Source: Negativicutes bacterium
GTDB taxonomy: Bacteria; Bacillota; Negativicutes; Anaeromusales; Anaeromusaceae
Length of the DNA stretch: 52,338 bases
Direction of reading: 5' to 3'
NCBI GenBank assembly: GCA_009929485.1
Contig: SAAJ01000020.1
Location: 1-52,338 of the forward strand
The notes below the pieces were generated by a model. It saw nothing but the letters and a program-made list of their open reading frames with translations. It did not search any database and had not been told where the DNA came from. The position numbers were made by a program, and so were the translations under genes. Positions 1 through 52,338 of this stretch are shown here, piece by piece; position 1 is the first letter of the stretch; each line of letters starts with the position of its first letter.

Positions 1-90
1 ATAATTGGACTTGCTTTGGATTAGATTTTCAAAATGCCCGTGCCAAGGTTTAGTTGTGGAATTTTATTCGATGGATTTAAGGACTTTATG

Positions 91-116
91 AGAACACTCA
101 CTCTACTCCTGTTTTA
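91..116 (-). repeat. A-type purine-rich repeat, reverse copy
   Basis: This is a short pyrimidine-rich copy ('CTCACTCTACTCCTGTTTTA') of the A unit that recurs in the intergenic gaps up to 13.5 kb. It reads on the minus strand, like every copy lying just upstream of a gene here. The partner copies expected further left would be outside the window. The rest of 1-203 shows no convincing gene apart from the promoter-like site at 141-168. Confidence 0.6.
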
Positions 117-140
117 ATGTAGCTCTTCGGGGTTACTTCT

Positions 141-168
141 TTACAGTCTCAAGCCTGGCGTGTACAAT
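141..168 (+). promoter_or_regulatory. Probable sigma-70 promoter for lptD
   Basis: TTACAG at 141-146 and TACAAT at 163-168 are separated by 16 bases and lie about 35 bases before the lptD start. The hexamers are near consensus, but the site was read by eye and is only a candidate. It could drive lptD and the heptose genes behind it. Confidence 0.4.
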
Positions 169-203
169 AAAGAATAGAATATTTTTGAGCGGGAGAATAC
201 ATA

Positions 204-1595
204 ATGAATAAATCGTATAAATGGCTGGCTGTCGCGTTGTCTTGTATGATTGGCGTGGCTGTGTGTGCAGAAACCGGCGAGGCCGCTAAAAAGAAAAAAG
301 AAGAAAAGCCCAAAGAAACCTTGCCTGTTACGGTTGAAGGGGATGAACTGTATTTTCAAGAAAGCAGCGGCGACTTGTATGCAAAAGGAAATGCTTTGCT
401 TGAACAAGGTTTGGAAAAAGTCACTTCAGAATTTATTCACGGCAATGCGAAAAGTGAAACCGTTTTTGCCGACGAGGAAGCTACTCTTTGGCAGCCGGGT
501 ACAAGGCTTGTCGGGCAAAAAATCGTATACAATTATGGCGACAAAACAGGGCAAATGGAAAACGTTCATGGGACGATGAACAAAGAGATTGTAAGCGGGC
601 CGCGCGTGGAGATCTACCCGGATCACTATGTGATTTACAATGCCTCGACAACGCGCTGTAACGCCAAAATTCCGGATTATCGTCTGACTGCAGCTAAAGT
701 CATCATTTGGCCGCAAAAACAGATGATTGCTTATGATGCTAAGGTTTGGATTAAAGATAAAGTGTTCTACGCAACACCACGGTATCGAAAATCCTTAGAT
801 CCTGATGAACAAGAAAGCGAAATGCCGAAAGTAGGCTATAACTCGGAGAACGGCTTATTTCTTGAGTATTATTATCAGTATCCGATTGATGAGCATTTTT
901 CCATCGGCGCTAATATTTTAACGGGAACTAAAAAGTCGTGGCGATCTGGTGAGGATATCAGTTATCATGGCAATGGGTATAATGTAATTCTGCGGCAAGG
1001 GGATTACCAGGATACAGATAACAACTGGATTAAGAAAAAACCGGAAGTAGAAGTGAATTTTGGACAAAAACGTATTCAAGGAACCGCATGGTCCTATACG
1101 CCTAAATTGGTCGCCGGCATGTGGGAAGATAGTGTTAAACGGAGTTGGCATCAAGATTATACGTTGTATTTTGATCGTGATCCGATAAAGTTAGACAAGA
1201 AGAAAACACTAACTTTATTGTTGGGCGTCGGATACGAACGGATATATGAAAGCTATAACCACTCTCAACAAAATATTTTACGGCAAGATGTGACCTTGAT
1301 TAAAGGTTGGAATTCTAAATTGAGTACATGGGTAGCTTTTCATAACCGGCAAAATCAGCAAAGGGTGTTTAATTATAACACCGATGATATGGCTCGCGAA
1401 TTTGATGTTGGCTTTTCGTATCAATTGGATCGTAAGGATCGCTTAATTTATAGTGAAAGCCATGATATGATTAACCACAAACTATACGATCGAGATATCG
1501 GTATTGTCCGGGATTTACACTGTTGGCAAATGATGTTGATGTATCGCGCCGAACGCAAACAATGGAAAGTGGATTTAGCTCTGACTCGTTTTTAA
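204..1595 (+). CDS. lptD: LPS-assembly outer-membrane protein, LptD/OstA-like
   Basis: Predicted outer-membrane translocon that inserts LPS into the outer leaflet. The 463-residue product has a signal peptide (about 1-22, ending VCA), a lysine-rich linker, and an OstA/LptA-like beta-jellyroll region (about 40-150, with repeated 'G..L.YNYG..TGQM' strands). The rest is rich in alternating aromatic strands, as in a beta-barrel, and ends in Phe463, the usual outer-membrane-protein terminus. The segment 'DLHCWQMMLMYR' near the end matches the conserved C-terminal LptD strand with its Cys-Trp. It is much shorter than E. coli LptD (784 residues), so the barrel is smaller or divergent. A GGGAG site precedes ATG 204. 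The next gene follows after 26 bases, which suggests co-transcription with ADP-heptose synthesis. The family call is fairly secure; the exact orthology less so. Confidence 0.8.
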   Translation: MNKSYKWLAVALSCMIGVAVCAETGEAAKKKKEEKPKETLPVTVEGDELYFQESSGDLYAKGNALLEQGLEKVTSEFIHGNAKSETVFADEEATLWQPGTRLVGQKIVYNYGDKTGQMENVHGTMNKEIVSGPRVEIYPDHYVIYNASTTRCNAKIPDYRLTAAKVIIWPQKQMIAYDAKVWIKDKVFYATPRYRKSLDPDEQESEMPKVGYNSENGLFLEYYYQYPIDEHFSIGANILTGTKKSWRSGEDISYHGNGYNVILRQGDYQDTDNNWIKKKPEVEVNFGQKRIQGTAWSYTPKLVAGMWEDSVKRSWHQDYTLYFDRDPIKLDKKKTLTLLLGVGYERIYESYNHSQQNILRQDVTLIKGWNSKLSTWVAFHNRQNQQRVFNYNTDDMAREFDVGFSYQLDRKDRLIYSESHDMINHKLYDRDIGIVRDLHCWQMMLMYRAERKQWKVDLALTRF

Positions 1596-1621
1596 GTAAC
1601 CATCCTGGGAAGGAAATCAAG

Positions 1622-2665
1622 ATGAAATTAGAAGAGTGGGTGCGTCAGCTCAAAGGAAAGAAACTCTTGCTTTTAGGCGACATGGTAGCTGATGTGTATG
1701 TAAAAGGGCATATTTCGCGTGTTTCCAGAGAAGCGCCAGTGTTGGTTCTGGAACACCGCGGTGAAACGATTGTGCCGGGAGGGGCTGCTAATGCAGTCCA
1801 TAATGCAGCAGTTCTAGGAGGGGTAGTCCATGCTGTTGGCATATGTGGTGAAGATAGCGTGGGGGAGAAGCTGAAAGAACTGCTGCAAAGCAAAGGTGTC
1901 ATGGTTGACGGGCTCTTTCAAGATGCGAAGCGCCCTACGATCACAAAAACGCGTATTTTAGCGGGCGGTCAAGCAACGGTGCGACAGCAGGTGGTGCGGA
2001 TTGATCAGGAATCAAAAGAACCGTTGGCAAAGGAAACAGAAGAAGCCTTGCTGCATTATATAGAAAAAGTATTGCCGGAGATGGATGTGGCGGTGATCAG
2101 CGACTATGGCAGCCAGACTGTTTCGCCGAAGCTGCGGCAAAGGCTGATTGCGTTGTGCCGCGAGCAAGGCGTGCCATGCATGGTGGATTCTCGCTATGCT
2201 ATCCAGCAATTTACTGGCGTGGAACTGATCAAACAGAATGAAGCGGAAGCGGCAGCTGCCTTGGGGCTGGAGAGCTTGGATGAAATTGGTGCGGCGAAAG
2301 CGGCAGAACAGATTGTGTATCTGCTTCAGGCGGATGGGATTCTTTTGACCCAGGGCGGCGACGGCATGACGCTGTATGTGCGCGGCCAAGGGGCCAAGCA
2401 TATTCCTGTAAGCAATCGCAGCGAAGTCTATGACGTGACAGGCGCTGGTGATACGGCAGTGGTGACCATGATGCTGGCCTTGGCGGCTGGGGCGGATCAC
2501 TACAGCGCGGCGAAGTTGGCCAATTACGCAGCTGGCGTTGTTGTGCGCAAGCATGGAACGGCGACGCTGACAGCGGATGAATTATTACAGGCAGTGAAAC
2601 AAGGAGAACTGGCGGCAAAAAAGCAAAAGGAGGAAAGGAATAAGCTTGGAGTGGAGGAAGTTTAA
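1622..2665 (+). CDS. PfkB-family heptokinase-like protein (HldE N-domain type, divergent)
   Basis: Ribokinase/PfkB-fold sugar kinase of 347 residues, most like the kinase half of HldE (D-glycero-beta-D-manno-heptose-7-phosphate to the 1,7-bisphosphate). It shows the N-terminal 'LLLLGDMVADVY', the glycine pair at GGAAN (53-57) and the ATP/anion-hole motif DVTGAGDT (271-278, catalytic Asp277). The DPKGTD...TPN segment of canonical HldE kinases is replaced by 'VDSRYAIQQFTG...KQNEAE'. A second, canonical kinase lies at 12040. The open frame extends back into lptD, but ATG 1622 follows an AAGGAA site and gives the normal family start. It sits just before the nucleotidyltransferase with which it would form a split HldE. 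Which heptose or other sugar it phosphorylates is uncertain. Confidence 0.72.
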   Translation: MKLEEWVRQLKGKKLLLLGDMVADVYVKGHISRVSREAPVLVLEHRGETIVPGGAANAVHNAAVLGGVVHAVGICGEDSVGEKLKELLQSKGVMVDGLFQDAKRPTITKTRILAGGQATVRQQVVRIDQESKEPLAKETEEALLHYIEKVLPEMDVAVISDYGSQTVSPKLRQRLIALCREQGVPCMVDSRYAIQQFTGVELIKQNEAEAAAALGLESLDEIGAAKAAEQIVYLLQADGILLTQGGDGMTLYVRGQGAKHIPVSNRSEVYDVTGAGDTAVVTMMLALAAGADHYSAAKLANYAAGVVVRKHGTATLTADELLQAVKQGELAAKKQKEERNKLGVEEV

Positions 2666-2684
2666 GCAGACTTCCTCTGTTTTG
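2654..2684 (+). terminator. Terminator-like hairpin over the kinase stop codon
   Basis: GAGGAAGT (2654-2661) pairs with ACTTCCTC (2670-2677) around an 8-base loop, followed by a T-rich run (TGTTTTGCTTATTTTT). The hairpin includes the TAA of the kinase gene. It may end transcription or act as an attenuator before the nucleotidyltransferase, which starts 30-40 bases on. Confidence 0.55.
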
Positions 2685-2716
2685 CTTATTTTTATAAAGA
2701 TATGGGAAATAAAGTG

Positions 2717-3181
2717 ATGGAACGAAACGAATTAGTACAAGAAGTTGCGCATTTGCAAGCTGCAGGGCGCAGAGTGGTTTTTACCAACGGCTGTTTTGAT
2801 ATTCTTCATGCCGGACATGTTCGCTATCTGAATGCGGCCCGGGCGGTAGGGGATGTGCTCGTGCTTGGCCTGAATAGCGATGCTTCCGTGCGACGGCTTA
2901 AAGGCGAGTCTAGACCCATCAATAGTGAAGAGGATCGGGCAGAGGTGCTGGCTGGACTGGCGGCTGTCGATTATGTGGTTATCTTTGACGAACCAACCGC
3001 AGAACCGCTAGTAGAGCTTTTAAAACCGGATGTATACGTAAAAGGCGGCGATTATACGGTCGAACGCCTGCCAGAGTCTCGCATCGTGGCTTCTTATGGC
3101 GGCGAAACTGTACTCATTCCCGAAGTCCCGGGGCGCTCGTCAACAAACATGATTAAGAAGATACGTGAGACCGGGAAATAA
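2717..3181 (+). CDS. rfaE2: D-glycero-beta-D-manno-heptose 1-phosphate adenylyltransferase (HldE C-domain)
   Basis: Cytidylyltransferase-fold enzyme that transfers AMP from ATP to heptose-1-phosphate, the penultimate ADP-heptose step. In E. coli this is the C-terminal half of HldE; here it stands alone at 154 residues. The signature TNGCFD (23-28) and the HAGH nucleotide-binding motif (31-34, HxGH type) are clear, as are 'LNSDASVRRLKGESRPIN' and the C-terminal 'GRSSTNMIKKI'. An in-frame ATG at 2702 would add five residues. ATG 2717 is preferred because GGGA at 2704-2707 is well spaced for it and the protein then starts like its relatives. It follows the divergent kinase gene and a terminator-like hairpin. 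The family call is secure. Confidence 0.88.
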   Translation: MERNELVQEVAHLQAAGRRVVFTNGCFDILHAGHVRYLNAARAVGDVLVLGLNSDASVRRLKGESRPINSEEDRAEVLAGLAAVDYVVIFDEPTAEPLVELLKPDVYVKGGDYTVERLPESRIVASYGGETVLIPEVPGRSSTNMIKKIRETGK

Positions 3182-3186
3182 TGATT

Positions 3187-3304
3187 AACAGGGAGTAGAG
3201 GGAGGGCCACGGGAGGGATAATATTGAATAAGGATTTGGGAATAGAGTGAATTTAATTCATAATCTTATCGAACCCTCCCTCTACTCCCTTTACTCCTGT
3301 TCAA
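3187..3304. repeat. Facing pair of A-type repeats between rfaE2 and the heptosyltransferase
   Basis: A forward A copy (3187-3211, 'AACAGGGAGTAGAGGGAGGG') and a reverse copy (3271-3304, 'CCCTCCCTCTACTCCC...') face each other across about 60 bases. The gap can therefore fold into a hairpin of roughly 20 base pairs. This is the simplest example of the facing repeat arrangement in the first 13.5 kb. Confidence 0.8.
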
Positions 3305-3313
3305 AAACCCGTA

Positions 3314-4336
3314 ATGAAGTATATGAATATTTTAATTGTAAAGCTAAGCGCCATTGGAGATATTGTGCATGCGTTGCCGGTAGCGAAGGACTTAAAAGGC
3401 TGTTTTCCTGGCTGCCGTATAACTTGGGTAGCCGAAGCAGCAGGCGCCTCGCTTTTAAAGAACCATCCTTATATTGACGAAGTGCTGCTTTTTGACAAAC
3501 CTCGCTTTAAATCCTTGAGCGGGCTTGTTAAGCATGCCCCTGGCTTTATTTCGGAACTAAGGAAGCGCCGCTTTGATGTGGCGCTGGATCTGCAAGGGCT
3601 GATGAAAAGTGCCTTGATTGCTCGGCTGAGCGGTGCGTCGAAACGGCTGGTGTATGAAAATGCCCGAGAAGGAAGTCACTTGCTGGCGGAGAAAGTAGTC
3701 GGTCCAAATCATGGCGGACATGTAGTCGAACTATATCGGGATGTAGTGCGTCATTTGGGCTGTCAGTTGGGCTCCGCAGCTTTTGGCCTTGGAGAGGCAG
3801 TGACCGGTGAAGCAGACCGAGCTGCGGCTATTTTACGCCATGCCGGAGTAGGTGAGAATGTTCCTTATGCCGTGCTGGCCTTGGGGGCTAACTGGCCGAA
3901 TAAGATCTGGCCGCCGCGTCATTTTGCGGCGCTGGCAGATAAATTGAGCGGCCAAGAAATTGTGCCGGTGGCGATTGGTGCGGCTGGAGATCATAAGTTG
4001 TATGAAGAAATGGCAGCGTTTACGGAAGTGCCGCCGGTAGACTTGACAGGTAAAACGAACCTCCAGCAATTAGCTGCTGTAATCAAAGGGGCAGTTGTTT
4101 TTATAGGCGGCGATACCGGCCCGATGCACATGGCGGCGGCGTTGGGTGTAAAAACCATCTGCCTAATGGGACCTACTGACGCGAATCGCAACGGCCCTTA
4201 TGGCCAACCGCAGCATGCGCTGGAAGTACAGCGTGACTGTGCTGGCTGCTGGAAACGCGTTTGCCCCAAAGGCCTGGACTGCCTGGACGTACTTACGCCG
4301 GAGCAGGTTTGGGAGAAGATTTTTGAGCAGGAGTAG
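3314..4336 (+). CDS. waaC: LPS heptosyltransferase I-like (GT9)
   Basis: Family-9 glycosyltransferase (GT-B fold), predicted to add the first L-glycero-D-manno-heptose from ADP-heptose to Kdo on the cytoplasmic face of the inner membrane. The N-terminus 'ILIVKLSAIGDIVHALP' is the WaaC-type acceptor motif, and 'GGDTGPMHMAAALG' near residue 258 is the ADP-heptose-binding signature. A cysteine cluster follows (CAGCWKRVCPKGLDC). Length (340) is normal. ATG 3314 or ATG 3323 could be used. The last codons and the TAG stop (4334-4336) lie inside a forward A-type repeat, so the present C-terminus (Glu-Gln-Glu-stop) was supplied by the repeat. It is the first of four GT9 genes in the window. Confidence 0.85.
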   Translation: MKYMNILIVKLSAIGDIVHALPVAKDLKGCFPGCRITWVAEAAGASLLKNHPYIDEVLLFDKPRFKSLSGLVKHAPGFISELRKRRFDVALDLQGLMKSALIARLSGASKRLVYENAREGSHLLAEKVVGPNHGGHVVELYRDVVRHLGCQLGSAAFGLGEAVTGEADRAAAILRHAGVGENVPYAVLALGANWPNKIWPPRHFAALADKLSGQEIVPVAIGAAGDHKLYEEMAAFTEVPPVDLTGKTNLQQLAAVIKGAVVFIGGDTGPMHMAAALGVKTICLMGPTDANRNGPYGQPQHALEVQRDCAGCWKRVCPKGLDCLDVLTPEQVWEKIFEQE

Positions 4337-4625
4337 AAGGAGGGTACGAAGAGGATTGAACAAGAGTCACGGGAGAATCTGAGGGTTTGTAGGAGAGGTA
4401 TAAAGTTGAATTCTGGGTAAATCCTTCCGCCGCTGTGGCGGCACCTCCCTTTGGCAAGGGAGGCAAGGTTTGAAGTCCCCCTTGTTGAAGGGGGATGGTC
4501 CGCAGGACAGGGGGATTGCGTCATTGCGAGGAGCGAAGCGACGCGGCAATCTCCTAAGGAACATTATATTTCTCTGGCCTTTCTCTGTTTCCTCTGTTAC
4601 TCTGTGTGAACGTTCTTATCGTTTT
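4325..4625. repeat. Composite intergenic repeat cluster (five element types)
   Basis: The gap between two heptosyltransferase genes contains no gene but is packed with different dispersed elements. They are an A copy (4325-4350, forward), a B copy (4355-4400, forward), a C hairpin element (4423-4515, with CCTCCCTTTGGCAAGGGAGG and a CCCCCTTGTTGAAGGGGG stem), a D element (4516-4555, 'GAGGAGCGAAGCGACGCGG' and 'CAATCTCC') and a CTCTGT-rich element (about 4568-4625). The last runs almost to the next start codon. No promoter or terminator stands out. Confidence 0.75.
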
Positions 4626-4629
4626 TTGT

Positions 4630-5634
4630 ATGAAACGAATTTTGATTATTAATTTAGCTTTTATTGGCGATGTACTTTTGTCGACGCCTGTTGCCAGGTC
4701 TTTGCGACACGCCTACCCGCAGGCGCGTATTGACATGATGACCGTGCCAGTGGCTGCGCCGCTGGCGCAGCGCAATCCCTACGTCGATGAAGTTATAGTA
4801 TACGATAAAAAAGGACAACATAAGAAATGGAAAGCGTTGTGGCAGCTGCTGCGGCAGATTCGTTCGCGCAAGTACGATCTTGCAGTTTGCACTAATTTTG
4901 CGCTTCGAGGCGCCATGCTGGCCTTCTTTTGCGGCATTCCCCGGCGTCTGGGCTATGCAGCGCAGCATGGCGAGTGGTTTTTGACAGATGCGGTTTCGCC
5001 TGTACGGCCGCCTTTGCGCCATGAAGCGGAGAACTACTTGGATGTGCTGCAGCCCTTGGGCTTGGAGACGACAGATTTTTCTTTGGAGCTTGCTTTGCAG
5101 GCGGACGATGTTCTTCCAGCCTCCAAGGAAAAAGAAAAGGCGGACAAGCCGATTGTTGTCTTGTGTCCTGCAGGAAGCTATCGGCGCAAGAGCTGGACGT
5201 CTGACGGCTATGCTAAATTGATGCAAAAGCTATCGCCGCAGGTGTCGTGGTATCTGATTGGCGGCAAAGCAGAAGCGCCGTATTTGCAGCGAATCGCATC
5301 AAAAGCGGCAGTGCCTGTTACGGTTTGGAGCGGGACGCATACACTTCCAGAGGTAGCTGGTCTCATGCAGCAGGCGGCCTTAGTCATTAGCGTCGATACG
5401 GCGGCGTTGCATATGGCCCAAGCCGTTCATACGCCTGTTTTGGGCTTGTTTGGCCCTACGGATCCTCGGATCTGGGGGCCCCGCGGCGCTAAAGACCGAG
5501 TGGTATGGCTGCAAAACTGCCAGCCTTGCTGGGGGCGGGGCGAATGCGCTACTCAGCATTGCCTGCGCGAGTTGCCGGCGGACACCGTTATTCAAATTGC
5601 CCAAGAAATGTTGGCAGAGATGAGGAAACAGTGA
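4630..5634 (+). CDS. waaF: LPS heptosyltransferase II-like (GT9)
   Basis: Family-9 glycosyltransferase, likely an ADP-heptose:LPS heptosyltransferase extending the inner core. The N-terminus 'KRILIINLAFIGDVLLSTP' is the WaaF/RfaF-type motif, and 'SVDTAALHMAQAV...GLFGPTDP' is the nucleotide-sugar-binding region. A cysteine-rich tail (NCQPCWGRGECATQHC) resembles that of the other GT9 proteins here. The frame is open from GTG 4606, but ATG 4630 gives the usual start (334 residues). No Shine-Dalgarno sequence is visible before it; a CTCTGT-rich repeat occupies the leader instead. Whether it acts as heptosyltransferase II, III or IV cannot be told from sequence. Confidence 0.82.
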   Translation: MKRILIINLAFIGDVLLSTPVARSLRHAYPQARIDMMTVPVAAPLAQRNPYVDEVIVYDKKGQHKKWKALWQLLRQIRSRKYDLAVCTNFALRGAMLAFFCGIPRRLGYAAQHGEWFLTDAVSPVRPPLRHEAENYLDVLQPLGLETTDFSLELALQADDVLPASKEKEKADKPIVVLCPAGSYRRKSWTSDGYAKLMQKLSPQVSWYLIGGKAEAPYLQRIASKAAVPVTVWSGTHTLPEVAGLMQQAALVISVDTAALHMAQAVHTPVLGLFGPTDPRIWGPRGAKDRVVWLQNCQPCWGRGECATQHCLRELPADTVIQIAQEMLAEMRKQ

Positions 5635-5650
5635 AAAGCCGGAGAAATAT

Positions 5651-6003
5651 TTTAACAGGAGTATAGGGAGTAGAGGGAGGGATACGAAGCACGGTTTATA
5701 TTTGTGACTCCTAGTGTAGCTGGTTTTGATGTCGGAAAAAGTGCATAGGAACATTGAGGAGATTGCCGCGTCGCTACGCTCCTCGCAACGACTTAATTAA
5801 GACGTCATATACCACACAAAGTCATTACTATTTCAAGTGATTTCCGTCACTGCGAACGTAGTGAAGCAATCTCCTCGTGCTTTTTAAATTGAAATAGATC
5901 GTACTCCGTAACCCTCACTTTACTCACTCTACTCCTGTTAAAAACCGTTCCCCGCAGCCCTCCTGCGTACCCTCCCGAGACTCCGGTTCTCTTGTTCAAT
6001 CCC
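5651..6003. repeat. Mirror-ordered repeat array A+ D- D+ A- B-
   Basis: The 407-base gap holds a forward A copy (5651-5693) and two D elements in opposite orientation (5757-5792 reverse, 5840-5877 forward). They are followed by a reverse A copy (5906-5945) and a reverse B copy (5949-6003, with 'CCGGTTCTCTTGTTCAAT'). The stretch 5700-5740 after the first A copy ('CTCCTAGTGTAGCTGGTTTT') resembles the one at 11210-11232, so these are copies of a larger composite unit. No gene is visible. Confidence 0.8.
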
Positions 6004-6041
6004 CGTCTTCGTATTTTGTTACTTAGAAATGAGGTTCGTAT

Positions 6042-6794
6042 ATGCCGCGTTTAGCGATATTGATTCTGACGTACAACGAAGAAAAAAATATAGGTCCCTG
6101 CATGGACAGTGCCGCTTTTGCCGATGAAATCGTCGTTGTAGATTCCGGCAGTACGGATCAGACAGCGGCCATCGTGGCAGAAAAAGGCGGCAAAGTAGTT
6201 GTCCATCCGATGACGGAAGGCTTTGCGGGGCAGCGCAACTTTGCTTTGACGCAAACCCAAGCCGAGTGGGTGCTCTTTTTGGATGCGGACGAGCGGCTGG
6301 CACCGGATGTGGCGGCAGAAGTGCGGCGCATTATGGAGCGGGGCGATGCTTTCGCTTATGAAATTCTGCGCAAGAACATTGTCTTCGGCCAGCCTGTTTT
6401 TCACGGGGGACATGCGCCGGATTGGTCGCTGCGCTTTTATCCCCGAGCGGCCATTCGTTGGGAAGGCATTGTGCACGAAGCGGCAAAAGTGACGTTGCCT
6501 GTCAAACGGCTGCAAGCATGCATGTTTCACCATACATACCAGGAATGGGAACGGTATTTTTTCAAACTGAACCAGTACACGACTATGTTGGCGCAAAAAA
6601 TGCGGGACGAACGCAAAAAAGTGCGTTTTTCCGACTTGTTATTGCGTCCGATGGCGGGCTTCTTTAAATTTTACATATTGAAAGCCGGTTGGCGAGATGG
6701 CCGTATGGGTCTGGTGCTGGCTTTGCTGCATTTTTTCTATACTATGACCAAATACTTGAAGGTATATTATGGCGCTCCTGTGGAAAGGAAGTAA
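6042..6794 (+). CDS. LPS-core glycosyltransferase family 2, WaaE/LgtF-like
   Basis: GT-A-fold glycosyltransferase of 250 residues, probably adding a beta-linked glucose (or similar sugar) to inner-core heptose, as WaaE/LgtF/KdtX proteins do. 'LAILILTYNEEKNIGPCMDS' is the nucleotide-binding start, and 'VVDSGSTDQT' and 'LFLDADERL' (DxD, metal and donor binding) are clear. 'W.GIVHE' and 'HHTYQEWERYFFKLNQYT' are typical of the WaaE group. C-terminal hydrophobic segments around 205-240 suggest membrane association. GAGGT before ATG 6042 supports the start. It begins a tight run of four genes (6042-9942) with overlaps or short gaps. Confidence 0.8.
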   Translation: MPRLAILILTYNEEKNIGPCMDSAAFADEIVVVDSGSTDQTAAIVAEKGGKVVVHPMTEGFAGQRNFALTQTQAEWVLFLDADERLAPDVAAEVRRIMERGDAFAYEILRKNIVFGQPVFHGGHAPDWSLRFYPRAAIRWEGIVHEAAKVTLPVKRLQACMFHHTYQEWERYFFKLNQYTTMLAQKMRDERKKVRFSDLLLRPMAGFFKFYILKAGWRDGRMGLVLALLHFFYTMTKYLKVYYGAPVERK

Positions 6795-6798
6795 GACG

Positions 6799-7956
6799 AT
6801 GAAATTTGCCATTATGGAATCGGTTATGACCCCGGGCGGTCATGAGATTGATTATGACCGTATTCTAGTAGAAGAGCTGCAAGCATTAGGGCATGAAGTT
6901 GCTTTTTATGTGCCGGAAGGGCATGCTTTTTGTCATGAGTATGGCGTTCCAGTCCATACTCTTTCCGGAGCGGGTGTTAGCTACGGTTCAATCCGAGGAA
7001 TTCGCAAATGGGGTTTGGCCATCAAGCGGGAGTGGCGGCGGCGCGGCTGGTACCATCAATTGTTGGAAGCCGCGAAGAGGCGTGAGTTTGATGCTGTGAT
7101 TTTCCCTTCCGCAACCTATCGCTATTTACGCGGGCTGCGTAAAAGCCGCTTACTGCAAAGCCCTGTGCCCCTGCTGTTCTTGATTCACGGCCTGACGCCG
7201 GACGAGGCGGGCAGGCTGCAGGAGCAGGCGCAGCAAGTGGCGGCGTATCCCATGGTGCGTATTGGCGTGCAGACTTTTGCTCCCGAGGCTTTTGCCGGTA
7301 AAGGAGAAAGCAATATTTCGTACTTTCCGCCGCCTTCGTATTTACCCCGTGATATTCAACCGCAACCGCTGCGCTTAGCTCCGGCGGAACTAAAATTGGG
7401 CTTTTTTGGCCAGTACCGCCGGGAAAAAAAGCTGGATGAATTTTTAGAGCTTTACTTGTCCTGCAAGTTTTCCCGTCCGGTGAATTTGCTGGTGCAGGGG
7501 GCGACTGCCAACGACGTCGATGCGGCGGACTTTGAACGCTTGATTGCGCAGTACAAGGATCAGCCTGGTTTAGAGTTTTTACATCAGCCGCTGATCGGCA
7601 AAGACTGGCAAGCGGCTCTTGATAGTGTGGATGTTTTGATGATGCCCTACGGAGCTCCGCGGTATCGCTATCATACTTCCGCCATGCTATCTAATGCGAT
7701 TGGCCATCAGCGGCCTGTTATTATTTCCGATATCGTCAATCCGGAAGTGCTGCGGCAATTTCCTATGGGCGAAGTGTTTCCGAACGGAGACTGGGGAGCG
7801 CTGCGTCAGGTTATGGAGCGCTTTGTGAATGAATATGATAGCAAAGCAGCCGGTTATGCGGCAGCCTTGGACGAGGCCTATGCTTGGTATGCGCCGCGAC
7901 GCTTAGCGGCAGCGATTGCCGAAATGGCGCAGAAAGGAGCGGCCCTGCGTGCCTAA
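6799..7956 (+). CDS. Putative GT-B glycosyltransferase
   Basis: A 385-residue protein with a GT4-like two-Rossmann layout. The N-terminal part has 'PGGHEIDYDRILVEELQALGHEV', typical of acceptor-side domains. After about residue 195 comes 'LKLGFFGQYRREKKLDEFLEL', and later 'MMPYGAPRYRYHTSAMLSN', which replaces the usual ExxxxxxxE donor site. It is likely to add a core sugar, with donor and acceptor unknown. The frame opens at 6769, but ATG 6799 follows GGAAAGGAAG and lies four bases after the previous stop, so it is preferred. The last eight bases overlap the next heptosyltransferase gene, which indicates translational coupling. The glycosyltransferase class is moderately secure; specificity is unknown. 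Confidence 0.65.
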   Translation: MKFAIMESVMTPGGHEIDYDRILVEELQALGHEVAFYVPEGHAFCHEYGVPVHTLSGAGVSYGSIRGIRKWGLAIKREWRRRGWYHQLLEAAKRREFDAVIFPSATYRYLRGLRKSRLLQSPVPLLFLIHGLTPDEAGRLQEQAQQVAAYPMVRIGVQTFAPEAFAGKGESNISYFPPPSYLPRDIQPQPLRLAPAELKLGFFGQYRREKKLDEFLELYLSCKFSRPVNLLVQGATANDVDAADFERLIAQYKDQPGLEFLHQPLIGKDWQAALDSVDVLMMPYGAPRYRYHTSAMLSNAIGHQRPVIISDIVNPEVLRQFPMGEVFPNGDWGALRQVMERFVNEYDSKAAGYAAALDEAYAWYAPRRLAAAIAEMAQKGAALRA

Positions 7957-9034
7957 ATCAATTTTAGTCATCAATCTAATGCATATTGGCGATCTCTTGT
8001 TGGTTACGCCTATTTTGCGTACGCTGCGCACGCAGTTTCCGCAGGCCCATATTGCGTTGCTGGCGGATAAAAAGCTGCAAGATTTAGTAAAAAACAATCA
8101 AAATATCAACGAGCTGATTACGATCGATAAAAAGGGGCAAGACGATGGACTCCTTCCGTATTTGCGTTTTGCCTGGAAACTTCGACAGCGCCGCTTTGAG
8201 TGGGTTATCAACCTGCATCAAAATGAGCGGGCGTCGTTTTTGGCTGCTTTCAGCGGCGCTAACATGATTGTCGGTTATGCTACGGCGGTGCTGCGGCATT
8301 GTTTTACCAAGTACATGCTGAATCGTAAAGCGGAAAAACATCAAATTGTGTCCCATTTTGATGTTCTGCGCGAGCACTTAGGCATTGCTGAACGCGATGA
8401 TCAGGGCTTGGAAATTTGGCTTGATACAGGCGTCAAAGAAGAAGCGGCTGCCATTTGGCAGCGAGAAGTGCGTCATGAGCGTCCTGTAGTGGGGTTGAAT
8501 ATTGGCGCCAGTTGGCCGACGAAACGCTGGCGGCATGAGCATTTTGCCAAATTGGCGGATCGCCTTATAGAACGAGGTTATGGGATTGCCTTTTTTGGCG
8601 GTCCGATGGATGAAGAAATTGTGGCAGAGACGCGCGCGCTGATGAAGCCAACTGCATCGGAAGCGGTAAGTGTATTTACTGGTAAGCTGTCCTTGATGCA
8701 GCTTGCGGCGGTGCTGCCATTTTGCCGTGTGCTGGTAACCAATGACTCAGGGCCGATGCATGTGGCTGTCGCCATGGGGGTACCGCTGGTGACCATGTTC
8801 GGGGCTTCCCCGGTTCCCGGCTTTTATCCTTATAGCAATACAAGCGTATTGATTCAAAGCAGTGAACCTTGCCACCCTTGTGGCAGCCATCATTGTGAGC
8901 ATCATTCCTGCATGTGGAAGATCTCCGTGGAGCAGGTAGAAAAAGAAACATTGCGGCTTCTAGAGGCGTCTCCGGAAGAACTCGCGTCCGACAGGGCGGG
9001 GCTGGGGCCGCATGAATGCCGCATTATACGGTAG
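7949..9034 (+). CDS. Heptosyltransferase-family (GT9) protein
   Basis: Third GT9 enzyme of the window (361 residues). It shows 'SILVINLMHIGDLLLVTP' at the N-terminus, 'GLNIGASWPTKRW' in the linker region and 'VTNDSGPMHVAVAMGVPLVTMFGASP' at the ADP-heptose site. A Cys/His-rich patch (CHPCGSHHCEHHSC) lies near the C-terminus. GTG 7949 is chosen because AAAGGAG lies nine bases upstream and the protein then starts as in its relatives; ATG 7916 would add eleven poorly conserved residues. The gene overlaps the preceding one by eight bases. It probably adds heptose or a related sugar to the outer part of the core. Confidence 0.78.
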   Translation: MPKSILVINLMHIGDLLLVTPILRTLRTQFPQAHIALLADKKLQDLVKNNQNINELITIDKKGQDDGLLPYLRFAWKLRQRRFEWVINLHQNERASFLAAFSGANMIVGYATAVLRHCFTKYMLNRKAEKHQIVSHFDVLREHLGIAERDDQGLEIWLDTGVKEEAAAIWQREVRHERPVVGLNIGASWPTKRWRHEHFAKLADRLIERGYGIAFFGGPMDEEIVAETRALMKPTASEAVSVFTGKLSLMQLAAVLPFCRVLVTNDSGPMHVAVAMGVPLVTMFGASPVPGFYPYSNTSVLIQSSEPCHPCGSHHCEHHSCMWKISVEQVEKETLRLLEASPEELASDRAGLGPHECRIIR

Positions 9035-9045
9035 GGAGGCCGACG

Positions 9046-9942
9046 ATGTTCCGCGAAATTTGGGTGATTTACAACGAACAAGCCGGTTGGCATAAACGCA
9101 AAAAAGTAGAGGCTGTCATTGCCGCGCTGGGAAAAAAGAAAACACCCTTGCGGCTTTGCCGCACTACCTATGCCGGCCATGCGGAGCTATGGGCGGCGGA
9201 AGCTTGCCGTCAAGGCGTGGAGTTGCTGGTGGTAGCTGGCGGTGATGGTACGTTGAACGAAGCCGTAAACGGTCTTTATAAAGAGCCGTCCGATACGTGG
9301 CCCTTGTTAGCGGTATATCCGTCCGGTACCATTAATCTGATTGCCGAAGAATTGGTTGTACCCAAAGACGCAGAGGAATTTGTCGAGATGCTGTGGCAGC
9401 GCCAGACGGTTTCGGTCTGGCCGGGCATTGTTAATGAACGCTATTTTCTAGCCAATGTCGGCGCCGGCTTTGACGGCTGGGTGGTGCATCGCGTGAAAAA
9501 GGGCTTAAAACGGTGGATTTCTAAATGGGCTTATGCTTGGCAGTTGTTGCTGCTCTTGTTGCGGGCCCATTGGGGAAGGTCCTATCAGGTGACGGTCGAC
9601 GGGAAAAAAGTTGCAGAAGATGCCAGCGCCGTCGTAGTGGCCAAGGGGCGTTATTATGCTGGTATACGCCATGCTTCCTATGAAGCGCGCCTGGAAAGAG
9701 CGGAGTTGCAGATCTGTATCTTTCAAAGAAGAAGTTTCAAAGATATTTTTGAATATATATATTGGCTGGCTCAAGATCGCTTGCCGCACCACAGCGGTGT
9801 GCAAATTAACGCCGCAAGAGAAGTGCTCATCCAAGGCGGGGGCAGAGGCGATCGGCAGATAGATGGAGATGTTTTTCCGGACGGGCCTCTGCGAGTAACG
9901 GTGGCTGAGCAGCCCGTTCGGATCATAGGCGGCGCTTTATGA
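9046..9942 (+). CDS. Diacylglycerol/lipid kinase family protein (YegS/DagK-like)
   Basis: ATP-dependent lipid kinase of 298 residues, DAGK catalytic-domain family. The phosphate-binding loop 'VVAGGDGTLNEAVNGL' near residue 65 and 'YPSGTINLIAEEL' are the family's two glycine motifs. 'NVGAGFDGWVV' and the C-terminal 'QIDGDVFPDGPLRV' (usually QxDGE) complete the fold. Substrate could be diacylglycerol, undecaprenol or another lipid. ATG 9046 follows GTAGGGAGG; the frame opens at 9016 inside the previous gene. Its place between LPS-core genes and a phospholipase-C-like gene suggests envelope-lipid recycling, but this is inference. Confidence 0.78.
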   Translation: MFREIWVIYNEQAGWHKRKKVEAVIAALGKKKTPLRLCRTTYAGHAELWAAEACRQGVELLVVAGGDGTLNEAVNGLYKEPSDTWPLLAVYPSGTINLIAEELVVPKDAEEFVEMLWQRQTVSVWPGIVNERYFLANVGAGFDGWVVHRVKKGLKRWISKWAYAWQLLLLLLRAHWGRSYQVTVDGKKVAEDASAVVVAKGRYYAGIRHASYEARLERAELQICIFQRRSFKDIFEYIYWLAQDRLPHHSGVQINAAREVLIQGGGRGDRQIDGDVFPDGPLRVTVAEQPVRIIGGAL

Positions 9943-9983
9943 AGCCAGGCGGCTATGATATAATTAAGCGCAAAACCGTGAAA

Positions 9984-10300
9984 AATTGGACGGGGATTGA
10001 ACAAGAGAATCGGAGAATCTGAGGGTACGTAAGAGGGTTCGAAGCAATATGCTTTACTATGGGGTTGCCGCGTCGCTGCGCTCCGCGCAACGACACTAAG
10101 CTAGCTTCATATTTTCTCAATAGGCTTACTGCCGATTTAATGACCGTGTATTATTTTTAAAATTAAACCCGTTCGTGCTCCTCGGTCGTACCCTCTCATG
10201 ACTCTGGTTCTCTGGTTCAATTCTGTTCTTCGTGCATTTTCAAATTATAACCGTAACCCTCATACGTACCCTCCATTTACTCCCTTTACTCCTGTTCAAA
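9984..10300. repeat. Mirror-ordered repeat array B+ D- B- A-
   Basis: The 382-base gap holds a forward B copy (about 9984-10043, 'GATTGAACAAGAGAATCGG'), a reverse D element (10063-10095, 'GGTTGCCGCGTCGCTGCGCT'), an AT-rich middle, a reverse B copy (10170-10231) and a reverse A copy (10251-10300). The forward unit is left of the D element and the reverse units are right of it, as in the other arrays. Open frames crossing it are repeat-derived and look non-coding. Confidence 0.8.
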
Positions 10301-10324
10301 TTTCGTATTCAAGGGGGATTTTTA

Positions 10325-11044
10325 GTGCAACAAATACTCGCCTGGGCCCGTTGGCCCATTTGGGCGTTGGCGCGATTGCTGCTGCTGACGGTCAGTCCGT
10401 TTCAGCTATTGGTAGACCGGGGCCCGGTAACGCATCAACTGATGATTGCCGAGGGCTTGCGGCGCATGGGCAAGACGCCGAATGCTTCGCTGCTTATTGC
10501 TAAGGAAAAGGAATTGTTGGCAGGCGTAGCCTGGGCGGATACCGGCTGGAAGAATATTACCCATTACTACCATCCGCAAAAGAAAAAAGGGTTGCTCTTG
10601 TTTCCCTCCGCCTTTTTGTACTATAAACAATATCTGGAGAAAGCGAAGCGCTTAGCCAAACGGGGCAAGTGGGGCAAGGCTGCTTTCTATTTGGGGGCGG
10701 CGGCTCATTTGCTGCAGGATATGTGCGTGCCGCATCATGCGACAGGCCATGTCTTTTTCGGGCATCGGGAATTTGAAACCTGGGCTGCTCCCAAAGCGGC
10801 CAAATTGGTGCGCCAAGCGACAGAAATCACCTTGCCTTCGGATGCGGAAGGCCTTTTTCAACGCGTCGTGGAAGAATCCGCAGCTTTCTTTGCCTTGGTT
10901 AAAGGAGAAACCGAAGCAGGCTATACCCAGGCCTCGCGAGTTCTTCTCCCCCTCGCGGCCGAAGCTACGGGCAAGCTTTTTGTCGCCTTCGCCGCCAGCC
11001 TGCAAACCGCGGAATCCAAGCAGCCCCTGCGCTTAGCTAAATAA
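10325..11044 (+). CDS. Zinc-dependent phospholipase C family protein
   Basis: A 239-residue member of the prokaryotic zinc-dependent phospholipase C fold, related to clostridial alpha-toxin and Bacillus PC-PLC. The metal-ligand pattern is visible in order: 'THQLMIAEGL', 'ADTGWKNITHYYHP', 'AAFYLGAAAHLLQDMCVPHH' and 'GHREFETW'. These correspond to the family's TH-M, D-H, H..D....H and H..FE sites. A hydrophobic N-terminal stretch (ALARLLLLTVSPFQLL) could be a signal or membrane anchor, implying extracytoplasmic action on phospholipid head groups. GTG 10325 has a strong AAGGGGG site seven bases away; the frame upstream is repeat-derived. It follows the lipid kinase across a repeat array. The substrate is unknown. 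Confidence 0.75.
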   Translation: MQQILAWARWPIWALARLLLLTVSPFQLLVDRGPVTHQLMIAEGLRRMGKTPNASLLIAKEKELLAGVAWADTGWKNITHYYHPQKKKGLLLFPSAFLYYKQYLEKAKRLAKRGKWGKAAFYLGAAAHLLQDMCVPHHATGHVFFGHREFETWAAPKAAKLVRQATEITLPSDAEGLFQRVVEESAAFFALVKGETEAGYTQASRVLLPLAAEATGKLFVAFAASLQTAESKQPLRLAK

Positions 11045-11058
11045 CGTGGTGCGGAGAG

Positions 11059-11453
11059 TGAACAAGAGTAAAGGGAGTAGAGTGAGGGCTACGGTTAAGA
11101 TTGAACAGGAGAATCGGAGTCAAGTGAGGGTTCGCAAGAGGGTACGGAAATTTTTGAACAAGAGTAGAGAGAGTAGAGTGAGGGCACGAAGCACGGATTT
11201 TATTTGAGATTCCTGGTGCAGCTGGTTTTGAGGTTGGAAAATAAAGTTAGTAGGTGCTCTAACTTACTTTTGTCTTTGCGAGCGAAGTGAAGCAATCTCT
11301 TTGAAATTTTCATTCTGTTTCTCTATCGTACCCTCTGAGTACTCCCTCTACTCCTGTTAAAACATAATCCTCAGTCATGCCCTCCGATTCTCCCGTGACT
11401 CCTGTTTAATTTGCTTTCGTACCCTCCCTTTACTCCCTCTACTCATGTTAAAA
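11059..11453. repeat. Symmetric repeat array A+ B+ A+ D+ A- B- A-
   Basis: This gap is an almost perfectly mirrored array. Forward A (11059-11095), B (11100-11148) and A (11153-11196) are followed by a D element (11271-11300, 'GCGAGCGAAGTGAAGCAATC'), then reverse A (11325-11361), B (11366-11410) and A (11416-11453). The arms could pair over most of their length, giving a very long hairpin in DNA or RNA. The AAGGAGG of gmhA lies 13 bases after the last copy. No gene is visible. Confidence 0.85.
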
Positions 11454-11480
11454 TACTGTACTCCCAAGGAGGTCAGCTAT

Positions 11481-12053
11481 ATGACACTGCACAAAACCAT
11501 TCAAGAACATATTCAGGCTATACAGCAGCTTGAAACAGTCTGCGGCGATGACATCCGCCAAGCGGCTGACTTATGTCAGGATGCGCTTGAGGGCGGCAAT
11601 AAACTATTTTTTTGCGGCAACGGCGGCTCGGCGGCTGATTGCCAACATTTAGCAGCAGAGTTGGTAGTTCGTTTCACGCGAGAACGTCAAGGTTTACCGG
11701 CTATTGCCTTGACCACAGATACATCGATTCTTACTGCCTGTGGCAATGATTACGGGTATGACCGCGTTTTTTCTAGACAAGTGGAAGCTCTAGGAAGAAT
11801 AGGGGACGTTCTTTTAGCTTTTAGTACTTCTGGTAATAGTGCTAATGTGCTTGAAGCAGTTCGGCGGGCGCAGGAAGAGGGGATGTTTACCATTGGCTTT
11901 ACCGGAGTCAATGGAGGGGAATTGGCCGAGCTCTGTGAAGTCTGCATAACCGTGCCATCAGACGTTACCGCTCGTATTCAAGAAGGCCATATCCTATTAG
12001 GGCATTGGCTGTGTGATGAACTGGAACGGAGATGCGGAAATGTTTCGGCATAA
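11481..12053 (+). CDS. gmhA: Sedoheptulose-7-phosphate isomerase
   Basis: SIS-fold isomerase that converts sedoheptulose-7-phosphate to D-glycero-D-manno-heptose-7-phosphate, the first committed step to ADP-heptose. The 190-residue protein has 'FCGNGGSAADCQHLAAE' (44-60), the phosphate-binding FSTSGNS (114-120) and 'RIQEGHILLGH' (165-175) with the catalytic His region, all standard for GmhA. ATG 11481 lies behind AAGGAGG with good spacing; upstream sequence in frame is repeat. The 3' end overlaps the heptokinase gene by 14 bases, which implies translational coupling of steps one and two. The call is secure. Confidence 0.92.
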   Translation: MTLHKTIQEHIQAIQQLETVCGDDIRQAADLCQDALEGGNKLFFCGNGGSAADCQHLAAELVVRFTRERQGLPAIALTTDTSILTACGNDYGYDRVFSRQVEALGRIGDVLLAFSTSGNSANVLEAVRRAQEEGMFTIGFTGVNGGELAELCEVCITVPSDVTARIQEGHILLGHWLCDELERRCGNVSA

Positions 12054-13035
12054 AAAGAAAGTCCGCGATTTTGTGGCGCAGCAGACAAGGAATGCTCCGG
12101 TATTAGTAGTGGGCGATGTCATGTTGGATCGATATTATTTTGGAGAAGTGAAACGCATTTCCCCCGAAGCGCCGGTTCCGGTTACGAGAGTGACTCGAAA
12201 AAAGGAAACCTTGGGCGGGGCGGCCAATGTGGCGCACAATCTGGCTCGCCTTGGCTGCCCTACCTTGCTTGTGGGCGCGGTCGGCGACGATGAAAACCGG
12301 CGTTGCCTAGAGAAGATGCTGGAAGAGTTAGGCGTTGACTGCAGTGGTTTGTTTGTTACGCCTGGGCCGACAACGGCAAAACTGCGCATTATCGGCGGCC
12401 ACCAGCAAATGCTGCGTTTGGATTTTGAAGAAACAGCGCCTTGGCCGCTAGCGACGGAAAATCGCGTTTTGGAGTACATTACTGCTAAAGTCGTACAGCA
12501 GCAATGCAAAGCCATCATTGTGTCCGACTATGCCAAAGGTGTTTGTACGCCCAGGCTTTGTCAAAAACTGATGGAATTGCAAGAGCAGCATGGCGTACCC
12601 GTCATCGTTGATCCGAAGGGGACGGACTGGGAACGCTACCAGGGGGCCTTTGCGGTAACTCCCAACCTTAAAGAATTGGGAGAAGCGCTGGGGGCGGATT
12701 TGGTCAATGAAGACGAAGCCGTGCGTCTGGCGGCGGCGAAGCTGCGGCGGCGTTACCGCTTGCAGTCGCTTCTGGCGACGCGTTCGGAAAAAGGCTTGAG
12801 TTTTCTGGCGTCCCGTAAGGAAGTGCATGTTCCTACCTTGGCGCAGGAGGTCTTTGATGTATCCGGCGCCGGAGATACGGTGATTGCCGTTTTCGCTGCC
12901 GGTATTGCAGGCGGTCTGGAAGCGCCTGACGCGGCCAGACTGGCTAATGTAGCCGCGGGCTTTGTCGTGGGCAAAGTCGGGACTTATGCCATAAGTCGTG
13001 ACGAACTACTCGCCACCTTAGACAATAAATGTTAA
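12040..13035 (+). CDS. hldA: D-glycero-beta-D-manno-heptose-7-phosphate kinase
   Basis: PfkB-family kinase of 331 residues, the canonical heptokinase of the pathway. 'VLVVGDVMLDRYYFGEVKRISPEAPVP' cannot be told from HldE kinases by eye. LGGAANV (58-64), VDPKGTDWERYQGA (189-202) followed by TPN, and DVSGAGDT (273-280) give the substrate and ATP sites. Unlike the 1622 gene it keeps the DPKGTD segment. Starts at 12013/12016 are possible, but ATG 12040 has a CGGAGAT site eight bases upstream and the family's usual N-terminus. It overlaps gmhA and is followed by a terminator. The separate GmhB phosphatase step is not encoded in this window. Confidence 0.9.
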   Translation: MFRHKKKVRDFVAQQTRNAPVLVVGDVMLDRYYFGEVKRISPEAPVPVTRVTRKKETLGGAANVAHNLARLGCPTLLVGAVGDDENRRCLEKMLEELGVDCSGLFVTPGPTTAKLRIIGGHQQMLRLDFEETAPWPLATENRVLEYITAKVVQQQCKAIIVSDYAKGVCTPRLCQKLMELQEQHGVPVIVDPKGTDWERYQGAFAVTPNLKELGEALGADLVNEDEAVRLAAAKLRRRYRLQSLLATRSEKGLSFLASRKEVHVPTLAQEVFDVSGAGDTVIAVFAAGIAGGLEAPDAARLANVAAGFVVGKVGTYAISRDELLATLDNKC

Positions 13036-13041
13036 AATAAA

Positions 13042-13073
13042 GGGTAGCTATAAAATTAGCTATCCTTTTGTTT
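13042..13073 (+). terminator. Rho-independent terminator after hldA
   Basis: GGGTAGCTA (13042-13050) pairs with TAGCTATCC (13057-13065), nine pairs including one G-U, around a six-base loop. TTTTGTTT follows. It begins six bases after the hldA stop and ends the gmhA-hldA unit before the repeat array. Confidence 0.75.
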
Positions 13074-13086
13074 GTTGAAGAAGAGC

Positions 13087-13540
13087 GGTTTGAACAAGAA
13101 CGGTTTGAACAGGAGAACCGGAGTCGCGGGAGGGCACGCAGGAGTGGCACGGTTTTTTGAACAGGAGCATAGGGAGTAGAGTGAGGGCTATGGGTTTAAT
13201 ATGAAAATGCACGGAGAGATTGCTTCACTGCGTTCGCAATGACATTAAAGCTGGGCTGGAAGCAGTAGATATGTTTGATGAAATTTACAGGCTTTGCGTC
13301 ATTGAGATCGTAACGGAGCAAGTTCTTCTCTTGCTATCCATTAACGTTTCTCATGTATTTTCTATAAACCGTCACCTTCAGACGAGCCCTCCATTTACTC
13401 CCTCTACTCCTGTTGATGATCGTTCCCTGTACCCCCGCACCCTCATGCGTACCCTCTGGTTCTCCGATTCTCTTGTTCAATCTCCGTATTTGTTCATTCT
13501 TTTTCGAACCCTCCCTCTACTCACTCTACTCCTGTTCAAT
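13087..13540. repeat. Mirror-ordered repeat array B+ A+ D- A- B- A-
   Basis: The array fills most of the 539-base gap before hldD. It has a partial B start (13087-13102), forward B (13104-13150), forward A (13155-13193), reverse D (13213-13243), a unique middle (13244-13366), reverse A (13367-13415), reverse B (13434-13487) and reverse A (13503-13540). It is the last such array; none is seen between later genes. A 134-residue open frame over it lacks family features and reads the repeats. Confidence 0.82.
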
Positions 13541-13574
13541 ATCGCGTACCCCATAACTTCTAGGAGGTATTTAT

Positions 13575-14537
13575 ATGATTATTGTAACTGGCGGCGCTGG
13601 CTTTATCGGCAGCAATTTGGTTAAAGGCCTGAACGAACAAGGCATAGAAGATATTCTGGTTGTGGACAATCTGGGCAGCGGCCTGAAATTTCGCAACCTC
13701 AACGGCCTTAAATTCAAAGACTATCTGCATAAAGAAGATTTTCTAACGCGTCTGGAAACCGGGCGTTTCCACGGGCAAAATATCGAAGCCATTTTTCACA
13801 ACGGCGCTTGCTCCAATACTATGGAGCCCGACGGTAACTACATGATGGCCAACAACTACGAATACAGCAAGCTGTTGCTGCATCATGCCCTGGAGCACCG
13901 CATTCCCTTTATGTATGCCTCCTCGGCGTCTGTCTACGGTGATGGAGCACAGGGTTTTCGTGAAGAACCGGCCTGTGAAGAAGCGCTCAACGTTTATGCG
14001 TATTCGAAGCTGCAGTTTGACCGCTATGTGCGCCAGGTGTTGCCGCAGGCAAGCAGCCAGGTAGTGGGCCTGCGCTATTTTAATGTCTTTGGGCCGCAGG
14101 AAAATCACAAAGGCCGCATGGCGTCGGTGGCGTTTCATTTTCATAATCAACTGCTGAAAAACGGCGTAATCAAGCTTTTCGCAGGCACGGACGGTTATGC
14201 CGACGGGGAACAGCGGCGGGACTTTATCTATGTCAAAGACGTAGTGAAGGTGAACCTGCATTTCTGGAAAAATCCGCAGCTCTCCGGCGTGTTCAACTGC
14301 GGCACCGGTACGGCGCATAGCTTCAACGACGTGGCGCGCGCCCTAATTGCTCACTATGAAAAAGGACATATTGAATACATTCCCTTCCCGGAAGCGCTGC
14401 AGGGCAAATACCAAAGCTTTACCGAAAGCGACGCTTCGCAGCTGCGGCAGGCGGGCTTCACGGCCGCCTTTACGCCCTTGGCGGAAGCCGTGGCTGATTA
14501 TGCCGGCATTCTGGATACACAAGGCGGCTATGTCTGA
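13575..14537 (+). CDS. hldD: ADP-L-glycero-D-manno-heptose-6-epimerase
   Basis: NAD(P)-dependent short-chain dehydrogenase-fold epimerase that makes ADP-L-glycero-D-manno-heptose, the donor for the GT9 enzymes around it. The 320-residue protein has the Rossmann motif GGAGFIGSN (6-14), 'FHNGACSNT', the active-site ASSASVYG with YAYSK (Tyr141, Lys145), and 'RYFNVFGPQENHKGRMASV', all diagnostic of HldD/RfaD. AGGAGG precedes ATG 13575. The stop overlaps the start of the next gene (TGATG). It starts the GC-rich part of the window. The call is secure. Confidence 0.93.
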   Translation: MIIVTGGAGFIGSNLVKGLNEQGIEDILVVDNLGSGLKFRNLNGLKFKDYLHKEDFLTRLETGRFHGQNIEAIFHNGACSNTMEPDGNYMMANNYEYSKLLLHHALEHRIPFMYASSASVYGDGAQGFREEPACEEALNVYAYSKLQFDRYVRQVLPQASSQVVGLRYFNVFGPQENHKGRMASVAFHFHNQLLKNGVIKLFAGTDGYADGEQRRDFIYVKDVVKVNLHFWKNPQLSGVFNCGTGTAHSFNDVARALIAHYEKGHIEYIPFPEALQGKYQSFTESDASQLRQAGFTAAFTPLAEAVADYAGILDTQGGYV

Positions 14538-15583
14538 TGGAGCAGAAACCGCCTCAGAAAGTGCTTGTCCACTGTCTGGTCAACTTGGGGGATGTTGTGT
14601 TGGCCACCAGCGCCATCGCTTTATTGAAACAGCATGATCCCCAGATGCGCATTTCCATGCTGGTTAAGCCGTCGGTAGCAGAAGTGCTGCAGGGGCATCC
14701 GCTGCTGGAAGAGGTCATTCCTTTGGTGTACCAGCCGAAGGAACGTTCCTGGCGGCAAATGCTGCGTTTTGTCAAGGAACTACAGGGACGCAAATTTGAT
14801 CTGAGCATTTCTTTGGATCGTAAGCTGCGTCCTTCCCTCTTGACGTTACTCGCGGGAATTCCCGTGCGCATAGGACCGGACCGGCTCTTCGACAATAAGC
14901 CCAGTCAGATTCGCAAACTATGGTCCCATGCCGTACATACGTCCGATGATTTTCTCAATACTCATCAAGCGGAGTTGTTTCAGGACGTCATTCGCGGCGC
15001 CTTCAAGGTGCAGGGCAGCGCCAAACCGGTGATTGGCGCTCTTACCCCCAAGCATCGGGAGGCGGCAAAAGCCCTGCTGGCTTCCTTGCCGCAGGGCCAT
15101 AAACGGGTGGCTTTATGCGTAAAAGGGACTTATTATTTAAAAAACTGGCCGCAAGAGTCCTTTGTGGCCTTGCTTAATTGCCTGTCTTCACAAGGGGGGA
15201 TCAGCTGCGTGCTGGTCGGCGCCCCGGAAGACAAGGAATACGCCCAGCAGATCGCGGACGCTGCGCAAGAACCGCCCTTGAACTTGTGCGGCGCCACAAG
15301 CCTTTTGGAATTTGCGGCCCTTTGCCGGCAGATTGACCTGCTAATTACCATTGACACCGGAGGCATGCATATTGCCGCAACAACCGGCGTGCCAATTGTT
15401 GGGATTTTTCGCTGCGTTTCGGCCAAGCGCTGGGCCCCCCTATGTAAGAAAAGCTATGTGGCTCAGCATAAGCTAGCGGAATGTCCGGAGGTGGACACCC
15501 CTGAAAAATGCCCGATGCAGTACTGTGTCAAGGACATTTCGGTGGCGGAAGTGGCGGAAGCAGCGCTGCGCTTTTTGAAATAA
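14537..15583 (+). CDS. Heptosyltransferase-family (GT9) protein
   Basis: Fourth GT9 protein (348 residues). 'VLVHCLVNLGDVVLATSAI' is the N-terminal motif, 'VALCVKGTYYLKNWP' the interdomain region and 'TIDTGGMHIAATTGVPIVGIF' the nucleotide-sugar site. A Cys-bearing tail (CPEVDTPEKCPMQYC) resembles the others. TGATG overlap with hldD implies coupled translation, so this enzyme probably uses the ADP-heptose made by HldD. It is more divergent than the 3314 and 4630 genes and may act on the outer core or another acceptor. Confidence 0.78.
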   Translation: MEQKPPQKVLVHCLVNLGDVVLATSAIALLKQHDPQMRISMLVKPSVAEVLQGHPLLEEVIPLVYQPKERSWRQMLRFVKELQGRKFDLSISLDRKLRPSLLTLLAGIPVRIGPDRLFDNKPSQIRKLWSHAVHTSDDFLNTHQAELFQDVIRGAFKVQGSAKPVIGALTPKHREAAKALLASLPQGHKRVALCVKGTYYLKNWPQESFVALLNCLSSQGGISCVLVGAPEDKEYAQQIADAAQEPPLNLCGATSLLEFAALCRQIDLLITIDTGGMHIAATTGVPIVGIFRCVSAKRWAPLCKKSYVAQHKLAECPEVDTPEKCPMQYCVKDISVAEVAEAALRFLK

Positions 15584-15608
15584 AAGCCATCCGGCCAAGA
15601 AGAACAGC

Positions 15609-16595
15609 GTGAGGAAAAGGCGGGGAAGCAAGTTGCGCTTATATCAACAGCATCGGACGTTAATTCTTGACGGCATTTCCTGTGAAAACGAATATGTGCG
15701 CCATTCTAAGCTGTACGTGCCTTGCCGGGGCTTGAAAAAAAGTCTGCGCACCCTTCATGAGCATACGAAAATTCCCGGAAAGCACATCTGGTATGAAGAA
15801 TGGCAGCGGGGGCTTGGCGCATACGATACGGTTATCGTTTTTGACGGCCTTCGCGGCCGCGACGTAATTGAGTACATTCACGCCTGTAATCCCAAGGCGC
15901 GCCTGATCATCTACTATGTGAATAAGTTTCGCCGGGGCGCGAGAAACGACCCGCGAAACTTCAAGTCTCTGCCCTGCGAATTATGGTCCTTTGATCCGGG
16001 CGACTGTGAGCGGGAAGGCATGCAGCATAATGCCTTTAGCTATGATCATGTTTTTCTGGAGGCGGACAATCAAAAGGCCTTGGCGGCGAGCCGGTTAGGC
16101 GGGGAGACCGTATATGACGCTTTTTTTATTGGCGTCGATAAAAGCAGGCTGGACAGGCTGCTTGCGTTGCAGGAGCTGCTGCAAAAACTGGCTTATAAGA
16201 CAAGATTCATCTTGCGCAAAGCGGCGCGGGGTTCCTACGCGAATCTTTCACCGCAGGCCCGGGAAATGCTGGTGGATCAGGATGTTTCATACAGCGAAAT
16301 TATTAACTATATTTCCCAAAGCAAGTGTATTGTGGAGCTGCAGGACCCGGGGCAGGATGGCCTGACGCTGCGGGCGATGGAAGCGCTTTTCTTTCGCAAG
16401 AAGCTGCTTACCGATAATCCGGAAGTGCGAAAATGCGACTTTTACAGGCAGGAAAACATATTTATTTGGGGCCAGGACGAGGAGCGGCGGCTAGCTGATT
16501 TTTTAGAGGCGCCCTATGCGGCGGTGCCTGAAGAAATAGTTCGGCGCTATACTTGGGAAGCGTGGTTGGATCGCTTTTTTACAGCGACAGTATAA
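15609..16595 (+). CDS. Putative LPS glycosyltransferase-like protein, function unassigned
   Basis: A 328-residue basic protein that I do not recognise as a named enzyme. The late segment 'SKCIVELQDPGQDGLTLRAMEALFFRKKLLTDN' (about 238-270) resembles the donor-site half of GT-B glycosyltransferases, and the position between a heptosyltransferase and O-antigen ligase supports an LPS role. No signal peptide or clear membrane segment is seen. GTG 15609 is the longest start. TTG 15633, eight codons later, has a better placed GGGGAAG site and may be the true start. Related proteins could occur as sugar transferases in other core/capsule loci, but specificity cannot be inferred. Confidence 0.5.
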   Translation: MRKRRGSKLRLYQQHRTLILDGISCENEYVRHSKLYVPCRGLKKSLRTLHEHTKIPGKHIWYEEWQRGLGAYDTVIVFDGLRGRDVIEYIHACNPKARLIIYYVNKFRRGARNDPRNFKSLPCELWSFDPGDCEREGMQHNAFSYDHVFLEADNQKALAASRLGGETVYDAFFIGVDKSRLDRLLALQELLQKLAYKTRFILRKAARGSYANLSPQAREMLVDQDVSYSEIINYISQSKCIVELQDPGQDGLTLRAMEALFFRKKLLTDNPEVRKCDFYRQENIFIWGQDEERRLADFLEAPYAAVPEEIVRRYTWEAWLDRFFTATV

Positions 16596-16656
16596 AAGCA
16601 ATGGAGGGAAGGAGAGGGACGCGATCGGCAACATTCAAAAATATGCTTATGGAAGC

Positions 16657-17802
16657 ATGGTGATTTTTGCACTTTTTTCCGCCGTTTCGATTGCTGGCGT
16701 TAATATTGCCCTGGGTTTGGCAAGTATATTTGTTCTCTGGGCTTTATTTCGGAAAGAACTATGCTGGAGGTCCCTGGACCTTGTTACAGCAGGAGCTTGC
16801 TTGTTGTTTTTAGGGACCGTGCTGCTCTCCGCTGTGGGCGCGCTGCAGCCCTGGGCTGCGGTAGAGCGGGCGGTGAACTATTTTTTTCGTATGCTGCCCT
16901 TCTTTTTTGTGCCTCTTTTGTGCAAAGAAGCAAAGCAGCTTTGGATCTTGTTGGGGGTAGCCGCCTTTTCCTTGCTGGTGGCAGATAGCTACGCCCTCTG
17001 GCAAGGTCTTCAAGGTAATTTGCGCGCTCCTGCGTTCCATTCCCATCCGATGATGCTGGCCGGTTTTTTGGTGCAATGGATTCCGGTTTTAGCGCTGGTG
17101 ACGGCAGCGGACTGGGGCAAAGAGCTGTCCTTAAAGAATTACTGGCGCTGGAGCTTAGGCGGTCTTTGGCTGCTGTCCTTGGCGGCGTTGGTTGTGAACG
17201 GCACGCGGGGCGCCTGGCTGACGGTCTTGTTTTTACTGTTGGTGTTGGGAGCCACGCTGCTGCGCAAGCATAAAAAAGCGTTGGCTGTCGGTTTCGTAGT
17301 TCTTGTATTGCTTCTGGGCGTGGCCGGCCAGCACCGCGGCTTGCAGGAGCGGGTGCATACGCTGGGGGACGCCTCGTTTCAGTCGAACTCGGAGCGCGTG
17401 CTGATGTGGCAAAGCGCCTGGCAGATGTTTTTGGATCATCCCTTGTTAGGAGTCGGGGCGCAGAATTACGAGTATCAGTACCAAAACCATTATATTTCTC
17501 CCTTGGCTCAGGAACGGGGGCAGATGCATGCCCACAGCAATGTGTTTCAGATGCTGGCAGAGCAGGGCATTGTAGGTTTTGGCGCGTTTGCGCTGCTCTT
17601 TGGCGCGATTTTGCGGCGGGGCTGGCAAGGCATGCGGCGGGGGATGTTTTGGGGGTATTTGCTGGTGGTTGCCACTGTGGGAATTTTGCTGCAGGGATTG
17701 ACGGAATTTAATTTTGGCAACGCCGCGGTCATCCGTCTTTATTGGCTGTTTGCCGGGATTGCGATGGCCGGGCTGAAGCTTTACGGGAAAGATCAGTTTT
17801 AA
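16657..17802 (+). CDS. waaL: O-antigen ligase / polymerase family membrane protein (WaaL-like)
   Basis: Polytopic inner-membrane protein predicted to transfer undecaprenyl-linked O-polysaccharide to the lipid A-core in the periplasm. There are roughly ten to twelve hydrophobic segments. The Wzy_C/WaaL signature 'VVNGTRGAWLTVLF' is present, followed by a large periplasmic loop with 'ERVLMWQSAWQMFLDHPLLGVGAQNY' and 'HAHSNVFQMLAEQGIVGFGAF', where the Arg and His pattern is typical. ATG 16657 is the first standard start, but it falls inside the first conserved hydrophobic stretch. The frame stays open upstream with GNIQKYAYGS, directly after a strong GGAGAGGG site at 16611-16618, so translation may begin at a non-standard codon (ATC 16624 or ATT 16633). 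As a ligase it joins the core (left) to the O-antigen (right). Confidence 0.75.
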   Translation: MVIFALFSAVSIAGVNIALGLASIFVLWALFRKELCWRSLDLVTAGACLLFLGTVLLSAVGALQPWAAVERAVNYFFRMLPFFFVPLLCKEAKQLWILLGVAAFSLLVADSYALWQGLQGNLRAPAFHSHPMMLAGFLVQWIPVLALVTAADWGKELSLKNYWRWSLGGLWLLSLAALVVNGTRGAWLTVLFLLLVLGATLLRKHKKALAVGFVVLVLLLGVAGQHRGLQERVHTLGDASFQSNSERVLMWQSAWQMFLDHPLLGVGAQNYEYQYQNHYISPLAQERGQMHAHSNVFQMLAEQGIVGFGAFALLFGAILRRGWQGMRRGMFWGYLLVVATVGILLQGLTEFNFGNAAVIRLYWLFAGIAMAGLKLYGKDQF

Positions 17803-17845
17803 AGTCCCCAAGAGATAGACATACTGCAGCGCGGGGCGCATTGTT

Positions 17846-17873
17846 TTGCAGCCTGTTTTTTTTGTGGTATAAT
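17846..17873 (+). promoter_or_regulatory. Extended -10 promoter before gmd
   Basis: TTGCAG at 17846-17851 and a perfect TATAAT at 17868-17873 are 16 bases apart, with a TGG immediately before the -10 (extended -10 form). It lies 30 bases upstream of the gmd start and is probably the promoter for the O-antigen run gmd-fcl-wbaP. Confidence 0.65.
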
Positions 17874-17903
17874 GAAAAAAACATAACAAAGGAGTCGATG
17901 TAA

Positions 17904-18992
17904 TTGAAAAAAAAGGCGTTAATTACAGGCATTACCGGGCAGGACGGAGCGTACTTGGCCTCGTTTCTTTTGAAAAAAGGCTATGAAGTGCACGGCATTA
18001 AGCGGCGTTCGTCGCTGATCAATACGGACCGCATCAACCATTTGTACCTAGACCCTCATGAGCAGGAAGTGAACTTTTTTTTGCATTACGGCGACATGAC
18101 GGATTCCACCAATCTGATCCGTATTATTCAACAGGTGCAGCCGGACGAAATTTATAATTTGGCGGCTCAAAGCCATGTTAAGGTTTCCTTCGAGACGCCG
18201 GAATATACCGCTAACGCAGATGGCTTGGGAACGCTGCGCATCTTGGAAGCCATTCGCATTTTAGGGCTGGAGAAAAAGGCCCGCTTTTATCAGGCCTCTA
18301 CCAGTGAACTCTACGGCTTGGTGCAGGAAGTGCCTCAAAAAGAAACGACACCCTTTTACCCCCGCAGTCCCTATGCGGTGGCCAAGTTGTACGGCTATTG
18401 GATTACGGTGAACTACCGGGAAGCCTATGAAATGTTTGCCTGCAACGGCATTTTGTTTAACCATGAGTCGCCGCTGCGGGGGGAAACCTTCGTAACCCGG
18501 AAAATTACTAGAGCGGTGGCGAGAATACACTTGGGCCTGCAGAAAAAACTGTACTTAGGGAATTTGTCCTCCAAGCGCGATTGGGGCCATGCCCGGGAAT
18601 ACGTAAAAGCCATGTGGCTGATGCTGCAGCAGGAAAAACCGGAGGACTTTGTCATTGCCACAGGCCACACTTATACGGTGCGTGAATTTGTTGAACTGGC
18701 TTTTCGTCATGTGGGCATGGAGCTGGAATGGCGCGGCGAGGGCGTGCAGGAACAGGGCGTAAACAAAGCCGACGGCACCGTCGTGGTAGAGGTTGACCCC
18801 CGTTATTTCCGGCCCACCGAAGTGGATCTGCTCATTGGCGACGCCGGTAAGGCGCGAGAAAAGCTGGGCTGGCAGCCTAAGGTGGATTTAGGACAATTGG
18901 CGGCGGAAATGGTAACGGAAGATCTGTGTTTGGCCGAACGGGACCAGCTTTGCGCCTCCCACGGCTATAAGATTGTAGACGTCTGCGAATAA
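17904..18992 (+). CDS. gmd: GDP-mannose 4,6-dehydratase
   Basis: NADP-dependent SDR enzyme that converts GDP-D-mannose to GDP-4-keto-6-deoxymannose. The 362-residue protein has '[19 protein letters not shown]' (Rossmann loop), 'HGIKRRSS', 'STSELYG', '[15 protein letters not shown]' (YxxxK) and '[17 protein letters not shown]', which together identify Gmd. The start is TTG 17904 with AAAGGAG upstream; a short ATG-TAA lies just before it. It pairs with fcl 16 bases downstream to make GDP-L-fucose, although the 4-keto product can also lead to other deoxysugars. The call is secure. Confidence 0.93.
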
Positions 18993-19008
18993 AGGAGCAT
19001 CGGCAAAC

Positions 19009-19956
19009 ATGGAAAAATGTGCTAAAATATATGTGGCCGGCCATCGGGGGCTGGTGGGCTCGGCGATTGTCCGGGAATTGCAGAACCAAGGCTATGAAAA
19101 TTTGCTTCTGCGCACAAGCAAAGAATTAGATTTGCGCTGTCAGCAAGCCGTCAGGGAGTTTTTTCAGCAGGAGCGGCCGGAGTATGTAGTGGATGCGGCA
19201 GCCAAGGTGGGCGGTATCGGCGCTAATTCCACCTATCCTGCGGAATTTATTTATGATAACTTAATGATCCAGACCCATTTGATTCACGCTGCGCACGAGA
19301 CGAAGGTTAAGAAGCTGCTCTTTCTGGGCAGTTCCTGCATTTATCCTAAAATGGCGCCGCAGCCGCTGAAGGAAGAGTACTTGCTCACAGGCGCCTTGGA
19401 ACCGACCAATGAGGCCTATGCCATTGCGAAAATTTCCGGCATGAAGATGTGTGAATTTTACGCCAGGCAATATGGCGATTGCTTTATTTCCGCCATGCCG
19501 ACGAATCTGTACGGCATAAATGACAACTTTGATTTACAGAATTCCCATGTGCTGCCGGCGCTGCTGCGCAAATTTCATGAAGCCAAGGTGAACCAGGCGC
19601 CGCAGGTCGTTATCTGGGGTACCGGGACACCGCGGCGGGAGTTTCTTTTTGTGGATGATCTGGCCAACGCCTGCGTCTTCCTGTTGCAAAACTACGAGCG
19701 GCCGGAATTTGTCAATGTCGGTACGGGAACCGATCTGACTATTGCTGAGTTGGCCAAGCTGATGGCGGACATTGTGGGCTATCAGGGACAATTGGTTTTT
19801 GACGCTTCCAAGCCGGACGGTACGCCTGTGAAGCGCCTGGATGTCAGCGCGCTGAACTCCTTGGGCTGGAAAGCAACGACTTCGTTGGCAGAAGGCATCC
19901 GTAAAACCTATGCTTGGTATTTGGAAACAGGGCAAGGGTCGCTTGAAGCAAAATAA
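19009..19956 (+). CDS. fcl: GDP-L-fucose synthase (epimerase/reductase)
   Basis: SDR enzyme that epimerises and reduces GDP-4-keto-6-deoxymannose to GDP-L-fucose. The 315-residue protein has '[16 protein letters not shown]' (NADP loop), '[18 protein letters not shown]', '[16 protein letters not shown]', '[15 protein letters not shown]' (YxxxK) and '[19 protein letters not shown]', all standard for Fcl/WcaG. ATG 19009 lies behind AAAGGAG. With gmd it supplies one deoxysugar donor; the rml genes supply another. The call is secure. Confidence 0.93.
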
Positions 19957-19988
19957 CAAGCGCCATAAATGGGCAAAGGGGGATTTGC

Positions 19989-21482
19989 ATGCAGCCAAGT
20001 AAGCAACAAGCCGCTTCCTGGAGGGCCATGAGCGCCGCGCGGCCTGCCTGGCGCTCCCAGACGCGTTTGCTTTTGGTATCGGTCTGCTTATTTGCCACCG
20101 ATGTGCTGGCCGTGCTGGCAGCCATCGGTACGGCCTATGTCTTACGGGTCTGGCTGATGCCGCTGTTGATACCGTTGCCGGAACTGATTCCCTTGCCGAA
20201 TATGTATACCTACTTAATTGTGCCGCTGACCTTTGTTGTATTTTTACAGTTTGACAGGCTCTATCAACGCAGGCTGCCTCTTTGGCAGCAGATGCAGCGG
20301 CTCTTTAAGGTCAGCATTTATTCCTTGGTGTTCATTCTGTGCGTGATGTATTTTACGGAAACGGTCAAGCACATCTCCCGGCCGTTCATGGCGTTTTTAT
20401 GGCTCTTTTCGTTTTTGTTTCTGGCCAGCTCCCGCTATGTCATGAAGCAGGTCCTGCTGCGGGCGGGGCTGTGGCAGGTGCCGGTGATCCTGATCGGCGG
20501 CGGCCGCACAGCCGATGTGTTGCTGCGTTCGTTGGAGGCGGATGGCGGTCTTGGCTATAAGGTGGTAGGCGTTGTGGATGACCGGAAAACGGCGCTGCAT
20601 CTGGGCGGTAAGGCGTCCATGCCCGTTTTGGGTGGTTTTGCTCAAGTTGTGGACGTGGTGCGCGCCAGCGGCGTGCGTGATGTTTTAATCGCGGCGCCGG
20701 GGCTGCGCAGAGAAAAACTGGTGGAATTGGTGTCCAAACTGCAGCCTTTGGTGTGCAACGTTACCTTTGTGCCGGATTTGCGGGGCATTCCCTTGGGGGA
20801 TATTGAACTGGATACGCTGCTGAATGAGAAAATTGCCTTGCTGAAGGTGCGCAACAATTTGGCTGTGGAGTTCAATCGGTATCTCAAGCGTGCCCTTGAA
20901 TTGACGCTGGTTCTTGTGGGGCTTGTTTTCGTTTGGCCGCTGCTGCTGGGGATTGCCGCCGCGGTCCGCCTGGACTCTCCGGGGCCGGTTGTCTTTTCCC
21001 ACAATCGGGTTGGCGCCAACGGCAAGGTCTTTCCCTGCTTTAAGTTTCGCACCATGGTTATGAACGCGCAGCAGGTGCTGCGGGAGCATTTGCAGCAGCA
21101 CCCGGAAGCCAAAGCCGAGTGGGAAAAGGATTTCAAGCTGAAGCAGGATCCCCGGATTACGAGGGTGGGGGTTTTTTTGCGGGCTACCAGTCTGGACGAG
21201 CTGCCGCAGCTTTTGAATGTCCTGCGCGGCGAGATGAGCCTGGTGGGTCCCCGGCCGATTGTGCGCATGGAAGTCAGCCGTTACGGGGAGTACATCCGCG
21301 ATTACTATTTGGTTCGCCCGGGCATGACCGGGTATTGGCAGGTTCACGGACGCAATGACGTTACCTATGAAGAACGGGTGCAGATGGATTCCTGGTATGT
21401 GCGCAACTGGTCTTTATGGCTGGATATGGTGCTGTTGCTAAAAACCGTCAAAGTCGTCTGCGGCAAGCGGGGGGCCTACTGA
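19989..21482 (+). CDS. wbaP: Undecaprenyl-phosphate sugar phosphotransferase (WbaP/WcaJ type)
   Basis: Polyisoprenyl-phosphate hexose-1-phosphate transferase that starts O-antigen synthesis by loading a sugar-1-phosphate (often Gal or Glc) onto undecaprenyl phosphate. The 497-residue protein has several N-terminal membrane segments (about 25-160), a CoA-binding-like Rossmann domain ('VPVILIGGGRTADVLLRSLE'), then the catalytic bacterial sugar-transferase domain. That domain shows 'RALELTLVLVGLVFVWPLL', 'PVVFSHNRVGANGKVFPCFKFRTM', 'RATSLDELPQLLNVLRGEMSLVGPRP' and 'RPGMTGYWQVHGRND'. ATG 19989 has a GGGGGA site. The stop overlaps the next start (TGATG). The long form with the middle domain fits WbaP rather than short PglC-type enzymes. 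Confidence 0.87.
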   Translation: MQPSKQQAASWRAMSAARPAWRSQTRLLLVSVCLFATDVLAVLAAIGTAYVLRVWLMPLLIPLPELIPLPNMYTYLIVPLTFVVFLQFDRLYQRRLPLWQQMQRLFKVSIYSLVFILCVMYFTETVKHISRPFMAFLWLFSFLFLASSRYVMKQVLLRAGLWQVPVILIGGGRTADVLLRSLEADGGLGYKVVGVVDDRKTALHLGGKASMPVLGGFAQVVDVVRASGVRDVLIAAPGLRREKLVELVSKLQPLVCNVTFVPDLRGIPLGDIELDTLLNEKIALLKVRNNLAVEFNRYLKRALELTLVLVGLVFVWPLLLGIAAAVRLDSPGPVVFSHNRVGANGKVFPCFKFRTMVMNAQQVLREHLQQHPEAKAEWEKDFKLKQDPRITRVGVFLRATSLDELPQLLNVLRGEMSLVGPRPIVRMEVSRYGEYIRDYYLVRPGMTGYWQVHGRNDVTYEERVQMDSWYVRNWSLWLDMVLLLKTVKVVCGKRGAY

Positions 21483-22414
21483 TGGCAGAACTGAAGTATA
21501 TCTGCATTATTCCGACGCGCAACGCAGGGGCGGGGCTGGCAACGCTGCTGACCGAACTGAAGAGTCAAAGTTTGCCGCCGCAGAAAATCATTGTCATTGA
21601 TTCGGCCTCAACAGACGGTACGGCGGAATTGGCCAGGCTGCATGGAGCGCAGACGCTCTCCGTGCAGCCTGCTTCCTTTCGCCATGGCGGTACAAGGCAG
21701 CAGGCGCTGGACTGGGCGCTTGCGCAAGGGGATTTTAAAGCGGCGCTTTTTTGCACTCAGGATATTCAGTGGGCGGGAGAAGAGGCGTGTGAAAAGTTAT
21801 TAGCCGCCTTTTCGTGCCAGGAGGTTGGCGCCGCTTACGGCAGACAGCTGCCAAGAGGCGGGGCGGGCTTTTTGGAGCGGCGCGGCCGTGAGTTTAACTA
21901 TCCTGACGTAAGCCGCCTGAAAAGTTATGCGGACCGGAAAGAGCTGGGCATAAAAGCCGCTTTTTGCTCCAATTCCTTTGCGGCGTATCGGCTGACGGCG
22001 CTGCGGCAAATAGGGGGCTTCCCGAAAGAAGTGATTTTGGGAGAGGATATGGCCGCTGCCGCCAGAATGCTGCGCAGCGGCTGGTTGGTAGCCTACCAGG
22101 CGGCGGCGGCGGTGTATCACTCCCATGGCTATTCCTTACGGGAAGAAGCGCAGCGCGCCTTTGACACAGGCGTTTTTCATGCGCGCGAAGCCTGGCTGCT
22201 GCAGGAATTTGGCAAGGCGGAACGAGAGGGGCTGCGCCTGGTGCAAGCTGACGTGCGGGCGTTATGGCAGCGGCAGGAACGTTGGCGACTTTTGGGCGTC
22301 TTGTTTCTTCGCTATGCGGTGCGCTGGCTGGCATATCGCCTGGGGCGTTGGGAGCGATTTTGGCCTAAAAGCTGGAAACGGCGCTGGAGCATGCATGCGG
22401 CGTACTGGCAGTAA
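21482..22414 (+). CDS. Rhamnosyltransferase-like glycosyltransferase family 2
   Basis: GT-A-fold glycosyltransferase of 310 residues. 'YICIIPTRNAGAGLATLLTELKSQ' and 'VIDSASTDGTAELA' give the nucleotide-sugar site, and 'QPASFRHGGTRQQALDWAL' is the F-x-HGGTRN-like motif of O-antigen rhamnosyltransferases. 'GEDMAAAARMLRSGW' contains the catalytic acid region. The C-terminal part is strongly basic (RLGRWERFWPKSWKRRW), which suggests membrane binding. ATG 21482 overlaps the wbaP stop; the longer frame upstream lies inside wbaP. With a dTDP-rhamnose pathway directly downstream, rhamnose transfer is the natural guess, but the linkage is unknown. Confidence 0.75.
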   Translation: MAELKYICIIPTRNAGAGLATLLTELKSQSLPPQKIIVIDSASTDGTAELARLHGAQTLSVQPASFRHGGTRQQALDWALAQGDFKAALFCTQDIQWAGEEACEKLLAAFSCQEVGAAYGRQLPRGGAGFLERRGREFNYPDVSRLKSYADRKELGIKAAFCSNSFAAYRLTALRQIGGFPKEVILGEDMAAAARMLRSGWLVAYQAAAAVYHSHGYSLREEAQRAFDTGVFHAREAWLLQEFGKAEREGLRLVQADVRALWQRQERWRLLGVLFLRYAVRWLAYRLGRWERFWPKSWKRRWSMHAAYWQ

Positions 22415-22425
22415 GGGCGAGTTTT

Positions 22426-22434
22426 TGCTATAAT
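22426..22434 (+). promoter_or_regulatory. Extended -10 promoter-like site before rfbA
   Basis: TGCTATAAT (22426-22434) is an extended -10 element in the only notable gap (73 bases) between the rhamnosyltransferase-like gene and rfbA. No good -35 is seen. It may give the dTDP-rhamnose genes a second promoter. Confidence 0.45.
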
Positions 22435-22487
22435 TATAACATTGGGTAAAATTAGGTAAGTAAGTGCGCAAAAGGAGTGTAGGGGAT

Positions 22488-23369
22488 TTGGTAAAGAAAG
22501 GGATTATTCTGGCAGGCGGTTCCGGTACGCGGCTGCATCCGCTGACCCGGGTGGTCAGCAAGCAGCTTATGCCTATCTACGACAAGCCGATGATTTATTA
22601 TCCGTTAAGCACGCTGATGCTGGGCGGCATCCAGGATGTGCTGGTTATTACCACGCCCCAGGATGCGGAGCAGTTTCAAAATTTGCTGCAGGACGGCTCG
22701 CAGTGGGGTCTGAATATTTCTTATGCCCAGCAGCCCAGCCCGGACGGATTGGCCCAGGCATTTGTCATCGGCCGGGATTTTATCGGCAACGACGGCTGCA
22801 GCTTGGTGCTGGGAGATAATATTTTTTACGGCAGCAAGTTGTCGGCATACATGCGCCGCGCCCTCTCGCAGGAAGACGGCGCTACGGTCTTTGCTTACCG
22901 GGTAAAGGACCCCGAACGTTACGGCGTGGTGGAGTTTGACGCCGAAGGACAGGCGCTGAGCATTGAGGAAAAGCCGGCGAAACCCAAGTCGTTTTTTGCG
23001 GTTACAGGTCTGTATTGCTATGACAATCAGGTGGTAAATATGGCCAGGGAGCTGAAACCATCGACGCGGGGGGAGCTGGAGATTACCGACATCAACCGTA
23101 TGTACCTGGAAGCCAAGCAGCTGCGGGTGGAACGGCTGGAGCGGGGCTACGCCTGGCTGGACACGGGAACCCATGAGTCGCTTTTGCAAGCGTCCCATTT
23201 TGTGTATACCGTGGAGCAGCGCCAAGGCCTCAAGGTGTCCTGCCCGGAGGAAATCGCCTATCGCATGGGCTTCATTGACGCCGAGCAGCTGCGCCGTTTG
23301 GCCGATCCGCTGACGAAAAACGGCTACGGGCAATACTTGCTGAATTTGCTGGAAGGAGAACAAGTGTGA
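22488..23369 (+). CDS. rfbA: Glucose-1-phosphate thymidylyltransferase
   Basis: First enzyme of dTDP-L-rhamnose synthesis: dTTP plus glucose-1-phosphate gives dTDP-glucose. The 293-residue length is exactly usual for RmlA. '[16 protein letters not shown]' is the nucleotide-binding loop. '[23 protein letters not shown]', 'LGDNIFYG', '[16 protein letters not shown]' and '[12 protein letters not shown]' are diagnostic. TTG 22488 is preferred over GTG 22464 because AAAGGAG sits ten bases upstream of it and homologues begin at this point. The gene overlaps rfbC by one base. The call is secure. Confidence 0.93.
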
Positions 23370-23824
23370 TGATTCAAGGAGTAGAGGTTAAAAAACTGGT
23401 TCGCCATCCTGACGACCGGGGCTTTTTTATGGAAATTCTGCGGGATGACGATGAACTGCTGAAGCGCTTTGGGCAGGCGTCGTTGTCTAAAAGCTATCCG
23501 GGCGTGATCAAGGCCTTTCATTACCATAAGCGCCAGGATGATATTTGGTTTTTCCCGGTCGGCAACGCCCAGGTGGTGCTGCACGACATGCGGGAAGACT
23601 CGCCGACCAAGGGGGAGACCAACGTGTTCTACTTGGGCGAGGACAATCCCCAGATTGTCGTCATTCCCACCGGCGTAGCCCATGGCTACCGCGTGCTGGG
23701 CAATACGCCGGCGGTGATTGTCTACTTTACGACGGAATCCTATGACCCGAAGAACCCGGACGAATACCGTCTGGATTGGGATGATCCGTCCATCGGCTTT
23801 GACTGGAATACCCAAGCCAGATAG
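23369..23824 (+). CDS. rfbC: dTDP-4-dehydrorhamnose 3,5-epimerase (short form)
   Basis: Cupin-fold RmlC-family epimerase acting on dTDP-4-keto-6-deoxyglucose. The product has 151 residues, about 30 fewer than typical RmlC. 'DDRGFFMEILRDDDELLKRFG' and 'SKSYPGVIKAFHYHK' (catalytic His in place of the usual LRGLHYQ) are visible, as are 'VVIPTGVAHGYRVLG' and 'YDPKNPDEYRLDWDDPSIGFDW'. The middle is shortened relative to the standard form. ATG 23369 overlaps the rfbA stop (TGATG). Its place between rfbA and rfbB makes the pathway assignment likely, though the short RmlC-like subgroup may have altered specificity. Confidence 0.82.
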   Translation: MIQGVEVKKLVRHPDDRGFFMEILRDDDELLKRFGQASLSKSYPGVIKAFHYHKRQDDIWFFPVGNAQVVLHDMREDSPTKGETNVFYLGEDNPQIVVIPTGVAHGYRVLGNTPAVIVYFTTESYDPKNPDEYRLDWDDPSIGFDWNTQAR

Positions 23825-23838
23825 AAAAGGAGTTTGTC

Positions 23839-24861
23839 ATGACGACTGTACTTATCACCGGCGGCGCCGGCTTTATCGGCAGCAATTTTGTCCATCACAT
23901 GCGCAAGGCCCATCCGGAATACCGCCTGCTCAACGTGGACTGCCTGACCTATGCGGGCAATCTGAAAAACCTCCAGGACTTGGAAGGAGATGCGCAGCAT
24001 GTATTCTGTAAGGCAGACATTGCCGACGCGCAAGCCATGGCGGAGATTTTTGCCAAACATAGTGTAGACTATGTAGTGAATTTTGCCGCTGAATCCCATG
24101 TGGACCGCAGTATTGAAAATCCCTTGATTTTTCTGCAGACCAACGTCATGGGCACGCAGGTGCTGCTGGATTTGGCGCGCAAACATAATGTGAAAAAATA
24201 CCTGCAGGTTTCGACCGATGAGGTATACGGCACCTTGGGCGCAACCGGTTATTTCACGGAAGAGACGCCGCTGGCGCCCAACAGCCCCTATTCGGCCAGC
24301 AAGGCAGGGGCGGACTGCATGGTGCGGGCCTATTTCGAGACCTTTGGCCTGCCGGTAAATATTACGCGCTGCTCTAACAACTACGGTCCCTATCATTTTC
24401 CGGAAAAACTCATTCCCCTGATGATTACTAACGCCTTAGAGGATAAGGAGCTGCCTGTGTACGGCGACGGCCTGAACGTGCGCGACTGGCTGCACGTGGC
24501 CGATCACTGCCGCGGCATTGACGCGGTGCTCCACCAGGCCAAAGCGGGGGAAGTCTACAATATTGGCGGGCATAACGAGAAAACCAACCTGGAGATCGTC
24601 AAAACGGTGCTGCGCCTGTTGGGCAAGCCCGAAGAGCGTATTCGCTTTGTGAAGGACCGCTTGGGCCATGACCGGCGCTACGCCATTGATGCCTCCAAGA
24701 TTGAACGCGATCTAGGCTGGCGGCCGCTCTATACCTTTGAACAAGGCATTGAGGAAACCGTTGCCTGGTATTTGGCGCACCGCTTTTGGTGGGAGGAGAT
24801 TAAAAGCGGCGCCTATCAGGATTATTACCGGGTGATGTACCAGGAACGAGGCCAGGCATGA
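23839..24861 (+). CDS. rfbB: dTDP-glucose 4,6-dehydratase
   Basis: NAD-dependent SDR that forms dTDP-4-keto-6-deoxyglucose, the second step to dTDP-rhamnose. The 340-residue protein has 'VLITGGAGFIGSNFVHHM', 'DCLTYAGNLKNL', 'NFAAESHVDRSI', 'STDEVYGTLG', 'PNSPYSASKAGADCMVRAY' (YxxxK) and 'RCSNNYGPYHFPEKLIPLMI', all hallmarks of RmlB. An AAAAGGAG site precedes ATG 23839. The gene overlaps rfbD by four bases (ATGA). The call is secure. Confidence 0.94.
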   Translation: MTTVLITGGAGFIGSNFVHHMRKAHPEYRLLNVDCLTYAGNLKNLQDLEGDAQHVFCKADIADAQAMAEIFAKHSVDYVVNFAAESHVDRSIENPLIFLQTNVMGTQVLLDLARKHNVKKYLQVSTDEVYGTLGATGYFTEETPLAPNSPYSASKAGADCMVRAYFETFGLPVNITRCSNNYGPYHFPEKLIPLMITNALEDKELPVYGDGLNVRDWLHVADHCRGIDAVLHQAKAGEVYNIGGHNEKTNLEIVKTVLRLLGKPEERIRFVKDRLGHDRRYAIDASKIERDLGWRPLYTFEQGIEETVAWYLAHRFWWEEIKSGAYQDYYRVMYQERGQA

Positions 24862-25703
24862 AGATTCTTGTAACCGGAGGCAACGGCCAGCTGGGCCGGG
24901 CCTTTCAGCAGCTGCAGGCGCAGACGGAGCATGAAATCATCGCCATGGACGTGGATTGTTTGGACATTACCAACCAGAAGCAGGTGTTTGCGGTCATGGA
25001 AGAGCTGCGCCCGGACGCGGTGGTTCATGGGGCGGCCTACACCCAGGTGGATTTGGCTGAAAGTCGTGAAGACGACGCTTTTCGCGTCAATGCCGTGGGT
25101 ACGCAGAACATCGCCGCCGCCTGTCTGGCGCATAATGCCAAGCTGGTCTATGTCAGCACCGACTATGTTTTTGACGGCGAAAAAGAGACGCCCTATGTGG
25201 AAACCGACGCCGTTTGTCCGCAAAGCGCCTATGGCCGGACTAAGCTGGCCGGCGAGGAACTGGCGGCACGCATTTGCCCGCGCCTTTTTATTGCCCGTAC
25301 GGCTTGGCTTTACGGGGACGGCAACAATTTTGTCCGCACTATGCGCAAGCTGGCGGCGGAAAAGAACGAGCTCAGCGTAGTGCATGATCAGACAGGGACG
25401 CCGACGTACGCGGTGGATTTGGCGCAGGCCATTTTGCAGCTGCTCCCTACCGCTCACTATGGTACTTACCATATGACCAATAACGGTCAATGCACCTGGT
25501 ACGAATTTGCCTGCGAAATTTTGCGGCAAAGCGGCAGCGCTACGCCGGTGCGTTCGGTAACGACCGCCGAATTTGTGCGTCCCGCCAAGCGGCCGCGCCA
25601 TTCGGTGCTGCGCAACTACATGCTGGAGCAAACCATCGGCGATCCCTTCCGTCCCTGGCAGGAGGCGCTGGCTGAGTATTTGAAGCGAGAGGATAGTTTG
25701 TGA
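24858..25703 (+). CDS. rfbD: dTDP-4-dehydrorhamnose reductase
   Basis: Last step of dTDP-L-rhamnose synthesis: NAD(P)H-dependent reduction of the 4-keto group. The 281-residue protein has 'ILVTGGNGQLGRAFQ', 'AAYTQVDLAE', 'VYVSTDYVFDGEKETPY', 'QSAYGRTKLAGEE' (YxxxK) and 'RTAWLYGDGNNFVRTM', all typical of RmlD. It overlaps rfbB and is itself overlapped four bases by the GTGA of the transporter gene downstream, so rhamnose synthesis and O-antigen export are translationally linked. It is the last GC-rich gene before an abrupt AT-rich shift. Confidence 0.93.
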   Translation: MKILVTGGNGQLGRAFQQLQAQTEHEIIAMDVDCLDITNQKQVFAVMEELRPDAVVHGAAYTQVDLAESREDDAFRVNAVGTQNIAAACLAHNAKLVYVSTDYVFDGEKETPYVETDAVCPQSAYGRTKLAGEELAARICPRLFIARTAWLYGDGNNFVRTMRKLAAEKNELSVVHDQTGTPTYAVDLAQAILQLLPTAHYGTYHMTNNGQCTWYEFACEILRQSGSATPVRSVTTAEFVRPAKRPRHSVLRNYMLEQTIGDPFRPWQEALAEYLKREDSL

Positions 25704-26509
25704 ATTCGTTTCGGAAATTTATAGAATTTTTGTTAGAACTTTTTCGCAGCCGCGAAATGATTTGGGCGCTGACTAAACAAGATCTTGCGAATCGCTACTT
25801 GGGATCGGTTTTTGGATTTTTATGGGTATTTATCCAGCCAGCAGTGACCATCTTGGTTTTTTGGTTTGTATTTGAAGTAGGTTTTAAGTCCATGCCTGTA
25901 GATAATGTACCGTTTATATTATGGCTTATGTGCGGCATGATTCCTTGGTTTTTTTTGTCAGACAGCATTGCGGCTGCGACTCCGGCAGTCATTGAAAACG
26001 CATATCTCGTGAAGAAAGTTGTTTTTCGTGTGAGCATATTGCCCTTGATTAAAATTTTTTCGGCAGTGGTAGTACAATTTTTTTTCATAGTCGTTCTTTT
26101 AGGAATGTTTTCATTTTATTCTATTCCTTTGACGACGTATGCATTGCAATTACTTTATTATTTGTTCTACGCCTTAATTTTAGTGGCGGGCCTTTCTTGG
26201 CTGACGTCTTCATTGATTATCTTTTTAAAAGACGTAGGGCAGTTTGTTGCAATTATGCTGCAGTTTGGTTTTTGGATGACGCCGATTTTTTGGTTTTTGA
26301 AGATGGTACCAGAGCCATACCAGGAGTTGTTGCAGTTAAATCCGGCGTTTTATTTGGTAGAAGGATATCGCAATAGCTTGATTTATCAGCATTGGTTTTG
26401 GGAAGACGGTGGTATGGCGTTGTATTATTGGATGGTTGCAGGAAGTGTTTTTTGTCTGGGTGCGCTGGTATTTCGTCGTTTGCGGCCCCATTTCGCCGAT
26501 GTAATTTAA
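25700..26509 (+). CDS. wzm: O-antigen ABC transporter, permease subunit
   Basis: Inner-membrane permease of 269 residues that, with the ATPase downstream, flips finished undecaprenyl-linked O-polysaccharide to the periplasm. 'IWALTKQDLANRYLGSVFGFLWVFIQPA' is the typical amphipathic start, and about six membrane segments follow. 'FWMTPIFWFLKMVPEPYQELLQLNPAFYLVEGYRN' is the ABC-2 polysaccharide-exporter signature. GTG 25700 overlaps the rfbD stop. Base composition drops sharply here: one 60-base row (25861-25920) has 19 G+C, against 38 in a row of rfbB (24241-24300). This suggests the exporter module was acquired separately. Confidence 0.88.
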   Translation: MNSFRKFIEFLLELFRSREMIWALTKQDLANRYLGSVFGFLWVFIQPAVTILVFWFVFEVGFKSMPVDNVPFILWLMCGMIPWFFLSDSIAAATPAVIENAYLVKKVVFRVSILPLIKIFSAVVVQFFFIVVLLGMFSFYSIPLTTYALQLLYYLFYALILVAGLSWLTSSLIIFLKDVGQFVAIMLQFGFWMTPIFWFLKMVPEPYQELLQLNPAFYLVEGYRNSLIYQHWFWEDGGMALYYWMVAGSVFCLGALVFRRLRPHFADVI

Positions 26510-26536
26510 GTAAGAATGGCAGAAGGAAGTAGAGTC

Positions 26537-27763
26537 ATGGCGGATAACGCAATTCAGATCGAGCATGTTTCCAAAATATATCAAGTATATGACAGTCTGA
26601 AAGATCGTCTAAAGCAGAGTCTATGGTGGGGAAATCACAAATTTTATCGCGAATTTTGGGCCGTACGGGATGTTTCTTTAACCATTCCCAAAGGAGAAAC
26701 AGTCGGGTTAATTGGACGTAATGGTTCTGGCAAGAGCACGTTGCTGCAAATGATTGTAGGAACCTTGACTCCCAGCAGTGGTTCAATACATACTCAAGGG
26801 AGAATTGCGGCGCTCTTGGAGCTTGGCAGTGGTTTTAACCCCGAACTGACAGGCCGTGAAAATGTTCGCTTGCAAGGACTGATTATGGGGCTTTCAGCGC
26901 ATGAAATCCAGAAAAAGCTTCCAGAAATTGAAAGATTTGCGGAAATTGGAGATTTTATTGATCAACCAGTGAAGATGTATTCTTCTGGTATGTTTGTCCG
27001 CTTGGCTTTCGCTTGTGCTGTCAATGTGGATCCGGATATCCTGGTTGTTGATGAGGCATTGGCAGTGGGTGATATGCATTTTCAGTTAAAATGTATCGAT
27101 AAGATGAAGGCATTTAAAAAGCGCGGTAAAACGATTTTATTTGTCAGTCATGATATTTACGCGGTTAAAAATTTTTGCAATCAAGCTATTTGGATGATGG
27201 ATGGTAAAATTCACTTGCGCGGGGATGTCAACCGGGTGGCAGATGAATACCAAACGTATATGCGTTATATTGAAGAGCCGGCAGAGGTTAACGAGGTAGG
27301 TGAAACGCCTGCATTGGCTGGTTTGACTGAAGAGTGTTCTTCGCAAGTTGTGACGATTCATGATGCGTTTTTTTATGATAAATGCGGTAAAATTGTGCAA
27401 AATGTTGCTTATGGAGAACCCTGGAGCGTGATGGTTGATTATACCCTGCATAAGCCGCTGCAAGGGCTTGTAGGCGGGATTGCTGTATATGACTCGAAAA
27501 ATACATATGTTTGCGGTTTGAATACCAAGCTGGATCAGTACGCCTTGCCGGAGCAGCCTGGGAAGTATCAATTATGGCTGGAGTACAAGAACATACAGCT
27601 TCTGCCAGGAACTTATTTTATTGATATTGGCTTTTTTGAAAGCTCCGGTGTTGTAAGTCTGGATTACAAAAGCCGCAGCCACTATATTCGCATAGAGCCG
27701 AATGGAGAATATTTTGCAGAAGGTTTGACTTTTTTAAATCACAAATGGTCTCATCGACCTTAA
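26537..27763 (+). CDS. wzt: O-antigen ABC transporter, ATPase with C-terminal glycan-binding domain
   Basis: ATPase partner of Wzm (408 residues). The N-terminal nucleotide-binding domain has Walker A GRNGSGKST (about 60-68), the Wzt-type signature 'MYSSGMFVRLAFA' and Walker B 'DILVVDEALAVGD', then the switch His in 'LFVSHD'. Residues from about 260 to 408 form an extra beta-rich domain ('IHDAFFYDKCGKIVQNVAYGEPW' onward). In O9a-type systems such a domain recognises the capped end of the O-polysaccharide. ATG 26537 has an AGAAGGAAGT site seven bases away and is preferred to ATG 26516. A methyltransferase gene follows within 30 bases, fitting the cap-recognition model. Confidence 0.88.
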   Translation: MADNAIQIEHVSKIYQVYDSLKDRLKQSLWWGNHKFYREFWAVRDVSLTIPKGETVGLIGRNGSGKSTLLQMIVGTLTPSSGSIHTQGRIAALLELGSGFNPELTGRENVRLQGLIMGLSAHEIQKKLPEIERFAEIGDFIDQPVKMYSSGMFVRLAFACAVNVDPDILVVDEALAVGDMHFQLKCIDKMKAFKKRGKTILFVSHDIYAVKNFCNQAIWMMDGKIHLRGDVNRVADEYQTYMRYIEEPAEVNEVGETPALAGLTEECSSQVVTIHDAFFYDKCGKIVQNVAYGEPWSVMVDYTLHKPLQGLVGGIAVYDSKNTYVCGLNTKLDQYALPEQPGKYQLWLEYKNIQLLPGTYFIDIGFFESSGVVSLDYKSRSHYIRIEPNGEYFAEGLTFLNHKWSHRP

Positions 27764-27791
27764 AAGAATGCGCAGAAAGGTAGGAGTCGCT

Positions 27792-29273
27792 GTGAAATAT
27801 GATTTTGAAATTGATATGGAAAGCCAGAATGCTATGTCCTTAGTATTACAACGAGTCAAGCCGCAAACGCGCATTCTTGAATTTGGCCCGGCAACCGGTT
27901 ATATGACGCGCTATATGAAAGAGATACTTGGCTGCCGCATTTGGGGAGTCGAGATCGATCCGGAAGCGGCAGCGCAGACTGCAGCCTATACGGAGGACAT
28001 CGTTATTGGGGATGCAGATGCCTTGGCTTGGTTGGTGACCTATAAGGGGAAAAAGTTTGACCATATTTTATTTGTAGACGTTTTGGAGCATCTACGAAAC
28101 CCGTTGCTTGTGCTGCAAACAGCGAAAGAGCTGCTTGCTCCAGATGGAACGATACTTATTTCAGTTCCCAATATAGCACATAATGCGGTCATTCTCGAAC
28201 TATTGCAGGGACGCTTTAATTATCAGAAAACCGGCTTGCTGGATGACACGCATATTCATTTTTTTACGCGTGATAGTTTGGCGACTATGGTGCGGCAAAG
28301 CGGTCTAAGCGTGACAGCTTGGGAGACGACTGAGGCCTGCCCGGAGGATACGGAATTTGGGTGTTCTTATGACCAGGTGCCTGAAAATATTGAGTCCCTA
28401 CTGCGTCAGCGGATGGAAGGGCATATCTATCAATGGATTATTGAAGTAAAAGAAACCCCTCGGGAAGAACAACCTAAATTGCTTAATGGGCTGGTGGATG
28501 ACGAACTGCAGCTCTTTTATGGACCAAGCGATACATGGAATGAAGAGGCGAGTTTGCGCAGACCATTAAGTCTGGCGGCAGAAGGAACAGAATATGCCTT
28601 TTCGTTTACATGGACAGGGCATGGCGAGCTGCGCTTGGACCCCGGCAATAAACCGGCTTTTTGTGAACTTTCACAGGCGCGTCTTGTTTGTGAAGATGGC
28701 TCGGTGATTTTTCCTGACATAGCAGCAGCAGGGGATTTAGTAGTATTACAGGCGACGGAAGAGAAGTGGACTTTGTTATCGTTTGGCATAGATCCCCAAA
28801 TTCGGATTTCTACGGAAAAACTTGCTGGGCAACAACAGCAAGTGGAGCTGCGCTTTTCATTGAAAGTGAAACGGAGCGTTAATAAGGGGATGTCGCCGCT
28901 GCTGGCGGATTTTGTCAGCCAATATAAGCCGGATTTGGGGAATATTGGCGTGCTTTTAGCAGCGCTGCGCAAGGATACGGATAAATGGCAAGAAGAGGCA
29001 CATATTTGGCGACACGAAACAGAGCGATTGCAAAAGGACATACAGCGCAAAGATAATGAAATTCAGCGCAAAGACAATGAAATGGATAAGGCGCAAGAAA
29101 TGTTGCAAGATGCACATAGTCAAATGGCGAAGCTTCATGAAAAAATTTACTTGCAGAATGTAGAACTTGCAAAGTTGCAAAACTGGCAAAATAATTTATT
29201 GTTATCCAAAGGTTGGCGTTGGGGCAGCACTCTGCCTTTTTTAGGAAAACGGCTGTTTCCGCAGCCAAAATGA
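27792..29273 (+). CDS. SAM-dependent methyltransferase with C-terminal coiled coil, candidate O-antigen terminator
   Basis: A 493-residue protein in three parts. Residues 1-200 are a class I methyltransferase: 'ILEFGPATGYMTRYM' (SAM loop), 'VEIDPEAA', 'FDHILFVDVLEHLRNP' and 'LISVPNIAHNAVILELLQGRF'. Residues 245-375 look beta-rich and are unassigned. Residues 395-463 are a heptad-like, highly charged coiled coil ('QRKDNEIQRKDNEMDKAQ'), ending with 'LLSKGWRWGSTLPFL', a tail that could bind membrane. GTG 27792 has TAGGAG upstream; ATG 27768 is the alternative. Lying directly after wzt, it resembles WbdD, whose methyltransferase caps the chain and whose coiled coil sets chain length. Unlike WbdD, no kinase domain is recognised. 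The methyltransferase call is secure; the terminator role is inferred. Confidence 0.75.
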   Translation: MKYDFEIDMESQNAMSLVLQRVKPQTRILEFGPATGYMTRYMKEILGCRIWGVEIDPEAAAQTAAYTEDIVIGDADALAWLVTYKGKKFDHILFVDVLEHLRNPLLVLQTAKELLAPDGTILISVPNIAHNAVILELLQGRFNYQKTGLLDDTHIHFFTRDSLATMVRQSGLSVTAWETTEACPEDTEFGCSYDQVPENIESLLRQRMEGHIYQWIIEVKETPREEQPKLLNGLVDDELQLFYGPSDTWNEEASLRRPLSLAAEGTEYAFSFTWTGHGELRLDPGNKPAFCELSQARLVCEDGSVIFPDIAAAGDLVVLQATEEKWTLLSFGIDPQIRISTEKLAGQQQQVELRFSLKVKRSVNKGMSPLLADFVSQYKPDLGNIGVLLAALRKDTDKWQEEAHIWRHETERLQKDIQRKDNEIQRKDNEMDKAQEMLQDAHSQMAKLHEKIYLQNVELAKLQNWQNNLLLSKGWRWGSTLPFLGKRLFPQPK

Positions 29274-29295
29274 ATGAGATATTGAGGGATGCAGC

Positions 29296-31950
29296 ATGGG
29301 GGGAAAAATGCGAAACAAGCTATGTAAATATCTTGCCAGGGGAGGAAGCCGCTCTTGGCGGATTCGTAAAGCGGCAGATGTATTGGAGCGTGATGGTTGG
29401 GCGAGGTTGTGTGAAAAAACATGGCAATATTTGCGGATTCGCTGGAATCGCAAGACCTATGAATGGCAGCATGCCGCAGACATTCAGGCGGCTAGGGAGA
29501 GGTTGTTAAAACAAAGCTTTCAAGACGAAGGAGCCGTAAAGGAGGGGATGGTCGGATTTACGATCGTCTCGAAAAACTATACACATTACGCCTTGACGTT
29601 GCGCGAGTCTTTTTTACGTCATCATCCAGAGGCGCAGTTTATTATTTTCTTAATGGATATGTATTTGACCCCCGAAGAAATAGAATTGTTTTCTTCAGTA
29701 ACGGAGAAAGGAGTGCGTATTGTTTGTTTCCATGAAGTAAAAAATGCTATTCCCTGGAAGCGCATCGAGGACATGCTTTTTAAGTATGATATCTTAGAAA
29801 TGAATACGGCTATTAAACCCTTTGTATTGGAATATCTGTGCAATGTGGGTTATGACAAAGTGTTGTATATCGATCCGGATATTTATTTTACAGGGACGGC
29901 GCAGTCCTTGTTGGATGCCTTGGAGGAAGTTGATATTATTTTGACGCCTCATGCATTGGCTCCTTTTAACGATGAAAAAATGCCCGACGATTTGACCATC
30001 TTGAACGCGGGTACATACAATTTGGGCTTTTTAGCGTTGCGTAATACGCCTAATACTATTAATTTATGTAAATGGTGGCAGCAAAAGCTCTTTGACGGCT
30101 GCTTTATGGATTTGCCTAAAGGCATGCATGTCGACCAAAAATGGATGGACTTAGCGCCTTCTTATTTTGACAAAGTAGTAGTGTGGAAACATCCCGGTTA
30201 TAATGCGGCGTATTGGAACTTGCATGAGCGGGTCATTAAAAATGAAGACGAAAAATGGCTGGCTAATGGCTTGCCTTTAGTTTTCTTTCATTTTAGCGGG
30301 TTGCCTTTAGAAGATATAGGGGTTGTATCAAAACACCAAACACGGCATCGGATTCAAAAAGAAAGCGAAGTGTGGCCACTTTTCGCCGAATATCGGGAAG
30401 CGGTATTGAATAATGGCTATCACGTTTTCCGCAAATCCTGCGAATATTACTTTGATTATCTTCCAGGTACGACTCTGCGTATTCCTCAACCAGCACGACG
30501 TTTATACAAGGAGATCTTGCCGAAAATAGCTAATCCTTTTGTTCCTTCACGTACTCATCGGCAAAAGACAGTGGAAGCCTTGAGCCAAGGACAAGAGGGA
30601 TCATCGCAGCTTCCACTGCTGGCACAGGCAATTTGGGAGTGTCGCAAGGATTTGCAAAAAGCGTTTCCTGATCCCGAAGCTAAGCATAAAGAGGAGTTTT
30701 TGGGCTGGTATGCATCGGCTGCGCAGAGAGAGTATGGCATCAACGAGGCGCTGCGTACAGGCCATGCGGATGAGCAAGCGCTGCAACAGGCTATACGACA
30801 ACAGGCAGTAGGCTTAAATTTGATAGGCTATTTTGGTAATTTAATTGGCACAGCGGAAGTTAGCCGTTCTTTTGTCAAGCAGACTTATGGCAGTGGCGTG
30901 CCATTTTCCTTATTTCCCTTAGTTTCGGAAGCGCATGAAAAAATTTCAGTACTGGAATGTGATGAATTTTATCAGTATTATACTGAACAGCCTATTTTTG
31001 GTGCGAATGTATTTTTTGTTAACGCAGGTGAAATGGAAAGTGTGCAGCGGCATTATCCGGATTTGTTTAAAAATCGATGGAATATTGCGGTTTGGTGGTG
31101 GGAGTTTGACGATCATTTCCATTTTGACGAAGCCTTTCAGTATGTAGATGAAGTATTTGTGTTGACTGATTTTGTAAAGCGAGGAATTGAGAAAGCGGCG
31201 CCTGCTGGAAAAAAGGTGACTAAAATCACATATCCTTTTGTGAAAAATTGGGTAATTTCTCAGAGTCCGTCTTTGGTAAAAAAACAGTATGGTGTAGCGG
31301 AAGATGAGTACTTGTTTTTCTTTAATTTCGATTTTTTAAGTAGTTATGAGCGTAAAAATCCGGAAGCTATATTGCGCGCTTTTGCGCAAGCCTTTGATTC
31401 CGCCACTAAAGTAAAATTACTTTTGAAAACGGTTCATTATCATGGCTTTAACGAGCAAGTAAAAAAGCTGGAGAGCTTGCTGGATGCTTTGCATATTCGT
31501 GAACAAGTTATTTTTGTTAATGAGGCTCTTAGTCGAAACGAATTTATGACTTTACTAAATGCTTGCGACAGTTATATTTCGCTTCATCGTTCCGAAGGAT
31601 TAGGTTTGGGGCTATTGGAAGCTATGTATTTGGGAAAACCTGTTATTGGTACGGCGTTTGGCGGCAATATGGATTTTATGACTAAGGAAAATTCTTTTTT
31701 AGTTAGCTATAGAATGGTTCCTTTGCAAGAAGACTTTGGGCCGTATCGTAAAGGCTGGCTGTGGGCTGAAGCGGACATAGAGGAAGCGGCGGCCAAGATG
31801 AAAGCTGTATATGAAAATCCAGAGCAGGCGCAACAAAAAGCAAAGCAGGCTCAATGCGACGTGCGTAGTCGATATAGTCCAGCTGCATTTCAGGCCGATT
31901 TATTTCGCCTGTGGAAAAAAAATAGCAGCATAAAGACGCACAAAAAATGA
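29296..31950 (+). CDS. Two-domain glycosyltransferase (GT8-like plus GT4)
   Basis: An 884-residue protein with two glycosyltransferase modules. Residues about 80-420 resemble GT-A enzymes of the GT8/nucleotide-diphospho-sugar class: 'GFTIVSKNYTHYALTLRESFLRHHP', the DxD-type 'VLYIDPDIYFTG' near 190, and 'ILNAGTYNLGFLALRN'. Residues about 510-880 are a GT4-type GT-B domain: 'GLNLIGYFGNLIGTAEVSRSFV', 'YISLHRSEGLGLGLLEAMYLGKPVIGT' (ExxxxxxxE donor site). It probably adds two different sugars of the O-repeat or an adaptor region. ATG 29296 follows GAGGGA; ATG 29308 is also possible. The DNA is AT-rich like its neighbours. Specificities are unknown. Confidence 0.78.
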   Translation: MGGKMRNKLCKYLARGGSRSWRIRKAADVLERDGWARLCEKTWQYLRIRWNRKTYEWQHAADIQAARERLLKQSFQDEGAVKEGMVGFTIVSKNYTHYALTLRESFLRHHPEAQFIIFLMDMYLTPEEIELFSSVTEKGVRIVCFHEVKNAIPWKRIEDMLFKYDILEMNTAIKPFVLEYLCNVGYDKVLYIDPDIYFTGTAQSLLDALEEVDIILTPHALAPFNDEKMPDDLTILNAGTYNLGFLALRNTPNTINLCKWWQQKLFDGCFMDLPKGMHVDQKWMDLAPSYFDKVVVWKHPGYNAAYWNLHERVIKNEDEKWLANGLPLVFFHFSGLPLEDIGVVSKHQTRHRIQKESEVWPLFAEYREAVLNNGYHVFRKSCEYYFDYLPGTTLRIPQPARRLYKEILPKIANPFVPSRTHRQKTVEALSQGQEGSSQLPLLAQAIWECRKDLQKAFPDPEAKHKEEFLGWYASAAQREYGINEALRTGHADEQALQQAIRQQAVGLNLIGYFGNLIGTAEVSRSFVKQTYGSGVPFSLFPLVSEAHEKISVLECDEFYQYYTEQPIFGANVFFVNAGEMESVQRHYPDLFKNRWNIAVWWWEFDDHFHFDEAFQYVDEVFVLTDFVKRGIEKAAPAGKKVTKITYPFVKNWVISQSPSLVKKQYGVAEDEYLFFFNFDFLSSYERKNPEAILRAFAQAFDSATKVKLLLKTVHYHGFNEQVKKLESLLDALHIREQVIFVNEALSRNEFMTLLNACDSYISLHRSEGLGLGLLEAMYLGKPVIGTAFGGNMDFMTKENSFLVSYRMVPLQEDFGPYRKGWLWAEADIEEAAAKMKAVYENPEQAQQKAKQAQCDVRSRYSPAAFQADLFRLWKKNSSIKTHKK

Positions 31951-32095
31951 ATCAAATCCTGAATAATTAAACGGAGAGCCACAGATTTGTTGTGCGCTTG
32001 TCTAAGAGTGGTCGCTTTTTAAATCGTCGCTTCTTGACAGCGTCCTGATTAATCAGTGGTTTTTCGACTTTTTAAGAGGTGGAAAGAAAGTCGTG

Positions 32096-33796
32096 ATGAA
32101 AAAAGGCAAACTATGTTGGCTGTTGCTGTGTGTTTGGCTTGGGAGCGGAGCGGCATTGTGGTTGCAAGAAAAAAATGCAGGGACAATATGGTTGGAGATG
32201 GAAACTAGTCCAACTGCTAATGTACAGGTGTTTTTTTGGACACAGGAAGGATACCAAGAAAGCAATAGTGTTTTTTTTGCAACGAAGGAAGGTGATGTAC
32301 AACGATACGCTGTTCCCGTGCCGAAGGGAACTGAGTCGTCGATTAGAGTAGATCCGTTGTCTGCTCCTGGTTATTTCGCTATCCGTTCTATTTCTTATCA
32401 AGGTTGCCATAATTCATGGAATTTGTCTGGTGAAGAGTTGACTTCGCATTTGCGCATGGGGTCTCAAATGGAACTAATTGGTATGAAAAGAGGAGCTTGG
32501 CAAGGAAAGTCTCTTGGCAATGATCCTTCTTTTGAAGTGCTTAATTTGCATTTTGACAAAGAATTGGAGCTTGAAGAAAGAATAAAAGTAGCAGCTTGGG
32601 GCGGGATAACGGCCGGTTTGATTTGGATAATTATGGCTTTTGCTTGGAGCGCTTCTCGGTTGTGGAAGCGCGTGTTTTTCTATATGGCGGCCGGAAAACT
32701 TATTTCTTGGAAGAAATGGAGCGGTGTGTATGGCGGCCTTACTCTAGTTGCTTTACTACTAGTAGGATGCGTTAATTTGATTTTAGATCCGTTTGGAGTG
32801 TTCAAAAGTTCTGTTTTTTCGCAACCATTTCAATTAAATGAGCGGTTTCGTAAAGTGGATTTTTTACTGCACAATGTAAAGCCTTTTGATACGTATTTGT
32901 TTGGGTCTTCGCGTATAGGCGTTGTTGACCCGTGCGTGTATGAGAAACTTTTGCCTGGAGCGCACGTTTATAACTTTAGTGTGTCATCTGCTTCTGTAGC
33001 GGATATTAGAAATCAATTGGTGTTTCTTAGCCAACAGTCGTGGCCATTGCGCTTAGTAGTAGTCCAAATTGATTTGGAAAATATGATGGTTTCTAAAAAC
33101 GAAGAATCTGATTATTTGCGCAAGGAGCATCCGTTGCTGAGGCAAGAAGCAGCGTGGAAGTATTATCTTGGATATGCACTAATACAGCCGAAAGAAAATT
33201 GGCAGGGAAAATGGGAAAATAATTATAAACCCATAGAAGATAGAAAATATGACTGGGTTTATGATGTGGAAAAAAGTGGACGTACTTGGCCGCAGGGAAA
33301 ACAGCAGCGAATTGAAAAAGAAGGGGAACAATATTGGAATAAGGAAGTAACGTTGCAAAGAGATGTGCGTACGCGAGCCGTGCGAATTCGCGAAAAGCAA
33401 TGGAAGGAAAATCTACAAGCGTTACAGGAGATTCGGGATCTATGCCGCGACAGAGGAATACGGCTTCTAGTTGCGGTGACTCCGCAGTCGCCGCAATTGA
33501 CAAATTTAGTAGTGACGGAAGACTATTTGCGATTTTTAGAAGACTTGGCAAAAATAACATCTTATTGGAACTTTAGCGGTTATAATTCAGTTACGTTAGA
33601 GCGTCAAAATTATTATGAGTTTAGTCATTATCGCCCGCATGTTGGTGAATGGATGGCTTTGCGCATGCTCGGCGGCAGTCAGGATAAAATACCTGCCGAT
33701 TTTGGAACATGGGTTTCACAAGAAACCTGGCCGCAGCATACCTTGGAAATGCGCCAGCAATTTGAAAGGATGGACCGCCAGCTGTGGGAGAGGTGA
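32096..33796 (+). CDS. SGNH-like membrane protein, AlgJ/DltD-type partner of MBOAT
   Basis: A 566-residue protein with an N-terminal membrane segment (1-24), an extracytoplasmic beta-rich part (about 35-150), two more membrane segments (about 167-190 and 210-232) and a C-terminal SGNH-like domain. That domain has 'YLFGSSRIGVVDP' (Ser near 271) and 'YEFSHYRPHVGEW' (His511), as in DltD/AlgJ-type proteins. Such proteins help an MBOAT acyltransferase pass acyl groups to a glycan outside the membrane. ATG 32096 is preferred (GAGGTGGAAAG upstream); GTG 32093 is in frame. Seven bases separate it from the MBOAT gene. The 145-base gap upstream holds a 12-base palindrome CTGATTAATCAG (32045-32056) but no clear promoter. 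The acceptor is unknown. Confidence 0.7.
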   Translation: MKKGKLCWLLLCVWLGSGAALWLQEKNAGTIWLEMETSPTANVQVFFWTQEGYQESNSVFFATKEGDVQRYAVPVPKGTESSIRVDPLSAPGYFAIRSISYQGCHNSWNLSGEELTSHLRMGSQMELIGMKRGAWQGKSLGNDPSFEVLNLHFDKELELEERIKVAAWGGITAGLIWIIMAFAWSASRLWKRVFFYMAAGKLISWKKWSGVYGGLTLVALLLVGCVNLILDPFGVFKSSVFSQPFQLNERFRKVDFLLHNVKPFDTYLFGSSRIGVVDPCVYEKLLPGAHVYNFSVSSASVADIRNQLVFLSQQSWPLRLVVVQIDLENMMVSKNEESDYLRKEHPLLRQEAAWKYYLGYALIQPKENWQGKWENNYKPIEDRKYDWVYDVEKSGRTWPQGKQQRIEKEGEQYWNKEVTLQRDVRTRAVRIREKQWKENLQALQEIRDLCRDRGIRLLVAVTPQSPQLTNLVVTEDYLRFLEDLAKITSYWNFSGYNSVTLERQNYYEFSHYRPHVGEWMALRMLGGSQDKIPADFGTWVSQETWPQHTLEMRQQFERMDRQLWER

Positions 33797-33802
33797 AAAA
33801 CG

Positions 33803-35257
33803 ATGTTGTTTAATTCTTATGAATTTTTGTTCTTATTTTTACCGGTTGTTTTAATTGGCTTTTTTGCATTAGCCAGGTTTCGCTTATTGCAGGGGGCGTT
33901 GTGGTGGCTGGCGTTAGCTTCTTTGACATTTTACGCATGGTGGGATGTTCGTTATGTTGTATTGTTGTTACTATCCATTGCCGGAAATTATCTGTTGGGG
34001 AGCCGTTTAGAGCAGTTGTCTTCGCAGGAACGACGTCGTCCATGGCTTGGTGCAGGAATTTTTTTAAATTTGTCGTTGCTAGGCTACTATAAGTATGCTG
34101 GCTTTTTTTGGGAAAACTGGAACGCCTGGACGGGGCAAGCATGTGAAGTACCTCAAATTGTACTGCCTCTGGGAATTTCTTTTTTTACATTTACTCAACT
34201 AGCATATCTTATAGATGCATACCGAGGTGAAACAAAAGGGTATTCGGTAGTGCAGTATGTTCTGTTTGTTACTTTTTTCCCACACTTAATTGCAGGGCCC
34301 ATTTTATATCATCGACATATTATCCCGCAATTTACAAGGTTGCGCTTATTTGTCTTTTCTTGGCGTAATTGGTCTCGGGGAATGGTACTGTTCAGTATAG
34401 GCCTGTTTAAGAAAGTTGTAATTGCAGATGCGATGATTCCTTGGGTTGCGCCTGTCTTTGCCTCCCCCCAGCAGGCGACGATGGGGGAAGCATGGGCAGG
34501 GGTATTGGCGTACACCTTTCAGCTTTATTTTGATTTTTCAGGATATTCGGACATGGCCGTAGGCTTGGGATGGCTTATGAATATCCGGTTGCCGATGAAT
34601 TTTAACTCTCCTTATACGTCAACATCTATGGTTCAACTTTGGAATCGCTGGCATATGACGCTGGTAACGTTCTTGAATCAATATGTTTTTTTACCAATCG
34701 GAGGTTTTCGTAAGGGCATGATACGAGGCCTTGGCGGAGTGCTGCTGACCATGCTGGTGGCTGGCTTATGGCATGGGGCAGGTTGGACCTATGTTGTCTG
34801 GGGAATATTGAATGGCTGCTTCTTAATGGTAAACTATCTTTGGCGTCGCTATGGGAGAGAGTTACCGGCGCTTCTTGGCTGGATGGTTACGTTCGGCTGT
34901 ATAATGATATCACTTGTCTTCTTTCGGGCGACCTCGCTGGATATTGCCTGGCAAGTACTGAAATCTATGGCCGCTGTGGATACGCTCTGTTATCCAAGCG
35001 CGTGGGCGCTGTGGTTGCCGCAAGCGCTGCCATATGCCATCCCTTTTGGCGAATGGACAGTAATAAATCATGACACCGAAGCCATGAGCCTGTGGCTGAT
35101 TATGTTGCTTGTTTCTATTCCCTTGCTTCCCAATGTGCATCAAGTGATGCGCGAAGTAAAGCCTAATTATGCTTGGGCTTTGATAATGGCTGTACTTTTT
35201 GTGTATAGCGTATTACAATTAAATCATGTGACTGAATTTCTTTACTTTCAGTTTTGA
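33803..35257 (+). CDS. MBOAT-family O-acyltransferase (AlgI/DltB/PatA-like)
   Basis: Polytopic membrane O-acyltransferase of 484 residues. 'NSYEFLFLFLPVVLIGFF', 'LTFYAWWDVRYVVLLL', 'GISFFTFTQLAYLIDAY', 'FFPHLIAGPILYH', 'QLYFDFSGYSDMAVGLGWLM' and 'LWNRWHMTLVTFLNQYVF' are the ordered AlgI-type motifs. The catalytic His is His324 in 'GLWHGAGW', at the usual place. It would take an acyl group from a carrier on the cytoplasmic side and hand it across the membrane. The neighbours (SGNH-like protein before; acyl carrier protein and KASIII-like enzyme after) suggest the donor is acyl-ACP rather than acetyl-CoA. ATG 33803 follows GGAGAGG. Confidence 0.88.
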   Translation: MLFNSYEFLFLFLPVVLIGFFALARFRLLQGALWWLALASLTFYAWWDVRYVVLLLLSIAGNYLLGSRLEQLSSQERRRPWLGAGIFLNLSLLGYYKYAGFFWENWNAWTGQACEVPQIVLPLGISFFTFTQLAYLIDAYRGETKGYSVVQYVLFVTFFPHLIAGPILYHRHIIPQFTRLRLFVFSWRNWSRGMVLFSIGLFKKVVIADAMIPWVAPVFASPQQATMGEAWAGVLAYTFQLYFDFSGYSDMAVGLGWLMNIRLPMNFNSPYTSTSMVQLWNRWHMTLVTFLNQYVFLPIGGFRKGMIRGLGGVLLTMLVAGLWHGAGWTYVVWGILNGCFLMVNYLWRRYGRELPALLGWMVTFGCIMISLVFFRATSLDIAWQVLKSMAAVDTLCYPSAWALWLPQALPYAIPFGEWTVINHDTEAMSLWLIMLLVSIPLLPNVHQVMREVKPNYAWALIMAVLFVYSVLQLNHVTEFLYFQF

Positions 35258-35290
35258 ATCACATTATTTTGTAGGAATGGAAGTGTGACG

Positions 35291-35536
35291 ATGGAACGCG
35301 CAGAATTGGAAAAAAAAATTATTGAGTTTGCCAAAGAAACGTTTAAAGAGCCGGAAATGACGCTGCAAGCAGTTCTGAATGAAGCCGAAGGGTATGATTC
35401 AATGGCGCATGTGCAATTTTTAGTAGATATTGAAGATTGGTGCGGAGTACAATTGGAGGATAGTGAGGTGCGGCGGGACCACACGGTAGGGGATGTAGTG
35501 GAAATTGTGGAGAAAAAACTTCGGGAGAAAAAATGA
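35291..35536 (+). CDS. Acyl carrier protein
   Basis: An 81-residue acidic helical carrier. Ser37 in 'EGYDSMAHVQFLVDIED' is the phosphopantetheine site (DSM instead of the more common DSL). 'AVLNEAEGYDSM' and the C-terminal 'VGDVVEIVEKKL' match the four-helix ACP fold. Length and motif are also close to DltC-type carriers. ATG 35291 is preferred (GGAATGGAAG upstream); GTG 35285 adds two residues. It overlaps the KASIII-like gene by four bases (ATGA), so carrier and enzyme are probably made in step. It is unlikely to be the housekeeping AcpP because of its context and divergent sequence. Confidence 0.82.
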   Translation: MERAELEKKIIEFAKETFKEPEMTLQAVLNEAEGYDSMAHVQFLVDIEDWCGVQLEDSEVRRDHTVGDVVEIVEKKLREKK

Positions 35537-36489
35537 TGATAGCGGGAATTGCTGGTACGGCAATGTATCTACCAGAGCAGGTAGTGCGAAATGAAGATAT
35601 GGTACAGTTCCCAGCTCGCTTTCGCAATGCTATTGCCGATAAGGCGGGAATCTTTGCAAGAAGGCATATTGCTCCAGGACAAGTGACATCCGATCTGGGA
35701 GTGGAAGCGGTGGAGCGCTTGCTGCAAGCGACAGGAGTCCTGCCGCAACAGGTGGAGGCGTTAATTTGTGCTACATCATCCCCAGATCGCCTGATTCCGG
35801 CGACGGCGACGAGAATCCAAGAAAAGACAAGCTTGGTCAATGCGTTTGCCTTTGATGTCAACTCGGCTTGCAGCGGGGGTGTTTATGCGCTTCGTTTGGC
35901 TGCCGCTTTGGTCGCAGATGGAGTGAAGCACGTGGTGGTGGTGGCGGCGGAAGCATATAGCCAGTTGATGAATCCAAAAGATATTACCACCTATACGTAT
36001 TTTGGGGATGGCGCTGCAGCAGCGCTAGTGACGCCGGACGGCCCATGGAAGCTCAAGGGGTTTCATTTGGGATCAGACGGATCTAAAGCGGACAGCGCGC
36101 AAGCTCCGGCTGGCGGAACGCGTTTACCGGGAGCTTGCGTGACGCGCGTAGAAGATTTTTATCTAACAATGAAGGGTAAGGATATTTTTGATTTTGCTGT
36201 CAAGCGAGGGCCGGAAACCATTGAAGCATTGAAAAGCCGTTTTGGGCGGCCAGACCGCTTTATTTGCCACCAGGCGAATCGCAGTATCATTGCAGAAATT
36301 TCCAAACGCACAGGGGAGCCAATGGAACGGTTTTTTCTCAATTTGAGTGAATATGGTAATACGGCTGGCGCGTCTACTCTGATTGCATTTCATGAAAACT
36401 TGCTGCGGCATCCTGAAGACCAAAGCGTGGTAATGGTCGCTTTTGGTGCCGGTTTGTCCTGGGGCGGAAGCTGGCTGGAAAAAGTATGA
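35533..36489 (+). CDS. Beta-ketoacyl-ACP synthase III family protein (FabH-like)
   Basis: Thiolase-fold enzyme of 318 residues. The Cys-His-Asn triad is intact: Cys113 in 'VNSACSGGVYAL', His246 in 'CHQANRSI' and Asn276 in 'YGNTAGASTL', nearly the E. coli FabH numbering (112/244/274). 'YFGDGAAAALV' and 'VMVAFGAGLSWGGSWL' complete the family pattern. KASIII enzymes condense a short acyl-CoA with malonyl-ACP. Relatives also transfer acyl groups to carriers or form esters. Encoded with a private ACP and a MBOAT, it probably makes or loads the acyl group used by that module. A second ATG (35536) is possible. Substrate unknown. Confidence 0.85.
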   Translation: MMIAGIAGTAMYLPEQVVRNEDMVQFPARFRNAIADKAGIFARRHIAPGQVTSDLGVEAVERLLQATGVLPQQVEALICATSSPDRLIPATATRIQEKTSLVNAFAFDVNSACSGGVYALRLAAALVADGVKHVVVVAAEAYSQLMNPKDITTYTYFGDGAAAALVTPDGPWKLKGFHLGSDGSKADSAQAPAGGTRLPGACVTRVEDFYLTMKGKDIFDFAVKRGPETIEALKSRFGRPDRFICHQANRSIIAEISKRTGEPMERFFLNLSEYGNTAGASTLIAFHENLLRHPEDQSVVMVAFGAGLSWGGSWLEKV

Positions 36490-36579
36490 TAAAAGATATA
36501 AATTTTTCAGGGGAAAAGCAGGATTTCTTTGGTGGGCGAAGAATAATAAAAATATCGTCTATTTCTATGTAAATTTCCT

Positions 36580-36780
36580 AAAAATAGGCGAGATGGCGGC
36601 TCTAAAGAAGAGCCCTGCCAAATCGATTTGGCAGAGGGAAAACATCCGGCGAAAATACTCTATCGCCGGATAGGGAATGGAAAACGGCTGAACTGGCCTT
36701 ATAAGGAGGTGAAGGTGTAAAGGATAGTTAGAAACCGAGGCCTTACGGTTACGCCGCAACACCGAACCCTGCCGGTGGTA
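36580..36780 (+). other. Gene-free region with several strong hairpins, candidate structured RNA or leader
   Basis: The 443-base gap between the KASIII-like and RTX genes has no convincing gene. Several hairpins stand out. GGCTC/GAGCC lies at 36599-36615, a perfect 20-base palindrome CTGCCAAATCGATTTGGCAG at 36616-36635, and ATCCGGCGA (36645-36653) pairs with TCGCCGGAT (36664-36672). CACCG/CGGTG lies around 36770-36778. The first two compete: TGGC before the first stem can pair with the GCCA used by the palindrome. No poly-T follows them, so they are not simple terminators. I do not recognise a known riboswitch class. A 20-codon frame from ATG 36780 (two Cys, many Lys) lacks a ribosome site. 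Confidence 0.4.
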
Positions 36781-36802
36781 TGAAAAAATTTATAAAGAAA
36801 CC

Positions 36803-36832
36803 TTGTAAGTCGATTTTTAAATGTAGTACAAT
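36803..36832 (+). promoter_or_regulatory. Probable promoter of the RTX gene
   Basis: TTGTAA (36803-36808) and TACAAT (36827-36832) are 18 bases apart. Transcription would begin near 36840, giving a leader of roughly 90 bases with a strong hairpin. This fits separate expression of the secreted protein. Confidence 0.55.
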
Positions 36833-36846
36833 AGAGCGGTAGGACT

Positions 36847-36880
36847 CTCTTGGAAGGTTTGCTGGTAGCAAAGCCAAGAG
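36847..36880 (+). promoter_or_regulatory. Leader hairpin upstream of the RTX gene
   Basis: CTCTTGG (36847-36853) pairs with CCAAGAG (36874-36880), and an inner stem TTTGCT/AGCAAA (36858-36863 with 36867-36872) closes on a GGT loop. GGGGTTTTCGGCATTTT follows. Close to the predicted transcript start, it could stabilise an abundant mRNA or act as an attenuator. Confidence 0.45.
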
Positions 36881-36932
36881 GGGTTTTCGGCATTTTATTG
36901 AACTACATAAAAACAAAAGGGGGATTTTACTT

Positions 36933-39900
36933 ATGGCAATTCAATGGGCATATGGGAATTCTGCAGTAGAAGCTACAGGTAATACAGCGCCTACCGGCCA
37001 GAATTGGGTCATTTACCAGAACGGTGCTAGTGTTGCACTTTACGGTAATAGCGGACAGGACGCGCTGGTTGGCAATGGTGCCAGTGAAACACTGTACGGT
37101 ATGGGCGGAGCTGACTTTTTGGCTTTTGGCAATGACTATAATCGCGTGACTCACAGCAATGATTATATTATTGTGAACGACGTTGCGCCCTCTTCTCGCA
37201 CAGATATTTATGGTACTCTTCTGGGCGGTACGGGCGCTGATACCTTGGTTGGCGCTGGTAGTACGGATGTTTTGTACGGCAATGAAGGCGCGGACATCCT
37301 GTATGGCGGAGCTGGTACTGATTGGCTTTACGGCGGCGCCGACAATGACCAACTGTGGGGCGGCGATGACAATGATGTCTTGGTTGGTGAAGCTGGCGCC
37401 GATACGCTGGTAGGCGGAGCTGGTACTGATTACTTGTATGGCAATGACGGCACCGATATTCTTACAGGCAATGAGGGCGCTGATTATCTGGACGGCGGCG
37501 CAGGCGCAGACTCGCTCTTTGGTGGCGCTGGTGATGACAGCTTGGTTTATGATTCTGCGGATAACATTATCGATGGCGGCGAAGGTACGGATACATTGTA
37601 TGTTCTAGGAAACACGGCAGCGCTGATTGACCTGAACAACACCAAGTTTGCCGGCATTGAAGTGGTGAGCGGCGGTAATGGCGGCGATACCATTTTTGGG
37701 GCTTCTATAAATGAAGTGATATCTGGCGGCAACGGCGCTGATATTCTTTGGGGCCGTGGCGGCGACGATTCATTGTTGGGCGGCGCTGGCAACGATAGCT
37801 TTGTTTATGCCTATGGCTCGGACAACGATATTGTGGCGGATGCTAACGGCGGCGACGTGATTTACTTGAGCGGTATTAACCTGGCAGATCTGCATCTGGG
37901 AAGCACGGTTCAAGATGCTATAAATGGAGATGTATTTGCTCTAGCCGGTAATAACGTTAATCGCGTTGATGGGAACCTGGATCTGACCTTTGCGCCTGAG
38001 GGGGTACAGCAGACGTTGACTCTGCAGAACTGGTTTGCAGCAGGCAATGCGGATCCGGCTAATACTTCTACGATCGCACATACCTTTGTAACTGGCGACA
38101 GTGTTCGTTTCGATCTGTATATGGCTAATGGCTCCTTTAATTTCGGCGGTACTTCGGTTACCGATTTGATTTATGGCAGTGATGCAGCGGATACGCTGAA
38201 TGGCGGATCTGATACGCTGAAAGACACCATTTTCGCTGGCGCTGGCGCTGATGTGATTGGTTATCATGCGCAAGACGTTATTTATGGCGGAACAGGCAGT
38301 GATACGGTGACGGCAGCAGCGTTGACAAATGCCGTTCATATTGATCTCAGTGGCGCGACTGCTGCGACGTTAATCACCGGCGTAGAAAACCTGTATGGTT
38401 CTTCTTTGGCGGATACCTTGGTAGGCACTTCTGCCACCAACGTAATTGAAGGCGGCGCAGGAATCGATAAGATCTTTGGCGGCTTTGGCGGAAATGACTC
38501 CTTAATTGGCGGCGCTGGCGCTGATGCGTTCTACTGGGGCACCGTTGATAATGGCCTGGGAGAATTCGTCACCATTGCCAACGAAGGTACAAACTCGCAA
38601 GGTGATGTTGTTAATCTCACGAACCTCAGCTACGCTGGCGTGACTTTTGGCGTAAGCAATGCAACTGATCTTGTGTTGATGGCGGATGATACGTCTGGCG
38701 CTAATGATTCGCTGGTTCTCAGCAACTGGATCGCCGGTGTTAATGATGCTAACGCCAATCTCTATCGCGCTAATAAATTCGTAGATAAAGACGGCGTAGC
38801 CTTTGGTTTGGCAGTTGCTAACGATATGAGTTCCACTCTTTACGGTACTAGCCTGAACGATATCATGATTGGCGGCGCAGGCAGTGACGTATTCAAAGCA
38901 TCTGGCATGGGTGACAGTGTGCTGGGTGGCGCAGGTAACGATACAATCTTCTACGATGCGCTGGATACGATTGACGGCGGCGCTGGCGATTATGATCTTG
39001 TAGATGCTAGCGCAAGAACGTCGGCAGTGTTCTTTGATCAGGCAGGAACATTTACAGCGGCTACGTTTAAGAACATCGAAGTTTTCAAAGGTACTAGCTT
39101 GAATGATTCGTTGGCTGGCTCTAGTGTAGCGGAAACGCTGATCGGCGGCGCAGGCGCAGACTTCCTCTTTGGCGCTGGCGGCAATGATTCCTTGATCGGC
39201 GGCGCAGGGGCGGATACCTACTTCTGGGGTTCCGGTCAAGGCATGGATGTGATCGCGAACGAAGGCTTTAACAACCGTAGTGATGTGGTGAACTTTGCCG
39301 CTGCTGGCGTCCGCTTTGCGGATCTCGAGTTTGTGGCAGGGACAACTGATTTGTCTATCACTTTCGCAGCGGATTCCGGTTTGACGGACACCTTGACCTT
39401 AGAAGGCTGGATGACGCAGCAAACCGTAAGCGGCGCGGATGCCAATGCAACACGTATTAACACTTTCCAAACTACAGACTTGACGTTTGGGTTGGGCATT
39501 GGTTCGGCAGGCGATGATACCATTAAGGGTTCAACCTTGGCTGACTATATGAGTGGCGGCGCAGGGGCGGATAGCCTGAATGGTGTAAGCGGCGCTGATA
39601 CCATTAGAGGCGGCGCAGGCGAAGATACGGTGATTTACTCGGCTGCTGCTAAAGTGCTTGATGGCGGCGAGGATACGGATGTTCTCAAGGGAAGCGGATT
39701 GATTGATGCTAGCGGCTACTTGACACCTGGTATGACTGTCAGCAACTTTGAGGTGCTGTATGGCGGTTCTACTAACGATAGCCTGGTGGGTTCGAGCATC
39801 AGCGAAAGCCTCTTAGGCGGTTCCGGCGCGGATATGCTGTGGGGCGGCGATCAAAACGAAGCTGATACCCTTATTGGCGGTGTAGGTTCCGACACCTACT

Positions 39901-40166
39901 TCTTCGGCTCTAATGCTGGCAGTGATGTAATCGGTGAGGCTAGCGATAATAGTGCTGACTATGTGGCAATGTATGATCTGACCACTGCAGGCGTTGCCGC
40001 TGTATCTGATGGCAGTAATTTGACCTTGACTGCAACAAATACTGGCAATACGCTGACTGTACAAAACTGGACCGGTGGATCTGGTTACAAACTGAATCGT
40101 TTTATCTTCAGTGATGGAACCTATCAGTTGACTGGCAGCGATTCCTTGACTTGGACTCGCCTCTAA
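36933..40166 (+). CDS. RTX-repeat type I secreted protein, candidate S-layer or surface protein
   Basis: A 1077-residue acidic, glycine- and aspartate-rich protein in which I see no cysteine and no signal peptide, as expected for type I secretion. Nonapeptide Ca-binding repeats (GGxGxDxLx) are dense at 75-190 ('GGAGTDWLYGGADNDQLWGG'). From about residue 270, a longer unit of about 230-240 residues repeats nearly four times (starts near 276, 519, 749 and 977). Each unit joins RTX turns to a non-RTX beta segment ('GADTYFWGS...DVI.NEG...DVVN'). The uncleaved C-terminus (GSDSLTWTRL) would be the export signal. About 17 Asn-x-Ser/Thr sites occur, many as NDS/NDT in the turns. AAGGGGGA precedes ATG 36933. 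Promoter and terminator are its own. Transporter genes lie 1.6 kb downstream. Confidence 0.85.
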   Translation: MAIQWAYGNSAVEATGNTAPTGQNWVIYQNGASVALYGNSGQDALVGNGASETLYGMGGADFLAFGNDYNRVTHSNDYIIVNDVAPSSRTDIYGTLLGGTGADTLVGAGSTDVLYGNEGADILYGGAGTDWLYGGADNDQLWGGDDNDVLVGEAGADTLVGGAGTDYLYGNDGTDILTGNEGADYLDGGAGADSLFGGAGDDSLVYDSADNIIDGGEGTDTLYVLGNTAALIDLNNTKFAGIEVVSGGNGGDTIFGASINEVISGGNGADILWGRGGDDSLLGGAGNDSFVYAYGSDNDIVADANGGDVIYLSGINLADLHLGSTVQDAINGDVFALAGNNVNRVDGNLDLTFAPEGVQQTLTLQNWFAAGNADPANTSTIAHTFVTGDSVRFDLYMANGSFNFGGTSVTDLIYGSDAADTLNGGSDTLKDTIFAGAGADVIGYHAQDVIYGGTGSDTVTAAALTNAVHIDLSGATAATLITGVENLYGSSLADTLVGTSATNVIEGGAGIDKIFGGFGGNDSLIGGAGADAFYWGTVDNGLGEFVTIANEGTNSQGDVVNLTNLSYAGVTFGVSNATDLVLMADDTSGANDSLVLSNWIAGVNDANANLYRANKFVDKDGVAFGLAVANDMSSTLYGTSLNDIMIGGAGSDVFKASGMGDSVLGGAGNDTIFYDALDTIDGGAGDYDLVDASARTSAVFFDQAGTFTAATFKNIEVFKGTSLNDSLAGSSVAETLIGGAGADFLFGAGGNDSLIGGAGADTYFWGSGQGMDVIANEGFNNRSDVVNFAAAGVRFADLEFVAGTTDLSITFAADSGLTDTLTLEGWMTQQTVSGADANATRINTFQTTDLTFGLGIGSAGDDTIKGSTLADYMSGGAGADSLNGVSGADTIRGGAGEDTVIYSAAAKVLDGGEDTDVLKGSGLIDASGYLTPGMTVSNFEVLYGGSTNDSLVGSSISESLLGGSGADMLWGGDQNEADTLIGGVGSDTYFFGSNAGSDVIGEASDNSADYVAMYDLTTAGVAAVSDGSNLTLTATNTGNTLTVQNWTGGSGYKLNRFIFSDGTYQLTGSDSLTWTRL

Positions 40167-40182
40167 TTCCATAGCTTTCTTA

Positions 40183-40218
40183 ACAGGAGCTGGATTTTCC
40201 AGCTCCTGTCTTTTTTTT
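40183..40218 (+). terminator. Strong Rho-independent terminator after the RTX gene
   Basis: ACAGGAGCTGGA (40183-40194) and TCCAGCTCCTGT (40198-40209) form a perfect 12-pair stem with a TTT loop, followed by C and eight T. It isolates the RTX transcript from the ATPase and exporter genes. Confidence 0.92.
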
Positions 40219-40376
40219 ATCCCAATCCCCTCCCGCGGAGGGGTGCCGCGGTAGCGGCGGGGTGGGTAATCCTCTTAAGATGACGAACACACCCCGGTTC
40301 CTAACGGAACCACCCCTCCTAAGAGGCCCAACACACCCCGCTGCTTCGCAGCACCCCTCTCAAGAGGGGAATCGAG
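40219..40376. repeat. GC-rich hairpin repeat cluster, left copy
   Basis: A series of short GC-rich hairpin words, such as 'CCCCTCCCGCGGAGGGG', 'GGTTCCTAACGGAACC' (within 40288-40326) and 'CCGCTGCTTCGCAGC' (within 40333-40376). Close relatives occur at 50678-50850: the 40333-40376 unit recurs in the same orientation at 50717-50761, and the 40288-40326 unit is inverted at 50775-50813. A related C element lies at 4423-4515. No gene is visible. Confidence 0.8.
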
Positions 40377-40391
40377 AAAAAATCTCTTAAT

Positions 40392-40421
40392 TTGACCAAA
40401 TAAATCAACTTGATGTATAAT
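40392..40421 (+). promoter_or_regulatory. Promoter of the orphan ATPase gene
   Basis: TTGACC (40392-40397) and a perfect TATAAT (40416-40421) are separated by 18 bases, 40 bases upstream of the ATPase start. It is one of the best promoters in the window and makes the ATPase an independent unit. Confidence 0.7.
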
Positions 40422-40461
40422 AAATATGGTTATGGAGAAATAATCTCGAAAGGGGCAATTT

Positions 40462-41754
40462 ATGCTGCTTTCATTCAGTGTAGAAAATTGGCGATCATTT
40501 AAAGAAAAAGCAAAGTTTTCCCTTTTGGCCGGTCGGGAGCGACAGCACAGCGAGCGATTATTAGAGGTTCCGGGAAGCAAGGAGAAAGCGTTGCCGGTGG
40601 CGTTACTATATGGCGGCAATGGTTCCGGCAAAAGCAATTTTTTTAAAGCCCTTGTTTTTTTGAAAAACTTAGTTGTAAAAGGAACTGGGCCTGGGCGGCC
40701 GATTCTTGTAGAACCGTTTCGGCTGGCGCAAGAAAGTTTATCTAAGCCATCCTGCTTTTCTTTAGTCATTCAAATAGAAGAGAAACGTTATTTTTTTTAT
40801 GTAGCCCTTAATCGCAGCGGGATTTGTGAAGAACGTTTAGAGCGCAGCAGCACAGGAAAAAAAGAAGTCGTATATATACGAACTGGCCAGAAGTTTCAGC
40901 TAGGAAAAGTATTTCAAAAGAACTCATTTGTTAAATATGTATGTCAGGGAACAAGAGCCAATCAATTGTTTTTAACAAATGCCTTAGTGCAAAACGTGGA
41001 GGAACTAAAACCTTTTTATGAGTGGTTCTTACATCAGTTGGTGTTGATTGCGCCGGAGACGCGCTTTGATTTTCCGCAGTCTTTAACCCAGTTAACGCCA
41101 TTACTGGAGCAGATAAACCGAATTTTACCGTTATTAGATACGGGAATCAGCCGCATTGCCATCCGTGAAATGCCTCCGGGAGCGGTAATGGTGCCAGAAG
41201 AGGTGCGCCTGCGTGTGCTGGACGAGCTGGAGGACAACGGCTATATTCGCGTCTTTGACACGTTACAGCGGCAGCAGTGGTTTTTTTCGCAACGTCAAGG
41301 TGAATTGGTTGCCTATAAATTGGTATCATATCATAGTTGCAGCGATGGCAGGGAAATCGAGTTTGATTTAAAAGACGAATCAGACGGAACCAATCGTATT
41401 TTAGACTTGCTGCCGGCGTTCTTGGCCATGTCTAAATCCTCGTTGCAGAGAGTGTATTTTATTGACGAGTTGGATCGCAGTCTCCATTCACAGTTGACTC
41501 GATATCTGCTGGAAGTATATTTACAGAGCATTCGGGAAGGCGGAGAAAACCAACTGATTGTGGTTACCCATGATACCTTGCTAATGGACCAGAACTTGTT
41601 TCGCAGAGATGAAATTTGGTTATCCGATCGGAATCAACAAGGAGAGACGCAGTTAGCTTCACTGCAAGAACAAAAAAGCATTCGTTATGATAAAGATGTA
41701 AGAAGAAGTTATCTGCAGGGCTGCCTAGGGGGAACGCCTCGCTTGTCAGGATGA
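40462..41754 (+). CDS. AAA-family ATP-binding protein (AAA15/AbiLi-like ATPase)
   Basis: A 430-residue SMC/ABC-like P-loop ATPase of the AAA15/COG1106 group. 'MLLSFSVENWRSFKEKAKFSLLAG' is the characteristic start, Walker A is GGNGSGKSN (about 50-58), and Walker B is 'VYFIDELDRSLHS' near 330, followed by 'LIVVTHDTLLMDQ' (switch region). No TOPRIM domain is evident. Relatives occur alone or with a toxin-like partner in phage-defence and abortive-infection loci; here no partner gene is adjacent. Between a repeat cluster and the exporter promoter, with its own promoter, it separates the RTX gene from its exporter and looks like an insertion. A direct role in secretion seems unlikely. Confidence 0.75.
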   Translation: MLLSFSVENWRSFKEKAKFSLLAGRERQHSERLLEVPGSKEKALPVALLYGGNGSGKSNFFKALVFLKNLVVKGTGPGRPILVEPFRLAQESLSKPSCFSLVIQIEEKRYFFYVALNRSGICEERLERSSTGKKEVVYIRTGQKFQLGKVFQKNSFVKYVCQGTRANQLFLTNALVQNVEELKPFYEWFLHQLVLIAPETRFDFPQSLTQLTPLLEQINRILPLLDTGISRIAIREMPPGAVMVPEEVRLRVLDELEDNGYIRVFDTLQRQQWFFSQRQGELVAYKLVSYHSCSDGREIEFDLKDESDGTNRILDLLPAFLAMSKSSLQRVYFIDELDRSLHSQLTRYLLEVYLQSIREGGENQLIVVTHDTLLMDQNLFRRDEIWLSDRNQQGETQLASLQEQKSIRYDKDVRRSYLQGCLGGTPRLSG

Positions 41755-41770
41755 AATGGTTATGCAGATA

Positions 41771-41779
41771 TGCTATAAT
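41771..41779 (+). promoter_or_regulatory. Extended -10 promoter before the exporter genes
   Basis: TGCTATAAT (41771-41779) is an extended -10 site 32 bases before the first ABC exporter gene. No good -35 is apparent. It probably drives the exporter genes and the glycosyltransferase behind them. Confidence 0.55.
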
Positions 41780-41810
41780 CGTATACTAGATTGAGTGGAA
41801 CGGAGGCTTT

Positions 41811-43943
41811 ATGGTGGACGAAGAAAAAGTAGCAAGCGCACTGGCTTGTGTATGTGCGGTAGCAGCCTCGTTAGGAACGCCTGCTAAAGCGGAGGAATTG
41901 CGTCAGGCCGTAGAACCTGACGAGGGGAGCCTGGCTTGGTTAGAAAAAGCGGTAGAACAGGTGAAATTAAAGAGCCGGGTTTTGCGGGCGACGGCAGATG
42001 AGCTGCCTCATTTGCCGATTCCGATGGTGGCATTATTAAAAAATGGTCGCTGTCTTGTAGTGGGAAAGCATTATGGAAATCGTCTAATTGTATTAGATCC
42101 GGCGCAAGGCAGACCGGCTACTATTCTGGAAGAAGCGTTTTTGGAGGCATGGACAGGAGATTTGCTGTTAATTTCTCGTCCGTTTACCTGGAAGGCCTTT
42201 AAAACCAAGTATCATTTGGACTGGTTCTTGCCGATTATCATAAAATTCAAGCGGCTATTTTATGAAGTAACGACGGCTTCCTTTTTCTTGCAGTTTTTTG
42301 GCTTAATGACACCTCTGTTTACGCAGGTCATTATCGATAAGGTAGTCGTGAACCGGGGAGAAGCTACGCTGGACGTATTGGCAGTTTTACTGTTAATCCT
42401 GGGACTTTTCCAATCAGGTATGACCATTTTGCGGACCTATGTGTTAACACATACAACGATGAAACTGGATGCCTATCTTGGTACAAGAATGTTCCGGCAT
42501 TTGGTGGCGCTGCCGATTCCTTTTTTTGAAAATAGCCGTGTTGGTAATATTGTAATGATAGTGAACTGTCTAAACGGCGTGCGGGATTTTTTGACAGGCA
42601 CGACTTTGACTGCGCTTTTAGATGTGTTTTTCACGTTTGTCTTTGTCGGTGTGATGTTCTATTACAGCGTACCGCTGACGTTGATTGCCTTGGCGGTTAT
42701 ACCGGTCTATTTTTTGCAGGCATTTATTACGACGCCGATTTTTCGGCGGCGTATTGAGCAGAATATGGCGGCACTGTGTGAAAATAACGCTTTTCTTGTA
42801 GAATCGGTAAGCGGCATGGCTACAATCAAAGCGTTAGCGGTGGAGCCGCAATTTAATGCAAAATGGGAAAAGCTATTGGCAAAAGCGGTACATACGGCCT
42901 TTAATACGGCAACCTTTCAGTTGATATTTGGGCAGATTGGCGATCTCTTTAAGAGACTGGCGACCTTAGTAATCCTTTGGTATGGCGGTTGGATGGTTAT
43001 TTCCGGGCAGGACGGTTTTACGTTGGGCAAACTGATTGCCTTTCAGATGCTTGCCAGTCAGGCAAATGAGACCATGCTGCGCTTGGCATCACTGTGGCCC
43101 ATGGTGCAGCAGACTGCCTTCAACATGGAAATGATGGGACGGATGTTGGATGCGCGTCCGGAGATGATTGGGCAGCCGGTGCCGTCAGGGCAGGCGCCGT
43201 TGCAGGGCGGGTTGGTCTTGACGGAAGTAACGTATCGCTATACTAATCAGCCGGAACCGGTGCTGAAAAATGTATCGTTGCAGATTATTCCAGGGCAGCG
43301 TATTGGCATTGTGGGACGGTCTGGTTCAGGCAAGAGCACCATGACGAAACTGCTCCAAGGTTTGTATGTGCCGGAAGCAGGCAAAGTGCTTCTGGACGGT
43401 AAAGATGTGCGGGAATACGAGCCATTGTGGCTGCGACAGCAAATCGGCGTAGTGCTGCAGGAAAACTATCTTTTTAGCGGCAGTGTGCGTGACAACATTG
43501 CCATGACGCGGCCTAGCGCCAATATGGAAGAAGTAATTTCCGTGGCCAAGCAGGCGGGGGCGCATGAATTTATTTTGGAGCTGCCGGATGGCTATGATAC
43601 GCAAGTGGGAGAAGGAGGAGCTTCTTTGTCAGGCGGACAGCGGCAACGCTTGGCTATTGCCCGGGCATTATTGCCCAATCCACGCATTCTAATTTTTGAC
43701 GAAGCGACAAGCGCATTGGATTATGAATCAGAACGCATTATTATGCAGAGTTTGGAGGAAATCGGCACGGATCGTACCGTCATTCAAGTGGCGCATCGCT
43801 TGACGACGGTGCGGCGGGCGGATTTGATTTTGGTGGTAGAGCAAGGAGAGATTGTCGAGCAGGGAACACATGAGGAACTACTGGAGCAGCGAGGCATTTA
43901 CCATCATTTGTATATGCTTCAGGAAGGCGGTAATGTAGCATGA
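41811..43943 (+). CDS. Type I secretion ABC exporter with C39-like domain (first copy)
   Basis: A 710-residue HlyB-type inner-membrane exporter. Residues 1-125 form a C39-like domain ('ALLKNGRCLVVGKHYGNRLIVLDPAQG') that lacks the catalytic Cys and His of C39 peptidases, as in HlyB, where it binds the unfolded substrate. Membrane segments span about 150-430 ('FGLMTPLFTQVIIDKVVVNRG'). The nucleotide-binding domain has GRSGSGKST (about 501), LSGGQRQR (about 605), 'ILIFDEATSALD' (about 625) and the 'VAHRLTT' His. A GGAGG site precedes ATG 41811. It overlaps the HlyD-type gene by four bases. It is paralogous to the 45365 gene, and the two may form a heterodimer or serve different substrates. Confidence 0.9.
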   Translation: MVDEEKVASALACVCAVAASLGTPAKAEELRQAVEPDEGSLAWLEKAVEQVKLKSRVLRATADELPHLPIPMVALLKNGRCLVVGKHYGNRLIVLDPAQGRPATILEEAFLEAWTGDLLLISRPFTWKAFKTKYHLDWFLPIIIKFKRLFYEVTTASFFLQFFGLMTPLFTQVIIDKVVVNRGEATLDVLAVLLLILGLFQSGMTILRTYVLTHTTMKLDAYLGTRMFRHLVALPIPFFENSRVGNIVMIVNCLNGVRDFLTGTTLTALLDVFFTFVFVGVMFYYSVPLTLIALAVIPVYFLQAFITTPIFRRRIEQNMAALCENNAFLVESVSGMATIKALAVEPQFNAKWEKLLAKAVHTAFNTATFQLIFGQIGDLFKRLATLVILWYGGWMVISGQDGFTLGKLIAFQMLASQANETMLRLASLWPMVQQTAFNMEMMGRMLDARPEMIGQPVPSGQAPLQGGLVLTEVTYRYTNQPEPVLKNVSLQIIPGQRIGIVGRSGSGKSTMTKLLQGLYVPEAGKVLLDGKDVREYEPLWLRQQIGVVLQENYLFSGSVRDNIAMTRPSANMEEVISVAKQAGAHEFILELPDGYDTQVGEGGASLSGGQRQRLAIARALLPNPRILIFDEATSALDYESERIIMQSLEEIGTDRTVIQVAHRLTTVRRADLILVVEQGEIVEQGTHEELLEQRGIYHHLYMLQEGGNVA

Positions 43944-45361
43944 TTAAGAAGCTGCAGAAATGGATACAAGACAAGTACTTTGGCGAGACAAAAGATAAAA
44001 TTCGCATGGAAAAAGAAGAGGCGGAGTTTTTGCCGGCGGTGTTGGAAGTAATGGAAACGCCGCCGTCTCCTGTGGGGAGAGCCATTCAGTGGGCATTGTT
44101 TGCCTTGGTTGTTTCTGGCTTAATTTGGATGCTTGTAGGCGAAGTGGATGAAGTGGCGGTAGCTCCTGGAAAGTTAGTTCCTAACGGTTACGTAAAGACG
44201 GTACAGACAGAAGACAAGGGCGTCGTTAGGGCCATTCATGTGAAAGACGGAGACTTTGTAAAACAGGGGCAGCCGTTGATCGAATTGAGTCCGACCGCAT
44301 CTAAAGCAGACCTGGAGAGACTGCGTAAGGAAGCGGCTTATTATCAATTAGATATCGAACGGTTACAGTCGGAACTGACAGGCTCTCTATTTCAGCCCAG
44401 CCGCCAGCCGGGGCTGGATCCTAAAGACATGGATTCACAAATGGCGCTATATAGTTCGCGTATGGCCGAGTATCGCAGCCGCATGGCGATGGCTGCGGCT
44501 GATATTGCCCAGCAGCAATCGGCTGTGCAGATTGCTCGGACGAATTTGGTGAAGTTTCAACAGCAGTATGATATTGCCCGCGATAAAGAAGACCGTATTC
44601 GCTCGCTGCTGGCGGATAATGCGGTAGCGTATTTCACGCTTTTGGATCACCAGTCCAAGCGTATGGAATTGGAACAGTCGCTGATTTCACAGCAATCGGA
44701 AATTGCTAAAACCGAATCCGCATTGGCCCAAAGCCTGCAAAATCGCGATACAACCCAGTCTTCCTGGTTGAAGGATATTAATACGAAATTGGTAGAGAAC
44801 CGCAAGCAGCTGGCTTCCTATCAAGAGGAATTAAAAAAGGCGGAAGAGAAAAACGCCTATGCGACGATTTTGGCGCCGATCGATGGGCGGGTTAACCAAT
44901 TATCAGTGCATACGGTAGGGGGGGTTGTTACCGAGGCCCAGCCTCTGATGACCATCGTACCGGAAGGAACGGAAGTGGAAGTAGAAGTGAAGGTGGCTAA
45001 TAAGGATATCGGCTTTATTTATGAAGGACAGCAGGCCGCGGTTAAAGTAGATTCCTTTAGTTTTCAAAAATTTGGTACATTAGAAGGGGTTATCAAAAGT
45101 ATCAGCCCGGATGCGATTGAAGGCCAGCAAGGGAAAAATTCCCAAGCCGCGGCGCAGAGCGGACAAAGTGCGGCTGCGGAACCGTATTATCTCGTATTAG
45201 TATCCTTGCCTAAACAAACGGTAAATGTTTTTGGAAGAGATCAATATTTGCTGCCAGGCATGACGGCGCAGGCGGAGATTAAGATCCGGGAAAAACGCAT
45301 TATTGAGTTCTTCTTGGATCCGTTCCGCAAATATACGGGCGAAGCCTTGAGGGAGAGGTAA
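43940..45361 (+). CDS. Type I secretion membrane-fusion protein (HlyD-like)
   Basis: Periplasmic adaptor of 473 residues that links the ABC exporter to an outer-membrane TolC channel. It has a short cytoplasmic N-terminus, one membrane segment (about 53-70, 'ALFALVVSGLIWMLVGEV'), a lipoyl half-motif ('GVVRAIHVKDGDFVKQGQPLIEL'), a long coiled-coil hairpin (about 130-310), and the second lipoyl half 'ATILAPIDGRVNQLSVHTVGGVV'. A beta-barrel domain with the HlyD C-terminal pattern 'LLPGMTAQAEIKIREKRIIEFFLDPF' follows. It is coupled by overlap to the first exporter and lies three bases before the second. No tolC gene is present in the window, so the outer-membrane partner must be elsewhere. Confidence 0.9.
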   Translation: MIKKLQKWIQDKYFGETKDKIRMEKEEAEFLPAVLEVMETPPSPVGRAIQWALFALVVSGLIWMLVGEVDEVAVAPGKLVPNGYVKTVQTEDKGVVRAIHVKDGDFVKQGQPLIELSPTASKADLERLRKEAAYYQLDIERLQSELTGSLFQPSRQPGLDPKDMDSQMALYSSRMAEYRSRMAMAAADIAQQQSAVQIARTNLVKFQQQYDIARDKEDRIRSLLADNAVAYFTLLDHQSKRMELEQSLISQQSEIAKTESALAQSLQNRDTTQSSWLKDINTKLVENRKQLASYQEELKKAEEKNAYATILAPIDGRVNQLSVHTVGGVVTEAQPLMTIVPEGTEVEVEVKVANKDIGFIYEGQQAAVKVDSFSFQKFGTLEGVIKSISPDAIEGQQGKNSQAAAQSGQSAAAEPYYLVLVSLPKQTVNVFGRDQYLLPGMTAQAEIKIREKRIIEFFLDPFRKYTGEALRER

Positions 45362-45364
45362 GAC

Positions 45365-47494
45365 ATGGCACAGCAACGATTGGATAGCGCGCTGCATTCT
45401 TTGGTTACGGTTGTGCGTATGTTGGGGCTTCCTGCCGATCCGGAACAGCTTAAACGTGCTTATGTGGTACGGGATGAAGGCATGGATACGCTGACGCTTT
45501 TAAGAGCAGCCCGGGATTTGGGATTAAAGGCGAAAGCCTTTTTCCCCAATGCGGAGCGCATTAGTCGGCTCCCCTTTCCTGCCATTGCGCGGTTGAAGAA
45601 TAATGACTATGTGGTAGTTGTGAAAATGCTAGGGGAAGACAGGGCAGTAATTGTAGATCCGCATCGCCAGCAGGCTTTTTCCGTGCCCTTGGAAAAGTTT
45701 CTCGAACTTTGGGGCGGAGAAATGATTTTCTTAACCCGGCGCTCTTTGCTCCGGTTGCGCAACGTAACGCAAAAATTTGGGCTGTCTTGGTTTGCTCCCA
45801 TTTTATGGCGTTATAAGAAACTGGTTCTTCATGTCATGGGGCTTTCTTTGGTTTTGCAGCTGTTGGGTATGGCTAGTCCTCTTTTTACGCAAACCATTAT
45901 TGACAAGGTATTGGTTCATCACAGCTTGACGACGTTGGATATTTTGGTTCTCGGCGTGGCGGTAGTAACGGTATTTCAGGTAACCATGATGGTCTTGCGA
46001 TCATACTTATTTAACCATACGACAAATCGTATGGATGTAACTTTGAGCTCGCGTCTCTTTAAGCATATTACTTCACTACCGTTGCGATTTTTTGAACAAT
46101 GGCAGGCTGGAGATATAGTGTCTAGGGTACGTGAAGTCGATACGGTTCGAGGATTTATTACCGGGACGGCTATGACTGCTGTCTTGGACAGTGTTTTTGC
46201 CGTGGTCTATATTGGCGTTATGATTTACTATAGTCCTCTCTTGAGCGTCGTGGCATTGGCAGCTGTTCCGCTGCTGTTTATATTGATCATTTCGATTACG
46301 CCGCTTTTTCGCCGCCGTATGAATGAAAGTTTTGCGGCTCGCGCGGAAAGCCAGTCGTTTCTTATTGAATCGCTAAATGGCGTGCAAACGCTAAAGTCCT
46401 TGGCAGTCGAACCTATATTTACACAAAAATGGGAACAGATATTGGCCAAAAACGTAAAAACGACCTTTGCAGCTACGCACTTGGGGAACCTTGCCGGGAA
46501 TACAGCCGGCTTTGTTCAGCAGACGTCTACGTTGGCGATACTTTGGGTTGGTACGAAACTGGTCATGGCTGGAAGCATATCGGTAGGCGAATTGATTGCC
46601 TTTCAGATGTACTCTTCCCAAGTCATCGGTCCGCTGGTTCGACTCCTTAACATCTGGCAGTCCTTCCAGCAGTCCAGGGTTTCTTTGGATCGCTTGGGTG
46701 ATATTATGGATGAGGTAGGAGAGCCGTCCTTTAATCCCAACCGGACAACACTGCCTAGTATTGCCGGGGAAATTATTTTGGATCGTGTTACTTTTCGCTA
46801 TCGGGTTGACGGAGCGGAAGTTTTAAAACAGGTAAGTCTTCAAGTGGATCCGGGGCAGCGTATTGCCTTGGTGGGAAAATCCGGTTCAGGGAAAAGCACG
46901 TTGACGAAGCTGCTGCAGCGGTTGTATGTGCCGGAGAGCGGCCGGGTGCTCATTGACGGCGTTGATTTATCACAAGTGGAGCCTGCCTGGTTGCGGCGGC
47001 AAATCGGCGTGGTTCTCCAGGAAAATGTTCTTTTTAGCGGTACCGTGCGGGAAAATATTGCTATGGCTAAAACCGGTGCGACTGACGAAGAAGTGCAACG
47101 GGCGGCGGAGCTGTCAGGGGCGCATGAGTTTATCAGCCGTATGCCGGACGGCTATGATACGTATTTGGCAGAGAGGGGGAAATCATTGTCAGGCGGGCAG
47201 CGGCAGCGCTTGGCGATTGCACGGGCCTTGATTACGGATCCGCGTATTTTGATTTTTGACGAAGCGACGAGTGCTCTTGATTATGAATCAGAAAAAGTGA
47301 TCATGGACAATCTGGATAAAATAGCTGCCGGGCGGACTATGGTTATTATTGCCCATCGCTTGTCGACCGTTCGCGGCTGCGATAGAATATACATGATGGA
47401 AAAAGGACGGATTGTCGAGCAAGGGTCTCATGATGCGTTGTTGGAGCAGGATGGCATGTATGCTGCCATGGTGCGGCAGCAATATGATCTATAA
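45365..47494 (+). CDS. Type I secretion ABC exporter with C39-like domain (second copy)
   Basis: A 709-residue paralogue of the 41811 exporter with the same order. It has a C39-like domain without the peptidase Cys or His ('ARLKNNDYVVVVKMLGEDRAVIVDPHR'), membrane domain ('LLGMASPLFTQTIIDKVLVHHS'), Walker A GKSGSGKST (about 503), LSGGQRQR (about 607), 'ILIFDEATSALD' (about 627) and 'IAHRLST'. Both copies keep all catalytic residues, so both should be active. The ABC-MFP-ABC order around a single adaptor is unusual for one RTX substrate. It is followed 24 bases on by the large glycosyltransferase gene, probably on the same transcript. Confidence 0.9.
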   Translation: MAQQRLDSALHSLVTVVRMLGLPADPEQLKRAYVVRDEGMDTLTLLRAARDLGLKAKAFFPNAERISRLPFPAIARLKNNDYVVVVKMLGEDRAVIVDPHRQQAFSVPLEKFLELWGGEMIFLTRRSLLRLRNVTQKFGLSWFAPILWRYKKLVLHVMGLSLVLQLLGMASPLFTQTIIDKVLVHHSLTTLDILVLGVAVVTVFQVTMMVLRSYLFNHTTNRMDVTLSSRLFKHITSLPLRFFEQWQAGDIVSRVREVDTVRGFITGTAMTAVLDSVFAVVYIGVMIYYSPLLSVVALAAVPLLFILIISITPLFRRRMNESFAARAESQSFLIESLNGVQTLKSLAVEPIFTQKWEQILAKNVKTTFAATHLGNLAGNTAGFVQQTSTLAILWVGTKLVMAGSISVGELIAFQMYSSQVIGPLVRLLNIWQSFQQSRVSLDRLGDIMDEVGEPSFNPNRTTLPSIAGEIILDRVTFRYRVDGAEVLKQVSLQVDPGQRIALVGKSGSGKSTLTKLLQRLYVPESGRVLIDGVDLSQVEPAWLRRQIGVVLQENVLFSGTVRENIAMAKTGATDEEVQRAAELSGAHEFISRMPDGYDTYLAERGKSLSGGQRQRLAIARALITDPRILIFDEATSALDYESEKVIMDNLDKIAAGRTMVIIAHRLSTVRGCDRIYMMEKGRIVEQGSHDALLEQDGMYAAMVRQQYDL

Positions 47495-47518
47495 ACTGTT
47501 AGAAGGGAAGAGCGGTAC

Positions 47519-50500
47519 GTGAAGATATTGCATATTGCCCGCGCCAACGGAGGCGACGCCCCGGGACGTTTTGTGATGGCTTTAATGGAACAACAACGAA
47601 AAGCAGGGCACGAAGCCAAACTTATGGTTCAACAGGCATACGGAGAAGCCGAAAATGTCTTGCCTTTATCGACGCCTATTCTATCATGGCAAGTTAACTT
47701 GCTGAAACAGCAAAATCAGCGTGGATTATTCGATTTATATGCACCTCAGCTGTTAGAGGTCTTGGAAAAAGAGGAATTTACACAGGCTGACATTGTACAT
47801 TTGCACGATATCAGCGGCGGCTATTTTTCTTATTTGGTATTTCCTTTTTTAGCAGCGAAACCATTAATTTGGACATTGTACAATGAACGTATGTTTATGG
47901 AAGAACCTCCTGCTGAAGGAGGACAAGCTGCTGCATTTCGCAAAATTGTGAGAGCGGTGCAGGAGTTAAGCGAGTATACTATTGTTAATACATTGCCGTG
48001 GTTGGCGGAACGCATACGTAGAAGTTCGTTAGGGCAACATCAGCAAGCAAATATTCCAATGGGGGTAGATTGTTCTTTTTGGAGTCCTGGCGATAAAATA
48101 GAAGCTAGGAAAATGTTGGGCCTTCCTGCTGAGGGACATATTCTCTTAGTGGATGCTACTGGATGCCAATTAGCTAATTCTTTACGAGAACAAGGATGGT
48201 TGGTTCTGTCGTTGGATCAAGAGCATGAACAGGTGCATACCTTATATCGCGCAGATCTGGGCGAAGCGGGTTTGCGTAATGTGTATCGCTCAGTGGATTT
48301 GGCGCTCTTATTAGGTCAACAAAGTGAATTGAATAGTTCTTTGGAAATTTCTGCGTGCGGGGTTCCGCTGGCGGTTCCACAAAATTTATTCTGGAAATAC
48401 CCTTGGCTACAAGAGCAAAAAAATGGTTTGGCTCTTTCGTTGCGTTCCAATTTGGCTATGGAACAGTTGAAATCGCTGCTCACGCGGAAAGAGCAGCTGG
48501 CTCAGTGGAGTAATGGGAGCGTCTACTCTATTTTGCAAGGGCCTTGGAATCTAATTCAAGTAATGGAGAAATATGAAAAATTGTATCGAATGATACAGGG
48601 AGGAAAGAAGCAGGATCTTACGAAGGCAGAAAGAAAAGTTGAGTTAAGTGACCCGAATGATATAGTGAAGCAAGTATGTGAAAAACATTTAAATATTGAG
48701 AGAATGCAGGCTTTGCGAAAATTAGGAAGGCAGGCATTGTGGGATGAGCTAAAAGAAAAAGCAGAAGCATATAAAACAGAAGACCCTCAACGAGGAACCT
48801 ATGTGGATGCATTTTTACTATATTGTATTTGGAGCGAAGGGGAATCTTTCCTGTGGGATGTTGTGGAACAATGGCTTCGCCATAGGCAGATGCCGCCGCG
48901 TTCCGGCCATTTAAAAAATGATGAACGGTTGGTGGCGTTACTGTTTGCGCGGGAAATACGTGAGCTTTGGAAAAACTACTTAATTCGTACTCCGCAGCAA
49001 AAATTAGCAAAAGTGGATGTGGTGCGCCAATCAAGAATGGTTACTTTTTGGCGGTTGGTCTTTTTGAATGATGCTTCTATTTTATATTTGGAGACAGGGA
49101 GGAATGAAAATATTCTTTCTGCACGGTATCGGAGCATTCCTAGAGAGGCTTATACAGGAAAAGCATATCCTGATTTGCTCTTGCGTAGTATGTACCAGCC
49201 ATATGGCGAAGTAGATATTACGATGGATATGGATGCTCTTTTGCGTTCGGCGACGCCTTTGGCTCTTAAAGTAATTGTTCCGTTTTGGTTAAGTTGTGCT
49301 CCTTATTTCAATAGCGATATAAAAGTTCAGAAAGCTGCGTTGACGCATATTAAAAATTATTGCGATGCCGCTATTAAGTATCAACGTTTAATTCCTAAAG
49401 GGTTGTTCGAGGCATGTGCTGAACATTTTACTCTTCATTTATGGAGGCTGTCATATTGCGGCGGAGATATGTCAGAAGAAATAAACGCATTTGGTCGTTT
49501 TTTACAGTCTTTCATGAAGCATTTTTATCCCCGGTGGAGTCATGTGAAGAAAAAAAGTGGAAAGCAAAGAAAGAAAGTACGCATAGGGTATATTTCTAGC
49601 AATTTTCGCAACCAAGCTGTCAGTTTTTACATGGTTAACCGTATATTGCACGCTAACAAGGACGAATTTGAAGTTGTCACCTTCTCTTTAGAAAGAAGGC
49701 GTGATGAAATGACAGAGCGAATTGTTGAGAAGAGTGATGAATATATCGCCATAACAGAACTGCAAGATTTGGATGTTATTGCCCAAACCATCGTGGATGC
49801 CGATGTAGATATATTGATTTACACAGACATTGGTATGGATCCGCAAACATATAAGCTGGCGGCGATGCAGTTAGCGCCGGTTCAAGCGGTATTGGTAGGT
49901 CATGGGGTAACGACCGGATTGCCTACAGTCCAATATTACTTGAGTGGAGACTTTGAAGGTCCGAAAGCAGAACGGCATTATTGTGAAAAATTGATTCGCC
50001 TTCCTCGTTTAGGAGCGGCTCAATATGCGCCTTTTGAGGCGGATGAAACGCGCACAAGAAAAGACTTTGGTCTGCCGGAAGATAAAGTATTGTTTGTTTC
50101 TTGCGCAAATGGAATTAAGCATGGACCTGCAAGAGATGATGTTTTGGTTCGTATCTTGCAGCAGGCGTCTAATGCAGTTATTGTACTGAAACCATTTATG
50201 TTGCAAAATTTAGTAGACATGCATTTTGTGGATCGCTTATCGAAAAAGGTGCGGGCCGCCGGCGTAGCAGATCGACTGCGCATTTTGCCTCCATTGCCGA
50301 AAAACACCGATTTGCTAGCATTACTGCGCGTATGCGACGTGAACTTAGATACCTATCCTTATGGCGGTTGGACGACCAATATGGACGCCTTGTATGTAGG
50401 ATTGCCGGTAGTGACACAGGAAGGTGAATTGGCTCGCACCCGCTGGGGGGCGGGTATGTTGCGTGCCATGGGAATTGAAGAGGGTATTGCCCAAAATGAA

Positions 50501-50677
50501 GATGAATATGTGGCTTGGGCGGTACGCTATGCACGTGATGCGGAACTTCGCAGCCGCATTCGGGCGCAAGTAGAGGTGAAAGCAAAAGAAGTGTTATTCG
50601 ATGGTAGCGGCACGCAAAACGCCTATGAGGAAGTTTTGATGCAGATGTACACAGAGCATGCATCGCGCAAGCACTAA
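47519..50677 (+). CDS. GT4-like/GT41-like fusion, candidate protein glycosyltransferase
   Basis: A 1052-residue cytoplasmic protein without a signal peptide. Residues 1-370 resemble a GT-B/GT4 glycosyltransferase ('MKILHIARANGGDAPGRFVMALMEQ', 'ADIVHLHDISGGYFSYLVFPFL', 'NIPMGVDCSFWSPG'). Residues about 390-680 are helical and unassigned. Residues about 685-1052 match the catalytic half of O-GlcNAc transferase/SPINDLY/HMW1C (GT41): 'RIGYISSNFRNQAVSFYM', 'DILIYTDIGMDPQTYKLA', 'QLAPVQAVLVGHGVTTGLP', 'NLDTYPYGGWTTNMDALYVGLPVVT'. No TPR repeats are evident. GTG 47519 follows AGAAGGGAAG. Co-location with a type I secretion set suggests it glycosylates the RTX protein before export, as HMW1C does for an adhesin; glycan synthesis is the alternative. 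Confidence 0.75.
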   Translation: MKILHIARANGGDAPGRFVMALMEQQRKAGHEAKLMVQQAYGEAENVLPLSTPILSWQVNLLKQQNQRGLFDLYAPQLLEVLEKEEFTQADIVHLHDISGGYFSYLVFPFLAAKPLIWTLYNERMFMEEPPAEGGQAAAFRKIVRAVQELSEYTIVNTLPWLAERIRRSSLGQHQQANIPMGVDCSFWSPGDKIEARKMLGLPAEGHILLVDATGCQLANSLREQGWLVLSLDQEHEQVHTLYRADLGEAGLRNVYRSVDLALLLGQQSELNSSLEISACGVPLAVPQNLFWKYPWLQEQKNGLALSLRSNLAMEQLKSLLTRKEQLAQWSNGSVYSILQGPWNLIQVMEKYEKLYRMIQGGKKQDLTKAERKVELSDPNDIVKQVCEKHLNIERMQALRKLGRQALWDELKEKAEAYKTEDPQRGTYVDAFLLYCIWSEGESFLWDVVEQWLRHRQMPPRSGHLKNDERLVALLFAREIRELWKNYLIRTPQQKLAKVDVVRQSRMVTFWRLVFLNDASILYLETGRNENILSARYRSIPREAYTGKAYPDLLLRSMYQPYGEVDITMDMDALLRSATPLALKVIVPFWLSCAPYFNSDIKVQKAALTHIKNYCDAAIKYQRLIPKGLFEACAEHFTLHLWRLSYCGGDMSEEINAFGRFLQSFMKHFYPRWSHVKKKSGKQRKKVRIGYISSNFRNQAVSFYMVNRILHANKDEFEVVTFSLERRRDEMTERIVEKSDEYIAITELQDLDVIAQTIVDADVDILIYTDIGMDPQTYKLAAMQLAPVQAVLVGHGVTTGLPTVQYYLSGDFEGPKAERHYCEKLIRLPRLGAAQYAPFEADETRTRKDFGLPEDKVLFVSCANGIKHGPARDDVLVRILQQASNAVIVLKPFMLQNLVDMHFVDRLSKKVRAAGVADRLRILPPLPKNTDLLALLRVCDVNLDTYPYGGWTTNMDALYVGLPVVTQEGELARTRWGAGMLRAMGIEEGIAQNEDEYVAWAVRYARDAELRSRIRAQVEVKAKEVLFDGSGTQNAYEEVLMQMYTEHASRKH

Positions 50678-50850
50678 TCCCAATCCCCTCTAGAGAGGGG
50701 GGCGCCGTCAGGTTTACCCACCCCGCTGCTTCGCATCACCCCTCCGCGGGAGGGGATCGAGGTGTGGATAATCCCCTCTTGAGAGGGGTGGTTCCGCAAG
50801 GAACCGGGGTGTGTTTATGGAGGGGTGTCACCTTCGGCGACGGGGTGTGG
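50678..50850. repeat. GC-rich hairpin repeat cluster, right copy
   Basis: Contains the same hairpin words as 40219-40376: 'CCCCGCTGCTTCGCATCACC' (within 50717-50761, same orientation), 'GGTTCCGCAAGGAACC' (within 50775-50813, inverted) and 'CACCTTCGGCGACGGGGTG' (50829-50847). Together the two clusters bracket the ATPase, exporter and glycosyltransferase genes (about 10 kb). No gene is visible. Confidence 0.8.
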
Positions 50851-50856
50851 CCCCCT

Positions 50857-50903
50857 AAAAACTGCCCCCAGGAATTGCAATCTGCAGTCCTGGGGGCAGT
50901 TTT
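50857..50903. terminator. Bidirectional terminator between convergent genes
   Basis: AAAACTGCCCCCAGGA (50857-50873) pairs with TCCTGGGGGCAGTTTT (50888-50903), with an A-run on the left and a T-run on the right. It can therefore end transcription from both the + strand glycosyltransferase gene and the convergent minus-strand gene. The stem is about 16 pairs. Confidence 0.92.
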
Positions 50904-50933
50904 ATTTGGAATGTAAAGGTCGAGTTGGTTCTT

Positions 50934-52338
50934 TCATAGCACAGAAGTAAATGTAGTCCACTCTGGCTCTCGCAAAAAGACGTTTACTATTTCTATTTCT
51001 CTAGGAATCAATACGTTTAAAAGACGTATTTCATCACTTAGCATGCAGTAGTAGTAACTTTCAGCATACCACCATTTTTCTTCAATTCTTGTCCATTTTG
51101 TATCTACCAAAGTAAAGCCTGAAATTTTTCCATAGTATAGGAATTTGATTTGCTGCGGATCGATAGCGTTGCTATCAAAAGAAAATTGCGCAGACTGTTT
51201 ATAAATGAGCCCCCGTGTACACTTTTGAAAAAAATTCGAAGTAATTTCTAATGCCACACCACTTTCCTGATTAGCAACGGAAAATCTTGCAACCCCGTTC
51301 TGAACATACGCATCATTAGTCCAACTTGTCTCGCCCTGTGTACCTATTAGTTTAGTTTCCGGCAAAACAGTCCCTAGCTTGTTTTTATTAATAATCTTTA
51401 AATCTAAAGGGTTAATGTCTTGAAACATAATCTCTTGCATAACCCTATTTAATTCAGCTATTTCTTGCTTTGTCTTCTGCAAATACCGCAAAATACTAGG
51501 ATCTTCTTCTTCGTTTAAATCATAATCTTCAAACTCGGAATCCAATCTATATTTTTCTTTGCTTCCTTCCCAAAAATCAGCCTTCCCGCGTCGGCGCTTT
51601 ATTTCCCATTCTGCACGAGACTTTGTGAGGTAGTGATTTATTTGAAATTTTTCATGGGTTATATGCGAATGAATAGGGGATTTGACAATTCCATGCTGTA
51701 CATCCACTAAATTTCCTGAAAGAAAAGTACTAGTATGAATATCAGGAGTCTTAATCTTGTCGGTTTTTGCTAGCGTTTTAACATGCCGATTAATCGCAGC
51801 TTTTCGACTGCATTTTGTAAATCGCTCCATAACGAGACCGATTGTCTTTATCTGACGCCCAGAAGAGCCAAATACATTCCAATTAATCGCCAAACCAGCT
51901 TCATTTTCAAATTCTTTTAGGCCCTCAACAATTGAATTTGCAGACAAAGGAACTATCATTTCATCACAATCAATAATAGCTAACCATTGGCAGCATTTCC
52001 TAAAGTGGAGCAATGCATGCTCATAGGCACATTTTTGCGAATTAACATTTGGACGGCTTGGCCAGTTAATTAACGTAACAATCCCAGCTCTAGCAAAACA
52101 TTTCAGTATTCCATCGCTTTCATCTGTGGAATCATTCGTGTATAAGTAAAAGTGCTCTACGCCAACAACTCGATGATAAGCAATCCATTCGATGACGTAG
52201 GGGGCTTCATTCTTCAAAATCGCAACAACTGCTAATTTAAAACTCAACTTTCGCAGCAGGAAATTGGGAAATAAGCCTTGATGTAATTGGGCAAGGCCGC
52301 CATCCAGTTGTATAGTTGCTTTTCGATGAAAGCAGAAA
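50934..52338 (-). CDS. Glycosyltransferase family 92/2-like protein, probably truncated by the window edge
   Basis: GT-A-type glycosyltransferase read on the minus strand. The catalytic N-terminal part has 'LAVVAILKNEAPYVIEWIAYHRVVGVEHFYLYTNDSTDES' spread over its start, then 'WLAIIDCDEMIVP' (DxD) and 'AINWNVFGSSGR', typical of the GT92/DUF23-like glycosyltransferases of surface polysaccharide loci. 'HYLTKSRAEWEIKRRRGKADFW' is also characteristic. About 160 C-terminal residues form a separate unassigned beta-rich region. The first standard start in the window is TTG at 52247 with no ribosome site. The frame stays open to the right edge ('LLRKLSFKLAVVAI'), so the 5' end probably lies outside. 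AT-rich. It converges on the secretion locus. Confidence 0.72.
   Translation of the reverse strand, partial: FCFHRKATIQLDGGLAQLHQGLFPNFLLRKLSFKLAVVAILKNEAPYVIEWIAYHRVVGVEHFYLYTNDSTDESDGILKCFARAGIVTLINWPSRPNVNSQKCAYEHALLHFRKCCQWLAIIDCDEMIVPLSANSIVEGLKEFENEAGLAINWNVFGSSGRQIKTIGLVMERFTKCSRKAAINRHVKTLAKTDKIKTPDIHTSTFLSGNLVDVQHGIVKSPIHSHITHEKFQINHYLTKSRAEWEIKRRRGKADFWEGSKEKYRLDSEFEDYDLNEEEDPSILRYLQKTKQEIAELNRVMQEIMFQDINPLDLKIINKNKLGTVLPETKLIGTQGETSWTNDAYVQNGVARFSVANQESGVALEITSNFFQKCTRGLIYKQSAQFSFDSNAIDPQQIKFLYYGKISGFTLVDTKWTRIEEKWWYAESYYYCMLSDEIRLLNVLIPREIEIVNVFLREPEWTTFTSVL

Follow-up and report, generated by a model that had tools for sequence, protein, structure and literature searches.

A probable Dlt-like module for O-antigen acylation with a condensing enzyme as charger in a Negativicutes bacterium

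A 52,338-nucleotide stretch of DNA from a Negativicutes bacterium (here called the window) carries a group of four genes that resembles a Dlt acylation module with a condensing enzyme in the place of its ligase. A sequence-only reading had assigned three of the genes to the roles of DltD, DltB, and DltC, and had placed a KASIII-like enzyme where Dlt has DltA. The four genes are as follows:

32093..33796, + strand: SGNH/DltD-like membrane acyltransferase, 567 aa, GTG start
33803..35257, + strand: MBOAT (DltB-like), 484 aa
35285..35536, + strand: acyl carrier protein, 83 aa (GTG start) or 81 aa (ATG at 35291)
35533..36489, + strand: KASIII (FabH-like) condensing enzyme, 318 aa

All four of the proposed genes are present; they are intact, adjacent, and co-oriented, and run in the order SGNH–MBOAT–carrier–KASIII with intergenic gaps of 6, 27, and −4 bases, such that the KASIII start overlaps the carrier stop by 4 bases. 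The start of the SGNH gene, previously put at ATG 32096, is taken here as the GTG at 32093. A scan for promoters and terminators gave signal at background level. The operon contains no ketoreductase gene, and no small separate membrane protein of the DltX type was seen among the module's listed open reading frames.

The MBOAT is the most readily placed of the four products. It matches PF03062 at 84.8 bits in a family search, is clearly homologous to the solved DltB (E 4e-27), and retains the previously noted His324; its best named model is that of DltB (TIGR04091), which it matches at 153 bits, below the cut-off of 375. It is the single MBOAT of its genome. Its C-terminus reads FLYFQF, a match to the FXYXXF acyl-shuttle motif (with the tyrosine at position 481) that the sequence-only reading did not mention. 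In PatA, the tyrosine of this motif carries the acyl group, and in DltX, the motif is FLYFGF (PMC12148441, PMC11035591).

The SGNH protein has the weakest family assignment of the four, with a match only to DUF1574, below cut-off, and a profile search of it against solved structures gave no match. Its layout comprises a helix at 4–24, a beta-rich domain at approximately 30–111, helices near 164–185 and 209–239, and then the SGNH domain, which has a G-S-S-R motif containing Ser273 and an E509-x-x-His512 motif in which Glu509 occupies the Asp position. These motifs align with those of relatives adjoining other MBOATs. The best fold match of the predicted structure is DltD (6pfx, Foldseek E 2.5e-3), which we treat as a hint only because confidence in the model is low (pLDDT 57).

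The carrier matches the PP-binding family at 23 bits (cut-off 20.8), reaches only 22.9 bits against 68 on the DltC model, and has the phosphopantetheine serine, which is Ser39 from the GTG start and Ser37 in the 81-residue form counted earlier. No second carrier similar to it was found in the genome at E < 0.01; its earlier description as private to the module is supported. The KASIII matches NF006829 at 254.7 bits (cut-off 249), and its predicted structure (pLDDT 84) has a thiolase fold with FabH enzymes as top PDB matches (Foldseek E 1.8e-33). The Cys113–His246–Asn276 triad is intact, and Cys-His-Asn is invariant across the compared KASIII set.

We considered whether the carrier and KASIII might be accessory fatty-acid synthesis genes that have drifted beside an MBOAT–SGNH pair. 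The KASIII does fall nearest to housekeeping FabH in trees. However, the genome holds three more KASIII genes (34–40% identity), one of which, the housekeeping FabH, adjoins plsX in a fatty-acid operon elsewhere; the carrier is unlike the others in the genome, the two genes overlap, and distant phyla have the gene set as well, as described below. Drifted genes are therefore a highly improbable explanation, and the ordinary fatty-acid synthesis role that the sequence-only reading had itself set against its proposal was rejected.

Taken together, these assignments support a Dlt-like arrangement in which KASIII replaces the ligase: No DltA scoring over its model cut-off was found in the locus or the genome. 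The module shares with Dlt (DltA-DltB-DltC-DltD-DltX, teichoic acid D-alanylation) a dedicated carrier, the MBOAT catalytic His, an SGNH-like protein, and the FXYXXF motif, but this motif is fused to the MBOAT, whereas Dlt has it in a separate DltX. With the ligase and DltX both absent and the DltB model below cut-off, the module would work like Dlt without being a member of it. D-alanylation was also considered as its activity, and rejected.

What such a module would acylate is indicated by its surroundings, which contain the following features:

16657..17802, + strand: Wzy_C family O-antigen ligase (WaaL-like)
22464..25703, + strand: RmlA, RmlC, RmlB, RmlD (dTDP-L-rhamnose synthesis)
25700..26509, + strand: Wzm, ABC-2 permease of the O-polysaccharide exporter
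26516..27763, + strand: Wzt, ATPase with Wzt_C domain
27768..29273, + strand: methyltransferase of the O-polysaccharide locus
29296..31950, + strand: large glycosyltransferase of the O-polysaccharide locus

Heptosyltransferases, a GDP-mannose dehydratase, an epimerase/reductase, and a sugar-phosphate transferase also lie upstream of the module, and downstream come genes for an RTX protein and for type I secretion. The module thus lies in a locus for LPS O-polysaccharide with sugars of the rhamnose type, whereas Dlt acts on teichoic acid. In another genome of the same species (G060, locus L289), the order is RmlB–RmlD–Wzm–Wzt–methyltransferase–epimerase–AT3–RTX–type I secretion, with the epimerase and an AT3 protein (OafA-like, named by eye from its sequence) filling the slot of the window's four genes. 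Because AT3 holds that slot, the module appears to occupy the acyltransferase position of a variable O-antigen locus, and probably does the same job, although an OafA-like AT3 is a single membrane protein with acetyl-CoA as donor and has neither carrier nor KASIII. This equivalence points to O-antigen acylation. The earlier proposal of an export-side glycan or protein as target holds for the glycan, and what it left unspecified can be narrowed: The O-antigen is the most likely target, and rhamnose is the likely acceptor sugar.

If the four genes form a functional unit, they should be found together elsewhere, as the sequence-only reading had proposed to check. Across 300 Negativicutes genomes, relatives of the MBOAT are common and mostly lack a carrier. 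With the window KASIII as query, a first contig scan and a plasmid search returned no match, and no relative above 43% identity was present in 398 genomes of the phylum. The KASIII of another locus (L103, in genome G205) instead led to a large KASIII clade, mostly of ACP-SDR-KASIII sets beside sugar genes; an alignment drawn from this clade and scanned against 84,980 species genomes yielded 80 loci, whose neighboring genes were assigned by profile matches. In many of the VioS-like sets of KASIII and ACP, the neighborhood lacks an MBOAT. Nevertheless, three Treponema MAGs (L215, L218, and L224) have ACP-KASIII-MBOAT-SGNH as overlapping or abutting genes (the L224 contig ends after the MBOAT) with no sugar locus around them, and two Prevotellaceae (L204 and L226) have ACP-SDR-KASIII-MBOAT followed by an SGNH-like gene. 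Among Selenomonadaceae, G267 (L135) has KASIII-ACP-SDR-MBOAT and G370 (L262) has KASIII-ACP-MBOAT, while in G268, a distance of approximately 1.2 kb, or one gene, separates KASIII-ACP from an MBOAT inside a Wzm/Wzt locus resembling that of the window (Wzm 57%, Wzt 39%, and glycosyltransferase 35%). The gene set thus spans three bacterial phyla, which argues that the module is not a chance assembly. In trees, the KASIII enzymes linked to an MBOAT fall on separate branches for Treponema, Prevotellaceae, Selenomonadaceae, and the window, a pattern that fits repeated coupling of MBOAT and KASIII. L103 itself is not counted as a clean four-gene instance, as the MBOAT next to it belongs to the carrier-less type and its KASIII-ACP pair is convergent; that pair probably serves a second, carrier-type MBOAT–SGNH pair on the same contig.

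The kinship of the KASIII in these conserved sets bears on the acyl group. The MBOAT-linked KASIII of Treponema, Prevotellaceae, and Selenomonadaceae fall inside the VioS-like clade, and that of Treponema shares 50% identity with the KASIII in a flagellin locus of Burkholderia glumae (vioA-KASIII-ACP-SDR-acetyltransferase). The VioS/VioR/ACP unit that acts with VioB (Pseudomonas syringae viosamine island; P. aeruginosa PAK orfC/orfD/orfB) likewise combines a KASIII and a private ACP (plus a ketoreductase) to make a short acyl group for a glycan. In P. syringae, vioS/vioR/acp belong to an island making 3-hydroxybutyryl-viosamine, and vioR, vioA, or vioB mutants lack the modified sugar (PMC3927599); as esters, O-(3-hydroxybutanoyl) groups occur on rhizobial exopolysaccharide (PMC5748678). 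From this kinship, a C4 acyl group built by condensation, either beta-keto or 3-hydroxy, is the best prediction for the product. The prediction has less force for the window, where the operon lacks a ketoreductase and the KASIII sits on its own long branch (1.69) outside the VioS-like clade, in a tree that does not include VioS itself; given the branch length, this position is uncertain.

A different use of the KASIII fold has also to be weighed, in which the enzyme would move a ready-made acyl group from CoA to the carrier with no condensation, the rest of the module remaining Dlt-like. FabH enzymes also act, to a minor extent, as acetyl-CoA:ACP transacylases, and an operon without a ketoreductase would suit such a scheme. 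Precedent exists in CerJ and ChlB3, where a KASIII fold serves ester formation or carrier loading, ChlB3 loading a discrete carrier; however, these transfer-only enzymes have a Cys-His-Asp triad with a relocated His (PMC9573744), whereas the module's KASIII is of the FabH type, with Asn276 where they have Asp. In addition, homologous operons contain ketoreductase genes, which implies that the product in those operons is a beta-keto acyl group. We therefore regard simple acyl transfer as distinctly unlikely, and condensation as the better account of the charging step.

A more serious uncertainty is whether the carrier hands its acyl group to the MBOAT at all. Helix HC of DltB is the docking site of DltC (PMC11035591), and we asked whether the corresponding segment separates MBOATs by carrier use, aligning the part that lies between the R-W-H-M motif and the W-H-G motif in 57 MBOATs of the collected loci and in DltB (58 sequences in all). 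Among carrier-less MBOATs, 37 of 42 have P-x-G-G, and an Asn follows in all 37 of these. Among the 16 carrier-linked MBOATs (DltB included), 13 lack both the GG and the Asn, and GG is found in three. Segment type is associated with carrier linkage (13/3 versus 5/37, Fisher p 1.1e-6, for a hypothesis drawn from the same data), and the association persists after clustering at 60% identity (9/3 versus 3/17, p 0.0017), a step short of full phylogenetic correction. The window MBOAT (PIGGFRKG at 298–305, GLGG at 309–312) keeps the GG, with a Gly replacing the otherwise invariant Asn; the other two carrier-adjacent MBOATs of the GG type (L068 and L103) keep the Asn. On this alignment, the window MBOAT is intermediate between the two types. 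The earlier proposal of transfer from a dedicated carrier holds as regards the carrier, but with the docking segment half converted, the hand-over is less certain here than in the relatives.

The retained GG motif gives some weight to the possibility that two separate activities are encoded: The MBOAT–SGNH pair would O-acetylate the O-antigen from acetyl-CoA, as in PatAB or AlgIJ, while ACP and KASIII supply a sugar acyltransferase in the cytoplasm, in the way that VioS/VioR/ACP serve VioB. VioS-type KASIII/ACP sets usually lie beside sugar genes or acyltransferases with no MBOAT, and the carrier beside the GG-type MBOAT of L068 could serve an adjoining AAC(3)-like acyltransferase. Against this, the window shows no recognizable gene for a separate cytoplasmic sugar N-acyltransferase between RmlB and the RTX gene, the Asn common to all 37 carrier-less GG-type MBOATs has been lost in the window, and the Treponema operons are dedicated four-gene sets with no sugar genes around them. 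We consider two independent activities unlikely, though a more credible alternative than simple acyl transfer.

The explanation that we favor, and judge probable, is a Dlt-like O-antigen acylation module charged by the condensing enzyme; our confidence in it is held down mainly by the intermediate docking segment. In this scheme, KASIII would take an acyl-CoA, probably acetyl-CoA, as starter and condense it with a malonyl unit on the holo-carrier to give acetoacetyl-carrier, which a ketoreductase (operon-encoded in Prevotellaceae and one Selenomonadaceae, presumably a housekeeping enzyme here) may reduce to 3-hydroxybutyryl. The carrier would deliver the acyl group to the MBOAT on its cytoplasmic side; using His324, the MBOAT would pass it through the membrane onto Tyr481 of its own C-terminal FLYFQF. 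Ser273 of the SGNH protein would then take the acyl group and esterify the rhamnose-type O-polysaccharide exported by Wzm/Wzt. The steps involving the shuttle tyrosine and the SGNH protein follow the literature on Dlt and PatAB, and the condensing route to 3-hydroxybutyryl follows that on P. syringae. Gene set, conservation, catalytic residues, and O-antigen setting are observed in the sequences, from which the hand-over between carrier and MBOAT, the C4 nature of the acyl group, and the O-antigen as target are inferred.

KASIII appears to be one of several swappable charging enzymes. Judging from gene neighborhoods, the same MBOAT family occurs beside a carrier and FkbH, a MaoC-like protein, and an SDR (L074 and L075), beside a carrier and a fatty-acyl-AMP-ligase-like enzyme (L082), and beside a carrier and a DltA-like adenylation enzyme (L068). 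We lean, with slightly less assurance than for the module itself, toward a widespread and so far undescribed class of carrier-fed MBOAT–SGNH systems with a swappable charger, in which the docking-helix segment would reveal carrier use, acyl groups built by C-C condensation (such as 3-hydroxybutyryl) or of the glyceryl type would be placed on surface polysaccharides, and the coupling of MBOAT to KASIII would have arisen more than once.

The sequence-only reading knew of no described system of exactly this composition. That statement requires qualification, since KASIII+ACP(+ketoreductase) is already a known unit (PMC3927599); the novelty lies in its coupling to MBOAT–SGNH, of which we found no description in the literature searched (coverage incomplete). 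Compared with that unit, in which the acyl group goes to the amino group of a cytoplasmic nucleotide sugar, the module is predicted to send it through MBOAT–SGNH to an exported polymer. PatA/PatB and AlgI/AlgJ share with the module an MBOAT with a fused C-terminal FXYXXF and catalytic His, an SGNH partner, and an envelope glycan target, but they are carrier-free, with acyl-CoA as their presumed donor (PMC12148441), whereas the module has a carrier and a KASIII.

According to a 2025 study, Dlt is the exception among MBOAT/SGNH acylation pathways, the others having no carrier since their donor is acyl-CoA (PMC12148441); the carrier–KASIII–MBOAT–SGNH operons described here speak against this as a general rule. 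They suggest a route by which surface sugars may receive acyl groups beyond acetyl and D-alanine, and provide candidates for the genes behind esters whose origin is not known, among them the O-(3-hydroxybutanoyl) substituents on rhizobial exopolysaccharide (PMC5748678). The docking-segment signature could predict the donor for many unassigned MBOATs, and the stand-alone four-gene operon of Treponema offers a compact test case.

In a low-confidence model, the SGNH protein encoded in the window has an extra N-terminal beta-rich domain (32093-32600), set between transmembrane helices and missing from its relatives; the domain may perhaps bind glycans.

In the window and three of the collected loci, MBOAT genes are recurrently neighboured by RTX calcium-binding proteins, which in the window are followed by secretion genes:

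Window 36933-40166: RTX region beside MBOAT
L135 4618-6699: RTX region beside MBOAT
L080 4201-6948: RTX region beside MBOAT
L085 3870-11410: RTX region beside MBOAT
Window 40462-41754: AAA_21 (AbiEii/OLD-like) ATPase gene
Window 41811-47494: HlyD gene with a pair of type I secretion ABC transporters

The ATPase gene is an insertion separating the RTX gene from its secretion genes, and is absent at that site from the same-species genome G060. In both genomes, a single HlyD gene is flanked by the two ABC transporters, and the N-terminal domains of both window transporters are C39-peptidase-like.

KASIII genes accompany carriers in other settings as well. A further KASIII in the window's own genome (L002 191-2493) has an acyl carrier protein as a neighbour, along with a GNAT-like protein. 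ACP-KASIII-SDR-KASIII clusters are present in L179 (5887-10002) and similar Flavobacterium loci, and the tree places their KASIII proteins in two clades, the second one separate. On a Deinococcus plasmid (L292 5529-8353), a KASIII gene stands in one row with genes for a radical SAM protein and an acyl carrier protein, with no glycan locus around them.

Other MBOAT loci carry other chargers:

L068 7404-12605, minus strand: DltA-like adenylation enzyme, carrier, GG-type MBOAT, SGNH
L082 7161-11763: fatty-acyl-AMP-ligase-like enzyme, carrier, MBOAT, SGNH
L074 8513-13243 and L075 8587-13270, minus strand: FkbH-domain protein, MaoC-like protein, SDR, carrier, carrier-type MBOAT, SGNH

The L082 set adjoins a PgaC-like glycosyltransferase. 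The L068 set, within a NeuB-type sugar locus, adjoins an AAC(3)-like acyltransferase, which its carrier may serve rather than the MBOAT. In L074 and L075, the FkbH-domain, MaoC-like, SDR and carrier genes are immediately upstream of the carrier-type MBOAT, and the SGNH gene also lies upstream of it; we predict from this layout that an acyl-carrier bearing a glyceryl or related group feeds this MBOAT.
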